This document shows, piece by piece, positions 1 to 64,000 of a stretch of 64,000 bases of DNA (position 1 is its first letter; each line of letters opens with the position of its first letter). The notes under the pieces were generated by a model that was not told the origin of the DNA, did no database searches, and was given only the letters and a program-made list of their open reading frames with translations. The DNA lies in assembly GCF_014696435.1 (NCBI RefSeq), contig NZ_JACJQG010000007.1, positions 62,001 through 126,000 on the forward strand. Direction: 5' to 3'. The translations under genes were made by a program, and so were the position numbers. The stretch is from Calothrix anomala FACHB-343. Lineage in GTDB: Bacteria > Cyanobacteriota > Cyanobacteriia > Cyanobacteriales > Nostocaceae.

Positions 1-214
1 TAATTTGATTAGTCTCAAAATCCAAATCGGCGGGAGCGAAAATTGCATTTTGTTGTTTAGCACCAGGTTTAACAGCAAAATGAACGATTGTAGTTACAGC
101 ACTGTAATCAATTTCTTCCGGGCGTAAATAATCTTGTCGCCAACCGGGATAATAAGCGCTAGTCCATCCCAAAATGCATTGATTATTGACTGGGAAACTA
201 TCAAGTGTTCTCAT
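1..214 (-). CDS. GH18-like glycoside hydrolase, N-terminal part (runs off the window)
   Basis: Only the first 71 codons are present; the gene leaves the window at its left edge. The visible residues include Y21-Y-P-G-W25 and, shortly after, I35-D-Y-S-A-V followed by a hydrophobic strand ending H-F-A-V. This pattern fits the first beta strands of a family 18 (chitinase-like) TIM barrel. The catalytic DxxDxDxE motif would lie further on and cannot be checked. No signal peptide is visible at the ATG start used here, so a cytoplasmic location or a missed upstream start are both possible. The family call rests on a short segment. Confidence 0.55.
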   Translation of the reverse strand, partial: MRTLDSFPVNNQCILGWTSAYYPGWRQDYLRPEEIDYSAVTTIVHFAVKPGAKQQNAIFAPADLDFETNQI

Positions 215-343
215 ATAGCCTCTGTAACCTAACAATTTAGCGATCGCGATGAAGTATCAGCACAAACTACTCTACAAAGGGTGTTTGTATAATTCCGGTT
301 AGGTTAGGTGGAAGGAAATACAGAAGTTTAACTTGAAAATAGC

Positions 344-391
344 GTTGACGGTTGACGGTTGACGGTTGACGGTTGACGGTTGACGGTTGAC
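344..391. repeat. STRR heptamer tract (GTTGACG)n
   Basis: Six full copies of GTTGACG plus a partial copy in an otherwise empty 307-base gap (215-521). This is the short tandemly repeated repetitive type common in heterocystous cyanobacteria. The gap also holds a hairpin at 451-483 with 16-base arms and one mismatch, just past the 3' end of the sugar kinase gene; it has no T tract. Confidence 0.9.
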
Positions 392-521
392 TCTTAAGAT
401 AAATTTTCATGTTTGGTAGTGAGATTTTATAGCGATCGACTCGCGTGATTAGATCCCCGATTTCTTGAAGAAGTCGGGGATCTAGGAATTTAGCAAAATT
501 AAGGCGATGAACTATGAGCCG

Positions 522-1499
522 CTAAATTTGATGAGAAGCCAGAAAAGCTTCGACTTCCGCAGCCGTGGGTTGAGAAGCGATCGCACCTGGTTTAATTGTA
601 GTTAGGGCACCTACAGCGCTCGCATAAGTCACAATAGTTTTTGCTGTTTCCCCATTAGCTAAGTTTTTGATCCCATACTGTAATAGTTGATGGATAAACC
701 CGGCTAAAAAGCTATCTCCTGCGCCTGTTGTATCCACCACAGGTATAGAAAATGAGGGGAGTTTACCTTCATTTTCCACCAAGCAATAGGCGCAACCGTT
801 TTCCCCATCTGTCACTAGCACTCCTTCCAGAGAATCGACTCGGTATGTAATTGCACCAGGATCGCTAGTATCAAAGAGCCATTCAGCTTCTTCCTTAGAT
901 AATTTGACAAAATCGACTCGTTTGAGTATTTCTTCAATTTTTTGCCGCGCAATTTGATGATCGTGCCAAAATACAGGACGCCAATTCACATCCAGCAAAA
1001 TCTTTAAATCGTAATATTCTGCTAATTCCAGAGCGCGATGAATGGCTTTTTCACTATCTGGATAAGCTAATTCCAAAGTACCTAAAACCAAAAAATCTGC
1101 TTCTTGAAATAAAGATTTCGGCAATTTTTCTGCTATTAGGTGCGTATCAGCAAATTCGGTGGTATCATACTTGCCAAATCCGGCAAAAGTGCGATCGCCT
1201 GCCAAATCCCTAGTTACATAAACTTGTCTGGTTGGGGCAGTTGGATGGCGCTGTACCCCTATTGTATCTACACCTAGTTCTTGTAACAGGTCTACCAATT
1301 TATTACCTGGTTCATCTTCACCAACAGCTCCGATAAAACCCGCTGGTGTCCCCAGCTTCACTAAAGCACAAGCCACGTTTGCTGGCGCTCCTCCTGGGTA
1401 AGGAGTCCAAGACTGAACCTCTTCTAGCTTTAGCCCCAATTGATCGGCTAAACAATCAAACAAAATTTCACCGAGACATAAAACGCGGGGATTGCTCAT
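522..1499 (-). CDS. PfkB-family carbohydrate kinase, probable fructokinase
   Basis: A 325-residue ribokinase/PfkB-family protein of normal length that phosphorylates a sugar with ATP. The N-terminal G-G-A-P-A-N-V segment (37-43) is the substrate-binding motif. The C-terminal signature D256-T-T-G-A-G-D262-S-F-L-A-G-F holds the anion hole and the catalytic base D262. Bacterial relatives with this G-E-I-L-F-D start are mostly fructokinases, which would link it to sucrose breakdown, but substrate cannot be fixed from sequence. It starts at an ATG and stands alone on its strand. Confidence 0.85.
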   Translation of the reverse strand: MSNPRVLCLGEILFDCLADQLGLKLEEVQSWTPYPGGAPANVACALVKLGTPAGFIGAVGEDEPGNKLVDLLQELGVDTIGVQRHPTAPTRQVYVTRDLAGDRTFAGFGKYDTTEFADTHLIAEKLPKSLFQEADFLVLGTLELAYPDSEKAIHRALELAEYYDLKILLDVNWRPVFWHDHQIARQKIEEILKRVDFVKLSKEEAEWLFDTSDPGAITYRVDSLEGVLVTDGENGCAYCLVENEGKLPSFSIPVVDTTGAGDSFLAGFIHQLLQYGIKNLANGETAKTIVTYASAVGALTTIKPGAIASQPTAAEVEAFLASHQI

Positions 1500-1852
1500 T
1501 TCATTTTAGAGTTTCGATTTGGGAGGAAGATTTTCCAGTATAAAATCTACAATAATCTTTGCTTTATGTCGCCAGTCCTTCATAGAATGAAATAGCAATT
1601 TTTGCTACTAATCTTAGGGTGTAAATGTTTTGCTCCCACATTTTATTGCATCGGTAAAAAGGCTGACTTTATATATTGAATGGTAGTATTTATTACTGGC
1701 ATTTTTTCAATTTCATGACTATGAGGCAAAAATAAACAAAAAATAATGGCAATTATCATGCTAACAGCGCGGAAAATGCCTGCCTAGAGAAGAATCTTCT
1801 AGAATTAGAGAGAGTGATTAAGTACATATACCAAGGGAGGATAGAATAAGTC
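1500..1852. other. Intergenic region between divergent kinase and PedR-like genes
   Basis: AT-rich spacer of 353 bases that must hold both promoters. A GGGAGG ribosome binding site lies at about 1836-1841, shortly before the PedR-like ATG, and a short hairpin AGAAGATTCTTCT-like segment lies near 1790-1803. No other coding or repeat structure was seen. Confidence 0.5.
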
Positions 1853-2116
1853 ATGGCTGCTGGCGAGTCTGTGACCCCTGTTAGTCTGTCAGACAGAGAA
1901 CTGCAAATTATCGACTTAGTGGCCGCTGGCTTAACTAACCAAGAGATTGCAGGAAAACTGGAAATTAGCAAACGCACAGTTGATAACCATATCAGCAATA
2001 TTCTCACGAAAACCCAGACGGAAAACCGAGTAGCTCTTGTGCGCTGGGCTTTACAGTGGGGCAAAGTCTGTTTGAATGATGTCAATTGCTGTCCTCTGCC
2101 TAACCATAACGATTAA
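1853..2116 (+). CDS. pedR: Small LuxR-type regulator, PedR-like
   Basis: An 87-residue protein made almost entirely of a LuxR/GerE helix-turn-helix (residues 11-70: L-S-D-R-E-L-Q-I-I, then L-T-N-Q-E-I-A and R-T-V-D-N-H-I-S-N-I-L). It has no receiver domain. The size, the HTH and a C-terminal cysteine cluster (C73, C79, C80) match PedR of Synechocystis (Ssl0564), whose activity is known to respond to photosynthetic electron transport through an intermolecular disulfide at Cys80. A strong GGGAGG site precedes the ATG. The ortholog call is from memory of the family and was not tested by alignment. Confidence 0.75.
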   Translation: MAAGESVTPVSLSDRELQIIDLVAAGLTNQEIAGKLEISKRTVDNHISNILTKTQTENRVALVRWALQWGKVCLNDVNCCPLPNHND

Positions 2117-2135
2117 CGCGATCGATGGCTTTGAA

Positions 2136-2357
2136 TTAGCACATCATTGATTGCGCGATCGCATTCAAGTTCTTTTGGTTTACAGCCTGGGCAAATCTAA
2201 CGCTTAAATAAGTTTTCTGCTCTTCACGCCTTATTTCATCAGTGTGAACTTCTACCACCAACTTTTTGAGCGTCCAAGTCAACCAAAAATCATCGAGATT
2301 GACGACTAAATAATCGTCAAAGGGAGTCTTTTCACTATCGGTAAAGGGTTTTATCAA
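2136..2357 (-). CDS. Small hypothetical protein (uncertain)
   Basis: A 73-residue frame, acidic in its first half and without membrane segments or known motifs. The only in-frame start is a TTG at 2357; an upstream stop rules out extension to an ATG. A perfect 12-base inverted repeat (2335-2346 and 2358-2369) spans this start, so translation could be blocked by RNA structure, or the frame may be the 3' remainder of a decayed gene. It converges on the PedR-like gene. I do not recognise the family. Confidence 0.35.
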   Translation of the reverse strand: MIKPFTDSEKTPFDDYLVVNLDDFWLTWTLKKLVVEVHTDEIRREEQKTYLSVRFAQAVNQKNLNAIAQSMMC

Positions 2358-2369
2358 CTTTACCGATAG
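2335..2369. promoter_or_regulatory. Perfect 12-bp inverted repeat CTATCGGTAAAG/CTTTACCGATAG
   Basis: The arms at 2335-2346 and 2358-2369 are exact reverse complements with an 11-base loop. The structure covers the start region of the small minus-strand frame. It may be an operator, a start-sequestering hairpin or a plain repeat; there is no T tract to suggest a terminator. Confidence 0.5.
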
Positions 2370-2496
2370 GAAATTTCCCTTAGGTACATAGGATATTTAC
2401 CCAAGGAACAATAAAAATTAGCAATAATATCTTGCTGCAAGCGCTACATTTGTAAGAAATCTATGTTGCTCCATCAGCTTGAGGAGCAGTGTTTCT

Positions 2497-3204
2497 ATGA
2501 ATACTTCTGCTTCTTTTCAAAGTGGTTCATCGCCCTTTGACTTTTTTAACTTTGATTTGACGGTTCCGCTATCAGGAAACTTTACCAACGCAGCAGATAA
2601 AGTTGCTTCTGGAGATTTTGCCCAATCTACACCAGATGCTGATTTACTCAAACAGCTATCATTTATTCCTGGATTAAAAGAAATCTTGCTGCTGCGACAA
2701 GTTCACGCCTTAGAACATGCTACTGTTTGGCTTTTGGGGGAATCTAACAGCGCCTCTAGTTCCCACACAGCAGCCAAAAATTTTCAAATTGATAACGAAT
2801 TGTTAAGCGGGTTGTCTACAGAGCAGGGATTTTATCTTTATGGTGAAGTAAATATCAGCGATTTACGGCGTGCAGTTACTTTGGCGCTACATCGCCTGAC
2901 TCATGGAGAAGCGGATTTAGCAATTCACCCCCGTTGCGGGACTAATTTATCTGTAGCCATGTTGTTAACAGCCGGACTAGCTGTAGGCGTGCATTTTTTG
3001 TTACCATTTCGACCAATCGAACAATTGATAGGTTTGGGGTTAGCCGCAACAACAGCAGCAGAACTTGCACCAGATTTAGGTTTTATGGCACAGCGCTATC
3101 TCACCACCGCCATTCCCTTTAATCTCAAAATCGCACAGATTATTCGTACAAAAGATATGTGGGGACGGGAAGCGCATTTTGTCAAAGTAAATTGGCAATA
3201 TTAA
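2497..3204 (+). CDS. Conserved membrane protein, DUF6391-like
   Basis: A 235-residue cyanobacterial protein from the ATG at 2497, chosen because GGAG at 2483-2486 is well placed for it; an in-frame TTG at 2479 would add six residues. A segment L-R-Q-V-H-A-L-E-H-A-T-V-W-L-L in the middle gives two histidines and a glutamate on one helix. About 60 residues later two hydrophobic stretches follow (around A-M-L-L-T-A-G-L-A-V-G-V-H-F-L-L and I-G-L-G-L-A-A-T-T-A-A). The pattern fits the DUF6391 family, function unknown. The His-rich helix hints at metal binding (inference). Confidence 0.7.
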   Translation: MNTSASFQSGSSPFDFFNFDLTVPLSGNFTNAADKVASGDFAQSTPDADLLKQLSFIPGLKEILLLRQVHALEHATVWLLGESNSASSSHTAAKNFQIDNELLSGLSTEQGFYLYGEVNISDLRRAVTLALHRLTHGEADLAIHPRCGTNLSVAMLLTAGLAVGVHFLLPFRPIEQLIGLGLAATTAAELAPDLGFMAQRYLTTAIPFNLKIAQIIRTKDMWGREAHFVKVNWQY

Positions 3205-3336
3205 TTAGCAAGTATAGTATCTTTGCTAATTGCTGGTAGCGAATATCCGCCCAGTATCTATTCTGCTCTGCCCAGCAGTATTTCCATTAATATAGTGACT
3301 TACCATTGTGCGATCGCTCATTTTAGAGGTTAAGTC

Positions 3337-4335
3337 ATGAGAAAACTGTATTTCTTACTTCCAGGGACAGATAATAAATTTGCTTGTGGTGGGCTTTGGG
3401 CAGAGTTAAAAACGCTTAATTTAGCTCAACAAATTTGTAGTGCTGAAGTTGTCACTTACCGTCAACGCGAACCAGGTAAACTTTTTCTGGACGATGTACT
3501 GCAACAAAAAAATTTAACCGATGTCATTTTTGTCATTAGCTGGGGTTTTGATATCGCTAAACTCGCAGCGAAACTGCAACAATATAACGTTGTTTATCAT
3601 GCTCACAGTGCAGGTTACAAATTCAGTTTACCTGGGAATATACCCATTATTACTGTGAGCCGCAATACAATGGGATATTGGGGACAAAAATCTCCCAACT
3701 CTTTAATTTATTACTTACCTAATCAAATTAGTAACGAATTTCAAAATTTACATCTAGAGCGAGATATTGATGTTTTAGTTCAGGCGAGGAAATCATCAGC
3801 ATATTTAATGAAATCTTTGATTCCTGAATTAGAGAAAAAATGTCAAGTATTCGTTGCTAATTCCTTTATTGAAGATTTACCAGGATTATTTAATCGCGCC
3901 AAGATTTATCTTTATGACTCGGCTGAATATTGGGCACAACAGCGTGTAACCGAGGGATTTGGCTTACAACCAATGGAAGCCCTTGCTTGTGGTTGTCAGG
4001 TATTTTCTAGCATCAATGGCGGATTATCTGATTACTTAGATCCTGGCTTTAATTGCTATAAAATTGCAGCATATTCACGAGAATTTGATATGCATAGAAT
4101 TTTAAAAGTATTAGAATCCCCTGTAAATACAACCTTATCTGAAGATTTTTTTGCTGAGTATCGGTACGAAAATATTATTAAGCGATTGCAAGTAATTTTG
4201 ACTGAGTTAAATGAATTTTTCGACCATAAAATTCAACATCCCCAAAATATTCCCGATTTGAATAACCTACGTCTAATTAAATTAACAGCAAACAACATAT
4301 ACAGTAAAATACGTAAAAAATATTTTTCAAAATAA
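3337..4335 (+). CDS. GT-B fold glycosyltransferase
   Basis: A 332-residue protein with no signal peptide. The C-terminal half contains E-G-F-G-L-Q-P-M-E-A-L-A-C-G-C, the E-x7-E nucleotide-sugar motif of GT4-like retaining transferases, followed by a G-G-L-S-D-Y loop. The N-terminal half is shorter than in most GT4 enzymes and contains a short H-A-H-S-A-G segment of the acceptor-side domain. Donor and acceptor cannot be named. The gene stands alone; an ATG follows a GAGG-like site (AGAGGTTAAGTC). A role in surface glycan or glycolipid synthesis is a guess. Confidence 0.7.
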   Translation: MRKLYFLLPGTDNKFACGGLWAELKTLNLAQQICSAEVVTYRQREPGKLFLDDVLQQKNLTDVIFVISWGFDIAKLAAKLQQYNVVYHAHSAGYKFSLPGNIPIITVSRNTMGYWGQKSPNSLIYYLPNQISNEFQNLHLERDIDVLVQARKSSAYLMKSLIPELEKKCQVFVANSFIEDLPGLFNRAKIYLYDSAEYWAQQRVTEGFGLQPMEALACGCQVFSSINGGLSDYLDPGFNCYKIAAYSREFDMHRILKVLESPVNTTLSEDFFAEYRYENIIKRLQVILTELNEFFDHKIQHPQNIPDLNNLRLIKLTANNIYSKIRKKYFSK

Positions 4336-4365
4336 TACCAATCTGAAAAAAGAATGCCACAGATT

Positions 4366-4435
4366 GTAGGGGCATGGCATTGCCATGCCCTCTAGAATAT
4401 ATTGATGTGTTGCCAACATTATTTAAATTGGCATA
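4366..4435. repeat. REP-type palindrome, copy 1
   Basis: Contains the palindrome GGGCATGGCA-T-TGCCATGCCC (4370-4390) followed by a conserved tail (TCTAGAATATATTGATGT). A near-identical copy lies at 6540-6607, so the two flank the SLH surface protein gene. The rest of the 4336-4793 gap shows no gene; a second hairpin-like GC-rich stretch is near 4558-4600. Confidence 0.8.
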
Positions 4436-4793
4436 AGTCAAATACATACCTTTTTCAATAAATGTCGGGTGCGCACTTCCCAACACGAAAACCTCAGAAT
4501 TTTAGCAAAATTTAAGAAGTGCCTGCCCGATAAAAATCTTAATATTAATCTCCGCCTATAGGTCAGACAAAAACTGTCCTACCGGGGGGTCAGACCTATC
4601 ATTCGCCAAGTGTAGTTAGGACTGCACCAACTTCCCCAACTGGTATATTTAAAACCCTGCCAAAATTTTTCTTGATTTTTGCGGAATGTATCATTAGACT
4701 CTGGAAGTCAATGTTGCTATTTAATTCTTAGCAAATGCTACCAAATTTAATGGTTAGCGTTAGTATATCTATGTCTTTTTTCGCAGTATAAAT

Positions 4794-6440
4794 ATGGCAC
4801 AAGATTTTTACGTAAATTCAGGGTCTGGCAATGACAGCAACGTTGGTAGCCAACAAGCCCCCTTTAAAACCATCACTCGTGCTCTCAAGGCTGCTACTCC
4901 AGGTAGCAAAGTCCAACTAGCAGATGGTACTTACAATGCCACTACTGGAGAAGTATTTCCTTTAACCGTACCATCAGGTGTAATAGTCGTAGGTAACGAA
5001 GCTAACAAAGGAAGCACTGTTGTAATTGAAGGTAGCGGTAACTACCTCAGCCGGACATTTGCTGGACAAAATGTCACCTTTGTCATGCTGAATGATTCAC
5101 AGCTACGGGGCGTTACTGTGACAAATCCAGCTACTCGCGGTTCTGCTGTTTGGGTAGAATCAAGTACGCCAACTATTGCCAATAGCACCTTCATTAATTC
5201 CAAGCGCGAAGGCGTGTTTGCTACTGGCGATGCAAATCCAGTCATCGTTGGTAATGTCTTCTCAACGAATGCGGCTAATGGTGTTTCCATCGCAAAAAAT
5301 TCTAAAGGCGAAGTTAAAAGTAATACCTTTTCCAAAACTGGTTATGGTATCGCCATTAGTGATGCCGCAGCCCCGACAATTATAGATAACAAAATTTCTG
5401 AAAACCGTTCTGGAATTGTTGTTTCTGGGACTGCGCGGCCTATTTTGCGTAACAATATCAGCGAGAAAAATACCGATGATGGCCTGACTGTTATTGCTAG
5501 TGCTTTCCCGGATTTAGGCAGTATAAGTAATCCTGGGGGTAATGTTTTACGCAATAACGGTAAGTTTGATTTGCAGAATGCTGGTAGTAACAAGCTGGTA
5601 TCTGTAGGAAATCAAATCGATCCATCTAAAATCTCTGGGAGCATAGAGTTTGCTGCTACTCCCACACCAACGCCTACACCCACACCCACACCCACACCTA
5701 CCCCTACACCCACACCAACGCCTACACCTACACCTACACCCACACCCACACCCACACCTACTCCCACCCCGACGCCAGTACCAGTACCAGTACCAACACC
5801 CACCCCTACTCCAACTCCAACACCAACGCCTACACCCACACCCACACCCACACCCACCCCTACCACAGACTTAACAGATATTGCTAATCATTGGGCGGCT
5901 CCATTTATTCGAGAATTAGTCAAACAGGGTATAGTTAGCGGCTTCCCCGATCGCACTTTTAAACCTGATGCGACAATGACTAGGGCACAATATGCAGCCT
6001 TACTAGTAAAAGCTTTCAACCCCTCCCCAAATCGTGCGGCTACTAAATTCAAGGATGTACCAGCAGATTTTTGGGCGGCTAAAGTCATTCAGCAAGCTTA
6101 TCAAGGTTTATTTCTCGCTGGTTTTCCTAATGGTAACTTCCAACCCAACCAAAATATCCAGCGCGTACAAGTGATAGTTTCTCTAGTAAATGGCTTGGGA
6201 TTATCTGCTGATACTACAACTGCTTTCAAATTTGACGATCAAGCCAAGATTCCCGACTACGCCAAGGATGAAGTCGCCAAAGCGATAGACAAGCAAATTA
6301 TCGTTAATTACCCCAATCCTAAAGCACTCAATCCTACCCGCGATGCTACACGCGCTGAGGTAGCGGCACTAGTTTATCAAGCTTTAGTTGATGCCGGTCG
6401 TGTAGCGGCGATTAACTCGCCTTATATCGTAGTTGGTTAA
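4794..6440 (+). CDS. Parallel beta-helix (DUF1565-like) protein with Pro-Thr linker and SLH domains
   Basis: A 548-residue surface protein. Residues 1-285 form a right-handed beta-helix of the DUF1565/pectate-lyase-like type, opening with [10 protein letters not shown] and P-F-K-T-I-T-R-A-L, with repeated short strands. Residues 289-357 are a Thr-Pro repeat broken by a P-V-P-V-P-V patch. Residues 358-548 hold three SLH units (for example [11 protein letters not shown] and [10 protein letters not shown]), which in other bacteria bind cell-wall polymers or anchor S-layers. No cleavable signal peptide is visible at this start, which is odd for a surface protein. A strong terminator follows. Confidence 0.85.
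5658..5867 (+). repeat. Coding microsatellite for the Thr-Pro linker
   Basis: About 210 bases of CCN-ACN codons (mostly CCCACA, CCTACA, CCAACG) with an inserted CCAGTA run. The repeat is in frame and encodes the linker between the beta-helix and the SLH domains. Such a tract is prone to length change by slippage in six-base steps, which would keep the frame. It also creates long false frames on both strands. Confidence 0.9.
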
Positions 6441-6460
6441 TTCCTCTACTTAGCTATCTA

Positions 6461-6508
6461 TATACCAACAAAGTCTATTCTTGAAGATTTTGTTGGTATA
6501 TTTTTTTT
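6461..6508 (+). terminator. Rho-independent terminator after the SLH gene
   Basis: Stem TATACCAACA (6461-6470) pairs with TGTTGGTATA (6491-6500), followed at once by eight T residues. Confidence 0.9.
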
Positions 6509-6539
6509 CGATTTTATTGCGCTTTAAGTATCAGTAGTC

Positions 6540-6607
6540 AGTAGGGGCATGGCAATGCCATGCCCTCTAGAATATATTGATGTATCGCCAACCCTATTTA
6601 AGTTGGG
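6540..6607. repeat. REP-type palindrome, copy 2
   Basis: Palindrome GGGCATGGCAATGCCATGCCC at 6545-6565 plus the same tail as the copy at 4366-4435. The remainder of the 6441-6750 gap holds a terminator and a second palindrome (6664-6681). Confidence 0.8.
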
Positions 6608-6663
6608 ATGATTTTCGGGTTGTTTTGCGATCGCATTTACATTTGCATCATCAAGAAATATAA

Positions 6664-6681
6664 TGTAGTATATGTACTACA
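6664..6681. promoter_or_regulatory. Perfect inverted repeat TGTAGTA-TATG-TACTACA
   Basis: Seven-base exact arms around four bases, 70 bases before the SPFH gene. The arrangement is that of an operator, but it does not fit the cyanobacterial LexA (AGTAC-N4-GTACT) or NtcA (GTA-N8-TAC) patterns. The regulator is unknown. Confidence 0.4.
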
Positions 6682-6750
6682 TGCTGAACTGCAAATACAA
6701 CTATTGAAACTATAAATTCCGCAGCACAGAGTAAAAATCCCAGGTTGTAA

Positions 6751-8343
6751 ATGTTTTTATTAAACCTTCTACGACGGCTCAGACTACCTAAAATATCTAT
6801 GAAAATTTCTTTCTGGAAAACCTTCTATATTAAACCTAACGAAATTGGCATTTTATATCACCGCAGTGATTTCAAAAAAATCTTACAGCCTGGTACTTAT
6901 ACTTATTTTGGTTGGCATTGGCAAGTCACAACCTTTGATTTGAACCAACCAGAAGCTAAAATTGAGAACTTAGAACTGTTGCTCCAAAATCACAGTTCCG
7001 AGTTACAACAATACTTAACAGTTGTTCGGACAGCCTTTAACCAAGCGGCTTTAGTCCGTTTAGGACAAAATTGGCTGAGTATTTCACCCAACCAATTACG
7101 CGCTTTTTGGCGTGGTTTTATTGAGGTAGAAACTCATCTATTTAACTTAGAAGAAACCTTAGAAATACCTGCTGAATTTGTTCAAAAATTACGCGGAATT
7201 TCCTTAGCTGGTATTCAGAAAATCCAAATTTCTGAATATGAAATTGGCTTGCTATACGTGCAAAACAACTTTATCCAACCTCTAGAACCAGGTGACTATG
7301 CTTTCTGGTGCTTTGATAGAGTTGTTTCTGTTCGTAATTTTAGCCGCATTCTACCTAATCCCAGCTTTCCCTTGGAAGATGTCTTAATTGAGAGACATCC
7401 AGACTTTGTATCTGCTTATTGTGAAACAGTACAATTACAGAATCAGCAAGTAGCAATTGTCCGCTATCAAGGGAAAGTAATTTCCATCCTCGCCCCATGT
7501 AGTCGTAAGCTATTTTGGCAAGGTGTGGAAGTAGAGGTAATTGATATCAGCAATGATGCAAAATTACCATCTCGCTTAGTTGCAGAGTTAGTTTCCGGCT
7601 TACCAGAAGCTTTAAGTCTTAGCCGCAACAGCCTGCATATTTGCGAAGTTCCTACACAACATGTTGGCTTGCTCTATATTAATCAAGAATTTCAAACCCA
7701 ACTTCAGCCAGGAAAGCACGCCTGGTGGTTATTTGGACGTTCTTTACAAACGGAAGTCTTTGATTTACGCTACTCAACCCTAGAAGTATCTGGTCAAGAT
7801 ATCCTTTCTAAAGATAAAGTACCTTTACGCTTAAACTTAACTGCTGGCTTCCGTATCCTCGATCCTCTCAGAGCAAAAAATGGCTTATCAGATATAATTA
7901 GCTACTTGTACAAGGAATTACAATTTGCTTTGCGTGGTGCAGTAGGCGAAAGAAGCTTAGATGCATTACTAGAGGATAAAGGGGCGATTGATAAAAGTGT
8001 TTCTGACTACATTCGCCAAAAAATCGCCGACTACGGAATCGAAATAGATTCAGTTGGGGTGAAAGATATTATTCTCCCTGGCGAAATCAAAACTATTTTG
8101 AGCAAAGTAGTAGAAGCGGAAAAAGCCGCCCAAGCAAACGTAGTTCGTCGTCGGGAAGAGACTGCTGCGACTCGCAGTATGTTAAACACGGCTAAGGTAA
8201 TGGAAGATAACCCCGTTGCATTGCGGTTGAAGGAGTTGGAAGTATTAGAGCGAATTGCTGAGAAAATCGAGAAAATTCAAGTTAATGGTAGCTTGGATAG
8301 CATTTTAACCGATTTAATTCAGATAAATCGCCAACCAACTTAG
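6751..8343 (+). CDS. SPFH/band 7 (slipin-like) protein with repeated lead-in modules
   Basis: A 530-residue protein. A C-terminal SPFH domain (about 330-470) contains a long helix rich in A, E and R (E-A-E-K-A-A-Q-A-N-V-V-R-R-R-E-E) as in slipins and prohibitins. In front of it the module G-(I/L)-L-Y-x8-L-(Q/E)-P-G is repeated three times (near residues 35, 165 and 302), each followed by an aromatic-rich strand. SPFH proteins normally sit on membranes and form ring assemblies; a short N-terminal segment instead of a long TM helix is seen here. The cellular role in cyanobacteria is unclear. Confidence 0.75.
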   Translation: MFLLNLLRRLRLPKISMKISFWKTFYIKPNEIGILYHRSDFKKILQPGTYTYFGWHWQVTTFDLNQPEAKIENLELLLQNHSSELQQYLTVVRTAFNQAALVRLGQNWLSISPNQLRAFWRGFIEVETHLFNLEETLEIPAEFVQKLRGISLAGIQKIQISEYEIGLLYVQNNFIQPLEPGDYAFWCFDRVVSVRNFSRILPNPSFPLEDVLIERHPDFVSAYCETVQLQNQQVAIVRYQGKVISILAPCSRKLFWQGVEVEVIDISNDAKLPSRLVAELVSGLPEALSLSRNSLHICEVPTQHVGLLYINQEFQTQLQPGKHAWWLFGRSLQTEVFDLRYSTLEVSGQDILSKDKVPLRLNLTAGFRILDPLRAKNGLSDIISYLYKELQFALRGAVGERSLDALLEDKGAIDKSVSDYIRQKIADYGIEIDSVGVKDIILPGEIKTILSKVVEAEKAAQANVVRRREETAATRSMLNTAKVMEDNPVALRLKELEVLERIAEKIEKIQVNGSLDSILTDLIQINRQPT

Positions 8344-8348
8344 ATAAT

Positions 8349-8604
8349 TGTAGGGACATGGCGCTGCCCATACGTGTCAACTTAAAGTAAAACCCCCATT
8401 CCATCTAGCTCCCATGCTCTGCGTGGGAGCTGAGATTTATGAGGCTCTGCCTCAATTTATTAGAAGACGAGGCGGCAGCCCACAAATACGCATTTCCAGC
8501 CGGAGGCTGGAAACGAGATAGAGAAGGGTTCTGAGCTTAAGTTGACACCAATGGGCAGTGCCATGCCCCTACCTGCGGACTTCATTTACCTAAAATATGC
8601 TGTA
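8349..8604. repeat. TACAGCA-type repeat, interrupted copy
   Basis: On the minus strand the outer parts (8554-8604 and 8349-8368) match the repeat at 36828-36932: TACAGCATATTTTAGGTAAAT, then a GGGGCATGGC hairpin, then the start of CCTACAAT. A MITE splits it at the hairpin. With the MITE it fills most of the 8344-8669 gap. Confidence 0.65.
8369..8553. mobile_element. MITE, 16-bp TIR family, copy 1, inserted in a REP element
   Basis: The ends are CATACGTGTCAACTTA (8369-8384) and TAAGTTGACACCAATG (8538-8553), an inverted pair with two mismatches. The flanks GGCGCTGCC (8360-8368) and GGCAGTGCC (8554-8562) are a 9-base near duplication. Joining the flanks restores a REP hairpin of the TAGGGGCATGGC-type, so the element appears to have jumped into it. 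There is no coding capacity in its 185 bases. The perfect copy is at 38847-39123. Confidence 0.8.
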
Positions 8605-8669
8605 GATATATAGATGCACGTTGATAGACGCTACTGGTTATCTGCGTGCATCTTTTGTTTAGGTTGGAA

Positions 8670-9392
8670 TCAAATTTTGAGTTTTGCTAAACCTAAATAG
8701 CGTATCCCCTCTGGAGAGATATCAAAACGACAGGGTAATACTTCTAAACCAAGAGCGATCGCATCCCGTAACAACTTACCATATATAGGGTCTGTAGTAT
8801 CACCAGGGGCAAACTCCGTACAATCGCCGCGATTAATAAAGTACAGCATTACCGCACGACTTTGAGGTAACAACGCCATCAGTTCTCGTAAGTGCTTTTG
8901 TCCCCTAGTTGTTTCTGTATCGGGGAAGATTGCTAAACTACCTTGACACCAAGTTGTATTTTTTACTTCTAAATAAATTGGACGTTCCCCATCACTTCCT
9001 GTTAAGAAAAAATCCACGCGACTTTTCTTATCTTGTCCATAAACTACTTCACCTTTGATGTGACTATATTCACCCAATTCAGGGAATAAATATCTCGCTA
9101 AAGCTAACTTAACTATCTGATTTGGTAAAGCAGTATTCACCCCTACCCAAGTAGGATAATTATCATCCACCTGAATTAATTCTAAAGTGTAAGCTAATTT
9201 GCGTTTCGGATTAGCACTTTGAGAAAGTTGCACCGCACTACCAACAGTAGATACTCCAGTCATCGGCCCTGTATTGGGACAATGTGCTGTTACTATTTCA
9301 CCATTTAATAGCTGCACATCAGCAAAAAAGCGCTTGTAGCGCTTTAGTAAAATTCCCGGATATAAAGTTGGGTAGCGATAAAGCCAATCCAT
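8670..9392 (-). CDS. sfsA: SfsA family protein (DNA/RNA nuclease SfsA, sugar fermentation stimulation homolog)
   Basis: A 240-residue protein of the usual SfsA length. The N-terminal OB-like part has Y-K-R-F-F-A-D-V and A-H-C-P-N-T-G-P-M-T-G; the C-terminal half has the nuclease-like core R-V-D-F-F-L and Y-L-E-V-K-N-T-T, giving the D...E-x-K pattern of the PD-(D/E)xK fold. In E. coli the protein was found as a factor affecting maltose fermentation; its cellular role is not settled. It stands alone, divergent from the first oxygenase gene. Confidence 0.92.
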   Translation of the reverse strand: MDWLYRYPTLYPGILLKRYKRFFADVQLLNGEIVTAHCPNTGPMTGVSTVGSAVQLSQSANPKRKLAYTLELIQVDDNYPTWVGVNTALPNQIVKLALARYLFPELGEYSHIKGEVVYGQDKKSRVDFFLTGSDGERPIYLEVKNTTWCQGSLAIFPDTETTRGQKHLRELMALLPQSRAVMLYFINRGDCTEFAPGDTTDPIYGKLLRDAIALGLEVLPCRFDISPEGIRYLGLAKLKI

Positions 9393-9566
9393 AATTTTGA
9401 CAATCTCTCGCGTAACAGCAAAGAGATAAGTTTACCTCTAAAGGATGACTATTTTTACTTTTTGAGTACAACTTTAGGAAGAAATTCTCTTTACCATAGT
9501 TTGGCTTTTTTTGTATTTATTTTTACGCCAGTTTAATAAAACTCAGCATACAATAGCTATTATCAG

Positions 9567-9593
9567 CCTCCTAAAATCAAAAAAGTTAGGAGG
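9567..9593 (+). promoter_or_regulatory. Leader hairpin CCTCCTAA/TTAGGAGG, copy 1
   Basis: Exact 8-base arms (9567-9574 and 9586-9593) with an A-rich loop, 27 bases before the ATG. The 3' arm contains AGGAGG, a ribosome-binding-site sequence, though further from the ATG than usual. The hairpin and loop are unchanged in the duplicate while the coding regions have drifted. Confidence 0.6.
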
Positions 9594-9620
9594 GTTGCAA
9601 TCTGCAAGTAGGTAAATCCT

Positions 9621-10289
9621 ATGCAAACAGTCCAGGGAATGACGGAATTAGAATATGCCTTTCTGTTTACCCTAAGAAAGGTAAATTCCATCAAACTAGA
9701 AGGGTTTAAACCATTTTTTAACAATTTGCCTGTAGACCCTTATATTAAAGGGAATTATCGCTCGCGAAGATTATCCAGATTTACAGTTGTCGGCGATAAA
9801 TTAGTGAAACTACCTCACGGTTATTTCTATCAAAGCAAAGATTACAATCCATTAATGGGAGATATTAAAAGAGAGTTTGCAGAATTGGATGATGCGCTGA
9901 TAGAACTAGATATATTTAAAAGCTTGGTTTTCGCATTTACTGATTCATGTAAACTTCATCCAGAAGCAGAAATAGGAGTGCATCAGATTAGAATTAGCTG
10001 TTCACCTGAGAATATGGGTAATCCTGCGCCTGAAGGTATCCATAGTGATGGTACAGATTTCATCGGTATCTTCTCCGTTAATCGACATAATATTCTCGGT
10101 GGCGAAACACGTCTATATACTGCCAAGAAGGAAAAACCAATTTTTAGTAAAATTCTCAATCCTGGAGAACTTTTATTAGTCAATGACCATGAATTTTTCC
10201 ATTATGCTGCTCCCATTAAACCAGAAATTCCAGAGCAAGGAACATGGGATGTTTTTGTACTAACTTCCCCTAGTTTACTTTCTAATTAA
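9621..10289 (+). CDS. 2OG-Fe(II) dioxygenase family protein (PF10014 type), copy 1
   Basis: A 222-residue protein of the 2OG-Fe_Oxy_2 family, which includes bacterial free-amino-acid hydroxylases such as L-isoleucine 4-hydroxylase. The facial triad is visible as H141-S-D143 and a distal histidine at H194 (H190 is an alternative) in N-D-H-E-F-F-H. P-E-G-I-H-S-D-G and G-G-E-T are typical of the group. The enzyme would use 2-oxoglutarate, O2 and iron to hydroxylate a small substrate, perhaps an amino acid; the substrate is unknown. It is about 84% identical to the next gene and shares its leader, so the two arose by tandem duplication. Confidence 0.85.
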   Translation: MQTVQGMTELEYAFLFTLRKVNSIKLEGFKPFFNNLPVDPYIKGNYRSRRLSRFTVVGDKLVKLPHGYFYQSKDYNPLMGDIKREFAELDDALIELDIFKSLVFAFTDSCKLHPEAEIGVHQIRISCSPENMGNPAPEGIHSDGTDFIGIFSVNRHNILGGETRLYTAKKEKPIFSKILNPGELLLVNDHEFFHYAAPIKPEIPEQGTWDVFVLTSPSLLSN

Positions 10290-10426
10290 TAGGATTAAAT
10301 AATAGCAGCATAGATTCTCATGAGAAAAGGGAAGCCGCAGCCCTACAGATTCATATTTTTTATAAATTTTAATGACTTGAAATAGGCGGAATAATTAATC
10401 TAGCTAAAATATTTGGCAATCTATAA

Positions 10427-10466
10427 AAGCTGGGTAATTTAATGTAGTCATTTACCCAGCTTTTTT
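10427..10466 (+). terminator. Terminator between the oxygenase paralogs
   Basis: Stem AAGCTGGGTAA pairs with TTACCCAGCTT and runs into six T residues. It lies only in the spacer after copy 1, so each oxygenase gene is likely transcribed on its own. The 10290-10765 gap holds this, then the duplicated leader. Confidence 0.85.
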
Positions 10467-10711
10467 AATGTTTAACAGGAAATAATATGGCTAATAGTGA
10501 TTTATCTAATTTAATTTATTTAGTTGCTACATCAATAAAATACCTCAGTAATAATATGTAGATAAATGTAACAGCCAATGTGCGATCGCACTGTTGCTTG
10601 AGACACTACCTATGCTTGAATAGTACAAAATCTCTTTACCATAAGTTGGCATTTTTTGTAGTTATTTTTACGACAGTTTAATAAAACTCAGCATACAATA
10701 GATCTTATCAG

Positions 10712-10738
10712 CCTCCTAAAATCAAAAAAGTTAGGAGG
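10712..10738 (+). promoter_or_regulatory. Leader hairpin CCTCCTAA/TTAGGAGG, copy 2
   Basis: Identical arms and loop to the hairpin at 9567-9593, again 27 bases before the ATG. Confidence 0.6.
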
Positions 10739-10765
10739 ATTGCAATCTGCAAGTAGGTAAATCCT

Positions 10766-11434
10766 ATGCAAACAGTGCGGGGAATAACGGAACTAGAATA
10801 TGCCTTTCTCTTTACCTTAAGAAAGGTAAATTCCATCAGATTAGAAGGTTTTAAACCATTTTTTAACGATATGCCTGTCGATCCTTATATTAAAGGTAAT
10901 TATCGTTCTCGCAGATTATCGCGGTTTGTCGTTGCTGGGGATGAGTTAATTAAACTACCTCATGGTTATTTATTTCAAAGCAAAGAATACAACCCATTAG
11001 TAGGAGATATTAAAAGAGAGTTTGCCGAATTAGATGATGCGATGATTGAACTCGACATCTTTAAAGAGATGATTTTCGCATTTACTGATTCTTGCAAAAT
11101 TCATCCCGAAGCAGAGATAGGAGTGCATCAAATTAGAACTAGCTGTTCACCGGATAATATGGGTAATCCTGCACCTGAAGGTATCCATAGTGATGGTACA
11201 GATTTTATCGGTATCTTCTCTGTAGATAGAAACAATATTCAAGGCGGAGAAACACATTTATATACTGGTAAGAAAGAAAAGCCCATTTTTAGTAAAGTTT
11301 TACATCCCGGCGAGCTTTTATTAGTCAACGACCATGAATTTTTCCACTTTACTACTCCCATTAAACCAGAGACTGATGCTTTAGGAACAAGGGATGTATT
11401 TGTATTAACTTCTCCTAGTTTGCTGATTAATTAA
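10766..11434 (+). CDS. 2OG-Fe(II) dioxygenase family protein (PF10014 type), copy 2
   Basis: A 222-residue paralog of the preceding gene with the same iron ligands (H141, D143, H194 by alignment without gaps). Differences are concentrated in surface-like positions, for example E-I-P-E-Q-G-T-W becoming E-T-D-A-L-G-T-R near residue 205, and S-L-V becoming E-M-I near 101. Both copies look intact, so a second substrate or dosage are equally possible. A hairpin with arms AAGGGTGTG and CGCACCCTT lies shortly after the stop (about 11468-11500) but lacks a T tract. Confidence 0.85.
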   Translation: MQTVRGITELEYAFLFTLRKVNSIRLEGFKPFFNDMPVDPYIKGNYRSRRLSRFVVAGDELIKLPHGYLFQSKEYNPLVGDIKREFAELDDAMIELDIFKEMIFAFTDSCKIHPEAEIGVHQIRTSCSPDNMGNPAPEGIHSDGTDFIGIFSVDRNNIQGGETHLYTGKKEKPIFSKVLHPGELLLVNDHEFFHFTTPIKPETDALGTRDVFVLTSPSLLIN

Positions 11435-12035
11435 TACTATTTACAAGTAAAACCAAACATTTTCATTAAGGGTGTGTTATGCCATAGGTTAACGCACCCT
11501 TAATTTATAGTAATTGGGCATGGGGCATGGGGCATAGGGCATTGAAAGATTGATTTTGATTTTTATGCGTTGCATATTTGCGGGATGAATTTAGACTTCT
11601 AGACAAAGCTGAAAGTCGATTCTTTGCGCCTTTGCGCCTACCCTGCGGGTTCCGCCTTTGGCGGTATGCGTGAGATAAAAATCATCCCATCAATCAGCAA
11701 CGCCGATTTTTAGATATATTGGTGCGTTGCGCTACGCGACAACACACCCTACATGTAAACTTATTTAACTACTTTTCTCTTATACCAATTCACCAAATTA
11801 CTGATACAAATCGCTTCCTCTGCTCCTCTGCTTCCTCTGCTCCCTCTGCTTGCCTATGTGTATCACTTTTAAAGTGAAATGGTATTACTCTTTCTCTTTC
11901 TTGGCGCACTTGGCGTTCTTGGTGAGACCAGCCCCCGTCTTGGCGGCTTCCGTCACGATGGGGGACTGGCGAACCCGAAGGGCGGTTCATTTCATCAAAA
12001 ATAATTGCATCTCCACGAAAATTTATATACCCTCT
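11435..12035. other. 601-base intergenic region with degenerate repeats
   Basis: No credible gene. It holds a GGGCATGGGGCAT tract (about 11517-11543), GC-rich repeat fragments of the type CTGCGGGTTCCGCC (about 11640-11665), a CTCTGCTTCCTCTGCTCC tract (about 11818-11850) and a GC-rich palindromic stretch near 11930-11985. Open frames here are short, overlap on both strands and are built from these repeats. Confidence 0.6.
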
Positions 12036-13184
12036 TCAATCTACTGCAAATATTTGACAATCTACTAAATATGGAGAATTAAAAGCCGTCATTTCTCCAG
12101 CTTTTTTACCTGGGATAGGAAATAACCTAGCTGATAGAGGTTTATCTAGCTTAATTGCGAGAGTAGCCATATCAATTAAGATTGCAGCAATTTTTTCAAT
12201 AGAAATATCGCCAGGAATAGGAACTGTATCTAATCCACAACCACAAACAGCTGAATAAAGTAACAAATTGGTAATATCATAAGTCTTTTCATTAGCTCTT
12301 GTCGCTAATCCCACATCTTCACAAACAGGAAGCATCAAACCAGAATAACCACAGATTTTTACTGATACATTTTTTAAAACACGAGTTAACATTCCCGAAA
12401 TTGCTAGAGTCCCTGGTTGTCCAAATTTACCTTGCATAAGCTTTTCATAGGCAAAAGCAATACTGTTATTTTTATCTAATGATGGCGCAAGGGAAGTATC
12501 AATTCCTAGAAAGTTAATTGCAAATTTATCAGATATAATCTCGGCAATATTTGTAACTTGCTTTAACTCCATTTCTAATAATATTTTTAGTTTGGCTTCT
12601 GCTGTTGGGATATCATCAGCTTGAGAAAATGCTTGAGTTACCAAATCACAACACTCTAAGCCAATTGCAAATGCTGTATCACCTTGATGGTATGATGTGG
12701 GGAAAAATGGGATTCCCGGTTTGCAGTTAGCCCAAGCACAAAAGCGAAAATTTCCATAACCATTTTCGCTATCTTGGGAAATACGCTTAATTACCCTAGC
12801 TGATTCTAAGGCATTTTCTAAGTTAATTTCCGTTGCGCGATCGCCAATTTTACTCGAACAATAAATTACTGAGGTTTGTTTGTTAATTTCGGGAATTAAA
12901 GCGATATTTTCCGGTTGATTCGCATAACCGATATTGAAAAAACTTAAATTGAGATTTTGACAGATTTCTTCTAAGCGTTGAATTTGACTCAAAATTTCCT
13001 TTTGAGATAAACCTTGGAGATATTCCTCCCAAGAATTCGTGGCTATTCTTGTTGTTTGCACTTCATAGCCTTGTTGAGTAAAGATATCCTTTGCTTGTTG
13101 GTTAAATTCAGCAGCTTGTTTAATTTTTTCTGCATCTTGAGGAGATTGCAGCGAAATTCCTGTAGTAATAGTTCTGATTTTCAT
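12036..13184 (-). CDS. DUF711 (UPF0210) family protein
   Basis: A 382-residue cytoplasmic protein matching the DUF711 family along its length: an N-terminal M-K-I-R-T-I-T-T-G-I strand, a central C-A-W-A-N-C-K-P-G-I-P-F-F-P-T-S-Y segment, and a C-terminal S-A-V-C-G-C-G-L-D-T-V-P-I-P-G-D motif. The family is structurally related to glycyl-radical-like barrels but has no assigned reaction. No operon partner. The ATG at 13184 is the natural start. Confidence 0.8.
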   Translation of the reverse strand: MKIRTITTGISLQSPQDAEKIKQAAEFNQQAKDIFTQQGYEVQTTRIATNSWEEYLQGLSQKEILSQIQRLEEICQNLNLSFFNIGYANQPENIALIPEINKQTSVIYCSSKIGDRATEINLENALESARVIKRISQDSENGYGNFRFCAWANCKPGIPFFPTSYHQGDTAFAIGLECCDLVTQAFSQADDIPTAEAKLKILLEMELKQVTNIAEIISDKFAINFLGIDTSLAPSLDKNNSIAFAYEKLMQGKFGQPGTLAISGMLTRVLKNVSVKICGYSGLMLPVCEDVGLATRANEKTYDITNLLLYSAVCGCGLDTVPIPGDISIEKIAAILIDMATLAIKLDKPLSARLFPIPGKKAGEMTAFNSPYLVDCQIFAVD

Positions 13185-13360
13185 AGGTTTTTATAATCAA
13201 AATAACCGCTTGCGGGTAGCTTCTCCCAGAGAAAACGCTAAGTCAGAGAGATTGATAGAGAATATGAAAATTACACTTGTGGTGAGTGGAGCAGTACTAA
13301 CATAGGAAATGAGATACATTCACCGTGAATACCTAATATAGTCATAACTAAATAAAAGCC

Positions 13361-14629
13361 ATGAGTAACGAATTCTATAATCAAGGTTTGGAAAAAGCTA
13401 AACAAAAAGACTACGCTGGCGCAATTGCGGAATTTAATCTGGCTTTACAGCAGACACCTGATTTTCCAGAAGCTTATTTTCAACGGGGATTGGCATATTA
13501 TGACTCAGGGGCAATTCTCCAAGCTGTGTCCGATTACACCGAAGTCATCAAGTTAAACCCGGAAAGTGTGGAAGCATACTACTCTCGCGCCTTGGCTAGG
13601 GTAGCGTTAAAAAATTTACCTGGCGCGTTAGAAGATGTTGAACGTGCAATTCGCTTTAATTCCCATTATGCCGCAGCTTACAGCTTACGGGGGATGGTGC
13701 GGCGCAAACAGGGTTATATTCATGATGCGATCGCAAATTTTAAACAAGCTGCGGAATTATATCTCCAACAAAAGGATGCAGAAAATTGTCGTCTGTGTTT
13801 GGAAAGAATTAAACAACTACAACCACCAGCAAAACCAGCAGTTACCCCAGCTAATTCTCCGGCTATAAAAATAACATCCCCAAAGGAATATTTTAGGCAA
13901 CTATTAGATAAGGCAGAAAAAGGAGATACCAAAGAAGCGATCGCAGATTTAAACTGGGTATTAAAAGCCGATCCCCAAGATGCACAAGCTTATTGCTGTC
14001 GAGGGGTAGTAAATTGCAAAATGGGTAAATATCAAGAAGCGATCGCGGATTTTAATCAAGCGCTTAAATTAAATTTTGTTGATGCTATTGTTTATCGTAA
14101 CCGAGGTAAAGCCCGTTGTTTGTTAGGCGATTATCAAGGCGCGATCGCAGACTTTAACCAAGCGTTGCAAACTGAACCGCAAGATGCTTTAGTTTATGTT
14201 GCTAGAGGTAATGCTTACCGCGCTATGAGCAATTATCTCGGTGCAATTAAAGACTATTCTCAAGCAATCCAAATTAATCCTGAAGATGCCCAAGCTTATT
14301 ATAATCGCGGTATTGCCCATACACATTTAGAGGATATGCAACAGGCTATAGAAAATTATCAAAAAGCTGCTAGTATTTTTCTCGAAAAAGAAGACTGGGA
14401 TAACTATAAATTAGTTTTAGATAGCCTAAATAAAATTCAAAAATCTCTCCCCGAAACCAAACAGCAAAAATATAATCTTCTCCGTCAGCGATTGTTACGT
14501 CTAGTTGGCGGACAATGGGAAATAGCCCAAAGATTAATTCAGCAGAAAAAAGATAACTATCCGCAAATGCCAGAAGAGTGGTATTTACAAAAAGTCATTA
14601 CCGAATTAGAACGCGATCGCGGAGTATAA
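13361..14629 (+). CDS. TPR repeat protein
   Basis: A 422-residue protein built of TPR units in two blocks (residues 1-140 and about 185-335), each unit showing the A-Y-x-x-R-G-x-A and A-I-x-D-(F/Y) pattern, joined by a Pro/Ala-rich linker near 150-180. The C-terminal 80 residues (from about 345) are a non-TPR helical region ending in a basic E-L-E-R-D-R. No signal peptide. A scaffold role is likely; the partner is unknown. The many HIP1 sites fall in the repeated A-I-A-D-F codons. Confidence 0.85.
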   Translation: MSNEFYNQGLEKAKQKDYAGAIAEFNLALQQTPDFPEAYFQRGLAYYDSGAILQAVSDYTEVIKLNPESVEAYYSRALARVALKNLPGALEDVERAIRFNSHYAAAYSLRGMVRRKQGYIHDAIANFKQAAELYLQQKDAENCRLCLERIKQLQPPAKPAVTPANSPAIKITSPKEYFRQLLDKAEKGDTKEAIADLNWVLKADPQDAQAYCCRGVVNCKMGKYQEAIADFNQALKLNFVDAIVYRNRGKARCLLGDYQGAIADFNQALQTEPQDALVYVARGNAYRAMSNYLGAIKDYSQAIQINPEDAQAYYNRGIAHTHLEDMQQAIENYQKAASIFLEKEDWDNYKLVLDSLNKIQKSLPETKQQKYNLLRQRLLRLVGGQWEIAQRLIQQKKDNYPQMPEEWYLQKVITELERDRGV

Positions 14630-14643
14630 GCAAGTTTGTGTGA

Positions 14644-14949
14644 TTATTTATTTTTGCGATCTAGGTAAATTTTGAATCCCAATCCACTGCCAAATCCGCC
14701 ACCAAATATTATCAGGATCTTTAAAATATCCTGATAAACTGTGACATCCTTGTTGACTAAAAAAATAGTTAGAAATACAAAAACAGTAACAAAAATTAAA
14801 ATTAAAATTAAATTGTATTTTCTAGCTTGTTGCGCGTCTATAAATGCTCTTTCGCTATCTTTCTCTACGCTTTCAAGGATTGTGGTGATATGTTGTTGAT
14901 TAATTTTATCGAGGATGGGCGAACTAGAAGTTGCAGAAAAGCGACTCAT
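14644..14949 (-). CDS. Small two-TM membrane protein, unknown
   Basis: A 101-residue protein with a soluble helical N-terminus (about 1-45) and two hydrophobic segments (about 47-66 and 76-92, the second glycine-rich: F-G-G-G-F-G-S-G-L-G). It is the last gene of a probable three-gene minus-strand unit (15410 to 14644) whose gaps are 20 and 18 bases. I do not recognise the family. Confidence 0.65.
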   Translation of the reverse strand: MSRFSATSSSPILDKINQQHITTILESVEKDSERAFIDAQQARKYNLILILIFVTVFVFLTIFLVNKDVTVYQDILKILIIFGGGFGSGLGFKIYLDRKNK

Positions 14950-14967
14950 AGAAAGAAATGTTTTAAT

Positions 14968-15078
14968 TTATTTCTTAATTTCTGGTGGAAGACTATCTAA
15001 TTCCTCTGGCAGTTTTTCTATATATCCACTTTCGGTAGCATCAGAATCTTTATTTGATTCATTTTCTTGATTAGACAT
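14968..15078 (-). CDS. 36-residue acidic protein, unknown
   Basis: ATG at 15078, stop at 14968. The product is highly acidic and polar, starting M-S-N-Q-E-N-E-S-N-K and ending L-P-P-E-I-K-K, and is likely disordered. It fits neatly between two larger frames of the same strand with 18-20 base gaps, which supports a real operon gene. Confidence 0.5.
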   Translation of the reverse strand: MSNQENESNKDSDATESGYIEKLPEELDSLPPEIKK

Positions 15079-15098
15079 TTCAATTCAAATTAATAAAA

Positions 15099-15410
15099 TT
15101 ACTTCCGGCTTAGATATTTATCTATTGCTATAGATAATTTTGATTCACAAAAATCAATTATTTTCTGCTCAAAAGCACCTTTAACTCTTGCTTCTACTTC
15201 ATATTCGATAAAAATTGAGCAGGTATAATGAACTAAAGCCTCAAATGCTTTATCGCTAATTTCTCCATTCTTATTTAAATAAGAAAAATAAGATAAAATG
15301 CTTTTTAACCTTAATAATCTTTCGTCTCGATTCAATACAGAAAAATTTTCTGGTTCTTTGCTAACAGAAAAGTTAGATATTGTATTAATATTTTTCTCCA
15401 TGAGAAACAC
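15099..15410 (-). CDS. Small soluble helical protein, unknown
   Basis: A 103-residue protein (100 residues if the ATG at 15401, codon 4, is used). Predicted to be mostly helical with charged surfaces; no TM segment, no known motif. First gene of the three-gene unit with the 36-residue and two-TM proteins. The low GC content resembles its neighbours in the unit and the AT-rich upstream region. Confidence 0.6.
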   Translation of the reverse strand: MFLMEKNINTISNFSVSKEPENFSVLNRDERLLRLKSILSYFSYLNKNGEISDKAFEALVHYTCSIFIEYEVEARVKGAFEQKIIDFCESKLSIAIDKYLSRK

Positions 15411-15561
15411 AGTAGATTTTTACCTCATTTTTATTTTCAGGACAGCGAAATTTATTCTTATGTATTGTATATAGTCACAATGTAACATAAAAATAATTTG
15501 ATTAATAAGTTACTTAATAAATTATTAAATCTTTTCAAGATATGCATTATATATTTTTTTA

Positions 15562-15584
15562 GTTGTAGCTCAAAGAGCTACAAC
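15562..15584. promoter_or_regulatory. Hairpin GTTGTAGCTC/GAGCTACAAC
   Basis: Exact 10-base arms with a three-base loop in the AT-rich spacer between the divergent small-protein unit and the S9 peptidase. T residues lie on the 5' side only, so a plus-strand terminator is unlikely. It could serve either divergent promoter. Confidence 0.4.
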
Positions 15585-15649
15585 ATCTGCAATAAAGTAG
15601 TATATCGAACTTAATTTATCTTGCAGTAACAATCTGGCATAATGGGCGA

Positions 15650-17596
15650 ATGCGATTTTTTTCCAAGTTTTTCATTACTTTCATTGCAGTATTACTACTA
15701 CCTATTCTCATGGTTTCTGCACAAAATCCTCCGGTTAATCCAGGCGAAAACCTAGTTACTGAAGGTATCCCCCAAATACCTGCATCCCTAGCAGAATCGG
15801 TAAATCGCTATACCCAGTTTCGCGCAGCTAGTCTTGCTAGTTGGCATCCCCAGCGCCGGGAAATGTTGATTTCTACACGCTTTGCTGATGTACCGCAAAT
15901 CCATTTAGTTAAATTTCCCCTGGGGAGTCGCAAGCAGTTGACATTCTTCCCGGAACGAGTCGGTGGTGGTAGTTTTCAACCGACTGAGGGTAATTACTTT
16001 ATCTTTAGTAAAGATACTAGTGGTAATGAATTTAACCAAAATTACCGTTATGACTTAGCAACGGGGGAAATTACCCTGTTGACTGATGGGAAGTCGAAAA
16101 ATAGCCGGGGTGTGTGGTCAAATAAAGGCGATCGCACAATCTACACTTCTACTAGACGGACGGGTAAAGATAATGATTTTTACATCATCAATCCGCAAAA
16201 TCCGCAAAGCGATCGCCTATTAACACAGGTTGAAGGCGGTGGCTGGGGTGGTATAGACTGGTCACCAAGCGATCGCCAATTTTTAGCACAGGAATATATT
16301 TCTGCCAATGAAAGCTATCTGTGGCTCATCGATACCCAATCAGGCGAGAAAAAACTCATCACACCCAAAGGCGGTAAGGAAAAAGTCGCCTATTATGGCG
16401 GTGTATTTAGTAAAGATGGTAAAGGTTTGTATGTCATCAGCGATCGCGACTTTGAATTTTCGCGGTTAGCATACATTGATTTAGCCACAATCCAGCATAC
16501 ATATCTCACCAGTCATATCCCTTGGAACGTTGAAGACTTCGATTTGTCTGATGATGGTAAACACATTGCCTTTGTTACCAATGAAGATGGGGCGAGTGTA
16601 TTACATTTGTTGGACACAGCCACAGGTAAAGAAAAGCCACTACCAAAGTTACCAGTAGGTAATATATATGGTGTCAGTTGGCATCGCAACAACCAAGATT
16701 TAGGCTTTACCTTAGTTTCTTCGCGCACACCCGCCGATGTTTACTCCTTAAATATTGTCACCAACAAAATCGAACGCTGGACAGAAAGCGAGACAGGTGG
16801 CTTAAATACCGAAAATTTCCCCGAAGCCCAGCTAATACGCTGGCAAAGTTTCGATAACAGAACCATCTCCGGCTTTTTGTATCGTCCTCCCGCTAAGTTT
16901 ACAGGTAAACGCCCAGTCATTATTAACATTCATGGCGGCCCGGAAGCCCAGTCTCGTCCATCATTTTTAGGGCAGAGTAACTATTACCTCAACGAATTAG
17001 GCGTAGCCATACTGTATCCTAACGTCAGGGGTTCCAGTGGTTACGGTAAAACCTTCTTGCAGTTGGATAATGGCTATAAACGAGAAGACTCGGTGAAAGA
17101 TATCGGTGCATTGTTAGACTGGATTGCAACCCAACCAGATTTAGATAAAGACCGAATTTTAGTCACAGGCGGAAGCTATGGCGGTTATATGTCCTTAGCT
17201 GTTGCTACTAAATATAGCGATCGCATCCGTGCTTCTATTGATATAGTCGGCATTTCTAACTTCGTCACCTTTCTGGAAAAAACCGAAGGTTATCGGCGCG
17301 ATTTGCGGCGGGTAGAATACGGTGATGAACGCGATCCCAAAATGCGCGAATTCTTGCTGAAAATCTCCCCAGTGAATAATGCTAGTCGCATTCAGAAGCC
17401 TTTATTCGTGATTCACGGTCAAAATGACCCCCGCGTCCCTCTCAATGAAGCCGAACAAATTGTTGCCACAGTCAAAAAGAATCAAGTTCCCGTATGGTAT
17501 TTAATGGCTAAGGATGAAGGACACGGATTTAGCAAGAAGAAGAATATTGACTTTCAATTCTATGCAACTGTGATGTTTATCAAAGAATTTCTGTAA
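15650..17596 (+). CDS. Exported S9 family (prolyl oligopeptidase type) peptidase
   Basis: A 648-residue serine peptidase. Residues 1-24 are a signal peptide (F-F-I-T-F-I-A-V-L-L-L-P-I-L, then S-A-Q). Residues about 40-390 form a beta-propeller with repeated S-x-D-G/W-S-P blades. The alpha/beta hydrolase domain carries S509 in G-G-S-Y-G-G-Y, D593 in N-D-P-R-V-P and H625 in E-G-H-G-F, the expected order of the triad. It should cleave short peptides in the periplasm. It stands alone and ends in a strong terminator. Confidence 0.9.
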   Translation: MRFFSKFFITFIAVLLLPILMVSAQNPPVNPGENLVTEGIPQIPASLAESVNRYTQFRAASLASWHPQRREMLISTRFADVPQIHLVKFPLGSRKQLTFFPERVGGGSFQPTEGNYFIFSKDTSGNEFNQNYRYDLATGEITLLTDGKSKNSRGVWSNKGDRTIYTSTRRTGKDNDFYIINPQNPQSDRLLTQVEGGGWGGIDWSPSDRQFLAQEYISANESYLWLIDTQSGEKKLITPKGGKEKVAYYGGVFSKDGKGLYVISDRDFEFSRLAYIDLATIQHTYLTSHIPWNVEDFDLSDDGKHIAFVTNEDGASVLHLLDTATGKEKPLPKLPVGNIYGVSWHRNNQDLGFTLVSSRTPADVYSLNIVTNKIERWTESETGGLNTENFPEAQLIRWQSFDNRTISGFLYRPPAKFTGKRPVIINIHGGPEAQSRPSFLGQSNYYLNELGVAILYPNVRGSSGYGKTFLQLDNGYKREDSVKDIGALLDWIATQPDLDKDRILVTGGSYGGYMSLAVATKYSDRIRASIDIVGISNFVTFLEKTEGYRRDLRRVEYGDERDPKMREFLLKISPVNNASRIQKPLFVIHGQNDPRVPLNEAEQIVATVKKNQVPVWYLMAKDEGHGFSKKKNIDFQFYATVMFIKEFL

Positions 17597-17662
17597 ATTT
17601 TTTGAAATAATTCTTGACATTTAGTATTTGTTAAGAATGTAGTCAGCACTCTTGCTAAGTTG

Positions 17663-17697
17663 ATGACCAACGATCATTAGTCGTTGGTCATTTTTTT
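17663..17697 (+). terminator. Rho-independent terminator after the S9 peptidase
   Basis: Stem ATGACCAACGA (17663-17673) pairs with TCGTTGGTCAT (17681-17691) and is followed by a run of seven T. Confidence 0.9.
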
Positions 17698-18415
17698 ATA
17701 TATTATTTTGTCATTTAATTATGACAAGATGATCTGATAAGTGGAAAAGCGATCGCAATTTTTAACCTGAAATGAATCCTTGATTTTTCACACACTTAAT
17801 TAAAGCAATTGACTAATTACTTACATATCTACTAACTTTTTTAAAGTTATTACTAATTTAATAAAGTGACTTCATGTTAAAATCCAAACGATACTGACTT
17901 TTTCTTTTGTTACTTAATTTTTGACGATTAAATAATCCATAAAGTCACTCAGTGCAACAAAATCTATATCAGGGGCAACTAGATATGCAAAATTTCAGAG
18001 ATATTGAGCATCATCAGCTTGAGTGAAAATTAGGGTGTTCGGTGTAGTAGTCCAACTCACCTGAATGCTTGATATACTTACACTTTCAGCAGCTTTAAAG
18101 ATGAATAGCAATAGCTGCAGAAAGCAAGTAACACTCTAATTGAACGTCAACACAGAATTGACAATTATACATCAGCAATCTTTACTAATTCTTCTTACAT
18201 CGAGCTACTTAAGTATATATAATTGTCTATATTCTCTGCCAAAAATTATTATTATCAGAGATTAAATTGTACGTAATGTTAATGGGGTGATATACAAATT
18301 TAACCAAAATCTAGATAGGGAAGTGTTGTTAATTAATAACATAATATCTTAATTTTGCACCCCAAAAAACAATGAATTATTTACACACTTTTAGTGAAAG
18401 CACCTATATATCTAC
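17698..18415. other. Long AT-rich promoter region of the polysaccharide locus
   Basis: About 720 bases without a credible gene in front of the receiver-HlyD gene. Near the 3' end, GGGGTG (about 18285) can pair with CACCCC (about 18359), giving a long-range hairpin in the presumed leader. The length suggests a regulated promoter or long leader, but no known operator was recognised. Confidence 0.45.
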
Positions 18416-20236
18416 ATGGTTAGTGTATTGCTGGTTGATGACCAAAATTGTATTAGAAGATACTTGGAAGCTCTACTAGATCCAGTTTTGGATTTACAAG
18501 TAATCGCTAAGACTCCAAAAGGGAAAAATCCGATTGAACAAGTAGCTACTCTACAGCCTGATATAGTCCTCATAGATATAGATACACTCCGCTTAGATGG
18601 AGTGCGAGTAACTCAGACTATCTGTCAGCGATTTCCACTAGTCAAAGTTCTGTTGTTAAGTAGTGACGATCGCGACGAATATATCCATGAAGCCTTAGAT
18701 GCTGGAGCAATGGGCTATTTGCTCAAAGATGCATCAACTGAGGAATTTCGCGATTCCATGCGCTTTTTTTGTGAAAGTTATAGTGAGTTAGAAGCTCATT
18801 TTCCCGAAGAATCCCTGGTAAAAGTTCCCGTAGCTAGTTCAGTCTCTGCAAACTCAGCTTATGAAGAATCTGCTGTCAAACTTCCTGCGGCAGAGAGAAG
18901 ACTCAGTTTACCTGCGACTCATTCATCTCACTTGAAGTCAGCCGGAAACTTAACCCTACTACCAAGCAAGCAAAAAGAGATTCCCACTGAAGCCAATCCC
19001 CCATCACCTAAACAAATAGGTTGGCAGCAATTATTAATCCTACTCATGATTGCGGTGGGTGGGACAACTGGTATATATCTGATCCGCCAAGCCTTGAGAA
19101 CGCCGTTACCATCTTTGAGCTACTTACAACAGCAATCAGCCTTGATGGGTACAGAATTTAGCGGTAAAGTGAAGCCCGCAAAGATAGTCAAAATCGCCGC
19201 TTCTAGCCCTTCAGTAGTAGAAAAGATTAATGTGAATATTGGCGATCGCGTGCAACTCGATCAACCCCTGATGGTGGTAAAAAATCCAGAGGGAGACAGG
19301 GAAATTGAACAAATTTTGCAGCAACGCCAAAGCCTGCTACAACAGGAACAAGCAGCACTCCAACAACAGCAAGCAGCGCAACAAAAAGTATTTATCTGGG
19401 AACAGAAAATTAGCGATATCAAGCAAAACGAATCCCCTCTAGCTGAAAAGATAGCCGATGCAGATTTAGAGCTATCCTTATCGCAGAGCGAAGCTGATAA
19501 ACTGCCTTTACCCCAAAGACAAGATTCGATAGAAAGAACCAAAGCTATATACGAAAGAGCGCAATCACGAGTGCGACGGTTCGGACAACTTTATCAACAA
19601 GGTGCGATCGCTAAAGATCAGCTAGAACAAGCCGAAGCAGATATGAGAGTCGCTAAAGCAGATTATCAAGTAGCTATAGATGCTGCAACTGCCGCCAACG
19701 ATTTAGAACGCGCCAAAAAGCAGAAATCTCAGTTACAGCGTCAAGTTTCCCTAGAACAACAAAAACTCAAGCGCCAAGAACTAGAGCAACAATTAAAAAA
19801 TCTGCGTTTAGAAGCGCAACAAGCCACCGAACGATTAAAATTAATTCGGCAACAAGCAACTCAGCTATTCCAACGACAAATGCCATCGACAAATACCATA
19901 GTCAAGGCAACAACATCAGGCGTAGTGGTACAACTACCAGTCAAGATAGGCGATCAAATCTTTACTGGCAATCCCCTCTTAGAATTGGCTCAACTTAAGT
20001 ACCTCAACGTGGAAGTATTGGTGAATGCGCGCATCATTAATGCTCTACGTCCAGGTCAAAAAGCCACTGTGAAAGTCGGTGTCGGTAAAACTGCGCAGAA
20101 ATTTACAGGAAAAATCATCACGATTAATCCTATACCCGCAGAGAACATGAATCACAGTGTTGAGATCCAATTTGAAAATCCTGAAGATGCTTTACTAGTG
20201 GGGCAAATGGCATCTATCCAGTTTTTAAAAGAGTAA
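18416..20236 (+). CDS. Receiver-TM-HlyD fusion (membrane fusion protein with response-regulator domain)
   Basis: A 606-residue fusion. Residues 1-120 are a NarL-type receiver: acidic pair D8-D9, phospho-acceptor D54 in L-I-D-I-D, S82/S83, K104 in L-L-K-D-A. Residues 121-200 are a low-complexity linker. One TM helix spans about 203-223. The rest is an HlyD-type periplasmic adaptor: a lipoyl-like half (I-K-I-A-A-S-S-P near 262, V-N-I-G-D-R-V), a Gln-rich coiled coil (about 295-500), the second lipoyl half and a beta barrel. Alg44 has the same plan with PilZ in place of the receiver. It is first in a tight unit with the PelF-type gene and the GH135-like gene, so it likely controls or couples polymer export. 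Confidence 0.85.
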   Translation: MVSVLLVDDQNCIRRYLEALLDPVLDLQVIAKTPKGKNPIEQVATLQPDIVLIDIDTLRLDGVRVTQTICQRFPLVKVLLLSSDDRDEYIHEALDAGAMGYLLKDASTEEFRDSMRFFCESYSELEAHFPEESLVKVPVASSVSANSAYEESAVKLPAAERRLSLPATHSSHLKSAGNLTLLPSKQKEIPTEANPPSPKQIGWQQLLILLMIAVGGTTGIYLIRQALRTPLPSLSYLQQQSALMGTEFSGKVKPAKIVKIAASSPSVVEKINVNIGDRVQLDQPLMVVKNPEGDREIEQILQQRQSLLQQEQAALQQQQAAQQKVFIWEQKISDIKQNESPLAEKIADADLELSLSQSEADKLPLPQRQDSIERTKAIYERAQSRVRRFGQLYQQGAIAKDQLEQAEADMRVAKADYQVAIDAATAANDLERAKKQKSQLQRQVSLEQQKLKRQELEQQLKNLRLEAQQATERLKLIRQQATQLFQRQMPSTNTIVKATTSGVVVQLPVKIGDQIFTGNPLLELAQLKYLNVEVLVNARIINALRPGQKATVKVGVGKTAQKFTGKIITINPIPAENMNHSVEIQFENPEDALLVGQMASIQFLKE

Positions 20237-20241
20237 TATTG

Positions 20242-21762
20242 ATGAAGAAACTCTCTGTATTATTAACTACGGAAGGGACGTATCCGTATCATAAAGGTGG
20301 TGTGAGTACCTGGTGCGATGTTTTAATCAGCCAACTACCAGAGATAGATTTTCATGTATTGGCGATCGCAGCTAACCCCTACCTAGAGTTACGCTATAAA
20401 TTACCAGATAATATCAAGCAACTAGTTAAAGTACCCTTGTGGGGAACAGAAGACCCTGTAGAATACTCTTGGCGCTTTCCCTTTTCTCAAGCCTTTAAAA
20501 GCAAAATCGCCACTACCAACAGAGTAATTTCCAGCCAATTTATCCCTTTATTTGAGAGTTTTTTAACAGCCATCCTCTTTGGCCAAGCAGATATTGAAAA
20601 ATTAGGCTACCTCATCCTAGCCATTTATAAATATTTTCAGCGTTATGACTACCACAAAACAATGGAGTCAAAACAGGTATGGTCAACTTTTCAAAAATTA
20701 ACCTCTACTCATTGGCATCCGTTAGTTAATCCGGCTACCGTCACCCTTCTAGAACAGACGGAAGCCATGCGCCTACTTTATCGGTTTCTGATCCCCATTC
20801 ATATCCCTGTTCCTCAAACCGATCTCACCCATGCCTCATCTGCTGGTTTTTGTAGCTTACCTTGTGTCATTGCCAAATTAGAACGAGGCACGCCCTATCT
20901 ACTCACAGAACATGGTATCAATATCCGAGAGCAGTATCTCAACTTAAATCGCAGTATTCCCTCCCTCTTTGTCCGACAATTTTTATATCGTTTAATGGGA
21001 GCCGTAGTTAAGGTTAACTACCACTACGCCGATCAAGTTTCTCCCGTGTGCGAATACAATGCCCGTTGGGAGCGTTGGTGGGGTATCCCCGACCATAAAA
21101 TCAAGGTGATTTATAACGGAGCCGATCCGAATATTTATCATCCTACCCCGCCAGTGACAAAAGAACGCCCTCAAGTCATGAACATGGGCTTAATTTTCCC
21201 CCTCAAAGGACAACTGGATTTAATCGCCGCCGCCGCTATTGTTCGCGAGAGAATCCCTAATGTAGAATTTCGCTTTTATGGGCGTCCTTCCGATGAAAAG
21301 TATTTTGCCCAATGTCAAGAACTAGTACGTACCCATAAATTAGAAGACAATATCAACTTTGCTGGCTTTACCAGCGAACCTTGGCGCGCGTACAGTGAAG
21401 CCGATGTTGTAGCGATGTCGAGTATTTCCGAAGGTTTCCCTTACGCGCTGATTGAAGCCATGCTTTCAGGAGCTACCATTGTTTCTACTGATGTAGGTGG
21501 CGTCAATGAAGCATTAGGTGATACAGGATTGATGGTGCAAGCCCATCGCCCACAAGCCCTAGCTGCGGCAATTTTACAGCTACTCGAATTACCTGAAGAA
21601 GAAAGGCGAAAATTCGGTCAGCGAGCCTATGAACGCGCCATAAATCTATTTACACAGCAAAAATTCTTAGATGCCCACCTAGATACTTATTACCATCTCA
21701 CACAGCGAGTAATAAAAGACACAATGCCCAAAAAAGAATTGGCGATCGCATCTTCTATGTAA
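20242..21762 (+). CDS. pelF: PelF-type GT4 glycosyltransferase
   Basis: A 506-residue cytoplasmic glycosyltransferase from the ATG at 20242 (a TTG three bases earlier is less likely). The N-terminal part T-E-G-T-Y-P-Y-H-K-G-G-V-S-T-W is the hallmark of the PelF/DUF3492 group; P. aeruginosa PelF has a similar length. The C-terminal E397-G-F-P-Y-A-L-I-E405 is the E-x7-E donor motif. PelF polymerises the Pel chain from UDP-sugars. The gene begins five bases after the receiver-HlyD stop codon and ends just before the GH135-like gene, so the three are almost certainly one operon. Confidence 0.75.
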   Translation: MKKLSVLLTTEGTYPYHKGGVSTWCDVLISQLPEIDFHVLAIAANPYLELRYKLPDNIKQLVKVPLWGTEDPVEYSWRFPFSQAFKSKIATTNRVISSQFIPLFESFLTAILFGQADIEKLGYLILAIYKYFQRYDYHKTMESKQVWSTFQKLTSTHWHPLVNPATVTLLEQTEAMRLLYRFLIPIHIPVPQTDLTHASSAGFCSLPCVIAKLERGTPYLLTEHGINIREQYLNLNRSIPSLFVRQFLYRLMGAVVKVNYHYADQVSPVCEYNARWERWWGIPDHKIKVIYNGADPNIYHPTPPVTKERPQVMNMGLIFPLKGQLDLIAAAAIVRERIPNVEFRFYGRPSDEKYFAQCQELVRTHKLEDNINFAGFTSEPWRAYSEADVVAMSSISEGFPYALIEAMLSGATIVSTDVGGVNEALGDTGLMVQAHRPQALAAAILQLLELPEEERRKFGQRAYERAINLFTQQKFLDAHLDTYYHLTQRVIKDTMPKKELAIASSM

Positions 21763-21767
21763 ACACC

Positions 21768-22622
21768 ATGACCAAAAACAATTGTACAGACGCGATTAAT
21801 CGTGTCTCTAACAAATCCCACAAATTAATCATGAGTACCTTATTGACAGCAACACTTGCTTGCAGTGCTATCAAGCCAGAAACTGCTATAGCTCAAACTA
21901 AAATTCTCATTCCCCTATATTCCTATCCTACCTGGTACAATCCCCCAACTTACACTTGGCCGCAAGTCGCAGCAGCAGCCAAACAAGTACCAATTACCGC
22001 CATTATTAATCCTAATAACGGCCCCGATAATGGCCCCCCCAACAGAGACTACGCCAGAGGGATTCAAGACCTCAGACAAGGGGGAGTAACAATCCTGGGT
22101 TATGTAGCCACAAATTACGGTAAGCGCAATATTAATCAAGTCAAAGCCGATATTGATATCTACGCTAAACACTTTCATCTTGATGGAATTTTCTTAGATG
22201 AAGCCGCTAGCGGAGCAGATAAACTCGACTATTATCAGGAAATTTACAAACATATTAAAACTCAGCCTAAATTGCAAATGGTTGTACTCAACCAAGGAAC
22301 TCAAACCGATCAAGGTTATCTAACTCGACCAGCTGGCGATAATTTAGTAATTTTTGAAAATTATTCCAAAGCTTGGAATGAATACCAGCCTCAGTCATAT
22401 ATCAAAGATTACGCAGCCAAGCATTTTTCCTGTTTAATTCACTCTGTCCCTGATGCAGCCACCATGAAAAAACATATCAATCAAGCAGTGGCGCGCAATA
22501 TCCAATATATCTATATCACAGATGATAGTCCCGATAATCCTGACAAAGATCCTTGGAATAGCCTACCCTCTTACTGGCAAGAACAAATAAATCATATCCG
22601 TTCCTTAAATCAAAAAATATAG
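21768..22622 (+). CDS. Exported Spherulin-4 / GH135-type glycosidase
   Basis: A 284-residue exported protein of the spherulin-4 (Sph3-like) group, which cleaves alpha-1,4-GalN/GalNAc polymers; PelA has a related hydrolase domain. The core has L-I-P-L-Y-S-Y-P-T-W, G-Y-V-A-T-N-Y-G and the acidic pair D144-E145 in G-I-F-L-D-E-A; E197 in V-I-F-E-N-Y is a further candidate catalytic acid. A hydrophobic stretch (about 21-34) and A-I-A-Q form a signal peptide. The first ATG is five bases after the pelF-type stop, but codons 5-14 come from a dispersed 30-bp palindrome, so the start at M22 (21831) is possible. Confidence 0.75.
   Translation: MTKNNCTDAINRVSNKSHKLIMSTLLTATLACSAIKPETAIAQTKILIPLYSYPTWYNPPTYTWPQVAAAAKQVPITAIINPNNGPDNGPPNRDYARGIQDLRQGGVTILGYVATNYGKRNINQVKADIDIYAKHFHLDGIFLDEAASGADKLDYYQEIYKHIKTQPKLQMVVLNQGTQTDQGYLTRPAGDNLVIFENYSKAWNEYQPQSYIKDYAAKHFSCLIHSVPDAATMKKHINQAVARNIQYIYITDDSPDNPDKDPWNSLPSYWQEQINHIRSLNQKI
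21779..21808. repeat. 30-bp palindromic repeat inside a coding sequence (copy A)
   Basis: Matches the reverse complement of 35953-35982 at all but two positions. The core is GACGCGATTAATCGTGTC. It overlaps the first codons of the GH135-like gene. Confidence 0.8.
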
Positions 22623-22623
22623 C

Positions 22624-22651
22624 TGTTGACTGTTGACTGTTGACTGTTGAC
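22624..22651. repeat. STRR heptamer tract (TGTTGAC)4
   Basis: Four copies in the short gap between two convergent genes. Confidence 0.85.
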
Positions 22652-22690
22652 TAATGACAGCCTTAACCAGCTATTTTTAATTGCATCGCC

Positions 22691-24502
22691 CTATTTAGGG
22701 AGCTGATCTTCAGGAACCTGAATTTGATAAATTCTCAAATCCCGATCTTCATAATAAATAGCCACATCTTTCTCATGGAGGTGACGATAAGTCTCACACA
22801 ACTGCAAAGCCGTAAATTCTAAACTCGCACGCCCAGCTGACGAACGATAATTACGATAGGTAGGGTCAGATAAAACCGAATAGGGAAGTGTGTAATTTTC
22901 GCTAATTCCCGTAACCAATGGTCTTTTTTCCACCAAGATAAACATATTTTCGACGGAATAACGAAAATGAAAATCAGGATTGCTAACTTTAGCAGCATAC
23001 TTTTCAACAAATAAACCCAAATCCTCATACCAACCTGCACCATAACTTTCTGCAAGTTGTTCAACAGGAGCCACAATTAACCAGCGCTTGATCGGGAATC
23101 TCGCTCTTAGTTCTAGGGTTTTACGTGCAGCTATCTCATATTCTAGATAACTAAGTTTGGGCGGATTTGGCAACAAAAAATTAACTGCGATCGCAAACAC
23201 TAAAATCAAGCAGGTAATTTCCGACCATAAACCCAGTACCAGACTCAGCAACCAGCTAACAGGGATTAACATCAATCCCCAAAGCCAGCTTAGTCCTACA
23301 GGGAGTGTCACTAAAAAACTGCTTTCCCATCCTAAAGGATTTTCCGGTAAAGCAGAGACTAAAGCTAACAATATCCAACTCGTAGTCATGACAGTCAGCG
23401 CTATTCTTCCAGCAAAGAAAAAGCTCATACCGCCAATTAATGCCAAAACTAATAAAGTGGGTTTAGCGATCGCCACAATCGTCAAGCAACAAACTGTATC
23501 AATCACAGCATCTCGACGGTGTAAACTTCTCGATGCTTCCCAACCTCGTGCTAATCCTAAAACTAGAAATATCGCGCCTATTTCTAAGTTACCCCCAGCC
23601 CATTGACGAATTAAGGAGGAATTTAAACTTTCTGTCACCGTTGTCAGCCATTGCTGTAACCATAGCGGCGTAACCTGAGATAATTCTAGATGAGAAGTGA
23701 ACAGATAAGCCCCTAAGCTATACATAGCACCAAAGCCTGCTGTTCTATTTTGAGAAATTACGCCCAGACTATAGCCAACACTTAACACCAACAGACAACC
23801 TAACAAAGGGTTAAGAAAGCGGATAACTTGCATAGCATCAACCGCACCCAACAGAGATAAGACGCTAGCCAAAGTAGACAATGTAGGAAAAGAGTGAATC
23901 TGTCCCGGCCAATCCCCAGCGATAATTTGTCTAGTAGCTAGTAACACCCCATAACTATCAGGATTACCAAACCGCAGTTCCCGTAAGGGATGCTCAAACC
24001 GCAGTAATACAGCAAAGGTCAGGATGACAGCGAGCAGTAGCACCTCTAGGATATTTTGTGAAAGTGCGATCGCGATTAATTTCTCCACCATCGCCAATTC
24101 TTCTTTCCCAAACTGCAGAATTCTCTGCCAACCTTGACGAATTTTCGGTAAAAAGCCTTGATCTAGTGCATCTAAAACAATACATCCTACCCTCTGATTG
24201 ATCAGTTGTAACTGTTTTCTGAAGCGCCAATTATGGTGATGTAACCAGCGCAGTAAAAAACAACCACCATATAAAAATACCAGCGTAAACCAGCTAAACA
24301 AGTGCAACGCACTCAGCAGCCAAACCCCAAATAAAGTAACTAGCACTATTCGCGACCAGCTACCAACTATGCGGCTAGCCCAAGACATTTTATCTGGAAA
24401 AATAAAAACTTTGCTGGGTAGCCAAATAAAGACAATTACAAACAACATCACTACCCATATAGTAGTGAGTACATCAAAAATAACAGTTTGCAGAAATATC
24501 AC
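22691..24502 (-). CDS. Polytopic membrane protein, GT-C-like, unknown
   Basis: A 603-residue protein with about ten TM segments, two near the N-terminus and the rest between 150 and 440, followed by a soluble C-terminal domain (about 445-603). The architecture resembles GT-C glycosyltransferases or polymer ligases that use lipid-linked sugars. A first-loop acidic motif is weak (F-G-N-P-D-S-Y near 190). It lies inside the polysaccharide locus but on the opposite strand, so it has its own promoter. It does not look like PelD or PelE, since no GAF or TPR region is seen. Role in the same pathway is inferred from position only. Confidence 0.6.
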   Translation of the reverse strand: MIFLQTVIFDVLTTIWVVMLFVIVFIWLPSKVFIFPDKMSWASRIVGSWSRIVLVTLFGVWLLSALHLFSWFTLVFLYGGCFLLRWLHHHNWRFRKQLQLINQRVGCIVLDALDQGFLPKIRQGWQRILQFGKEELAMVEKLIAIALSQNILEVLLLAVILTFAVLLRFEHPLRELRFGNPDSYGVLLATRQIIAGDWPGQIHSFPTLSTLASVLSLLGAVDAMQVIRFLNPLLGCLLVLSVGYSLGVISQNRTAGFGAMYSLGAYLFTSHLELSQVTPLWLQQWLTTVTESLNSSLIRQWAGGNLEIGAIFLVLGLARGWEASRSLHRRDAVIDTVCCLTIVAIAKPTLLVLALIGGMSFFFAGRIALTVMTTSWILLALVSALPENPLGWESSFLVTLPVGLSWLWGLMLIPVSWLLSLVLGLWSEITCLILVFAIAVNFLLPNPPKLSYLEYEIAARKTLELRARFPIKRWLIVAPVEQLAESYGAGWYEDLGLFVEKYAAKVSNPDFHFRYSVENMFILVEKRPLVTGISENYTLPYSVLSDPTYRNYRSSAGRASLEFTALQLCETYRHLHEKDVAIYYEDRDLRIYQIQVPEDQLPK

Positions 24503-25433
24503 AATTATTTACATTAATCTATATTGAAATTTCACCAGCCTAAAATCAGTTAACAGCAAATTTGACTGTCACAGCGCCCAGTGTCCAAATTTAGGCTAGT
24601 ATTGGCACCTGAATGATTATAAATTGATTAGTCAATAATATTGATAAAGCTATCATGAAAACCGATGCAAAAGTCTTCTCATAATAGTTTTTTAAATTGC
24701 CCAGAGTCTTACTCTGTTGGCGCTATCAGCTTGATTACAACATGCTAATTAGCTGTTCAAAGGCAAGCAATCACAAAAAAATGAGGAAAATCTGAAGAAA
24801 GTAAAGTTAGTATTTTCACTGCTCTTAACGAATACTTTATAGATAGTTTATTGATTCTTTATATGAATTGTAATATGTTGAATAGCGGCAATTGATATTA
24901 TGAAAACTGCCAAGACTAATTTTAATACAACTTACTTAAACAATACTTAACATAGTTCAATGTTCTCCTAAAGGTAGGGAATAATAATGCTGAAAAGCAA
25001 TAGCATAAAATCCACAAAAATATTGTGAAGAGCAGGATAACTTTTTGCTGATGAAATAACATATAATTTGTATTTTCAACACAAAATCAAAAAACAAGCA
25101 CTGAAAAATTTACCTGTAGTTTATGGTCTAATAAGTATTTACATAAGACAATAGATGTATGATATCAACCAAATTAAAATTAATCTCAAATTGGAGTAAA
25201 ATTCCAATTTATTACTCAAAAATTGCTAATATAACCTAAATTTCTAGAGATGCAATAAAAAAACGCTGAATACTAGAATACTATAAGTGATTGGTTGATA
25301 ATCTGCTGTTAGAACAAAATTTTGGCATAGAAGGTAAACAATTTGCCTTCTAGCCAAATTTTTGATGCATAAATAGAAAAAGTTATTTATGCGGGTTAAA
25401 AAATTATGTTTCCTTTCATTCAGGTAGAAAACA
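24503..25433. other. 931-base divergent intergenic region before the epimerase gene
   Basis: No credible gene. It is AT-rich and must contain promoters for the GT-C-like gene and the epimerase gene. Two hairpins lie just before the epimerase (25317-25410) and are listed separately. Nothing else with clear structure was seen. Confidence 0.5.
25317..25410 (+). promoter_or_regulatory. Two consecutive leader hairpins before the epimerase gene
   Basis: First, AAATTTTGGC-x-TAGAAGG pairs with CCTTCTA-GCCAAATTTTT (about 25317-25366), a long stem with one bulge. Second, GCATAAATA pairs with TTATTTATGC (about 25367-25393). The second is not followed by a T run. A leader-based control of epimerase expression is possible; an inactive terminator is another reading. 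Confidence 0.45.
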
Positions 25434-26645
25434 ATGTCTAAAAAAGTATTAGTAACCGGAGGCGCTGGTTATATCGGCTCCCACACCGTCCGTCAACTAG
25501 GAGAAGCTGGTTATGATGTAGTGGTTTATGACAATCTCTCTAGTGGTTCTGCTGCATCAGTCATCTATGGAGAATTAGTTATTGGTAGCCTTGACGATCA
25601 AAAACTATTAGCTCAAACTTTTAGTCAACATAAATTTGATGCAGTCTTGCATTTTGCCGCCTATCTATCTGTACCAGAATCAATAGTCAAACCTCTTGAC
25701 TACTATAGTAATAATACTTCTAACACCCTAAATTTATTACGTTGTTGTCAATTATTTGATGTTAAAAAAATAATTTTTTCCAGTACAGCTGCTGTTTATG
25801 GTCAACCTGAAGACAATCTAGTCACAGAGTTATCACCGACCAAACCCATGAACCCCTACGGTCGCTCCAAACTGATGAGCGAACAAATCATTCAAGACTT
25901 TGCACAAGCATCAGAATTAAAATACGCAATCTTGCGTTACTTTAACGTCGCTGGTGCAGATACCACCGGAAAATTAGGTCAATCTGCAAAAAAAGCCGAA
26001 CACTTAATTAAAGTAGCTTGTGATGCAGCTTTAGGTCGTCGTCCCTCCGTCAGTATCTTTGGCACCGACTTTCCCACCCCAGATGGAACTGGAATTAGAG
26101 ATTACATCCATGTAGAAGATTTAGCTACAGCCCATGTAGATGCATTGCGCTATCTAGAAGCAGGAAATGAGAGTCAAATATTCAACTGTGGCTATGGCCA
26201 AGGCTATAGCGTGCGAGAAGTTTTAAAGATGGTGCAGAAAATCTCTGGAGTAGACTTTCCTGTAATTGAACACCAACGGCGTGCAGGCGATCCAGCTTGT
26301 GTGGTTGCTAGTTCTGATAAAATTCGCAATATCTTAGGTTGGGAACCCAAATATAACAGTTTAGCAACCATTGTCTCTACAGCTTTAAACTGGGAAAAAA
26401 AATTAATTGCTCTGGCTACATTAGAAAAACAGCTAGCCCAAGAAAATTTTCGGCTAGGTGCGCTATTGCTAGAAAGCAAAAATATTTCACCTACTCAATT
26501 AGAACAAGCATTACAAGAGCAAGCCCTGACTCAGCAAAAATTAGGAGAAATACTAGTACAAAAATCTATTATTTCTGCACAAATGCTAGAGAAATTTTTG
26601 CTAGAGCAAACTTGGAGAAGACAAGGAATTTGGCTGCAAGTATAA
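25434..26645 (+). CDS. galE: UDP-sugar 4-epimerase (GalE) with C-terminal MshEN-like domain
   Basis: A 403-residue protein. Residues 1-325 are a complete GalE-type short-chain dehydrogenase: G9-G-A-G-Y-I-G-S-H NAD motif, S116-S-T and Y142-x3-K146. It should interconvert UDP-Glc/UDP-Gal or the GlcNAc/GalNAc pair. The extension 326-403 carries two 24-residue motifs, R340-L-G...Q363 and K369-L-G...Q392, separated by five residues (A-L-T-Q-Q). This is the layout known for the c-di-GMP-binding MshEN domain of type II/IV secretion ATPases. Departures are K369 for Arg and K349/S378 for Gly. PelX-type epimerases supply UDP-GalNAc for Pel, so this may be a c-di-GMP-tuned precursor enzyme (inference). 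Confidence 0.85.
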   Translation: MSKKVLVTGGAGYIGSHTVRQLGEAGYDVVVYDNLSSGSAASVIYGELVIGSLDDQKLLAQTFSQHKFDAVLHFAAYLSVPESIVKPLDYYSNNTSNTLNLLRCCQLFDVKKIIFSSTAAVYGQPEDNLVTELSPTKPMNPYGRSKLMSEQIIQDFAQASELKYAILRYFNVAGADTTGKLGQSAKKAEHLIKVACDAALGRRPSVSIFGTDFPTPDGTGIRDYIHVEDLATAHVDALRYLEAGNESQIFNCGYGQGYSVREVLKMVQKISGVDFPVIEHQRRAGDPACVVASSDKIRNILGWEPKYNSLATIVSTALNWEKKLIALATLEKQLAQENFRLGALLLESKNISPTQLEQALQEQALTQQKLGEILVQKSIISAQMLEKFLLEQTWRRQGIWLQV

Positions 26646-26740
26646 ATAGCCTAGCCTGGTTAATAATCGGTAAATCTAGAAAGTTGTGGAAATTTTGGCA
26701 GATATAACTGCATATTTCCACTTAGGCATTAAGTAAAAAT

Positions 26741-26785
26741 AAGTAGTGCGAGCATCTTGCTCGCGCGGGCATCTTGCCCGCACTA
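26741..26785. repeat. Double hairpin repeat (GCGAGCATCTTGCTCGC and GCGGGCATCTTGCCCGC)
   Basis: Two adjacent hairpins with the same CATCTTG loop lie inside an outer inverted repeat GTAGTGCG/CGCACTAC. This is a known style of cyanobacterial intergenic repeat. It lies between the epimerase and the large deacetylase gene and lacks a T tract. Confidence 0.75.
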
Positions 26786-26937
26786 CAAATATTAAATTGT
26801 TCAACTTATTTTTACACGACTCCTTAAGTTCAAGTGGTCAATTACTGCCGAAATGCAGACATATTTCTGCCGAAATCACATATCAATTTCAAGCATAAAT
26901 TTTTCTCAAAAATCTACCTCTTGGAGAAGCAAATCAC

Positions 26938-29900
26938 ATGTCTAATGACCTGCAACTAATCAAGCTAGAAGAACTGCTCAAAAGAGCAATCGGTAACATT
27001 AGTGAATTCTTCACCTCTGCTGATTATTCACAAAAAATGAATTTAGCATTTGGTAAAGATTGGAATCCAGCAAAAGCTCAGAAAGTAATTAAAGACATAA
27101 TCAATTATTCCAGCTTACCCAGCATTAAAATAGTTGAGGCATCAGCAATAAACGGAGGAAAAGGAGCTTTTGGTAGTTTCAACAATACAATTTATCTATC
27201 AAAAGCACTGTTAAACGATTCTACCGAAAGTGTGGATGTATTAATAGAAGAACTCGGACACTATATAGACTCGCAAATAAATAGCCAAGATGCACAGGGC
27301 GATGAAGGCGAAATTTTTTCAGCAGTAGTTCAAGGTAAAGAGTTAACGCCAACTCAACTAGCAGCATTGAAAAGTCAGAATGATACAACCAGTGTCTTGA
27401 TCGATGGAGAAGTCAGAACATTAGAGCTAGCAACAACTTACGGTAATATTACCCTCGATGGTAACCTCAGCGATTGGACAGCAAAGGATAGATTAGATTT
27501 TCTTCCCGGAACAGGAGTACAAGGATTTGAAATCTATGGGAAGTATACAGGTGATGCCTATGTTTTTGCCTTAAAGGCAGATAACCTGGCGATAGGTGCA
27601 AACACAACATTATGGCTAAATACAGATAGGAATTCTACGACAGGCTATCAAATATTTGGTACATCTGGGGGCGCAGAGTATAACGTTAACTTCGCAGCAG
27701 ATGGCTTACCCTATCTTTACACAGGAGCAGCCGGAGAAAATTCTATTAGACCATTAGATTATGGCTTTAGTAGCGATCAAAAAATAGTTGAATTCGCCGT
27801 ACCAGGATCGAATCTGGGAACATCAGTACCACAAGCAATTGATATTTTAGGGGATATTAATAACACGGCATTTATACCGGGAGATTATGCTACCCAAAAA
27901 TACACAGTATATGGGGGACAAAATCTACCAACAAGAACAGATCTGAGTAAAAAAGTAGGTATAGTTTTTTCAGCAACTACAGCGAAACAATTTTTTAGCG
28001 AAACAGCGTATCACCAACTGTTCTTGTCGATGCAAAGCCAAGCGATGCAGGCAGGGATTCCCTTTGATATTCTCACAGAGGATGACTTAACTGATATCAA
28101 TAAAGTTGTCAATTATGATTCGCTAATCTTTCCCTACTTTGCAAATGTACCCCTGGCGAAACTAGATGCCATTCAAGAGACACTCACAAAGGCAGTTTAT
28201 CAATATAACATTGGTCTAATTACCGCCGGAAATTTCTTAACTAACGATGAAAACGGTAATGCTTTACCCGGAAATTCCTATACCCGGATGGAGCAGTTGT
28301 TGAATCTGAAAAGAACTGGTGGTAGCACCACACCGGTTAATGGTGTTCTCAACGCTGAAATTACTACTCATCCAGTGATGCAAGGGTACAATCCGGATGA
28401 GGTAATTCGCAATTACAATAACATTACCTATGACACTTATGGTGATGTTGACCCTAATGATAATAAAACACCCATAGTTCTCGCAGATTTTCTGGTAAAT
28501 GGGCAGAAAGACAATGCTGTGCTAGCGACACAAACCGGAGGCAGAAATGTCCACTTTAGTACTCCGGGATTCATGGCGGATAACAATTTATTGTGGAAAG
28601 CATTGCAATGGGCTGTTCTGGATGAGAAACCCAAAGTCGCTTTAAATATGAGTCGGGATGCGAGTATTTTTATTTCTCGCAATGACATGGATCAGTCTCA
28701 AGAAGCTGATGATGTGAATCCAAATGGAAACACTCCAGGAGTTTACGATAAACTGCTGCCAATTCTAGAGCAATGGAAAAATGACTATAACTTTGTAGGG
28801 TCATACTACATTAACGTCGGTAACAATCCAGCCAATGGGCAATTTACTGATTGGACTGTCTCCAAGCCTTACTATGACAGGATGCTGGCTCTACAAAACG
28901 AAATTGGTACCCACTCTTACACTCACCCAGAAGACACAAATCAGAGTACATATAAAGAAAATAATGCATCGGCTCCTGTAAGTCCCACTCTTACTAATGC
29001 ACAATATGCTACCAAGTTGGAGTTTGAATTTAACCAATCACAATTAGTCATTGAGCAACAATTAGGAATTACCGTTACAGGTGCAGCGATTCCCGGAGCG
29101 CCAGAAGGTATAGGAGTTTCCAAAGAGCTTCAGAAATACTTATCCTATGTTTCTGGTGGTTATGCAAGTGTGGGTGCAGGTTATCCTAATGCTTTTGGCT
29201 TTTTGTTTCCGGAGAATAAGGATTATGTTTATCTTGCTCCGAACATGTCCTTTGATTTTTCGCTGGTGCAGTTTCGCCAGTTAACACCACAACAAGCGGA
29301 AGCAGAATGGCTCAAAGAATACACTGGCTTAACAAATCGCGCAGCCCAAGCCATCATCCATTTTCCATGGCATGATTATGGCCCAACAGTGTGGGATACA
29401 GATCCAACGGATAACTCAGGCTCGCCTTACACTCAGGCAATGTTTACTAATTTCATTGCCAGAGCATACAACGATAATACAGAGTTTATTACGGCTGAGG
29501 AGTTGAGCCAGCGCATCAGAACTTTTGAGAAATCACAATTAACTCTTGATTATCCCAGTGCAAATACTATTACTGCCACTGTTGCCGGAGTTACTGATGT
29601 AGGCGCTTTTGGTTTGAATATCGATCCCACTCAAACCATTAAAAGTGTCAATGGTTGGTATGCCTACGATAAAGATACGGTATTTTTACCACGTAATGGC
29701 GGTAAATTTACAATCAATTTGGGCACAACTCAAGATGATGTAACCCGTATTATTGACCTACCAATGCGTGCCGAATTAACTTCAGTTGTTGGTAATGGTA
29801 CAGATTTAGAATTTTCATTCTTTGGTGAAGGTAAAGTTGTCTTAGATATCAAAAATCCCGGTGCATTGAGTCTAGTAACCGAAGGTGCAAGCAGTACAAC

Positions 29901-31209
29901 TCGTAACGGTGAGATTGTCGAGATGACTTTTAACGGTCTTGCCCAACATACTGGTAGGGTGAGATTAGTTGTGGATGCGCCACCAACTGTTGCTAACCCC
30001 ATTGCTGATGTCAGTGTTCTTGAGGATGCAGCAGATACTGTCATTAGTCTCAGCAATGTCTTCATAGATATTGATAACGCTGCTACTGGCATTACCAAGA
30101 CAGTTAAAGCTAATAGTAATAGTGGCTTAGTTAATGCCAGCATTGCTAACAATAATTTGACTCTGGATTATCTACCTAACCAATTTGGGACTGCGACAAT
30201 TACTATTACCGGTACATCGAATGGCAAAACTGTTGATGATACCTTTACAGTCAATGTAACACCTGTAGATGATGCACCGATTGTGGGTACTCCAATTGCC
30301 GATGTTGTTGTTAATCAAGGTTCTGCTAACACAGTTATCAATTTAGGTAGTGTCTTTACTGATATAGATAACGACGTTGCGGCGATTACTAAGTCGATTC
30401 TCTCCAACAGCAATAACACCTTGGTGAATGCCTCAATTGTAGGTAATTCTTTAACCTTGCAATATTTACCCAATCAATTTGGTACTGCACAAGTGACTGT
30501 GCGTGGTACATCTGGCGGTAAAACGGTTGATGATACATTTAGCGTCACTGTTAATCCGGTAGGCAATGTGATTAACGGCAACTCTTTCGGTAACTTCCTT
30601 ATAGGGACTTTTAATAGAGATATCATTAACGGATTTGGCGGTAATGACACCATAGATCCTAAAGATGGTAATGATGTTGTTTATGGTGGCGATGGTGCAG
30701 ATTATGTTTGGGGAAGTTTTGGAGATGATGCGATTTTTGGAGATGCTGGTAATGACAATTTATCTGGTGGCTCAAATAACGATACTCTCACAGGTGGTAG
30801 AGGTTATGACACATTAGATGGTGACTCAGGAATTGATACTCTGATTGGTGTCAACCCCAACGATACCTTGGCAGGAGTAGGGGAGATTGATACCTTCTAT
30901 GGTGACGATCAAGCTGATTTATTTATATTGGGTGATAGAAGTAAGGCTTACTACAATGATGGTAATAATTTTACCTCTGGCACAGGGGATTATGCGCTAA
31001 TTGAAGACTTCAGTACCTTTGAAGGGGATAGAATTCAACTCTATGGTAGTGCCGCAAACTATATACTTACTGGTGTGTCATTTAATTTCTCCTTCGGTTC
31101 CCATCGATCACTTTACTTAAGAACTAGCGGACAGGATGAACTCATTGGAATTATTGAAGGAAATAATAGTCTGAGTCTCACTAGTAGCAGTTTCACTTAT
31201 GTGAGCTAA
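26938..31209 (+). CDS. Large PelA-like deacetylase/adhesin with RTX repeats
   Basis: A 1423-residue modular protein. Residues 1-150: cyanobacterial N-terminal domain with E104-E-L-G-H-Y-I-D, a possible degenerate metal motif. About 165-335: beta-sandwich like CBM9/DOMON. About 338-560: Rossmann/flavodoxin-like domain (K-V-G-I-V-F-S). About 570-880: NodB/CE4-like deacetylase with N582-D-M-D585 and H659-S-Y-T-H663 metal motifs. About 885-1015: beta-sandwich. About 1018-1205: two cadherin-like repeats. About 1220-1315: RTX nonapeptides (G-G-N-D-T-I-D), the usual mark of type I secretion. P. aeruginosa PelA has the order hydrolase, Rossmann-like, deacetylase, beta-jelly roll; here the hydrolase is a separate gene. 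GGAG precedes the ATG. Confidence 0.8.
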   Translation: MSNDLQLIKLEELLKRAIGNISEFFTSADYSQKMNLAFGKDWNPAKAQKVIKDIINYSSLPSIKIVEASAINGGKGAFGSFNNTIYLSKALLNDSTESVDVLIEELGHYIDSQINSQDAQGDEGEIFSAVVQGKELTPTQLAALKSQNDTTSVLIDGEVRTLELATTYGNITLDGNLSDWTAKDRLDFLPGTGVQGFEIYGKYTGDAYVFALKADNLAIGANTTLWLNTDRNSTTGYQIFGTSGGAEYNVNFAADGLPYLYTGAAGENSIRPLDYGFSSDQKIVEFAVPGSNLGTSVPQAIDILGDINNTAFIPGDYATQKYTVYGGQNLPTRTDLSKKVGIVFSATTAKQFFSETAYHQLFLSMQSQAMQAGIPFDILTEDDLTDINKVVNYDSLIFPYFANVPLAKLDAIQETLTKAVYQYNIGLITAGNFLTNDENGNALPGNSYTRMEQLLNLKRTGGSTTPVNGVLNAEITTHPVMQGYNPDEVIRNYNNITYDTYGDVDPNDNKTPIVLADFLVNGQKDNAVLATQTGGRNVHFSTPGFMADNNLLWKALQWAVLDEKPKVALNMSRDASIFISRNDMDQSQEADDVNPNGNTPGVYDKLLPILEQWKNDYNFVGSYYINVGNNPANGQFTDWTVSKPYYDRMLALQNEIGTHSYTHPEDTNQSTYKENNASAPVSPTLTNAQYATKLEFEFNQSQLVIEQQLGITVTGAAIPGAPEGIGVSKELQKYLSYVSGGYASVGAGYPNAFGFLFPENKDYVYLAPNMSFDFSLVQFRQLTPQQAEAEWLKEYTGLTNRAAQAIIHFPWHDYGPTVWDTDPTDNSGSPYTQAMFTNFIARAYNDNTEFITAEELSQRIRTFEKSQLTLDYPSANTITATVAGVTDVGAFGLNIDPTQTIKSVNGWYAYDKDTVFLPRNGGKFTINLGTTQDDVTRIIDLPMRAELTSVVGNGTDLEFSFFGEGKVVLDIKNPGALSLVTEGASSTTRNGEIVEMTFNGLAQHTGRVRLVVDAPPTVANPIADVSVLEDAADTVISLSNVFIDIDNAATGITKTVKANSNSGLVNASIANNNLTLDYLPNQFGTATITITGTSNGKTVDDTFTVNVTPVDDAPIVGTPIADVVVNQGSANTVINLGSVFTDIDNDVAAITKSILSNSNNTLVNASIVGNSLTLQYLPNQFGTAQVTVRGTSGGKTVDDTFSVTVNPVGNVINGNSFGNFLIGTFNRDIINGFGGNDTIDPKDGNDVVYGGDGADYVWGSFGDDAIFGDAGNDNLSGGSNNDTLTGGRGYDTLDGDSGIDTLIGVNPNDTLAGVGEIDTFYGDDQADLFILGDRSKAYYNDGNNFTSGTGDYALIEDFSTFEGDRIQLYGSAANYILTGVSFNFSFGSHRSLYLRTSGQDELIGIIEGNNSLSLTSSSFTYVS

Positions 31210-31259
31210 AAAATTTCTAGCCTTGAATTTGCGGCAATTGGTGAGATACAAATAATCTC

Positions 31260-31283
31260 AGGGGCACAAAATTTTGTGCCCCT
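31260..31283 (+). terminator. Perfect 24-bp palindrome between deacetylase and PelG-like genes
   Basis: AGGGGCACAAAA and TTTTGTGCCCCT are adjoining exact arms without a loop. It sits 50 bases after the deacetylase stop and 37 before the next ATG. It could be an attenuating terminator or an mRNA processing site that sets the ratio of the two products; there is no T tract. Confidence 0.5.
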
Positions 31284-31319
31284 AATGATGTTATCTAGAT
31301 TTGATTTAAATACAAAATT

Positions 31320-32867
31320 ATGATTGCAGAAGATGATAAATTATCTGAGTTAGTTAGCGCTATTGAAGAAGTTAGCTCCGCACCTGCTGATTTTTGGCAA
31401 GTTACGGCAATTATAGAATCATTAGGTTATACGGATAGAGTTATTCAGCAGGAATTTGGTTTTAGTGATGCTTTATCGTTGGGTAAGTATGTTTATGAGA
31501 ATCATAACTTTTCTTTAGCAGCGAAAGTCATCAAGCCGAAGAAAAAATTTTGGCGGAATTTGTTGAAAGAGATGCAAATCTTCATTGAACAATTCTCACA
31601 AAGTTTTGTTTTTGCTTTACCTTTGCTGTTGATATTGCTGTTAGAATCTCTTGATGTAGATAATCAATCGCCCCTATTACCACCGGAACTAGCTTCATTA
31701 ATTACTCTGGCAACTATGGCTAGTCTGACTATTAGTGGGGGATTTGTCCAGATGATTAGCCGGAGGGGAGAATTTTATCTCAAATTGGGCGAACCAATAC
31801 AAGCTAGAAGAGTTTGTTTGCCGATTATTTATTTAGGTACAGCTACTAGTATTATTGTAGGTTTATTGGGGCTGTGGTTTGGTTTTTATCAAGGTCAGTT
31901 TGCTGATGAATATTTAATTTTGGCGGCTGTATATTATTTAGTTTTGAGTTTACTGTGGATGCTATTAGCAGCCGTGGGGATTCAATTACGCTGGTGTACG
32001 CCAATAATTATGTTGGGGTTAAGCGGATTATTTGTATTGTTAAGAGTTTGGATTAATCTAGATGCATTAACTGCCCAAATTATTAGTATGTTTGCGACTT
32101 TATTAGTAGTAATCTGCTTAGTTGGTTTTGGGTTTGGTAAAGATAAGAAAGCAAGTCAAACTACTGCAACAAAAGTTCCCTTACCTCGCTTGAGTGCGCT
32201 GGTATATTTATTAGCTCCTTACTTCTTTTATGGCATAGCTTATTTTAGTTTTATTTTTGGCGATCGCATTGTGGCAGGTTGGGCTGTAAATCCTGCTTCG
32301 GGGCTAGTTTTTGCGATTCATGCTGACTATCAACAGGCTATGGATTTAGCTTTAATAAATTTTCTTTTGTTGGTTCCATTCGTGGAATATTTAAGTTATC
32401 GGTTTATTAGTTATTGGTTTAAAAATTCCAAAAATTTAAATGTAACAAAGCTGGCTAAATTTTATCGTCAATTGTCTTATCGCTACTGGTTAACTGTGGG
32501 CTTAACTGTGATATTTTTTAGTCTTTGTGTGACTATTACGTTTCTTTTGCTAAAGCCAGAAAGTTGGAGTTTACAAACAAATTTACAATCGTTATTTGGT
32601 TGCTTAGGTTATTTATTTTTTGTCATCGGACTATTAAATTCAATATTGCTGTTTAGTCTGAATCAAGCAGCTATGGTAGTTAAAAGCATTATTCCTGCGT
32701 TGGTACTTAATTTAACTTTGGGTTACATTTTAGCAAATTTGATTAATCCCGATTGTGCAGTGATTGGTTTAGTCACGGCTGCTATTTTGTTTATGTTGCG
32801 TTCAACTCATAAAGTTTCGCAAGTGATGAAGCAACCGGATTATATATATTACCTTGCTGGATATTAA
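31320..32867 (+). CDS. PelG-like polytopic membrane protein
   Basis: A 515-residue protein with a soluble N-terminal region (1-90) and about twelve TM helices after it. The segment G-I-A-Y-F-S-F-I-F-G-D-R-I-V-A near 320, followed by a conserved-looking polar stretch (A-D-Y-Q-Q-A-M-D-L-A), is similar in plan to the D-(K/R) segment of PelG, a MOP/MATE-related protein thought to move Pel across the inner membrane with PelF. The soluble N-terminal extension is unlike typical PelG. It follows the deacetylase gene by 110 bases. The assignment is by architecture and context rather than strong motif match. Confidence 0.6.
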   Translation: MIAEDDKLSELVSAIEEVSSAPADFWQVTAIIESLGYTDRVIQQEFGFSDALSLGKYVYENHNFSLAAKVIKPKKKFWRNLLKEMQIFIEQFSQSFVFALPLLLILLLESLDVDNQSPLLPPELASLITLATMASLTISGGFVQMISRRGEFYLKLGEPIQARRVCLPIIYLGTATSIIVGLLGLWFGFYQGQFADEYLILAAVYYLVLSLLWMLLAAVGIQLRWCTPIIMLGLSGLFVLLRVWINLDALTAQIISMFATLLVVICLVGFGFGKDKKASQTTATKVPLPRLSALVYLLAPYFFYGIAYFSFIFGDRIVAGWAVNPASGLVFAIHADYQQAMDLALINFLLLVPFVEYLSYRFISYWFKNSKNLNVTKLAKFYRQLSYRYWLTVGLTVIFFSLCVTITFLLLKPESWSLQTNLQSLFGCLGYLFFVIGLLNSILLFSLNQAAMVVKSIIPALVLNLTLGYILANLINPDCAVIGLVTAAILFMLRSTHKVSQVMKQPDYIYYLAGY

Positions 32868-32932
32868 GTAGGGGTCAAATAGAGAAATATTTTCATCTAG
32901 AATCTAAAATTAGCAAATGAATAGCATCATCT

Positions 32933-33235
32933 TTAGCGGGGACATTCAGGTAAACTTTTCTCAGCATAATTACAATCAAAATAAATTAGAGCCTCTCTAC
33001 TAGAGTCAAAACTTGGAGTTGTAATGTAGGATTTACTGTTGGTACTAGCTTCTATTGACCAAATTTTTAAGTAGTAACTACCGTTATCATCACTAGACCA
33101 TAATTCATAACGATAATTACCTCCAGAACCTTGACTAGTTAAATAATCGGCTAGGGCTGTATGTGCTGTAGTTAAGCAGCTTAATACAGCTAAACTAGGA
33201 ATTAACACGACTTTCAAGAAAATTCTGAATTTCAT
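32933..33235 (-). CDS. Small exported protein, unknown
   Basis: A 100-residue protein with a signal peptide (K-V-V-L-I-P-S-L-A-V-L-S-C-L, then T-A-L-A before D30). The mature part of about 70 residues is polar with Y-R-Y-E-L-W-S-S-D-D and Y-Y-L-K-I-W, suggesting beta strands, and two Cys near the C-terminus (C89, C98). Unknown family. It converges on the PelG-like gene. Confidence 0.6.
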   Translation of the reverse strand: MKFRIFLKVVLIPSLAVLSCLTTAHTALADYLTSQGSGGNYRYELWSSDDNGSYYLKIWSIEASTNSKSYITTPSFDSSREALIYFDCNYAEKSLPECPR

Positions 33236-33392
33236 AAATATGCCATAAATCTACCTTATATAGCTTCCTAGATATGGATTTATTTTCACATCAGTAATAA
33301 TGTTGAATATTATGTAAAGTTATGCCAATAACATTAATTCCATTGTTCTGATTTTTGATTCTCCTTGATTATTGACCAAGGGTTGCTTATGA

Positions 33393-34286
33393 TTAATTCT
33401 CTTGTACCAATAAAACTGATTTTACCTGGCGCTTGATGGGTTTGCGTACCAGATTTAGTTTGCCATAAAAAGTTTTACCGTTGTAGTAAAGAGAAGATGA
33501 ACTACCGCCATCTAAATTCATGGCTTTTTTAGCACCAAGAGTTTGCATAAAAGCTGCTAATTCTGGTAAAGACATTCCCGATTTTGCTAGTCGGACATTG
33601 GGTTTTTGGGCTACCATGACTAGGAGAATATTACCATCATCAGTAATCCCGATCGCAGTTCTTGAACTAGGTCGATTGCTATCAATTGCATCTCGTCCAT
33701 TGGCTTTGTCAACAAACCCTTCTGGTTCTGAGGTGAGTTCTGGTAAAAGATTGGGGCCTCCACCTACAACATCGACTATTTGACAGCCAGCTAACGGTGA
33801 TTCATTGTGGGGGGTGATATCGTAGATGACGGTTTCTCCGCAGAGATAGCGACGGAATTCTGTGCGATTGAAAATTTTGCTGAGATAAGGTTTTAAGTTG
33901 GGATTATTTATAAGTCTGGGGTTATCTTGGGGATTTGCTACGACACGCCCAGAAATCATGACATGGGATGTAGACTTTTGATTAACAGGGTCAAAAAAGC
34001 CTGCATTTAAGATTGCTTTGACTCGATGCTGCTTGGTAAATTCATCTACAGTTGCTACTTTATCTGAGATTGCAGGTGTGATGAGAAATCGGCTATCAGT
34101 CGGAATTGAAAGAATATGCACTACGCTTTGCGGTAAGGTACGCTGTTCGTAGCTGATGGTTTTTGGTGGGGGAGGTGCAACATTTGGCACTTTTGATATA
34201 GAGGAATGCAACTTAAATAATAGTGGCATCCCAAAACTAACTAGTGTAAGACTCAGCAGCCAGATTTTTTTGACTTGAGTAGTCAT
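33393..34286 (-). CDS. Phosphodiester glycosidase (NAGPA/DUF2233) family protein
   Basis: A 297-residue protein with an N-terminal hydrophobic segment (W-L-L-S-L-T-L-V-S-F-G-M-P-L-L) acting as signal or anchor. The domain has A-I-L-N-A-G-F-F-D, S-S-R-T-A-I-G-I and the C-terminal A-M-N-L-D-G-G-S-S-S-S, all features of the NAGPA family, whose human member removes GlcNAc from phosphodiesters. Bacterial members are often near exopolysaccharide genes. It may act on envelope glycans or on the neighbouring polymer (inference). Confidence 0.85.
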   Translation of the reverse strand: MTTQVKKIWLLSLTLVSFGMPLLFKLHSSISKVPNVAPPPPKTISYEQRTLPQSVVHILSIPTDSRFLITPAISDKVATVDEFTKQHRVKAILNAGFFDPVNQKSTSHVMISGRVVANPQDNPRLINNPNLKPYLSKIFNRTEFRRYLCGETVIYDITPHNESPLAGCQIVDVVGGGPNLLPELTSEPEGFVDKANGRDAIDSNRPSSRTAIGITDDGNILLVMVAQKPNVRLAKSGMSLPELAAFMQTLGAKKAMNLDGGSSSSLYYNGKTFYGKLNLVRKPIKRQVKSVLLVQEN

Positions 34287-34381
34287 ATCTTAAATTAAGT
34301 TGAAAATTAACTAAATAAATATTACGCGGGCAAATGTGCCAATTCCCGATAGGGTGAGATAGTATTTTTCTCAATGGGAAT

Positions 34382-34486
34382 TATTAGCCTGTATTTTTTA
34401 CTATTTTTTAATGTTTTTTGGTAATAAAATATGTAAACGATCGCACTTTTACAGATTTACAATAAAGGCGATCGCACTTTGATAGT
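34382..34486 (-). repeat. 105-bp interspersed repeat, copy 1
   Basis: The reverse complement matches 48851-48957 with about three mismatches. It contains two AAAGTGCGATCG segments and an A/T-rich end (TACCAAAAAACATTAAAAAA). No terminal inverted repeats were seen. The rest of the 34287-34845 gap shows no gene. Confidence 0.85.
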
Positions 34487-34845
34487 TAAGGATAATTGTA
34501 GCTACTGTAATTTTCGGTAATGCTTGCGTAATTCTGATGAATTGATCGCCAAATGGGTAGAGTAGTTGATTGTTGATATTTCCTTACCGAAATTTTTGAG
34601 AAAGAATCGACACAGGTTTTTCTGAAATTTTTCTCATGTATTTTGCAAACAGTCTTGCCATCAAGATTTCATCATGTCCAAATTTATAATTAGCGTAAGC
34701 GAGATGTAAAAAAATAGTAAGTCAATAAAGATTGTTAAATAATTTATTTTTGAACTAAATATCAAGGGTAACTCTCATTACATTTTTCGGACGGCTGAAT
34801 AGGAACTATATAATCAAGCCCATCTCTGTCCGCGAATAGATAAAA

Positions 34846-35934
34846 ATGACTTTTAACTCACAAAATCTTAGCTCAAATCGTAAATCTAAAACATTCAATA
34901 ATCCAGAACGTTTTATAGAAGGTTGGTATTGGGCGATTCCTACTAATAATCTGCGGGTAGGTGAAGTAAAAGCTATTACTTTATTAGGTAGAGATTTAGT
35001 AATTTATCGCGGTAAAGATAGAAAAGCTGTAACTTTTGATGCCTACTGTCCCCACATGGGCGCTCATTTAGCAGATGGTAAAATTGAAGGTAATGGATTG
35101 CGTTGTTCTTTCCATCAATGGAAATTTGATCGGGAAGGATTTTGTGTTGATATTCCCTGTTTCGATGAACCCCTTCCTCTGAAGTTAAAAACTTGGCCTA
35201 CTGCAGAAAAATATGGCATGATTTGGATTTGGACTGGGGAAGTCCCGCTACAACCTCTACCTTTTATTCCAGAGTTAGAAGCACAAGATTTTGATGTGAC
35301 GATTATTTCTCAGTTTGTGACTAACTGCCATCCCCATGCAGTAATAATTAATGCCATAGATACTCAATATTTTAATACTCTTAAAAGAGTAGCAGCAGAA
35401 AATATTTTTGAACCACAAGAACTGAATCAATATGCTATTACCTTTACTAATAATCTACAAGGTAGAAAAGGTAATTATTTAGCTAAACTCATGCGTCCTT
35501 TTTATAAGAATGACCTGAATTATAGTGTTTGTTATTGGTATGGCAGCACAAGCATGGTAACATTTATACCTAATTCGCTGCACCTGCATGTCATGTTTAC
35601 CCTACGCTTAATTGCAGGAGGAAAGACTGAAGGATATACCCTATTGATGATGAAAAAACGTCAGGGAATGGTAGGTAAATTATATAATCGGCTTGTGTTG
35701 TCGCTAGGTAAGGTTTTAAGTCAAGATTTTCTCAAAGTTGACGCTAAGATTTTGGAGAAACTTAAATTTGATTTTAGAACGCCTGTGAATACAGATCAGG
35801 CTATTATGCAGTTTATCAATCATTTAGAAAGACAGCCAGCTTTATCTTGGGGAACTTGGCAACAAGCAAGAACAAGCCGCGATACAGAAACCAGAGATAA
35901 TAGGGATAAATGGCGGGATAATTTTAATGATTGA
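34846..35934 (+). CDS. Rieske-type oxygenase-like protein with degenerate iron site
   Basis: A 362-residue protein. Residues 25-130 are a Rieske [2Fe-2S] domain with C68-P-H70 and C87-S-F-H90. The following domain is shaped like the catalytic domain of Rieske oxygenases, but the mononuclear iron motif D-x2-H-x4-H appears as D172-T-Q-Y175-F-N-T-L-K180, so both histidines are replaced at the expected positions. It may be an electron carrier, a binding protein or use another metal site. No partner ferredoxin reductase is nearby. Related cyanobacterial proteins are annotated as Rieske 2Fe-2S proteins of unknown substrate. Confidence 0.8.
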   Translation: MTFNSQNLSSNRKSKTFNNPERFIEGWYWAIPTNNLRVGEVKAITLLGRDLVIYRGKDRKAVTFDAYCPHMGAHLADGKIEGNGLRCSFHQWKFDREGFCVDIPCFDEPLPLKLKTWPTAEKYGMIWIWTGEVPLQPLPFIPELEAQDFDVTIISQFVTNCHPHAVIINAIDTQYFNTLKRVAAENIFEPQELNQYAITFTNNLQGRKGNYLAKLMRPFYKNDLNYSVCYWYGSTSMVTFIPNSLHLHVMFTLRLIAGGKTEGYTLLMMKKRQGMVGKLYNRLVLSLGKVLSQDFLKVDAKILEKLKFDFRTPVNTDQAIMQFINHLERQPALSWGTWQQARTSRDTETRDNRDKWRDNFND

Positions 35935-35952
35935 GTCATTGGCCATTTGTCA

Positions 35953-35982
35953 GAGACGCGATGAATCGCGTCTGTACAATTG
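35953..35982. repeat. 30-bp palindromic repeat (copy B)
   Basis: Core GACGCGATGAATCGCGTC with tail TGTACAATTG. The reverse complement is exactly repeated at 51802-51830 and nearly so inside the GH135-like gene at 21779-21808. The 35935-36289 gap also has a hairpin GAAGTGGC/GCCACTTC at about 36049-36067 and no gene. Confidence 0.85.
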
Positions 35983-36289
35983 TCCTGTTTCCCTAGCTCT
36001 GCCGTATTTTGTTGTTATTAATTTTTTACGTTAACATTTAAATAAAAAGAAGTGGCAGAGCCACTTCGTAATTCCCAGGTAGAACCTAGAGATGAGTATA
36101 ACTATTCTAAAAACTGGAAATCGTATAAATAGACACTGATTAATTGTATCTAAAGAATTCAGTGCGATCGCACTAATACAAGCTCAACTTACCTCTGCTA
36201 GAGAATTACACATCAAACAACATAACATGATCAATTTACTAACTGTACGATTAGGCATTGCTGCTAGCTAACAGAGAATAAAAAGCCTG

Positions 36290-36763
36290 TTAATCTAGTT
36301 CGTACATCTGTTTATGTTTAGCCAGAAGCGCTTGATATTTCTCGTTTGTCTTGGCTTCTATCCACTTAACTTTAAATATGGCTGCTGATTCGGCTTTAAT
36401 GGGATCTACTTCATAAGGAAGAATTTCTTTTTTCTCTGCGCTATCTGGCTCAGTCTTTTTATACTTTCTGCCGCTTTTATGATTAGCATAACGGCGGGCG
36501 CGAGTATAACCCATTTGCAAAAACTTACGTGCCATATCTGCACCGATAAAATCATCTTGCTCTAAATAAGCAAGGAAAATATCATAGATTTTTTCGCTTG
36601 ATTCTCGCGCAATATCGGGATTTTTGAATCGCCAAAAAGGCAGAATTTCTGATTTGTAAGGTTCTACCAAAAGTACACCTTGTTCGCCTTTCCCTACACG
36701 ATAAAGTTCAGGATGCTGGCGAAAATTGATGTTTGGGAAGTCTAAAGAATAATCAAAAGCCAT
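36290..36763 (-). CDS. DUF4385 family protein
   Basis: A 157-residue cytoplasmic protein from the ATG at 36763; the frame extends to a TTG at 36787 but that would run into repeat DNA. It opens F-D-Y-S-L-D-F-P-N-I-N-F-R and contains a conserved-looking L-P-F-W-R-F-K-N and D-D-F-I-G-A-D-M-A-R-K-F-L-Q-M-G-Y-T-R-A-R-R-Y-A motif in separate helices, with a basic patch after it. Matches what I recall of DUF4385, also found in phages. Function unknown. Confidence 0.75.
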   Translation of the reverse strand: MAFDYSLDFPNINFRQHPELYRVGKGEQGVLLVEPYKSEILPFWRFKNPDIARESSEKIYDIFLAYLEQDDFIGADMARKFLQMGYTRARRYANHKSGRKYKKTEPDSAEKKEILPYEVDPIKAESAAIFKVKWIEAKTNEKYQALLAKHKQMYELD

Positions 36764-36780
36764 TGTCAACCCCTTCGGGG

Positions 36781-36812
36781 AATTCAAAATTCAAAATTCA
36801 AAATTCAAAATT
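36781..36812. repeat. STRR tract (AATTCAA)n
   Basis: Four to five copies of the AATTCAA heptamer directly in front of the DUF4385 gene. Confidence 0.85.
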
Positions 36813-36827
36813 AATAATCCTCATAAA

Positions 36828-36932
36828 TACAGCATATTTTAGGTAAATAAGGTACGCGCTTCGGGGCATGGCGGTGCCAGTGCCCCTACAATCAAAGATA
36901 ATTTTTACCTCACTAACTGGCAATCTGCTGTA
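36828..36932. repeat. TACAGCA-type 105-bp repeat, copy 1
   Basis: Ends are TACAGCA (36828-36834) and TGCTGTA (36926-36932), an exact 7-base inverted pair. The middle holds a GGGGCATGGCGGTGCC / AGTGCCCC hairpin. A copy in the same orientation lies at about 41227-41331, and an interrupted inverted copy at 8349-8604. Confidence 0.75.
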
Positions 36933-37032
36933 AATTAGGGGCTTATATCTTTTTGATATTTGGTCTGTTTTTAGGATGAATCATAAACTTTCAAAACAGA
37001 GTTAATCTTCTATCTTTGTAGGGAAAGTTTAA

Positions 37033-38603
37033 TTACTTAGCTTCGCCAATTAAAGTAAACGCCGCCCAAGCACTAGGATTTGGATGCTGTTTCATCGTGA
37101 CTAACATCGCTTGACGCAACGCCTGTGCTTTATCAGGATTTTTCTGTAACTGACGGTAAAATTCCCCCATTAATAATGCTGAAGGACTATCGGGAATAGA
37201 CCATAATGTAACAATCACACTGGGCGCACCGGCAGAAATTAAAGCGCGAGATAAGCCAATGACACCATCGCCTGTAAGTTTACCTTGGGCGGTATCGCAA
37301 GCACTTAAAACAACTAATTCGGCGTTAATTTTTAAATCTAAAATTTCATTTGCAGTTAGTAAGCCGTTATCTTTACCATCTGGGGCGAGAGCCACAGCAC
37401 CGGGGACACCTAAACCTTTAAAATCATCGAGTAAGCCGTGGGTAGCAAGGTGAATAAATCTCGCTTGGGGTAATTTTTGAATAAATGCGGCTTTGGTTGC
37501 GTCTTTTCCTATGATGGCTTTGGTATTTAACAATTGCGCTATGTCTTTAGCTTCTTTTTCCGCACCTGGTAACGGAGTTAATTGTTGTGGTGTTTCACCA
37601 ATTTTAGGGGCAACGCTGGGCATGGTAGGATTGCCCATAACTAGCGCTTGATTACCGGAAACTCTTTGTCTTTGTTGGCGAGTTAAATCTAATACCTGAA
37701 TTGCTGGAGCGGTGAGGATAGTGTGTTTTTCAATTAAATATTTACCTTGTTCATCTTGTAACGCGGTGAAGGGAACAAGGAATAAAGATGATTGCGGTAT
37801 AAATGTGACACGTTCATCAGGATTTTTTGGTAGCAAGTCAGCAATAGGATTAATTAGTATTTCGTGCAGCTTTTGAAAGCGTTGTTTTGCTAGGCTAGGA
37901 TTGGGTTTGTAGCTGGACTCAAAAATACCCCGACCTCTCACACCGATTGACTCGCGGCTGTTGGTGACTAATTCATCTAAGGTTGTCTTATCTTTTTGCC
38001 ATAAAAATTTAAGATTTGCTTTACGGAAAGTAACTTCACTTGTGGGTTTTATTACCCAAATGTAGAGTTCTGATTCTTTCCATTCTTGTTTATCCTGAAC
38101 TGTGAATTCATCATAAATAATTGAATATAGCGTGCAATTTTTAGGCTTTGTTGATAGTAGTCAATTGCTGTGGGGTGGTCTCCCAAGGAATCGTAAGCAC
38201 GACCAATGTTTCCCAGTGATTTACCCTCACTTAGACGGTCTTTAATTTCTTGTGCAATTTTTAAGCTTTGCTGATGGTAATCAATTGCTTTGGGGTAGTC
38301 TCCGAATGAATTGTAAGCAAGACCGAGATTTCCCAGTGCCCAACCCTCACCTTGACGGTCTTTAATTTCCCGGTAGATAGAGAGTGCTTGCTCCCAAGAC
38401 TGCAATGCTGCTTTCAATTGACTGGTTTGATATTGCTTAAGACCTTGATTAAACAATCTATCTGCTTCCGCCTTTCGCGCCTGTGGTGTTTGCGCCAGTA
38501 CTCGTAACTCTCCCGGTGACGCCCAAAGGCTGAAAGTTATTGGTGTGGAAGCTGTGGCGATAATTAGGGAGAGGAAACTTAGACCAAGGTTAGGAAAACG
38601 CAT
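37033..38603 (-). pseudogene. Broken TPR-CHAT protein gene (internal deletion with frame change)
   Basis: The 5' part (38603 to about 38126) encodes a signal peptide and TPR units in one frame (A-I-D-Y-Y-Q-Q-S-L-K-I-A). The 3' part reads in another frame from about 38127, with Y-S-I-I-Y-D-E-F, K-E-S-E-L-Y-I-W-V and the CHAT protease-like domain, catalytic H168 and C215 of the open frame that starts at 37941 (codons near 37440 and 37299). Intact relatives have several more TPRs and a long linker between these segments. The join at a TAT microhomology shows an internal deletion that also shifted frame. CHAT is a caspase-like peptidase domain. The CHAT part alone could be translated from the GTG at 37941. 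Confidence 0.85.
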
Positions 38604-38846
38604 AGGGAATTATGAATTATGAAGGATGAATTATGAAATTAAGATTGGGTGGGGAAGTATGGGGGTTAAGTAATTAGGTTAAGCTGTTTGATGCAGGAAT
38701 AAGCTAAAGCATTGGTGAATTTGGCTAAATTTTGGGAAAAATTAGCCGCAACACCAGCGTTATTTAATGGCTTATTGCTATATAGTTCTGAGCAGGGTAG
38801 GGGTTATGCAGTTTTGAGAGACGCGGCGACGGGGGGATGAGGGGAT
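38604..38846. other. Intergenic DNA with a possible decayed coding segment
   Basis: From about 38711 the plus strand can be read as K-A-L-V-N-L-A-K-F-W-E-K-L-A and on to a stop at 38840, with a stop codon just upstream after M-Q-E. This may be a gene remnant, but I do not recognise it. Confidence 0.25.
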
Positions 38847-39123
38847 CATTGGTGTCAACTTACAGCTATTTTCTGGTAAATAGACCACACTGTAGGGGCA
38901 CGGCACCAGTAAAATTTTGTATGTACCAAAAGATTGTTGATGCCGTGCCCCTACGACAGATGTGGTTCTTACGCCACATGCTTTTACCCCTCCCTTTGCC
39001 AAGGCTACGGGGAAGTTTTAGCTTTAGACAAAACTGGGGTGGGGTAACGCGGATCTTGATGGTAGACGATGGAATTCGCTCATCGAGTTTGGGCAAGGGT
39101 TTCGCTTTAAGTTGACACCAATG
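38847..39123. mobile_element. MITE, 16-bp TIR family, perfect copy with 9-bp target duplication
   Basis: The ends CATTGGTGTCAACTTA (38847-38862) and TAAGTTGACACCAATG (39108-39123) are exact inverted repeats. The flanks TGAGGGGAT (38838-38846 and 39124-39132) are an exact 9-base direct repeat. The 277-base interior has no credible gene; it contains a further inverted pair GTAGGGGCACGGCA (38892-38905) and TGCCGTGCCCCTAC (about 38942-38955). Confidence 0.9.
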
Positions 39124-39193
39124 TGAGGGGATGCGATCGCTAAAATTGTCTACATCTGGGTAGTATCTAGGTTACAGTTTCAACCCCTAAGCT

Positions 39194-39376
39194 AACCCGA
39201 ATCAATAAACGACTACCCCGAATCAATAAACGACTACCCCGAATCAATAAACGACTACCCGAATTCAATGAACGACTACCCGAATTCAATAAACGACTAC
39301 CCGAATTCAATAAACGACTACCCCGAATCAATAAACGACTACCCCGAATCAATAAACGACTACCCAAATTCAATAA
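39194..39376. repeat. 21-bp minisatellite (GAATCAATAAACGACTACCC)n
   Basis: About eight units of 20-21 bases, with variants GAATCA and GAATTCA at the start of the unit. The period of 21 keeps a frame open on the minus strand, which gives a false repeat protein. It lies between the MITE and ilvA. Confidence 0.9.
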
Positions 39377-39391
39377 CGTCACATTGAAATC

Positions 39392-39503
39392 GGTACAAGG
39401 GCGGGGAAACCCCGCCCCTACCCGTCTATCACCTTTTTGTTTCAAATTGGTATGATGCCCAATGCCCCATGCCCAATGCCCAATGCCCAATGCCCAATGC
39501 CCC
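39392..39503. repeat. REP hairpin and (CAATGCC)n tract before ilvA
   Basis: GGGCGGGGAAACCCCGCCC (about 39399-39417) is a hairpin also seen, in variant form, at 57508-57537. It is followed by five to six copies of CCAATGCC/CCATGCC (39459-39503). Confidence 0.8.
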
Positions 39504-39556
39504 AAATTTAGCGTACAATTATTGTCCATCCTGCATCTGCTACCCCCCCAACGCCC

Positions 39557-41068
39557 ATGTATTGTGACTACCTGGTTCAAATTCTCACTGCCCGTGTATA
39601 TGATGTTGCCCAGGAAACACCTTTAGAATATGCTCCAAATCTTTCTCGCAGGCTGAACAATAAGCTGTTGCTGAAGCGGGAAGATATGCAATCGGTATTT
39701 TCTTTTAAACTGCGTGGCGCTTATAACAAGATGGTAAATCTGCCACCAGATTTATTAAAGCAAGGTGTGATTGCTGCATCGGCGGGAAATCATGCTCAAG
39801 GTGTGGCTTTATCTGCTAGTCGTTTGGGAACTCAGGCGATTATTGTTATGCCGGTGACTACACCCCAGGTAAAAGTAGATGCTGTGAAAGCACGGGGGGG
39901 ACATGTGGTATTACATGGCAATACCTATGATGATGCTTATGCTTATGCCCGTCAACTAGAAGCGGAAAAGGGACTGACGTTTATTCACCCCTTTGATGAC
40001 CCGGATGTGATTGCCGGTCAGGGTACAATTGGCATGGAAATTTTACGCCAATATCAACAACCGATTCATGCGATTTTTGTCGCCATTGGTGGTGGGGGAC
40101 TGATAGCAGGAATTGCGGCTTATGTCAAGCGGTTGCGTCCAGAAATTAAGATAATTGGTGTGGAACCGGTGGATGCAGACGCGATGAGTCAATCGCTGAA
40201 AGCCGGAAAGCGGGTACGATTATCCCAGGTGGGTTTATTTGCGGATGGGGTAGCGGTGCGGGAAGTGGGGGAGGAAACCTTTCACCTGTGTCAGCAATAT
40301 GTAGATGAAATCATTTTGGTAGATACTGATGATACCTGCGCGGCGATTAAAGATGTATTTGAAGATACGCGATCTATTTTAGAACCTGCGGGGGCTTTGG
40401 CGATCGCAGCTGCTAAAGCCTATGCAGAACGGGAGCAAATTGAGGGACAAACTTTAGTAGCTGTGGCTTGCGGTGCAAATATGAACTTCGACCGGTTGCG
40501 GTTTGTGGCTGAACGCGCCGAACTTGGGGAACGCCGGGAAGCGATATTTGCAGTTACCATCCCGGAAGAAAGAGGAAGTCTGCGGAAGTTTTGTGAATGT
40601 ATTGGCGATCGCAATTTAACTGAGTTTAACTATCGCATTGCTAGCGCCCAAGAAGCGCATATTTTTGTTGGTTTGCAAATTCAAAACCGCGCTGATGCAG
40701 TCAAGATGGGAGAAACCTTTAAAGGCTGCGGTTTTCAAACTCTTGACTTAACCGACGACGAACTGACAAAATTACATCTGCGTCACATGGTAGGCGGACA
40801 TTCACCTTTAGCAGAACATGAATTACTTTACCGCTTTGAGTTCCCCGAACGCCCAGGTGCATTAATGAAATTCGTCGGTTCCATGAGTCCCAACTGGAAT
40901 ATTAGTATGTTCCACTACCGCAATAATGGGGCAGATTACGGAAAAATTGTTGTTGGTATTCAGGTTCCACCGCAAGAGATGACGGAGTGGCAGGCATTTT
41001 TGGATACCTTGGGTTATCAGTATTGGGATGAAAATCAGAATCCCGCCTACAAGCTATTTTTGGGGTAG
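39557..41068 (+). CDS. ilvA: Threonine ammonia-lyase, biosynthetic
   Basis: A 503-residue PLP enzyme that converts L-threonine to 2-oxobutanoate, the first step of isoleucine synthesis. PLP lysine K51 lies in S-F-K-L-R-G-A-Y-N; the phosphate-binding glycine loop is G-G-G-G-L-I-A-G; the S-A-G-N-H-A-Q-G loop contacts substrate. The C-terminal region (about 330-503) has two ACT-like regulatory domains (F-A-V-T-I-P-E-E-R-G-S and F-E-F-P-E-R-P-G-A), so feedback control by isoleucine is expected. Length agrees with E. coli IlvA. The start at 39557 is close to the repeat-rich upstream region. Confidence 0.95.
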   Translation: MYCDYLVQILTARVYDVAQETPLEYAPNLSRRLNNKLLLKREDMQSVFSFKLRGAYNKMVNLPPDLLKQGVIAASAGNHAQGVALSASRLGTQAIIVMPVTTPQVKVDAVKARGGHVVLHGNTYDDAYAYARQLEAEKGLTFIHPFDDPDVIAGQGTIGMEILRQYQQPIHAIFVAIGGGGLIAGIAAYVKRLRPEIKIIGVEPVDADAMSQSLKAGKRVRLSQVGLFADGVAVREVGEETFHLCQQYVDEIILVDTDDTCAAIKDVFEDTRSILEPAGALAIAAAKAYAEREQIEGQTLVAVACGANMNFDRLRFVAERAELGERREAIFAVTIPEERGSLRKFCECIGDRNLTEFNYRIASAQEAHIFVGLQIQNRADAVKMGETFKGCGFQTLDLTDDELTKLHLRHMVGGHSPLAEHELLYRFEFPERPGALMKFVGSMSPNWNISMFHYRNNGADYGKIVVGIQVPPQEMTEWQAFLDTLGYQYWDENQNPAYKLFLG

Positions 41069-41125
41069 AAACCACAAATTGTCCGGGAAAATTCTGGACT
41101 AAAGTCGCGATGAGGAATGTACAGC

Positions 41126-41331
41126 ATATTTCATACCAATTCAAAATTCAAAATTCAAAATTCAAAATTAAGAAACCAAACACAATAAGGGTTTGGGGCT
41201 GTACATCTGTCGCAATCATTTTTCAAATTGGTATCAGATAAATGAGGTACGCGCTTTGGGGGCATAGCAGTGCCAATGCCCCTACAATTAACAATTATCT
41301 GTACCTCACCAACTTGCAATTTGCTTTAAGC
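41126..41331. repeat. AATTCAA tract plus TACAGCA-type repeat, copy 2
   Basis: 41132-41167 holds four to five AATTCAA heptamers. From about 41227 to 41331 the sequence follows the repeat at 36828-36932 (GAGGTACGCGCTTT, GGGGCATAGCAGTGCC, CCCCTACAATTA, GTACCTCACC, CAATTTGCT). Confidence 0.7.
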
Positions 41332-41468
41332 TCATCCTGCCCCTTCTAGGGGCAGGATTTCGCGTCAGTAGTCAGTTCTTTTCTTTACCACTGACTAATG
41401 ACCACTGACCAATGACGCGGCGGGGGGAGCAACCTCGCTACCCCTTGAAGGGGCAGGCTTCCCGCCGC
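41331..41468. mobile_element. Possible palindrome-associated (IS200/IS605-type) element
   Basis: A hairpin ATCCTGCCCCT-TCT-AGGGGCAGGAT lies at one end (41334-41358) and a GCGGCGGG/CCCGCCGC stem enclosing CCCCTTGAAGGGG at the other (41417-41468). Two GC-rich hairpins about 130 bases apart with no gene between fit non-autonomous IS200/IS605 derivatives, but ends are not defined. A terminator cluster is an alternative. Confidence 0.35.
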
Positions 41469-41478
41469 CTTTGGTAAA

Positions 41479-41829
41479 TTACTCATTCTTGTTGAGTAAG
41501 GATTCAAATTCGGCTTGTAAGGCGGTGAAATCTGCCACTCTGGCTACTAATAAGTTATCTCTGCCGGCATCGGTTAAGCGCCTTTTCCAATAGTTAATGC
41601 TGTCTGAGTTATGTACCCAAAATTGAATTACTGTATCTACGACTCGGTCTAGCTCCCAACCCCACTTTGCAGGGATTGTTTCTAGAGATTCTAAAAAAGC
41701 ATCTAAGGTACAAATATGGCTTCCTAAATATTCTATACCTTGATGCTGAGATTGTCTCTGGCTCTGTTGTTGTTGATTAAAAAAATGTAAAACTGGAGAT
41801 ACTCCTACAATGTCAAAAGTATATTTCAT
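41479..41829 (-). CDS. Conserved cyanobacterial hypothetical protein
   Basis: A 116-residue soluble protein. The first strand K-Y-T-F-D-I-V-G-V-S-P-V-L-H-F-F is followed by a Gln-rich turn and a helical region with W-G-W-E-L-D-R-V-V-D and I-N-Y-W-K-R-R-L. No catalytic motif recognised. The ATG at 41829 begins after a GGGAGGACTGGA site, which supports the start. Confidence 0.65.
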   Translation of the reverse strand: MKYTFDIVGVSPVLHFFNQQQQSQRQSQHQGIEYLGSHICTLDAFLESLETIPAKWGWELDRVVDTVIQFWVHNSDSINYWKRRLTDAGRDNLLVARVADFTALQAEFESLLNKNE

Positions 41830-41967
41830 TCCAGTCCTCCCGATTATTAATCGATTATATGAAAACTTGGTTTTAATAGCAATAATTATGTCTTAATTTT
41901 TCTATTTCGGCATCCCTAAAAATGATAATTTTTGCTGATATTCTCAAAGTCAAAATTTAGTCATAAA

Positions 41968-41994
41968 TTAGCACTCTCTGGCTTTGAGTGCTAA
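41968..41994 (+). promoter_or_regulatory. CIRCE operator (HrcA site), orphan
   Basis: TTAGCACTC (41968-41976), nine bases, GAGTGCTAA (41986-41994): an exact match to the CIRCE consensus bound by the heat-shock repressor HrcA. A possible promoter overlaps it: TTGAGT (41984-41989) and TATATT about 17 bases on. No groES, groEL or other chaperone gene follows; the next gene on the plus strand is the XRE regulator 294 bases away. The 41830-42287 gap has no other structure. Confidence 0.85.
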
Positions 41995-42287
41995 TTTTTT
42001 AGCCGTTATATTGTGGACTTAATAAAGAGTTTTAAACATTAAATTATGACTGTCACCTATCTTTAATAATTATTTAAGATTCCTGGGGAATTATCCAGAT
42101 AAGTCAAGCCTAAGATGTCAAAGTCAACTGCCGATGCAGGTGCAAATTGTCGCCAAGTCTGATTTCTGCATCTTTCGGTAGAGGTAATTAAACCTAGTGA
42201 ACATGATATATTTCAAAGATTAATATCGCAGATGCTATAGTCCAACCAGCTATAGCCATTAAATAGTCATCAAAGGTATCCAAATTT

Positions 42288-42530
42288 ATGGGTGCAATTG
42301 ACAAAACCGAAATTGCCGAGTTAATCCGCGAGACTAGAGCGCTTACGAAACTTTCACAAATCCAGTTTGCAGCAAAACTGGGTGTTTCGTTTCATAGTGT
42401 GAATCGTTGGGAAAATGGCAGAACTAAGCCGTTACCATTAGCGTTAAAACAGATTGAAGCAGTATTATATTCCTTGGGCGATCGCGGTGAAGATTTACTA
42501 GCTAAATATTTTTCCTCTGGGAGGAGTTGA
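42288..42530 (+). CDS. XRE-family helix-turn-helix regulator
   Basis: An 80-residue protein consisting of one Cro/CI-type HTH (residues 8-65), with L-S-Q-I-Q-F-A-A-K-L-G-V-S as the first helices and S-V-N-R-W-E-N-G-R as the recognition helix. No effector domain. It lies 115 bases before the large histidine kinase on the same strand and downstream of an orphan CIRCE site, so it may be part of a stress-responsive unit (inference). Confidence 0.8.
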   Translation: MGAIDKTEIAELIRETRALTKLSQIQFAAKLGVSFHSVNRWENGRTKPLPLALKQIEAVLYSLGDRGEDLLAKYFSSGRS

Positions 42531-42644
42531 GATTGTGCTCCCTGAGGTGAAGAGTAAGGTTGCTGAAAATATTGAAATCAATCCTATTAATGGGTTGAGA
42601 CAGTTCTACTTTTGGTTACCTCGATTCCCACAGGAGGAAAAATC

Positions 42645-45600
42645 ATGACACTGCGATTTCTTTTACTCGCAGACAATTTACAGGATGCAACTATCATTCA
42701 AGAAATGCTGGTGCATAGCGATCTAGATTATCAACTGCTGCGGGTGGGAAGTTACAGTGATTTTGAGACAGCGCTTTCTGCTGATGAATTTGACTTGATT
42801 TTGGCAGATTATGCATTATCGCCAGCCCTAGAAATTGCCTGTAATTTACGTCCTGATGTGCCATTTATCTTTATTTCTGGCAGTTTGGGGGAAGAATTGG
42901 CGATCGCAGCGCTGCAACAAGGTGCAACCGATTATGTACTCAAGCAACGCTTAGAACGGTTAGTGCCTGCTGTGCAGAGGGCATTACAATTAGGTAAAGA
43001 ACGCCGCGATCGCCAACGAGCAGCACGAGTTAAGGATGAACATGAGGAAGATTTAAGCGCTATTTTTAACCTCACCCATGTGGGTATAGCGCAGGTAGAT
43101 ATAGTTAGCGGGCGATTTTTGCGGTTAAATGCAGCTTTTTCTCAAATTACAGGCTACTCGGAGTCAGAATTGCTGAGGATGACTGTTGATGATATCAATC
43201 ATCCTGAAGATCGCGATCGCGATCGCCAACGATCCATGGACTTTTTATCTGGCGCAGCTCCCGACTATCATTCAGAAAAACGCTATATACGTAAAGATGG
43301 TACTATCGTTTGGGTGTTGGCGACTGCTAATGTCATCCGCGATACCCAAGGGCGAGGGCTGCGTACTGTGGCTGTGATTCATGATATCACCGAGCGCAAG
43401 CAAATCGAAGCAGCACTGCGTCGTAGCGAAGAACGACTGCGAATCAGCCAAGAACTGTCTTTAGATGCATTTACGATTCTCGATGCAGTGCGGGATGAAA
43501 CTGGAGCGATTGTCGATTTTGTTTGGACTTATGTTAACCCCAAAGCGGCGGAGATTCTCCAACATTCGGTGGAATATCTCCTGGGTAACCGTTTACTAGA
43601 AGTGCTTCCCGGTAATCGCCTAAATAGCGAATTGTTTAACCACTATGTGGGCGTGGTAGAAACTGGAGAACCGCAGGATTTGGAATTATTCTATGATGCT
43701 GATGGTATTTGCGGTTGGTTCCGTAATATGACGGTGAAGTTAGAAGATGGGGTAGCAATTTTTTTTAATGACATCACCGAACGTAAACAAACAGAACAAG
43801 CATTGCGGGACGCTGAAGAAAGGTTGCGCGTAGCATTGCAAAATACGCCAATTACGATATTTAACCAAGATAGAGAATTAAAATATACTTGGATTTATAA
43901 CCCGGTGCTGTACGAGCTAGAGGAAATGCTGGGTAAATGCGATCGCGATTTCTTAGCGCCAAAAGAAGCAGAAGCGTTAACAGCAATTAAACAGCGAGTT
44001 TTAGAAACTGGTATCGGTGCGCGGGAAGAAATTCAAATTACCAAGGATGGGAAAAATTATTATTACGATTTAACAGTAGAGCCTTTACCCCAGTCAGAAA
44101 ACAGGCTTCCGGGAATTACCTGTGCAGCAGTTGATATTTCTGAACTCAAGCAAGCCGAAATTGACTTGCGCAAGAGTGAAGAAAGGCTAAGATTGGCTAT
44201 AGAATCGGCGCAAATTGGCACATGGGATGTTAATCTGCTGACAGAAAAAGCTATTTGGTCAGAATTACTTTTTCAGATGTTGGGTTATGAACCAACAGCC
44301 ACCGGGGAAGCGACTGAAGCTATGTGGTATAGTCGCATTCATCCTGATGATTTAGAGCGAGTGCTGCAAGAATGGCAGGAGTCTCGACAAGAAAAAAGGC
44401 TCTACCGTACAGAATACCGATTAATTCGGGCAGATAATCAGCAAATTGCCTGGATGACGGCTTTGGGAAGTTTTACTTACGACCAAAACGGCAATGCAGT
44501 GCGCTCAATTGGCGTGCTGTTAGAAATTAGCGATCGCAAACGGCGAGAACGCAATGCGGAATTTTTGACGGAAATCAGCCGCTATTTAGCTAGATCTGGA
44601 AATATAGATAATATATTAGCGAATATTACCGATAAAATAGCTGTTTACTTCGATTTATCTCAGCTAACATGCTTAGAAATAAACGAAACAGGCGATCGCG
44701 GGCGAGTAATTTATGGGGAAGATGCAGCCAAAGAATACAGGTTAGCTGATGATTTGAGCAACAGCCAGATAGAAAATCTCCAATCCGGGGAAGTTGTTAC
44801 CAACCAAGTACGCTCAAAGCTAATTGCTCCTTATATTAGGGATAAAAAGCTAACATTTCTCCTAATTTGTCAGCGTCACCCAAGCTCATCCTGGCGCACA
44901 GACGAAATTGAGCTAATCCAAGAACTGACTGGGCGCATTTGGCACAGAATCGAACGCGCTCACACCGAAGAAAATCTGCGGCGGAGTGAAGAAGAATTTC
45001 GTACCATTGCTAACGCCGCACCTGCTTTAGTCTGGGTTTGTTCGCCCAATGGCGAAAATCTGTTTTTTAACGATCGCTGGTATGAATTCACTGGACAAAC
45101 CCAGACACAAGCCGTAGGCTACGGTTGGACAACCGCAATGCACCCAGAGGATGCAGTGCGAATTTTATCTTATTGGGAACGCTGTCAAAAAACTGGCGAA
45201 ACCTACGAAGGTGAAGTCCGCTATCGTCGTTATGATGGGAAATATCGCTGGCACGCTTTTCGCGCTTTACCACGCCGCGACGCTCATGGACAAATTCAAG
45301 CTTGGTATGGTTTAAGTATTGATATCACTGCTCGCATCGAAGCTGAACAAGAACGAGAACGCCTAATTGCTCGCGAACGCCACTATATCAACCAATTACA
45401 GGGATTGAATCAAGCCGCATTAGCAATCAATTCTGCCCTGTCTGTAGAAGAATTATTACAAATAATTAACAACCAAGCAGCAGCAATTATTGGTGCGCAC
45501 CAGTCTGTTACCAGCATGATAGTTGGTCAAAACTGGGAACAGTCAATCAATGCAATCTACCTTTCAGATAAGTATGCAGCTTGGCGAGATTATGATGAAC

Positions 45601-47075
45601 AACCCAATGGATCGGGGATTTATGCCTATGTGTGCCGCACTAATCGCCCGATGCGCTTAACTCAAGCCGAACTAGAAGCGCACCCACAATGGAAAGCATT
45701 CGGTAATCAAGCAAACAATCATCCGCCGTTGCGGGGTTGGTTGGCGGTTCCCTTGATAGGGCGCGATGGGCAAAATATCGGCTTAATTCAGCTATCAGAT
45801 AAATGTGAGGGTGAGTTTACATATAACGATGAAGCGATTTTAGTGCAATTAGCGCAAATGGCCGCGATCGCTGTGGAAAACGCCCGCTTATATGCAGCCG
45901 AACAGCGAGCCAGAGCCGCCGCCGATGCGTCACGGGAAGAAGCTCAAGCCGCTAACCGCATAAAAGACGAGTTTTTAGCTGTGTTATCCCACGAATTGCG
46001 ATCGCCCCTCAACCCGATTCTCGGTTGGGCAAAACTCCTGCAAACTCAAAAATTCACCCCAGAGAAAACAGCCCAAGGTTTAGCGACAATCGAACGCAAT
46101 GCCAAATTACAAGCCCAACTAATTGAGGATCTGTTGGATGTATCGCGGATTTTACGGGGCAAGTTAGTATTAAATATTCATCCCGTTCATCTAGGCTCAA
46201 CTATTGAAGCCGCGATTGAAACGGTACGTTTAGCAGCCACCGCCAAAGATATCCAAATTTACACCCAGCTAGATAATTATGTTGGTACCGTATCTGGCGA
46301 TTCCGCCAGAATTCAACAAATTATCTGGAATTTACTCACAAATGCCGTTAAGTTTAGCCCCCCAAAGGGGAAAGTAGAAGTATGTTTGCAACAGGTAGAT
46401 AATTTTGCCCAAATCCAAGTCAAAGATAACGGTAAAGGCATCAGTCCGGAATTTCTACCTTATGTATTTGACTATTTTCGTCAAGAAGATGGCGCAACCA
46501 CCCGCAAATTTGGCGGATTAGGCTTAGGGTTAGCCATCGTCCGTCACTTAATAGAATTGCATGGCGGTACAGTGGAAGCTGACAGTGCTGGTGAAAACTT
46601 GGGGGCGACATTTACAGTCAGGTTACCCCTGATGTCTAGCCAATCAACTGTAAATATACATCCTCGTTTATCGGAAACAGCAATTGATTTGAGCGGCATT
46701 CAAGTCTTAGTAGTAGATGATGATACCGATAGCAGAGACTTTGTAGCTACACTCTTACAACAAGCTGGAGCCACTGTATATACAGCTGCCTCTGCTGTGG
46801 AAGCCTTGACAGCTTTAAGGCGATCGCTACCTGATATCTTAATTAGTGACATTGGAATGCCACAAATCGATGGTTATATGCTCGCGCAACAAATTCGCGC
46901 CTTACCACCAGAACAGGGAGGGAATATTCCCGCGATCGCCTTAACTGCCTATGCTGGCGAAATCGACCAAAAACAAGCGATTGCCGCAGGTTTTCAGCGA
47001 CATATCCCCAAACCCATCGAGCCACAGCTGTTACTTAAAGCGATCGCACAGTTAATTCCCAAATTGCCAACCTAG
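42645..47075 (+). CDS. Hybrid sensor histidine kinase, REC-PAS5-GAF2-HK-REC
   Basis: A 1476-residue cytoplasmic kinase. The ATG at 42645 is chosen because AGGAGG sits at 42632-42637; the longer frame starts at a weak TTG. Order: receiver (1-125), four PAS or PAS-like units (about 135-640), GAF-like (640-770), PAS (780-900), GAF (920-1085), HisKA with H in S-H-E-L-R-S-P (about 1116), HATPase with N-L-L-T-N-A-V and G-L-G-L-G-L-A, and a C-terminal receiver (V-V-D-D-D near 1354, phospho-Asp in I-S-D-I-G-M-P). No TM segment, so it senses cytoplasmic cues; two receivers make it a relay hub. The XRE regulator precedes it. Ligands are unknown. Confidence 0.9.
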   Translation: MTLRFLLLADNLQDATIIQEMLVHSDLDYQLLRVGSYSDFETALSADEFDLILADYALSPALEIACNLRPDVPFIFISGSLGEELAIAALQQGATDYVLKQRLERLVPAVQRALQLGKERRDRQRAARVKDEHEEDLSAIFNLTHVGIAQVDIVSGRFLRLNAAFSQITGYSESELLRMTVDDINHPEDRDRDRQRSMDFLSGAAPDYHSEKRYIRKDGTIVWVLATANVIRDTQGRGLRTVAVIHDITERKQIEAALRRSEERLRISQELSLDAFTILDAVRDETGAIVDFVWTYVNPKAAEILQHSVEYLLGNRLLEVLPGNRLNSELFNHYVGVVETGEPQDLELFYDADGICGWFRNMTVKLEDGVAIFFNDITERKQTEQALRDAEERLRVALQNTPITIFNQDRELKYTWIYNPVLYELEEMLGKCDRDFLAPKEAEALTAIKQRVLETGIGAREEIQITKDGKNYYYDLTVEPLPQSENRLPGITCAAVDISELKQAEIDLRKSEERLRLAIESAQIGTWDVNLLTEKAIWSELLFQMLGYEPTATGEATEAMWYSRIHPDDLERVLQEWQESRQEKRLYRTEYRLIRADNQQIAWMTALGSFTYDQNGNAVRSIGVLLEISDRKRRERNAEFLTEISRYLARSGNIDNILANITDKIAVYFDLSQLTCLEINETGDRGRVIYGEDAAKEYRLADDLSNSQIENLQSGEVVTNQVRSKLIAPYIRDKKLTFLLICQRHPSSSWRTDEIELIQELTGRIWHRIERAHTEENLRRSEEEFRTIANAAPALVWVCSPNGENLFFNDRWYEFTGQTQTQAVGYGWTTAMHPEDAVRILSYWERCQKTGETYEGEVRYRRYDGKYRWHAFRALPRRDAHGQIQAWYGLSIDITARIEAEQERERLIARERHYINQLQGLNQAALAINSALSVEELLQIINNQAAAIIGAHQSVTSMIVGQNWEQSINAIYLSDKYAAWRDYDEQPNGSGIYAYVCRTNRPMRLTQAELEAHPQWKAFGNQANNHPPLRGWLAVPLIGRDGQNIGLIQLSDKCEGEFTYNDEAILVQLAQMAAIAVENARLYAAEQRARAAADASREEAQAANRIKDEFLAVLSHELRSPLNPILGWAKLLQTQKFTPEKTAQGLATIERNAKLQAQLIEDLLDVSRILRGKLVLNIHPVHLGSTIEAAIETVRLAATAKDIQIYTQLDNYVGTVSGDSARIQQIIWNLLTNAVKFSPPKGKVEVCLQQVDNFAQIQVKDNGKGISPEFLPYVFDYFRQEDGATTRKFGGLGLGLAIVRHLIELHGGTVEADSAGENLGATFTVRLPLMSSQSTVNIHPRLSETAIDLSGIQVLVVDDDTDSRDFVATLLQQAGATVYTAASAVEALTALRRSLPDILISDIGMPQIDGYMLAQQIRALPPEQGGNIPAIALTAYAGEIDQKQAIAAGFQRHIPKPIEPQLLLKAIAQLIPKLPT

Positions 47076-47120
47076 AGATTTTTGGCAAGGGGGCAGGGGG
47101 CAGGGGAGAAAACTGTGTTC

Positions 47121-47228
47121 ACAGTCAACAGTCAACAGTCAACAGTCAAAAGTCAACAGTCAACAGTCAACAGTCAACAGTCAACCGTCAACCGTCAACC
47201 GTCAACAGTCAACAGTCAACCGTCAACA
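47121..47228. repeat. STRR heptamer tract (AGTCAAC)n
   Basis: About fifteen heptamers, mostly CAGTCAA with CCGTCAA and AAGTCAA variants. The rest of the 47076-47512 gap holds a CTCAGC/GCTGAG hairpin at about 47286-47305 and AT-rich promoter-like DNA. Confidence 0.9.
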
Positions 47229-47512
47229 ACTTAAACAGAATAATTTATTTTTTAGAGTTCCCTAAAACCTAAAAGCCAAAAAAAACCTCAGCTTAACTGC
47301 TGAGGAAAGGGGGAGAAAACCAAATAACGATGGGAGATACCGATACCGAAATCAAAATGAAAAATTTCCGCTAATAGCTAAAGCAATAACTTTTTGCTGT
47401 ATTGTTTTATTTATTAACTTATGTAAACAAAATTAACAAAATTGTAACGATGTGTCAACTAGCCTTGACAGTTAAAGACTAATAGCATTCATAAGAGGCA
47501 CTTATCAGAAAT

Positions 47513-48139
47513 ATGAACGCAGAAGCAACGAGATTGAGCTTAAAAAATGAACTCCTGCAACGCATTGGCGAGTTAGGCTTACAGCAAAGCATATTTCCCT
47601 CAACAGATGAAACATGCGATCGCCTCGTGCAACAATTAGAGAATATCAATCCATGCGATCGCCCACTGAGCATAGATCGTCTTTCCACCCTAGCTGGTGA
47701 CTGGGAATTAATTTATGCTTCTCGCGGTACAGTAGTCACGCGCAGGCTAGTATCCCTCAGAGGAATTGGCGCAAGAGTTAAAATTAAGCGCGTCTGGCAA
47801 ACATTAGTTGCAAGCCAAACCAATCAAATTTTCGCCGCCAACTGTGCTGAGTTCGATCTCCCATTGCTGGGAGAATGGCGCTTGCAAGCTGACGGCGTCT
47901 GGAGATGGGATCGAGAAGAAAGGGATGCTAAGGTAAGTTTTGGGGCGTTTTCCGTACAAGCCACAAAGCTTTTAGGAATCTCCAACTGGAGTTTACCAGC
48001 ATTAAAAATTCCGGTGCTGCAATCTATGCGAAAAGAAGCGCTGTGGACAACTTCCTACTTAGATTCACAAATCAGAGTTGGCAGAGGCGCAACAGGTAAT
48101 TTATTTGTATTTCGCCGCCAAGAAGCGATGTTTAACTAA
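47513..48139 (+). CDS. PAP/fibrillin (plastid lipid-associated) family protein
   Basis: A 208-residue lipocalin-like protein of the fibrillin family found in cyanobacteria and plastids. The family start motif L-A-G-D-W-E-L-I-Y-A-S-R-G lies near 65-77. Later parts have W-R-L-Q-A-D-G-V-W-R-W and the C-terminal Y-L-D-S-Q-I-R-V-G-R-G-A-T-G-N-L-F-V-F-R-R, the usual final strand and D-x-x-x-R-x-x-R-G motif. Relatives bind lipophilic molecules at thylakoids or plastoglobules. The first 60 residues are a helical N-terminal part. It stands alone. Confidence 0.85.
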   Translation: MNAEATRLSLKNELLQRIGELGLQQSIFPSTDETCDRLVQQLENINPCDRPLSIDRLSTLAGDWELIYASRGTVVTRRLVSLRGIGARVKIKRVWQTLVASQTNQIFAANCAEFDLPLLGEWRLQADGVWRWDREERDAKVSFGAFSVQATKLLGISNWSLPALKIPVLQSMRKEALWTTSYLDSQIRVGRGATGNLFVFRRQEAMFN

Positions 48140-48185
48140 AATCGCTTCATCTCATACACAATTAAATATGGAAGTTTGTATCTAG

Positions 48186-48257
48186 TTACTCAACCGCAGA
48201 AATAAAGAAAGTAGAAATAGCGGCGTAACCCACAAAGAAGATTAGAGCGCTAAACAT
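48186..48257 (-). CDS. 23-residue single-TM mini-protein (candidate)
   Basis: ATG at 48257, stop at 48186. The product M-F-S-A-L-I-F-F-V-G-Y-A-A-I-S-T-F-F-I-S-A-V-E is one hydrophobic helix with a C-terminal glutamate. A perfectly placed GGAG lies six bases before the ATG. It resembles in size the tiny subunits of thylakoid complexes, yet does not match PetL, PetN, PetM, PsaM, PsbT or PsbM as I know them. It lies in the otherwise empty 48140-48558 gap. Confidence 0.5.
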   Translation of the reverse strand: MFSALIFFVGYAAISTFFISAVE

Positions 48258-48558
48258 ATCAAGCTCCTATTATTACTCTAGTCATAGCTAATTATTGATG
48301 CTCATTATCATAAAACCATTTTTTAGCGATTGTATCTGCAACAAAGACTATTTTTGCTAATAAGTTTTTGTCCATAGTGAACAAAATTAGCCATTGAGAA
48401 TTATACCTAAAGAATTACTGACAATTCTGTGCAGCTACCAAAGACTTTATCTAATTTGCTACCTGTTTGACTGCTGACTAAATTAACTAAAGAGTAGGAT
48501 AGCAGCTAGGCAATTGCAACTGTAGGATAAATATTTTTGGAGTGCAATTAATTGGCAG

Positions 48559-48831
48559 ATGAACATCGGTATAATTGAACCTTACAGTGATGGATTTATC
48601 GAAGTTATCCCAGATGGTGAAGGTAGCGACTATTGGCACATTGCAGCTATACACATCAATGGTAAAGCCTTTTGTCCTAGCCCTAAACTTTATCGTTCCG
48701 AAAAAATAGCTTTAGCAAAAGCAGCACAAATTTATGATTGGATAGCTGAAAACGAGCAAGAAATCAGTGATTGGGGTGCTTACTGTGAAAAATTACAACT
48801 GATTCTTTGGTATCAACCAAAAGCGTCATAG
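48559..48831 (+). CDS. Conserved hypothetical protein, 90 residues
   Basis: A small soluble protein opening with beta strands (I-G-I-I-E-P-Y, F-I-E-V-I-P-D-G), then W-H-I-A-A-I-H-I-N-G-K-A-F and a C-terminal helical part ending L-I-L-W-Y-Q-P. It has the look of a small cyanobacterial conserved protein; no function recognised. It starts at an ATG with a weak upstream GGAG about 20 bases away. Confidence 0.6.
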   Translation: MNIGIIEPYSDGFIEVIPDGEGSDYWHIAAIHINGKAFCPSPKLYRSEKIALAKAAQIYDWIAENEQEISDWGAYCEKLQLILWYQPKAS

Positions 48832-48850
48832 TCTACCATTAGAGGTATGA

Positions 48851-48957
48851 CTATCAAAGTGCGATCGCCTTTATTGTCAATTTGTAAAAGTGCGATCGTT
48901 TACATATTTTATTACCAAAAAACATTAAAAAATAGTAAAAAATACAGGCTCATAATT
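48851..48957 (+). repeat. 105-bp interspersed repeat, copy 2
   Basis: Inverted partner of 34382-34486 (about three mismatches). It begins CTATCAAAGTGCGATCGCC and ends near AATACAGGCTCATAATT. Confidence 0.85.
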
Positions 48958-48994
48958 CAATACAGTTTAGTTAGCGCTAAAGATCATAAACTGC

Positions 48995-49228
48995 GTAGGT
49001 TGGGTTGAGGAACGTAGACGCGGAGCGGTGAGGCAGTGCGTTGGGCGGGTTCCCCGACTTGTTCGCTGAAAGCGTTCCCGAAGGGTAGCAACTGCCGTTA
49101 GCGAAGCGGTAGCGACGTTCGCGTAGCGTCTCCCCTTGGGAGAAGGAGCGTCACCCGAAGGGCTTCCCGTAGGGTAACCCAACAAAGCCCTGGAAATGTT
49201 GGGTTTACACACGGTAAGCCCAACCTAC
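48995..49228. repeat. GC-rich repeat element with GTAGGTTGGG/CCCAACCTAC ends
   Basis: Exact 10-base inverted ends (48995-49004 and 49219-49228) enclose about 214 bases of GC-rich nested palindromes (GCGAAGCGG, CCCGAAGGG, GTAGGGTAACCC). It has no gene and fills most of the 48832-49262 gap. Similar blocks occur widely in Nostocales genomes. Confidence 0.7.
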
Positions 49229-49262
49229 AGCTATATTGCAATATTTCAGCCTTGCCATGCTA

Positions 49263-50351
49263 CTACAGCGCTTCTGGTGGGGAAATATTTGGCCCTACAA
49301 TCACGCTAGTGTTTGTCGATTTAATTCCTGGTTTAGCAGTGCTTTTCTTATTCTGGGTTGATTGGGGTAAAGTTGAAGCTGGTTTATTATCTGCATCAAC
49401 ATTCAGCGTTTTCTCAGAGTTTATTGGTTGATATACTAAAGACAATCCTCCCACGGCTCCAGCAACAAAAGCCGTATAACCTAAATATAAATGCATGGGG
49501 CGAAGTTCCATCCCAAAGCCACCACTAGCTTTTTGTGCTTGACACCAAGTCGGTAAAGCTGTTTGTGATTTTACTGTTTCCGGTTGGGGTAAAGACGCTG
49601 CTAAATCCGTACCATTTAGCCCTAAAACATTACCAATTACTTTAATAAAACCACGGACAAAAACATCTGCTGGTAATAAATCTATATTTCCTTTTTCTAA
49701 TGCATCCATGTGATGAAGGGGTACATGAGTATGTTCTTTAAGTTCAATTAAAGACCATCCTTTTAATTCTCTAGCTTGCTGAAATTGTTGACCAATTTGA
49801 CGCAATTTTAATTCATACTCTTCATTTACACTTAGCTTGTTTGTTTCAACTTTAGATGCTTTTTGATTATGATTTAACCACCGCTTCCAAGTAGTTTTTG
49901 TCAATTTAGATGTTGGTTTTGTGGTTGAATCTATAGATGTATCTGCTGGTAATGGTAAATTATTCTCACTAGTATGATTAACAGGTTCTTGAGCGTGAGA
50001 ATTTATACTTGTTAAATTTGTTGATGAGTTACTAGATTCTGCTATTTGATTACCAGGGTAATCACTATTAGCATCTATCTGGGGATTGATATTTTTAACT
50101 TGTTGATGATGTGTTGCAAATTGTTGAAATGCTAAACCAATAGCCTCTCTACTGACAGCTTTAAATAAAATTTTTGCTTGCTCTGCGGATGAACCTAGCA
50201 TCTGCTGTAAGGTGACTAAAGCATGACGATAAACCTTACTGCGATGCAGTTTTGCTTCAATTTCACCAAGGAGCGATCGCAATTCTTCTTGAGAAATTTC
50301 CAGAGGAGCATTGCCGGGAATAGTGACTAAATATACAGGTGCCATAGTCAT
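49263..50351 (-). CDS. RodZ-like HTH membrane protein
   Basis: A 362-residue protein. Residues 1-90 form a helical domain (E-I-S-Q-E-E-L-R-S-L-L-G-E-I); 90-180 is a Ser/Asn/Thr-rich linker. An HTH_25 domain (about 187-250: Q-Q-A-R-E-L-K-G-W-S-L-I-E-L, then D-A-L-E-K-G-N and V-F-V-R-G-F-I-K) is of the RodZ type. One TM helix follows (about 286-305), then a short polar tail. RodZ links MreB to the cell wall; the tail here is shorter than in classic RodZ and the long N-terminal extension is a cyanobacterial feature. Confidence 0.75.
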   Translation of the reverse strand: MTMAPVYLVTIPGNAPLEISQEELRSLLGEIEAKLHRSKVYRHALVTLQQMLGSSAEQAKILFKAVSREAIGLAFQQFATHHQQVKNINPQIDANSDYPGNQIAESSNSSTNLTSINSHAQEPVNHTSENNLPLPADTSIDSTTKPTSKLTKTTWKRWLNHNQKASKVETNKLSVNEEYELKLRQIGQQFQQARELKGWSLIELKEHTHVPLHHMDALEKGNIDLLPADVFVRGFIKVIGNVLGLNGTDLAASLPQPETVKSQTALPTWCQAQKASGGFGMELRPMHLYLGYTAFVAGAVGGLSLVYQPINSEKTLNVDADNKPASTLPQSTQNKKSTAKPGIKSTNTSVIVGPNISPPEAL

Positions 50352-50473
50352 AATTTAAATCTTTCCAGTACTGGAGCAAATAGTAGTTCTACCTGTATAA
50401 TTTCTTCTTTTATTTGCTAACTGTTCCGGATTATTTTTATTAGTCAGTTATTCACGAGAAAATCTATCTTAAG

Positions 50474-50604
50474 AGTCAATAGTCAATAGTCAATAGTCAA
50501 CAGTCAATAGTCAATAGTCAACAGTCAATAGTCAATAGTCAACAGTCAATAGTCAACAGTCAACAGTCAACAGTCAATAGTCAACAGTCAACAGTCAATA
50601 GTCA
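50474..50604. repeat. STRR heptamer tract (AGTCAAT/AGTCAAC)n
   Basis: About nineteen heptamers, alternating T and C at one position. A short CCCAATG tract follows at 50660-50690. Together they fill most of the 50352-50695 gap. Confidence 0.9.
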
Positions 50605-50695
50605 TTATTAATTATGTTTCTTCTCAGATCCGATTCACTAGCCTCTAGTCCCTAATCCAATGCCCAATGCCCAATGCCCAATGCCCATTTTCAAT

Positions 50696-51589
50696 TTATT
50701 TATGGTGTGTGTAAATTTGTTGCATAAAATCATTTATCCATTGCAGATATTGCTCGCGAGCTAAATCTGCAACATTGTTATGTCCGCCACTAGGAAACAA
50801 AATTAAGTTTTTGGGTTCGGGCGCAACTGCATATAATTTTTGGCTCATGAAAGACGGTACAACTGAATCTTCTGTACCATGTATAAATAACACTGGTATT
50901 TTTAACTTTGGTACTTTTTTAATTGATTCAAATCGCTGTGTCAGAATTAAATTGACGGGGAACATTCTGAACATGTTCCGATGGGCTATGACTTCGCGAA
51001 TGGAAGTAAAAGAACTTTCCACTATTAACCCTGCTGCTTGTGGCTGTTTGACAGCTAAATCAATAGCTATAGCACCCCCCAAGGAATGTCCATAAATCAG
51101 AATGTCTCTTGGTGCTATCTTGAGTTGCTGTACCAAGTAATTCCAAGCTATAGTCGCATCTTGATAGACTCTGTTTTCGTTAGGAAAACCGCCTCCACTC
51201 AACCCATAACCCCGATAATCAATTAAAAGTACAGAAAATCCTAGTTGATAAAATCGGTAAGCATGGTTAAGATTTGCACCAATGTTGATACCGTTACCGT
51301 GCAGATACAACAGTACTTTCCCTTGGGGGTGTTTATCTCCAATCCACCAGCCGTGGATATGTTCTACATTACCTGAGCGCACTGGCACTGGTAACCAAAC
51401 TTCTTGATATGTAATATTAAATAGCTCTGGTGTATTTTCTAGGGTAGGAGAAGGAAAGAAGATAAACCGAGTTTGTTGAATAAACAGAAATAAACATAGA
51501 GCAAAATATGCGATCGCAACAATCACCCCAAAACACAGTAGCACCTTGAATAACAAATCTAATGGTAGTTGCAGCTTGTCTATGTTCAT
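50696..51589 (-). CDS. Membrane-anchored alpha/beta hydrolase
   Basis: A 297-residue protein with an N-terminal TM anchor (about 12-38). The hydrolase fold has the oxyanion H-G-N-G (97-100), nucleophile S169 in G-H-S-L-G-G, an Asp in H-G-T-E-D-S-V-V-P (near 242) and His in G-G-H-N-N (near 268). It resembles the Bem46/ABHD13-type group of serine hydrolases. Substrate unknown. Confidence 0.85.
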   Translation of the reverse strand: MNIDKLQLPLDLLFKVLLCFGVIVAIAYFALCLFLFIQQTRFIFFPSPTLENTPELFNITYQEVWLPVPVRSGNVEHIHGWWIGDKHPQGKVLLYLHGNGINIGANLNHAYRFYQLGFSVLLIDYRGYGLSGGGFPNENRVYQDATIAWNYLVQQLKIAPRDILIYGHSLGGAIAIDLAVKQPQAAGLIVESSFTSIREVIAHRNMFRMFPVNLILTQRFESIKKVPKLKIPVLFIHGTEDSVVPSFMSQKLYAVAPEPKNLILFPSGGHNNVADLAREQYLQWINDFMQQIYTHHK

Positions 51590-51801
51590 GCACCTAAATA
51601 AGTAAAATTACTACTATCTGTAAACATAAAAAAATATCCTAACTGGTAATTGCCCAGCTAGGATAAACCCAAACAGAAAAACTTTATGAGCTTGAATTAT
51701 TAGTACTATTATATACAATAATTTACAACACTTCCCTATTTAAGTAAACCGTGTTGTAAGGAGGACAAGGGGGACAAGGAGGACAAGGGGGAACAGATAA
51801 G

Positions 51802-51830
51802 AATTGTACAGACGCGATTCATCGCGTCTC
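51802..51830. repeat. 30-bp palindromic repeat (copy C) followed by (CCCAATG)n
   Basis: Core GACGCGATTCATCGCGTC, the exact reverse complement of 35953-35982. About nine copies of CCCAATG follow (51833-51898). They occupy the 51590-51902 gap with a GGACAAGGG tract at about 51759-51790. Confidence 0.85.
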
Positions 51831-51902
51831 TGCCCAATGCCCAATGCCCAATGCCCAATGCCCAATGCCCAATGCCCAATGCCCAATGCCCAATGCCCAT
51901 CA

Positions 51903-53363
51903 TTATCCTATCTCTGGTTGACGAATGTGCCAATTAGTTGATTGCTCATAAGCATAAGCGACTTGGAATAATTGGTCTTCTCGCAATACTTTACCAATTA
52001 GCTGTAAGCCAATAGGTAGCCCTTGCTCGTCAAATCCACAGGGTACACTTAAGCCTGGTAAACCGGCAAGGTTAACCGGAATTGTCATTAAGTCGGTTAA
52101 ATACATGCTCAAGGGGTCGGTTGTTTTTTCCCCGGCTTTAAATGCTGTCGTGGGTGCGGTAGGACAAACTAAGACATCAACTTGTTCAAAAGCTTTTTCA
52201 AAGTCTTGCTTAATTAAAGTCCGGACTTTTTGCGCCTTGAGATAGTAAGCGTCATAATAACCAGCAGACAAGGCATAAGTGCCAATCATAATCCGCCGCT
52301 TGACTTCGGAACCAAAACCTGTAGCGCGGGTACGAGTGTACATTGACAGCAAATTATCAGCTTCAGGAACCCGTAAGCCATACTTCACACCATCATAACG
52401 AGCGAGGTTAGCTGATGCTTCTGATGGGGCGATGATGTAATAGCTAGGTAAGCCGTAGCGGAAGTTAGCGCAGGAAACTACATGAATTTCTGCACCCAAA
52501 TGTTGTAATTGTTCGATGGCTTTAGTAACTGCTTGTTCTACTACCGAGTCTAAGCCTTCACCAAAGGTTTCTTTGATAATTCCGATGCGGATTTTTTTTC
52601 TGGCTTTCAGGTCTGGCTTTAAGGTAGCAGCATAATCGGGAATTTCCACTTTTAAGCTAGTGGAGTCTTTAGGATCGTAACCTGCGATCGCACTTAATAA
52701 TATCGCCGCATCTTCTACTGTCCGCCCAAACGGCCCGATTTGATCCAAAGAAGAAGCGTAAGCCACCAAACCATAACGCGAAACCAAGCCATAAGTAGGT
52801 TTTAAGCCAACTACACCGCAAAACGAAGCCGGTTGGCGAATTGATCCACCAGTATCCGAACCCAAGGCGACAACGCATTCATCAGCCGCCACAGCCGCAG
52901 CCGAACCGCCAGAAGAACCGCCAGGAACCCGCGATAAATCCCAAGGATTCGCTGTCACTTGGTAAGCTGAGTTTTCTGTGGAACTACCCATAGCAAACTC
53001 ATCCAAGTTGGTTTTACCCACCATCACCGCCCCAGCATCAGCCAGCTTTTGCGTTACTGTTGATTCATAAGGCGGTACAAAATTTTCTAAAATCCGGGAA
53101 GCGCAGGTAGTGGTAATACCTTTAGTACAAAGATTGTCTTTAATCCCGATAGGAATCCCTGCTAACAGTCCAATTTCTTCACCAGCTGCGATTTTTGCAT
53201 CCACCGCACGAGCCTGGTCTAACGCCTGTTGTGCAGTTACACACAAGAAACTGTGCAATTTCGGTTCTAAAGCTTGGATGCGGTCTAAAGCTTCTTGGGT
53301 AATTTCAACAGCAGAACGTTCTTTTTTAATTAATTGTTCGTGCAACTCGCGGATGAATGCCAT
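51903..53363 (-). CDS. gatA: Glutamyl-tRNA(Gln) amidotransferase subunit A
   Basis: A 486-residue amidase-signature enzyme. K75, S150 (in P-G-G-S-S-G-G-S) and S174 (in [10 protein letters not shown]) form the Lys-cisSer-Ser triad. As part of GatCAB it releases ammonia from glutamine to turn Glu-tRNA(Gln) into Gln-tRNA(Gln) in organisms lacking a direct Gln-tRNA synthetase, which fits cyanobacteria. Length and motifs are normal. gatB and gatC are not adjacent, as is common in this phylum. Confidence 0.96.
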
Positions 53364-53408
53364 GATTGCTTCCTTTGTGTCTCAAGTCATTGATTTTAGT
53401 ACATTATG

Positions 53409-53501
53409 ATTGGGAATTGGGCATTGGGCATGGGGCATTGGGCATGGGGCATTGGACATTGGTCAATAGTCAATAGTCAATAGTCAATAGTCAACAGTCA
53501 T
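53409..53501. repeat. GGGCATT and AGTCAAT heptamer tracts before gatA
   Basis: GGGCATTG/GGGCATGG units (53409-53455) run straight into AGTCAAT/AGTCAAC units (53461-53501). The rest of the 53364-53677 gap has CTCCCTGC-type pyrimidine repeats and a CCCCTAA segment. Confidence 0.85.
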
Positions 53502-53677
53502 TTGTCCTCCTTGTCCCCCTTCCCTTGTCTCCCCTGCTCCCTGCTCCCTGCCCCCCTGCTCTATCTAGCTCCTAGCCCCTAAACTGTGCAATAGATTTTA
53601 TATTATTGTCATTACCTAGCTAATAAGCGCGATCGCTGTTTACTCCATCTCATAAATTTACTGAAGATATTAATTTT

Positions 53678-55027
53678 ATGGTCAAAATAGTTACACGTAA
53701 ATCTTTAGGCGTACAAAATGTTTACGATATTGGCGTAGAGCAAGACCATAATTTTGCGATTGAAAATGGTTTTATTGCTTCTAATTGTTTTAATAAATCT
53801 CACTCTACTGCTTACGGTTATGTAACTTATCAAACAGCATATTTAAAAGCTAATTATCCTTTAGAATATATGGCCGCTTTGTTGACGGCTAATAGTGGCG
53901 ATACTGACAAGGTGCAAAAATATATCGCTACTTGTATCAGTATGAACATTCAAATTGAGCCGCCAGATATTAATCGCTCTGGGGTAGATTTTACACCAGC
54001 AGGCAACAAAATATTATTCGGTTTTTCGGCGGTGCGCAATGTGGGACAAAATGCGATCGCTTCTATTTTAGAAGCCAGAGAGGAAGGTGGTGAGTTTAAA
54101 TCTTTAGGTGATTTTTGCGATCGCATTGATTTACGTGCTGTTAACAAGCGGACTTTGGAATCCCTGATATCTTGCGGTGCTTTCGACAAAATCCAATCTA
54201 ACCGTCACCAGCTAACTCAAGACTTACCACTAGTGTATGATTGGGCACAATCTCGCGCTAAAGACAGATCTAGCGGTCAAGGTAGTATTTTTGACTTGTT
54301 AGGCGGGTTTTCTGCTGGTAGTGAGAAAAAAGCGAATAATGCTTTTGAAATTGCACCGAAAGCTCAAGCTGTGGAAGATTTTCCACCACAGAAAAAATTA
54401 CAAATGGAAAAAGAACTTTTGGGGTTTTATGTGTCAGATCATCCCCTGAAAGCTCTTAAACAACCATCTTCAGTACTCGCGCCAATTAATCTTTCTCAGC
54501 TTGGCGAACAAAGGGAAGATACACTGCTTTGTGCGGTTGTCATGCTCAATAATGTGAAAAAAGTGATGACCAAAAAAGGCGATCCAATGGCTATTTTACA
54601 AATCGAAGATTTAACTACTCAATCAGAAGCAGTAGTTTTTCCCAAAACCTACGAACGGATTAGTTCTCTACTCGTAGTTGATGCGAGATTAATTATTTGG
54701 GGAAAAGTAGATCGCCGCGAAGACCAAACACAATTGATTGTGGAAGATGCGGAAGTAGTTGATACTGTCAAAATGGTGATGGTAGAACTCACTCCTTCTC
54801 AAGCAGTCAATATTGAAGAACGCGATCGTTTAAGAAGCGTTTTAAAAGAACAATCAGGAGACAAAGATAAAGCGAAAATCCCTGTAATTGGCGTAGTTAA
54901 AGATGGAAATTCTCGACAACTTGTCCGATTTGGTCGTCAATTTTGGGTACAAGATTCTCTCAGTACCGTGATCGCTCTGCAAAATGCTAGATTCCCAGCA
55001 CATATTAAACCGCTAACAGGTAGTTAA
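53678..55027 (+). CDS. dnaE: DNA polymerase III alpha, C-terminal half, with split-intein C-fragment
   Basis: A 449-residue protein. Residues 1-36 are the C-terminal half of the cyanobacterial split DnaE intein, ending D-H-N-F...I-A-S-N36; the next residues C37-F-N are the expected +1 extein start. By trans-splicing, the IntN half encoded with DnaE-N elsewhere joins to give the full polymerase, with N36 and C37 as key residues. The extein (37-449) carries F-N-K-S-H-S-T-A-Y-G, the helix-hairpin-helix region and an OB fold (L-C-A-V-V-M-L-N-N). DnaE-N is not in this window, as expected of an unlinked split gene. Confidence 0.97.
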   Translation: MVKIVTRKSLGVQNVYDIGVEQDHNFAIENGFIASNCFNKSHSTAYGYVTYQTAYLKANYPLEYMAALLTANSGDTDKVQKYIATCISMNIQIEPPDINRSGVDFTPAGNKILFGFSAVRNVGQNAIASILEAREEGGEFKSLGDFCDRIDLRAVNKRTLESLISCGAFDKIQSNRHQLTQDLPLVYDWAQSRAKDRSSGQGSIFDLLGGFSAGSEKKANNAFEIAPKAQAVEDFPPQKKLQMEKELLGFYVSDHPLKALKQPSSVLAPINLSQLGEQREDTLLCAVVMLNNVKKVMTKKGDPMAILQIEDLTTQSEAVVFPKTYERISSLLVVDARLIIWGKVDRREDQTQLIVEDAEVVDTVKMVMVELTPSQAVNIEERDRLRSVLKEQSGDKDKAKIPVIGVVKDGNSRQLVRFGRQFWVQDSLSTVIALQNARFPAHIKPLTGS

Positions 55028-55070
55028 AGTCAGCTATTCTCCTTTTAAATTACACAATCCATTGTCAGGA

Positions 55071-55122
55071 CTGTTGACTGTTGACTGTTGACTGTTGACT
55101 GTTGACCGTTGACCGTTGACTT
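55071..55122. repeat. STRR heptamer tract (TGTTGAC/CGTTGAC)n
   Basis: About seven copies just after the dnaE stop codon, with a shift from TGTTGAC to CGTTGAC in the last copies. Confidence 0.9.
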
Positions 55123-55307
55123 GTCATTACTTATATTTGCTGAACGAGCTTGACATAACATTTACTACAACGTCAACAGTATATAGCCGGAGACAAAAGC
55201 CCCTGTAGTTGGTTTTTTCCTTACTTATGCGGATGATACTTCCCTAATTAAGTGGTATCTTTTGATGCTATGCCATTTAGGCAATAGTCAGGGGAAGGAG
55301 CTAGGAT

Positions 55308-55853
55308 TTGATGATCGTCAATGATCTACATAAATTTGTCTCATATTGTAAAAGAGTTCAACCCCAAACGTATGAGGATATCAAAAAATTTTTTGAAGGA
55401 GTGATTGTCTTTCCCTATGACAAGGAACTGCTATTGCAAGCCTATTTATTTTTAAATATCAAAACCTTATTTCCTTCATGTACTGAATTACTGCTATTTG
55501 AAAAATCGCCAATTGCAGATTATACAGATTTGGGTAAATGTGATTTCGTTTACCTAACAAATCGGGGTAATATACTTTTGATTGAAACTAAATTTATAGA
55601 CACAGAAGCAACAGGAGCAACAGAAAGAAAACGCAGGAACAAGCATAGAAATAAAGTTTTTGAACAAGTTATTACTTTAAAAAGCCGATTTAGTGAATAT
55701 TGGCATATTAGAAATGAGCAATTAGAATGTGGCGTATTTACCACAGATCCAGAAGTAGATTGGCGGGGTAATGGCGTCAACGTAGTCACTAAATCAGTCA
55801 CTATTGAAAATTTAGAGAAATGGCGCAGAAATTATCAAATAATTCGCGATTAA
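55308..55853 (+). CDS. Possible PD-(D/E)xK nuclease-like protein
   Basis: A 181-residue soluble protein. The core C-D-F-V-Y-L-T followed by I-L-L-I-E-T-K-F-I-D (near 78-97) gives D79...E92-x-K94, the usual PD-(D/E)xK arrangement, with an upstream acidic residue (E60). A basic stretch E-R-K-R-R-N-K-H-R-N-K follows. Start codons M1 and M2 are adjacent. No partner methylase is near, so restriction is unlikely; a repair or housekeeping nuclease role is a guess. Confidence 0.6.
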   Translation: MMIVNDLHKFVSYCKRVQPQTYEDIKKFFEGVIVFPYDKELLLQAYLFLNIKTLFPSCTELLLFEKSPIADYTDLGKCDFVYLTNRGNILLIETKFIDTEATGATERKRRNKHRNKVFEQVITLKSRFSEYWHIRNEQLECGVFTTDPEVDWRGNGVNVVTKSVTIENLEKWRRNYQIIRD

Positions 55854-56058
55854 TTATTCAAAATTAATTGCTATTTCTGGTACAACTAGCTGCGAATCAT
55901 TCGTTAATATTTTTATTAATCTCAATATAGAAATTTAACTAAATTTTTTACCTAGAGCAATTTCTCCTAAAACTACCTGTAATTAGTAATTCCTCATACC
56001 TTATACCAATTCTCCAAAATGCAGCAACAGATCCAATCTCAAAAACCCTTGCTACATA

Positions 56059-56108
56059 TGGCTTTCTTAATTTTGAATTTTGAATTTTGAATTTTGAATT
56101 TTGAATTG
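56059..56108. repeat. STRR tract (TTTTGAA)n
   Basis: Six or so copies of the AATTTTG heptamer. The rest of the 55854-56230 stretch is AT-rich and shows no gene. Confidence 0.85.
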
Positions 56109-56230
56109 GTATTACCTGCTCCTAAACTTAGTTTTTCAATAAATATACTTATGTAAAATTTATTACATTTTTTTATCTAGGAAATTAGATTTCCCCTCGG
56201 TTTTCTCAAAAGCCATCACGAATCCGCACG

Positions 56231-56254
56231 CATTTAGTACAAATGTACTAAATG
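56231..56254 (+). promoter_or_regulatory. LexA-type box CATTTAGTAC-AAAT-GTACTAAATG
   Basis: A 24-base palindrome with exact 10-base arms. Its core AGTAC-AAAT-GTACT (56236-56249) fits the cyanobacterial LexA pattern RGTAC-N3-D-GTWC-B. A -10-like TAAAAT follows at about 56260, so a bound repressor would cover the promoter of the next gene. Confidence 0.75.
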
Positions 56255-56299
56255 CTGCTAAAATACCTTCAACGCCAGTTACCCATCATCAGCAACACC

Positions 56300-56728
56300 A
56301 TGAAACCTTACGCAGACAACAACACCAAAGCTGATTTGCACGAAATTGCGCTATTACAGACAAAAACTATATCAACTGCGTTAGCCACAAGAGCGATCGC
56401 GCCATTGCAACTGCCAGAGGATAATCAAGATAATGAGACCGATGCTTTACTAGTGCAAGCACAACGCATCAATCAAATGGCTGCACAGTTAGAAGCAATG
56501 ATTTTAGAGTTCAAGACAACCGCTAGCAAACTCCAAGAAAAAGGTAAGCCATACAAAAGCATTTGCGAGTATTTACCAATTAGCGTTCCTTGGGTAATCC
56601 AGAAGCAAGATCGGTCATTTATCTTTACAATGCAAAAAGTAGATATCTTTAAAGCCGAAAGACAAGCAGCACAGCTAGCACAGCAACTACGTCAGCATAG
56701 CAAAATTAAAGAAGAGCGATCGCACTAA
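56300..56728 (+). CDS. Hypothetical helical protein behind a LexA-type box
   Basis: A 142-residue soluble protein from the ATG at 56300. The frame extends to an ATG at 56252, but that start lies on the LexA-type palindrome and promoter, so the later one is preferred. It is largely helical: a Gln/Ala-rich coiled segment (A-Q-R-I-N-Q-M-A-A-Q-L-E-A), then K-P-Y-K-S-I-C-E-Y-L-P-I-S-V-P-W-V and a second coiled segment near the C-terminus. Family unknown. If the box works, the gene would be induced by DNA damage or redox stress. Confidence 0.6.
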   Translation: MKPYADNNTKADLHEIALLQTKTISTALATRAIAPLQLPEDNQDNETDALLVQAQRINQMAAQLEAMILEFKTTASKLQEKGKPYKSICEYLPISVPWVIQKQDRSFIFTMQKVDIFKAERQAAQLAQQLRQHSKIKEERSH

Positions 56729-56992
56729 CATTACCACTGACCATTGACCATTGACAAATCTTAAAGATCCGAAATCATAACTATCGCCCAACCGATAAAC
56801 TGTAAAAGTTATGCTGTTTTACAGTGGTAATAGATAATTCTTGTTTAAAGTCTCTAGCACCACGAGCCTTTGTAGTTGGCAAATTTACTGTCAAAGCACA
56901 AAGGCGAAACTACCTAATAGCTGCACTTAGAAAAACAATCCTAGTGCAATATCAGGGGTAATAAATCAGCAAATCAAACAGTCAAGGAAAAA

Positions 56993-57343
56993 ATGTTAAG
57001 GACTCTTTTGGTAATCGCCATTGGTTTCTTACCTTCCCTGTTCTCCCTGTGGGTAATCCGCAAAACTCATTTGCGGACACGTTTAAGAATGAGACAAGCA
57101 GCCATGAATGTCTCAGGGATGCGGGTTAGACAAAATATCAGGTCTATTGAAGGCGATACTGGCGGCAGCCTCTCTGGGGAACGCTATTATTTAGAAGGGG
57201 TTGGTTACTTAGTTGGTGACATCAGCTGCAAATTCAATGCTAGATCCGGCTATATCCGTTGCGCTGTCAACCCCGATGGGCCTTGTCAGGGATGTCGTCA
57301 CTACGAACCAAAAGAATTAGCTGGGAGCGAACAGAGAACGTAA
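56993..57343 (+). CDS. Small membrane-anchored protein, DUF6464-like
   Basis: A 116-residue protein with an N-terminal TM helix (about 3-22), a basic juxtamembrane stretch (R-K-T-H-L-R-T-R-L-R-M-R) and a C-terminal domain with C85, C95, C103 and C106 (the last two as C-Q-G-C), which may bind a metal. The end F-N-A-R-S-G-Y-I-R-C-A-V-N-P resembles the cyanobacterial DUF6464 group. Function unknown. The ATG follows a GTCAAGGAAAAA site. Confidence 0.65.
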   Translation: MLRTLLVIAIGFLPSLFSLWVIRKTHLRTRLRMRQAAMNVSGMRVRQNIRSIEGDTGGSLSGERYYLEGVGYLVGDISCKFNARSGYIRCAVNPDGPCQGCRHYEPKELAGSEQRT

Positions 57344-57506
57344 AAATCAGCTTTACCCTATTGATTTCAGGCTATGCACTCTCCCAAAAATGTGTCAAAC
57401 TGACTCTAAATTTCGTCAATTTTTGTTATTAAATAACCAAATATTAGCAGTTATTAATATTTTTTTATCAACAATTAAGGGAACTCCAAAAAATAAATTA
57501 TGCCAA

Positions 57507-57537
57507 ATTGTAGGGGCGGGGTAACCCCGCCCCTACG
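57507..57537. repeat. REP hairpin GTAGGGGCGGGGT/ACCCCGCCCCTAC
   Basis: Near-perfect 13-base arms; the only structure in the 57344-57666 gap. A variant is at about 39396-39420. Confidence 0.85.
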
Positions 57538-57666
57538 AGTTGCGGATGTGGTAAGTTAATGATTAGAATATTTTTTTATTTGGAAGTCTCTAATAGGCGA
57601 TCAATAACATTGGCTCAAATATAAATATAATACTGTCCTTTCAGTTTATTACTACTATTAAAAAAT

Positions 57667-58113
57667 ATGACAATTTATTTTTATACTGTTGGCGAAGAAT
57701 ATGGTTGTTTTTCCAACTTTTCACGCCACGGTTTTGAATTAGATGGCTTGTATTGGTTTACTAGCGAGCATTATTTTCAAGCACAAAAATTTATTGGTAC
57801 TGACCATGTAGAACAAATCCGGTTAGTTAAAAGCCCTAAAGAAGCAGCAAAAATGGGTCGCGAACGCAGTCGTCCTCTCAGAAAGGATTGGGAACAAGTT
57901 AAAGATGATGTGATGAGAAAAGCTGTACTGCAAAAATTTACTACCCATACAGATATTAGAGAAATTTTACTTTCTACAGGTAATGAAGAAATTATTGAAA
58001 ACTCCCCGATAGATTTTTACTGGGGTTGTGGTGCTGATGGTAGTGGTAAAAATATGTTGGGAATAATTTTAATGGAGGTGAGAGAAAAACTTCGTTTAGT
58101 TACAACAATTTAG
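57667..58113 (+). CDS. NADAR family protein (YbiA-like)
   Basis: A 148-residue protein with the family features G-C-F-S-N-F near the N-terminus, W-F-T-S-E-H-Y-F-Q-A-Q-K-F, and the C-terminal Y-W-G-C-G and G-K-N-M-L-G-I-I-L-M. Members are N-glycosidases: E. coli YbiA acts on riboflavin-pathway intermediates, and other members remove ADP-ribose from guanine in nucleic acids. Which applies here cannot be told. No DarT-like toxin gene is in the neighbourhood. Confidence 0.9.
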   Translation: MTIYFYTVGEEYGCFSNFSRHGFELDGLYWFTSEHYFQAQKFIGTDHVEQIRLVKSPKEAAKMGRERSRPLRKDWEQVKDDVMRKAVLQKFTTHTDIREILLSTGNEEIIENSPIDFYWGCGADGSGKNMLGIILMEVREKLRLVTTI

Positions 58114-58224
58114 GGGTGAAAATGTAATTTTACGGACGAATTCGTAGAAAATTAGACTGAGTGAAGATTTACTGACTATTTTGGGCATACTAGACATATC
58201 AGCGAACTTAATAGGACTTGGTCG

Positions 58225-59319
58225 ATGTCTACAGGCGGATGGAATCCTGACTTTCAGAAAAAAGATCCTTTAAATATTCCCAAAAAATCCGGGAAATTAA
58301 AGCAGCAAAACACCATTACCCATGATTTTGACCAAGCTTCGCCAGAAGATATTACTCTTTACGAAGAAAGTAACCATCAGTTATCAGAAGCATCTCAACT
58401 ACTGCGACAAGGAGTAAAACAGCAAAAAGCTGGTGATTTAACCGCAGCAATTAAGACTTTAGAAGCATCTTTTGTGCTATTTCAAGCCGCAGGCCATTCT
58501 CCTAGACAAGAACAGGTATTATCTTTATTAGCATTAATAGCTTATACAGTAGGAGACTACCAAAAAACTATTTCCTATTGTCAACAATGTTTATCCTTGA
58601 TGGGAGAAGAATCAGATATATCCTTGCGGATACAAGTGCTTTCCCATTTAGGAAATTCTTACCGTCACATCAACAATTATGAACAAGCTATTAAGTTTTT
58701 AGAAGAAAGTTTGCAAATTACTCAGCAACAGTCAGACAAGCGTAGTCAAGTCGCAGCTTTAAATAATCTGGGTTTATTGTATAAAGCCTTAGGTAACTTG
58801 GAACAGGCGATTAATTATCAAGAACAGAGTTTAACAATTGTTCAAGAACTGCAAGATCGTTGGGGTGAGGAACAAGTACTCAAAAATTTAGGTAATGCAT
58901 GGTATGCATTAGATGATTACACAAAAGCGATCGCATATTATGAAAAGTGTGTAGTCTTATGCCGTTCTTTGAAAAATCTGCGTAGTGCTGTACATGTCCT
59001 GAAAAATCTAGGTAATGCTTGCTATGCTTTAAGCGATTATGCCAAAGCCATGATTTATTACGAAGAACGATTGCAAGTAGCCAGAGAACTTCAAGACAAG
59101 CGCAGTGAAGAACAGTCTTTAGGAAGTTTAGGAGTAGCTTGTGAGGCTTTAGGCGATTATAACAAAGCGATCGCCTATCACGAACAACGTTTATATTTAG
59201 CCAAAGCCCTAAAAGACATTCGCAGTCAAGAACAAGCACTCGCTAGTCTCAAACTTGCTTGTTACGCCTTAGGCGATTATGCCAAAGCCATGCAATATCA
59301 AACAATGGAACCAGAATAA
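58225..59319 (+). CDS. Tandem TPR protein
   Basis: A 364-residue protein with an N-terminal polar stretch (1-60) and seven to eight 40-residue TPR_12-type units, each with A-L-x-D-Y-x-K-A-I-x-Y-(Y/H)-E and x-L-x-N-L-G-x-A. Such Rapsyn/LGN-like repeats bind peptide partners. No effector domain and no signal peptide, unlike the CHAT-linked TPR gene at 38 kb. It lies before the UDG gene but is probably separate. Confidence 0.85.
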   Translation: MSTGGWNPDFQKKDPLNIPKKSGKLKQQNTITHDFDQASPEDITLYEESNHQLSEASQLLRQGVKQQKAGDLTAAIKTLEASFVLFQAAGHSPRQEQVLSLLALIAYTVGDYQKTISYCQQCLSLMGEESDISLRIQVLSHLGNSYRHINNYEQAIKFLEESLQITQQQSDKRSQVAALNNLGLLYKALGNLEQAINYQEQSLTIVQELQDRWGEEQVLKNLGNAWYALDDYTKAIAYYEKCVVLCRSLKNLRSAVHVLKNLGNACYALSDYAKAMIYYEERLQVARELQDKRSEEQSLGSLGVACEALGDYNKAIAYHEQRLYLAKALKDIRSQEQALASLKLACYALGDYAKAMQYQTMEPE

Positions 59320-59461
59320 TTCTGGCTCTCCAAACAATCTCACATCTCTCTCCCCTAGCCCCTAGCCCCTATTTTCAACACAGACAACTGATACAATAAA
59401 GGTTTGGTAAATATTGCCCGCAAATTTCACAGGCGCGACTTACCCCCAAGTTCAGATTGTC

Positions 59462-60145
59462 ATGAGCAACGAAACCCAACTCAGTCTATTTGACGAATCC
59501 AGCTTTAACCAAAAAAACCTAATTCCTACAGACGCCAAAATTCCCATACCTTCTAATACATATTCCGACATGACTGAGTTGGCACAACACTGCAATCAGT
59601 GCCGCCGTTGTGGATTAGGAGACAACCGTACTCATGCAGTCGTAGGGCGTGGAAACCTCAAAGCACAGATTATGGTTGTTGGGGAAGCACCAGGTCAAAA
59701 TGAAGACGAAACAGGTTTACCCTTTGTCGGCAAATCTGGGCAGTTATTAGAGAAAATTTTAGCATCTGTTCATCTCAGTACAGAGCATGATGTATACATT
59801 TGTAACATCAACAAATGCCGCCCACCAGAGAATCGGGTTCCGACTACTGAAGAAATGACAGCTTGTTTGCCTTATTTATTAGAACAAATTCGCCTGGTAG
59901 ATCCAAAAATTATTCTGTTAACTGGTGCCACTGCTGTTAAAGGTTTAACTGGTGATAAACGCGGGATTACGAAAATTCGCGGGCAGTGGATCGAGTGGCA
60001 AGGGCGTTTGTGTATGCCAATTTTCCACCCTTCCTATCTACTGCGTAACCCTTCCAGAGAAGTAAATAGTCCAAAATGGCTCATGTGGCAAGATATACAA
60101 GCTGTACGTGCCAAGTACGACGAAATCACAGGTAGTAACAAATAG
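59462..60145 (+). CDS. Family 4 uracil-DNA glycosylase
   Basis: A 227-residue enzyme from the ATG at 59462; the frame also opens at an upstream TTG, which is less likely. It has V-V-G-E-A-P-G-Q-N-E-D (72-82), N-I-N-K-C-R-P-P (115-122) and the C-terminal F-H-P-S-Y-L-L-R. Cysteines C47, C50, C119 and C135 have the spacing of the [4Fe-4S] ligands in thermophile family-4 enzymes. It removes uracil from DNA. The N-terminal 35 residues contain a Q-L-S-L-F motif, which resembles a clamp-binding QLxLF sequence. Confidence 0.92.
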   Translation: MSNETQLSLFDESSFNQKNLIPTDAKIPIPSNTYSDMTELAQHCNQCRRCGLGDNRTHAVVGRGNLKAQIMVVGEAPGQNEDETGLPFVGKSGQLLEKILASVHLSTEHDVYICNINKCRPPENRVPTTEEMTACLPYLLEQIRLVDPKIILLTGATAVKGLTGDKRGITKIRGQWIEWQGRLCMPIFHPSYLLRNPSREVNSPKWLMWQDIQAVRAKYDEITGSNK

Positions 60146-60173
60146 CCAACAACATAGAATTGGCAATTGAAAT

Positions 60174-60200
60174 AGTCAACAGTCAACAGTCAACAGTCAG
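60174..60200. repeat. STRR heptamer tract (AGTCAAC)3
   Basis: Three copies in the 60146-60366 gap, followed by an inverted pair GTAGGGGCGGGTT (about 60200) / AACCCGCCCGTAC (about 60251). Confidence 0.8.
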
Positions 60201-60366
60201 TAGGGGCGGGTTTATTGAGAATAATCGTTGCTCAGTGAGGATATTTGTGAACCCGCCCGTACAGTTGTCATCAGTCAACATTCATCAGTCAACAGTTATT
60301 TCTCGTGATACAGGACAAGTCAGACTCAATTAGGGCAATCTAAGAGTAGTAGAAATATCGTAAATT

Positions 60367-60777
60367 ATGGACGCAGCTAAACGCCTTGCTACTCTCAACC
60401 GCATCCGCAAACTCAGTCGCCTGATGGATACATCTATACGCATTCCTGGTATAGGTTTTCGTATAGGAATAGACCCGATTATTGGGTTGATTCCTGGTGC
60501 AGGTGATTTAATTAGTACAGGGTTTTCAGCTTACATCATATTTTTAGCCACACGCTTTGGTCTACCACACCGAGATTTAGCGAAAATGATATTTAATGTA
60601 GGTTTAGAGGCGGTTGTTGGTACTGTGCCTTTGGTAGGTGATTTGTTTGACGCTTTCTATAAATCTAATATTCGTAATTTAGAAATTTTAGAGCAACATT
60701 TAACAGTCGTTGAACCGGAAATTGCCACAGTCCCTGTAGAAAATTACGCCATTAAAAGCTCAACTGCTTCTTCCTAG
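60367..60777 (+). CDS. DUF4112 family membrane protein
   Basis: A 136-residue protein with L-M-D-T-S-I-R-I-P-G-I-G-F-R-I-G-I-D-P-I-I-G-L-I-P-G-A-G-D, the start of the DUF4112 family, a hydrophobic segment (about 42-62) and V-G-T-V-P-L-V-G-D-L-F-D-A-F-Y-K in the second repeat-like half. The two I-P-G-A-G-D and V-P-L-V-G-D motifs look like an internal duplication. Function unknown. Confidence 0.88.
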   Translation: MDAAKRLATLNRIRKLSRLMDTSIRIPGIGFRIGIDPIIGLIPGAGDLISTGFSAYIIFLATRFGLPHRDLAKMIFNVGLEAVVGTVPLVGDLFDAFYKSNIRNLEILEQHLTVVEPEIATVPVENYAIKSSTASS

Positions 60778-61508
60778 TTCAGCAAATACACTCACCCTAT
60801 TGGACACATTACAAACTGGCTGATTGCAAGGTCTAAGGTAATAACTATTACGGTACTATAAGATACAAGAAGGTTAGAAAAAGTCCTAGCTCCGGCCTTT
60901 ACTTACAAAAACTGAACTTGAATGTATCCAGCAACCTCACATAACTGTGGGGTTGTTCTTTAGGCAGAAAATTTGATAGATAGATTGATCGGGTTGGGGT
61001 TTAGGTACGAAAATCTATATAGTTTGGTTTATTCACACCGATTTACTTATTTAATAAATATTAATTATTTCGATGGGTAATACCAAACCTACAAAGTTTT
61101 AATCTGCTATAAAAGCTAATGGGAAGTTATGGCTCTTTCTTGTTAGCTATCAGAGCCATCAAATATTTCTTACTGGGGTATTTTTTATTAGGGTTAACCT
61201 CTGCGTAACTGAATGAAGCTAGAAGTTAATCAAAATTAGAAAAAATGTGACAGTTGGGTATAAGCATAAAATTATAACTTAAGCATAAATTAGCAAAAAG
61301 CTTAATTTATCTAAGCACCAGGATGCCAAGGACGCCAAGAATTTGTTGAGCGTGTATAAGTTATAGAAATATTTTCTATGCATAATTTTATGTGCTATGG
61401 GATATCATCTTCGTAGTATGAGTTAACCCTCCTAAAAATTTTTTATGCAACTGTACCGCTCGCTATATTTTTAAAACTAGGAAATAAATTTGAGGAACTC
61501 GTGAGGAA
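60778..61508. other. 731-base intergenic region with hairpins
   Basis: No credible gene. Hairpins lie at about 60942-60968 (CAACCTCACA/TGTGGGGTTG) and about 61132-61158 (TGGCTCT/AGAGCCA). A small RNA is possible but not supported by any known family. The pentapeptide gene start at its 3' end has GTGAGGAA as ribosome binding site. Confidence 0.4.
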
Positions 61509-61898
61509 ATGACTGAAAAAAATACGCAACAACCCATTAATACTGTAGCTGGTATCTTAGAAGGCTACGCATTAGGACACCGTAGCTTTAGTAGGGCAGA
61601 ATTGAGTGATGCTAATTTACAAGGTGCTGACCTCAAAGGTTCTGACTTAAGCTATGCTGACTTGAGCCAAGCTAACTTGAGTGGTGCGAACCTGAGAGGT
61701 TCTGACTTGAGCTTTGCCGATTTGAGTCAGGCGAATCTCCAAGATACTGATTTACGAGGAGCGTTATTATTTTCGGCGAATCTGCGCTCTGCGGATATAA
61801 CAGGAGCAAAGTTTGACAAAGCAGATTGCGATCGCAATACCCATTTTCCCGACAATTTTGACTTAGTTCAGGCGGGCTTGCAAGTTAAGGAAGGTTAA
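61509..61898 (+). CDS. Pentapeptide repeat protein
   Basis: A 129-residue protein. Residues 28-110 contain about sixteen A-(D/N)-L-x-x pentapeptides (A-N-L-Q-G, A-D-L-K-G, S-D-L-S-Y), which fold as a square beta-helix. The N-terminal 25 residues and a short acidic tail are non-repeat. Cyanobacteria have many such proteins, mostly of unknown function. Stem AGACAAAACT/AGTTTTGTCT (61907-61943) follows the stop codon. Confidence 0.9.
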   Translation: MTEKNTQQPINTVAGILEGYALGHRSFSRAELSDANLQGADLKGSDLSYADLSQANLSGANLRGSDLSFADLSQANLQDTDLRGALLFSANLRSADITGAKFDKADCDRNTHFPDNFDLVQAGLQVKEG

Positions 61899-62042
61899 GA
61901 ACTTTCAGACAAAACTTTATCCACAAAGGATCGAGTTTTGTCTAAAAGTGGGTATTGCCTTATACCGCAAAGGTCTACTGTATCAGCCTTTGTTGACAGT
62001 ACCCACTGATTAACAATTCAAAATTCAAAATTAAAGACATTT

Positions 62043-62068
62043 TCAGTCGGGGATTTAAACCCCGACTG
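62043..62068. repeat. Hairpin CAGTCGGGG/CCCCGACTG
   Basis: Exact arms around an A/T-rich loop (ATTTAAA), preceded by AATTCAA units at about 62018-62032. Lies between convergent genes. No T tract. Confidence 0.7.
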
Positions 62069-62138
62069 AAAATGATACTACGTATAGACGCAGGGGTCTT
62101 AAACCCTTTTATTTACGATAAAATTGTTATTTGCGCAT

Positions 62139-62354
62139 TTAACTCAGCCCTAAACAAGCTTTGATCGAATAACCGAAGATTCTAGAAACTTGGCGACGAC
62201 ATATGGGACATTTATTGATATCTGGTTGATCTGGGGTGACATCAATTGGTTGCCAATAAATTTTACTGGTACCATTTGCTGTTATCTCTACTTCCATGCG
62301 GTAACGAATCATCTTCTTGCAAACAAAGCAGGGCTTTTCTGTGTATTGAAGCAT
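62139..62354 (-). CDS. Small zinc-ribbon-like protein
   Basis: A 71-residue protein with C9-F-V-C12 and C49-P-I-C52, two CxxC knuckles that could bind zinc, connected by a beta-rich segment (R-M-E-V-E-I-T-A-N-G-T-S-K-I-Y-W). No known function. The ATG at 62354 is preceded by an ACAGGATTACAG site. Confidence 0.65.
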   Translation of the reverse strand: MLQYTEKPCFVCKKMIRYRMEVEITANGTSKIYWQPIDVTPDQPDINKCPICRRQVSRIFGYSIKACLGLS

Positions 62355-62614
62355 ACTGTAATCCTGTTGTAGCTGAGTAGTCAGTTGATGACTGTGCCAA
62401 TGCTTTTACTGAAGCATTTATCTATCAGCACTTAAAAGAAGCAATATGCAGTTTTTTTAATTATTTTTTAATAATTAACTATTCTATGAATAAATACTCA
62501 TTTTTGCCGATAAACTAATAGCCTTGCACCGAGATAGTGCAAGGCTAAGATGTGGTTCAAGAGTTTATCTTAAATTTGGCAACACTTCCGTACTGAGTAC
62601 GTGCTGATTAAAAT

Positions 62615-62975
62615 TAGTCCAAGCATTGACAACTCACCGCACTTTTAGGGCGGTGATTCTTGGGCTGATCACTGCCTCCACCAACAATGTTGATCTTGGT
62701 CTTACACGATCATGTCTGACTCGACTACACCCTTTAGGGGCAAGCCTCTTAACGAGTCAATCCCACAAGCGTAACTTTCCGTATGCCCTACGGTAGTTTA
62801 TTTCTTTTTTTCGTCCTTACAGTTTGGATTTACTTGAATACCATTGACTGCTAGGAATTTTGAGATCACGGAGTAGGACGTTTAACCTGTTTCCTCATCG
62901 TTCTCACGGTCAACAACCTATTAAAATTATCTCACAAAGCCGTCCTACAAGGACGGGGTTTTAGACCCATTTTTC
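62615..62975 (-). mobile_element. IS200/IS605-type remnant with both hairpin ends and tnpB 3' end
   Basis: On the minus strand the left-end hairpin CCGTCCT-TGT-AGGACGG (62940-62956) and the right-end hairpin CACCGC...GCGGTG (62635-62655) bracket about 300 bases. Between them, minus-strand codons near 62785-62702 read E-S-Y-A-C-G-I-D-S-L-R-G-L-P-L-K-G and end S-D-M-I-V-stop, a typical TnpB C-terminus. The following bases to the right end are where the omega RNA of TnpB systems lies. No transposase is intact. Ends are approximate. It occupies most of the 62355-62981 gap. Confidence 0.75.
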
Positions 62976-62981
62976 TGATAA

Positions 62982-63740
62982 CTAGAATAATCCTTCTTGT
63001 TCTAAGGTTTCGATCAACTGCAAACCGCGAGGATCGCCTACACCTAATAAGGAGGCTTTAGCGTCTTCTCTGACACCTAAGTCTTGATCTTCAGCAAAGG
63101 CTTCAATTAAAGCATCAATTGCTGAGGCATAAATTACATTAGATGGTAGTTCGCGGCATAATTGCCCAATAGCCCAAGCGCTGTTACTACGTACAGCAGC
63201 TATAGGATCTTTGACTAAAGCTTCAATTAGTGGTGGTATGGCTCCTACAACTGATTCATAATTGACTTCTGCCATTTGTGCTAAAGCACTAGCAGCCCAT
63301 AATCGCACGGCGGAAATATCGGTTCTTAAAGCGTCAGCTAGGGGTGCTAATGAACGGCGATCGCGGCAATTTCCTAAAGCCCATACTATACCTTTACGCA
63401 CATAGCCGTTCCAGTCGCGGTTGAGTTGAGTAATTAACGGCTCTACCGCATCCTGACTGGGGTTGCGTCCTATGGCGTAGGCTGCACTTACCCGCACTAA
63501 AGGACATGTATCGGTTAACAGCCCGATGAGATGGGGAATAGCGCGTTTGTCTTCTAGGTCACAAAAAGCACGCGCCGCTAGCATTCGTTGCTGCGGTTGG
63601 GGATTTTCTAACAGAGCTAGCATCACCTCTGGATCGGGTTTTACCACTTCTGCTTCAGCAGTTAGTGGCTCCATGCGATCTAGGGGACTTTCTAGCTCGA
63701 CATCGAGATCGAGTAGGCTTAGGTCTTCTTCGTCATACAT
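62982..63740 (-). CDS. HEAT-repeat protein
   Basis: A 252-residue protein. An acidic N-terminus (Y-D-E-E-D-L-S-L-L-D-L-D-V-E-L-E) is followed by five or six HEAT/PBS-lyase-type repeats (R-M-L-A-A-R-A-F-C-D-L, V-R-V-S-A-A-Y-A-I-G, V-R-S-N-S-A-W-A-I-G-Q-L). Relatives include phycobilin lyases of the CpcE/F type, but E/F-type lyases have longer frames and lie near phycobilisome genes, which is not the case here. A protein-binding scaffold is the safer call. Confidence 0.85.
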   Translation of the reverse strand: MYDEEDLSLLDLDVELESPLDRMEPLTAEAEVVKPDPEVMLALLENPQPQQRMLAARAFCDLEDKRAIPHLIGLLTDTCPLVRVSAAYAIGRNPSQDAVEPLITQLNRDWNGYVRKGIVWALGNCRDRRSLAPLADALRTDISAVRLWAASALAQMAEVNYESVVGAIPPLIEALVKDPIAAVRSNSAWAIGQLCRELPSNVIYASAIDALIEAFAEDQDLGVREDAKASLLGVGDPRGLQLIETLEQEGLF

Positions 63741-64000
63741 AATAGTGCAAGAAGGCAGTAGGCAGATGGTAATACCTCGAATACCCTGGGTGACAACTGA
63801 GTATGAGTTGTTGAGAGCAACCGTACTCTTTTGGAGAAACCGCAGGGTAGCAAGTCGAAGTGAGGCAGCAAGCAGAAGACTGTATGTCTATAAAAGCTAC
63901 TTTTTAGTCACATTTTAACTGCCTAAGTATTCATGCCATGCTGCACTAGTTTATTTTTCTATATTGAGTGATTTTACCATCCACAGGGATTGGGTATGAT

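Follow-up and report, generated by a model that had tools for sequence, protein, structure and literature searches.

A seven-gene block in some cyanobacteria looks like a rebuilt Pel biofilm-polymer pathway

Introduction

Does a cyanobacterial gene block in which a PelF-type transferase is surrounded by parts unlike those of the known pel operons encode a Pel-like pathway? Many phyla are known to carry Pel loci. A search of the open-licence literature turned up no study of one in a cyanobacterium, and the accessible portions of the Pel papers PMC7112168, PMC7112194, PMC12022489 and PMC13254593 name none; the string 'cyanobacteri' does not appear in the main text of PMC7112168, PMC12022489 or PMC13254593, and in PMC7112194 its single occurrence is in the reference list. 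Should the reading proposed here be correct, a cationic matrix of the GalN type would be made by some cyanobacteria with swapped parts: the hydrolase of a fungal type, the transporter a different one, the epimerase joined to a c-di-GMP module and the deacetylase exported. It would then become testable which components of Pel export are replaceable and whether c-di-GMP acts on sugar-nucleotide supply, and the cassette would be a compact tool to make such a polymer in phototrophs.

Results

The cassette of Calothrix anomala FACHB-343 occupies positions 18416..32867 of the window, the 64-kb stretch of DNA that was analysed and to which all coordinates refer, and comprises seven genes. Every gene named in an earlier note on this DNA lies where that note had placed it. 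One gene had been missed, encoding a 603-aa membrane protein (TM603) and read divergently, and it is co-conserved with the rest. With PelF as query (E 1e-60; best 7 candidates per genome scored), matches were found in 5/218 genomes of the family; the seven genes are present in each of the five, with a broken PelG-like ORF in two. Among 386 genomes of the phylum (best 3 candidates per genome scored), matches to the PelF clade (E 1e-80), to TM603 and to the full-length PelG-like protein fall in the same three genomes; the PelG-like search gave two extra rows, a remnant with a stop (G303) and a marginal match (G118, E 4.9e-4). The block was found in 10 genomes, with rearranged gene order. The joint occurrence of the cassette genes is greater than chance, and the co-conservation in other cyanobacteria on which the earlier note had staked its proposal is borne out.

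The transferase carries the Pel assignment. PelF (20239..21762, + strand), identified by NCBIfam, Pfam and hhalign, is a GT4 glycosyltransferase with an N-terminal DUF3492 (167.5 bits in Pfam, plus GT4). The NCBIfam PelF profile scores 150.8 bits against a cut-off of 100, and hhalign against six PelF proteins gave 100%, the DUF3492 half by itself 99.5%. Its identity as a PelF-type transferase is supported, with the best profile hit inside the Pel families. A tree of PelF and other GT4 proteins had long branches and did not group cyanobacterial and other PelF against the remainder; this tree was left out of the support for Pel identity.

The presumed partner of PelF at the membrane is of another kind. 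The gene at 31320..32867 (+ strand) encodes, by predicted fold, a MOP-fold transporter in the PelG role and outside the PelG family. This polytopic protein has no Pfam match at E 10, PelG (PF16933) included, and hhalign against six PelG proteins gave 0.5%. The PelG profile found nothing in the organism's own genome while a control genome matched. PelG membership by way of deeper alignments was also tried, still without a match, and searches of plasmids and viral contigs with the transporter returned nothing. PelG is a MOP member, and the structure model of the transporter aligns to WzxE, MurJ and MATE; its gene directly follows PelF in 4/10 loci. Of the PelG-like transporter described earlier, the fold and the place beside PelF stand, but the family does not, and for this protein the profile evidence speaks against the Pel assignment made there.

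The alignment of the model to WzxE and MurJ besides MATE would also suit a lipid-linked (Wzx-like) route, in which the PelF-type transferase and TM603, itself polytopic, would build or polymerise a lipid-linked glycan, the MOP protein would flip it, and deacetylase and hydrolase would act afterwards. The failure of the tree to unite all PelF to the exclusion of the remaining GT4 proteins points the same way. We regard this route as quite improbable, given that the cassette holds no initiating phosphoglycosyltransferase and a single glycosyltransferase, that the DUF3492 half matches PelF so closely, and that the deacetylase family sits in pel loci elsewhere.

The fusion of a GalE-type epimerase to an MshEN-type c-di-GMP-binding module (25434..26645, + strand), noted earlier, is upheld by NCBIfam: the GalE part scores 470.7 bits with TIGR01179 (cut-off 262.3) and the MshE-type domain 55.5 bits with NF053729 (cut-off 38). 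The tandem motif spans 53 residues (aa 340-392; 26451..26609, + strand), two 24-residue motifs with a 5-residue spacer, as defined in the accessible part of PMC5013675. Under a relaxed pattern the motif pair is present in 10/10 loci, and the NCBIfam score is above the cut-off in all 4 loci scanned; Gly10 of motif I is absent in 10/10 loci and the first basic residue in 2/10. These motifs suggest that GalE-MshEN may bind c-di-GMP. GlmM is encoded in two loci and YvcK in three.

The earlier note had the PelA activity split over two genes. One half of this stands, since a separate PelA-type deacetylase is supported by fold and residues; the hydrolase, however, is of the Spherulin4/Sph3 type and not of the PelA type (GH114/GH166 kind), and Pfam finds no GH114 in the cassette. 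The hydrolase (21768..22622, + strand) scores 185.8 bits with Pfam Spherulin4 and matches by phmmer the solved spherulin-4 chains 5c5g (E 1.1e-16) and 5d6t, which we take to be Aspergillus Sph3 of GH135. Its residues D144, E145 and E197 are invariant (5/5 aligned) and presumably are the catalytic acidic residues of a Spherulin4/Sph3 (GH135) hydrolase. The protein is likely a GalNAc-ase, judging from its family; Sph3 and the PelA hydrolase both cut poly-GalNAc, according to the accessible part of PMC9135694.

The deacetylase is a 1423-aa RTX protein with a PelA-type core (26938..31209, + strand), recognised by Pfam, predicted fold and residues. An N-terminal leader (aa 1-160) and a beta domain precede the PelA-like core (aa 329-980; 27922..29877, + strand), which consists of an alpha/beta domain, a deacetylase domain and a beta-rich domain and carries D583, D585, H659, H663 and H812; C-terminal repeats and an RTX stretch follow (about aa 1243-1321; 30664..30900, + strand), the latter seen with Pfam HemolysinCabind and by alignment to solved RTX proteins. 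The Pfam deacetylase match is below threshold (16.2 bits, cut-off 23.1). Structure comparison finds the PelA-type fold across all three domains, and the D-x-D, HxxxH and H are invariant, in agreement with the PelA catalytic residues given in the accessible part of PMC12022489. The base-activating His526 of PelA is Arg581 here, with Arg in 24/24 aligned rows; because CE21 has a conserved His at this site (PaPelA H526, two before the catalytic base), we do not file the deacetylase as CE21. PelA is not in the best 50 of a Foldseek search, and hhalign against two PelA-type proteins gave no match, so the PelA link is based on fold, residues and gene neighbours. In a Methylomonas MAG, PelA-type and PelB genes adjoin relatives of the deacetylase, and on Rhodobacterales plasmids such relatives occur with pelF, pelG, galE and a GH114. 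The RTX repeats score above the Pfam cut-off and, with a signal peptide judged absent by eye, are found in 10/10 untruncated cyanobacterial copies. C-terminal RTX without a Sec signal is the pattern of a type I substrate, and the deacetylase looks type I-secreted, a feature absent from the earlier note. In G449 it is split into two overlapping ORFs. Agd3 was tried as the nearest deacetylase and set aside: neither Agd3_CE nor CBM87 matches at E 10, the same library did match a pel locus of a distant MAG (L022 in G016), and Agd3 is not among the structural matches listed, although a distant structural kinship may exist.

Is the product a Pel-like homopolymer at all? The Aspergillus galactosaminogalactan cluster consists of uge3, gtb3, sph3, agd3 and ega3, and the cassette has in common with it an Sph3-type hydrolase, an epimerase, a GT4 and a separate deacetylase. 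A galactosaminogalactan-like heteropolymer (Gal plus GalNAc/GalN) could be made, GalE also yielding UDP-Gal and TM603 acting as second transferase or modifier. Likewise, the pel genes of the distant MAG stand with Agd3_CE, CBM87 and a Spherulin4 gene, and galactosaminogalactan and Pel are chemically close, as stated in the accessible part of PMC9135694. The cassette differs from the fungal cluster in the missing Agd3_CE and CBM87 matches and in its bacterial transporter and adaptor; it holds only one recognised glycosyltransferase, and TM603 has no family. We think a heteropolymer unlikely, and a Pel-like polymer remains our preferred reading.

The first gene (18416..20236, + strand) encodes, by Pfam, NCBIfam and hydropathy, a CheY-like receiver (aa 4-114; 70.9 bits), one TM helix (about aa 204-226) and a periplasmic membrane-fusion (adaptor) part (HlyD_D23, 61.9 bits). 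The phospho-acceptor D54 and K104 are kept in 8/8 aligned receiver rows, and the acid pocket varies. The receiver-HlyD fusion reported beside PelF is present in the window, and the block includes the adaptor in 10/10 loci, but the fusion is weak in two of the ten and the receiver absent in one (G449). Given that the fusion is not constant, phosphorylation control of the cassette would be accessory at best.

This adaptor may serve only the type I secretion of the RTX deacetylase, with the polymer leaving by another outer-membrane route. The RTX proteins without signal peptide and the constant presence of the adaptor argue for such a role; against it, Pfam finds within the cassette no ABC transporter that could drive type I export, and the best NCBIfam matches of the adaptor, of RND, CzcB/NccB and DevB types, all stay under the cut-off, with no type I HlyD family among the best 25 of 49. 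We hold this to be a real possibility, though not the one we favour. It differs from the main proposal solely in the exit of the polymer.

TM603 (22691..24502, - strand), defined by hydropathy and co-conservation, is polytopic with a conserved C-terminal soluble part, has no Pfam or NCBIfam match, and is present in 9/10 loci, shortened in G449; a GT-C transferase is no more than our impression. By gene layout, the intergenic DNA at 24503..25433, which separates the divergently read TM603 and galE genes, is presumed to be a control region. As the earlier note had said, no PelB, PelC, PelD or PelE is seen in the cassette. The PelD_GGDEF profile matched neither the own genome nor the control genomes; the PelB barrel profile likewise matched neither, and did match in Methylomonas.

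Discussion

We propose, with a probability of roughly 70%, that the cassette serves to synthesise and export a Pel-like polymer of alpha-1,4-GalNAc that is de-N-acetylated in part. UDP-GalNAc would come from GalE-MshEN, joined in some loci by GlmM or YvcK, and the MshEN module would be the c-di-GMP input in place of PelD. PelF would polymerise at the membrane, and the MOP-fold transporter, unrelated to PelG in sequence, would carry the chain over the inner membrane. Together with a TolC encoded at another site, the HlyD-type adaptor would form the link to the outside, replacing PelB and PelC. The Spherulin4/Sph3-type hydrolase would trim or clear polymer in the periplasm, and the PelA-type deacetylase, having lost its hydrolase domain and gained RTX, would exit by a type I route and render the polymer cationic. 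Several findings weigh against this proposal: the transporter does not match PelG in sequence, PelD and PelB profiles found nothing in the genome (nor in the control genomes), the cassette encodes no ABC transporter, Foldseek did not place PelA in its best 50, Arg581 replaces His526 of PelA, MshEN motif I deviates from the consensus, and some copies are damaged, with deacetylase and TM603 altered in G449 and the PelG-like ORF broken in two genomes.

A bolder version has three Pel steps relocated: c-di-GMP would be read at precursor supply by epimerase-MshEN and not at the synthase complex, exit would run through MOP transporter, HlyD adaptor and TolC and not PelG, PelB and PelC, and an RTX form of PelA, secreted by the type I route, would deacetylate the polymer extracellularly. 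We advance this only tentatively, and doubt that all of it will hold.

With pelABCDEFG of Pseudomonas aeruginosa the cassette has in common PelF, the alpha/beta, deacetylase and beta-rich domains of PelA with the same catalytic pattern, a MOP-type role in inner-membrane transport and a putative c-di-GMP input. It differs in its separate Spherulin4-type hydrolase gene, a transporter that is not PelG, the HlyD adaptor, the c-di-GMP module on the epimerase, a deacetylase with RTX and without Sec signal, and in that PelB, PelC, PelD and PelE are not seen. The Gram-positive pelDEADAFG, as in Bacillus cereus, likewise has the PelA activity divided between one gene for the deacetylase and one for the hydrolase but, going by the accessible parts of PMC7112168 and PMC13254593, keeps PelD, PelE and PelG, has an epimerase-GAF-GGDEF instead of an epimerase-MshEN fusion, and has a deacetylase, PelADA, classed as CE26, unlike that of the cassette. 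In Gram-positives galE neighbours pel genes, and the c-di-GMP receptor PelD can carry an epimerase domain (PMC7112168, accessible part).

The pel loci on Rhodobacterales plasmids (Cereibacter, Sulfitobacter) share with the cassette the RTX deacetylase family, pelF, galE and a gene for a GalN-type hydrolase. What sets them apart is a genuine PelG (158.7 bits in Cereibacter), a protein for polysaccharide export, a GH114 hydrolase and a GalE that, by eye, is without MshEN. In the Sulfitobacter plasmid locus, a TolC is annotated nearby.

Results and discussion

We read the seven-gene block at 18416-32867 of the window as a Pel-like pathway with exchanged parts, for which we infer the polymer, the export routes and the binding of signals. 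It comprises a receiver-HlyD fusion (a CheY-like domain on an adaptor), PelF, a Spherulin4 hydrolase, the divergent 603-residue membrane protein TM603, an epimerase bearing a c-di-GMP-binding type of module (GalE-MshEN), a 1423-residue RTX deacetylase with a PelA-type core (26938-31209) and a polytopic transporter of the MOP fold (31320-32867). According to the available text of the sources, a split PelA (PMC7112168, PMC13254593) and a pel-linked galE (PMC7112168) are already known from Gram-positives; new is the occurrence of the MOP transporter, Spherulin4 hydrolase, GalE-MshEN fusion, adaptor and RTX deacetylase together within a single cyanobacterial block.

The genome carrying the window has 9.24 Mb, and its nearest relatives in the comparison set are labelled as the same genus and the same family. 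In the family, the PelF query finds matches in 5 of 218 genomes (3 of 56 genera), and all seven genes are present in each of the five; the RTX protein as query against named genomes yields 17 loci. Ten genomes carry the cassette, namely that of the window, Tolypothrix FACHB-123, Calothrix brevissima NIES-22, Nostoc CMAA1605, Nostoc parmelioides FACHB-3921, Hydrococcus rivularis NIES-593, Planktothricoides SR001, an Oscillatoriales MAG and the comparison genomes G091 and G449, so that the co-conservation in other cyanobacteria which the reading of the earlier note requires is borne out. PelF, HlyD, GalE-MshEN, the RTX protein and the transporter occur in all ten, TM603 in nine (a shortened ORF in G449 included; in Planktothricoides the contig stops short of it) and the hydrolase in eight, being absent from 22 kb of Hydrococcus and cut off by the contig end in Planktothricoides. 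In phylum-wide searches for PelF, TM603, transporter and HlyD, with the best 3 candidates per genome scored, matches to the PelF clade, to TM603 and to the transporter at full length fall together in 3 of 386 genomes, and those to the HlyD family at E 1e-60 in these same 3 among 367; two further transporter rows are a remnant with a stop (G303) and one marginal match. Outside the cassette, the fetched stretches of G091, N. parmelioides and Nostoc CMAA1605 hold no ORF of at least 120 residues matching window ORFs at E 1e-6. Given this lack of common flanking ORFs, the set moved as a block. Calothrix NIES-22 has three neighbour genes in common with the window.

The transferase is PelF, as first proposed: its family score is 150.8 bits (cut-off 100; next family 72.3), and when profiles are compared it reaches 100% against six PelF proteins, the DUF3492 half by itself giving 99.5% (E 3.8e-22). 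It is 22-26% identical to four PelF proteins. A tree of PelF and other GT4 proteins did not join cyanobacterial and other PelF against the rest and lends no support.

PelF is followed immediately by the transporter in four loci, those of Hydrococcus, Planktothricoides, the Oscillatoriales MAG and G449, the same order as in Sulfitobacter pel records, where pelG directly follows pelF. Two genomes, G091 and Nostoc CMAA1605, have a transporter ORF interrupted by a frame change, reflecting decay or assembly error (L017 10246-11364; L019 353-1597, with L025 the same gene). In G449 (L052 9662-12001) the deacetylase frame is split into two overlapping ORFs. Desmonostoc geniculatum HA4340-LM1 (L036 811-3404; G303 by coordinates) retains only a cassette remnant, in which the deacetylase is truncated and the PelG-like gene incomplete.

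In all ten loci GalE contains a tandem motif of 53 residues whose 5-residue spacer is that of the MshEN definition, as far as the source's available text gives it (PMC5013675). Both glutamines are conserved in it, as are the position-3 glycines and the hydrophobic positions; Gly10 of motif I is missing from 10/10 loci, and the first Arg/Lys of that motif from 2. An excerpted source reports that in Gram-positive pel loci galE adjoins and PelD, the c-di-GMP receptor, can bear an epimerase domain (PMC7112168); on that account the same two functions are joined in both groups, yet the domains differ. GlmM neighbours the cassette in Hydrococcus (586.4 bits, cut-off 447.55) and G449 (64% identical), and YvcK, annotated as UDP-GlcNAc-binding, in G091 (376.0 bits), Planktothricoides (383.2 bits; cut-off 196) and the Oscillatoriales MAG (92% identical to the Planktothricoides copy). 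These five neighbour genes point to an amino-sugar precursor.

The earlier note also inferred control by phosphorylation. D54 and K104 are conserved in 8/8 aligned receiver rows, with a variable acid pocket, whereas the Planktothricoides receiver scores below the Pfam cut-off (28.4 against 30.2; the Oscillatoriales MAG copy is alike in the alignment) and the G449 HlyD lacks the domain. Phospho-control is thus an accessory at best.

Judged from its sequence, the deacetylase looks to be exported from the cell. RTX sites are present in 10/10 untruncated cyanobacterial and 4/4 Rhodobacterales copies (one of the latter, when scanned, at 22.5 bits, slightly under the Pfam cut-off of 23), and in 0/9 remaining proteobacterial copies, which show signal-like N-terminal stretches by eye. 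No signal peptide was seen by eye at the cyanobacterial N-termini; PelA itself uses Sec export, in the part of the source available (PMC12022489). A leader domain is found in 7/10 carriers (absent from Planktothricoides, the Oscillatoriales MAG and the G449 ORF) and in 7 other ORFs of the window's genome, of which 4 also carry RTX sites. The cassette holds no ABC transporter, and three ORFs elsewhere in the genome match the TolC family (OEP), one marginally. Tandem deacetylase genes occur in Calothrix NIES-22 (1510 and 2011 residues, L026 7278-18316; likewise L014/L015) and in a Marithrix MAG (L033 9803-15371), there with signal-like N-termini and without RTX.

The cassette hydrolase matches the solved spherulin-4 structure 5c5g (E 1.1e-16), which we take to be Aspergillus Sph3. 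Re-N-acetylated Pel is cut by both Sph3 and the PelA hydrolase, as the accessible text states (PMC9135694). In G016, a distant genome of the phylum sample, a true PelG and a DUF3492 gene lie beside an Agd3_CE/CBM87-matching deacetylase and a Spherulin4 gene (L022 4745-9162); this set is fungal-GAG-like, in a bacterium. Directly after the cassette lies a NAGPA phosphodiester glycosidase family gene (PF09992; 33393-34286, minus strand), also found beside it in Calothrix NIES-22.

Elsewhere in the window, judged by eye, the plus strand carries a split DnaE C-terminal part starting with an intein C-part (53678-55027) and a tandem pair of highly alike, dioxygenase-like 222-residue ORFs (9621-10289 and 10766-11434).
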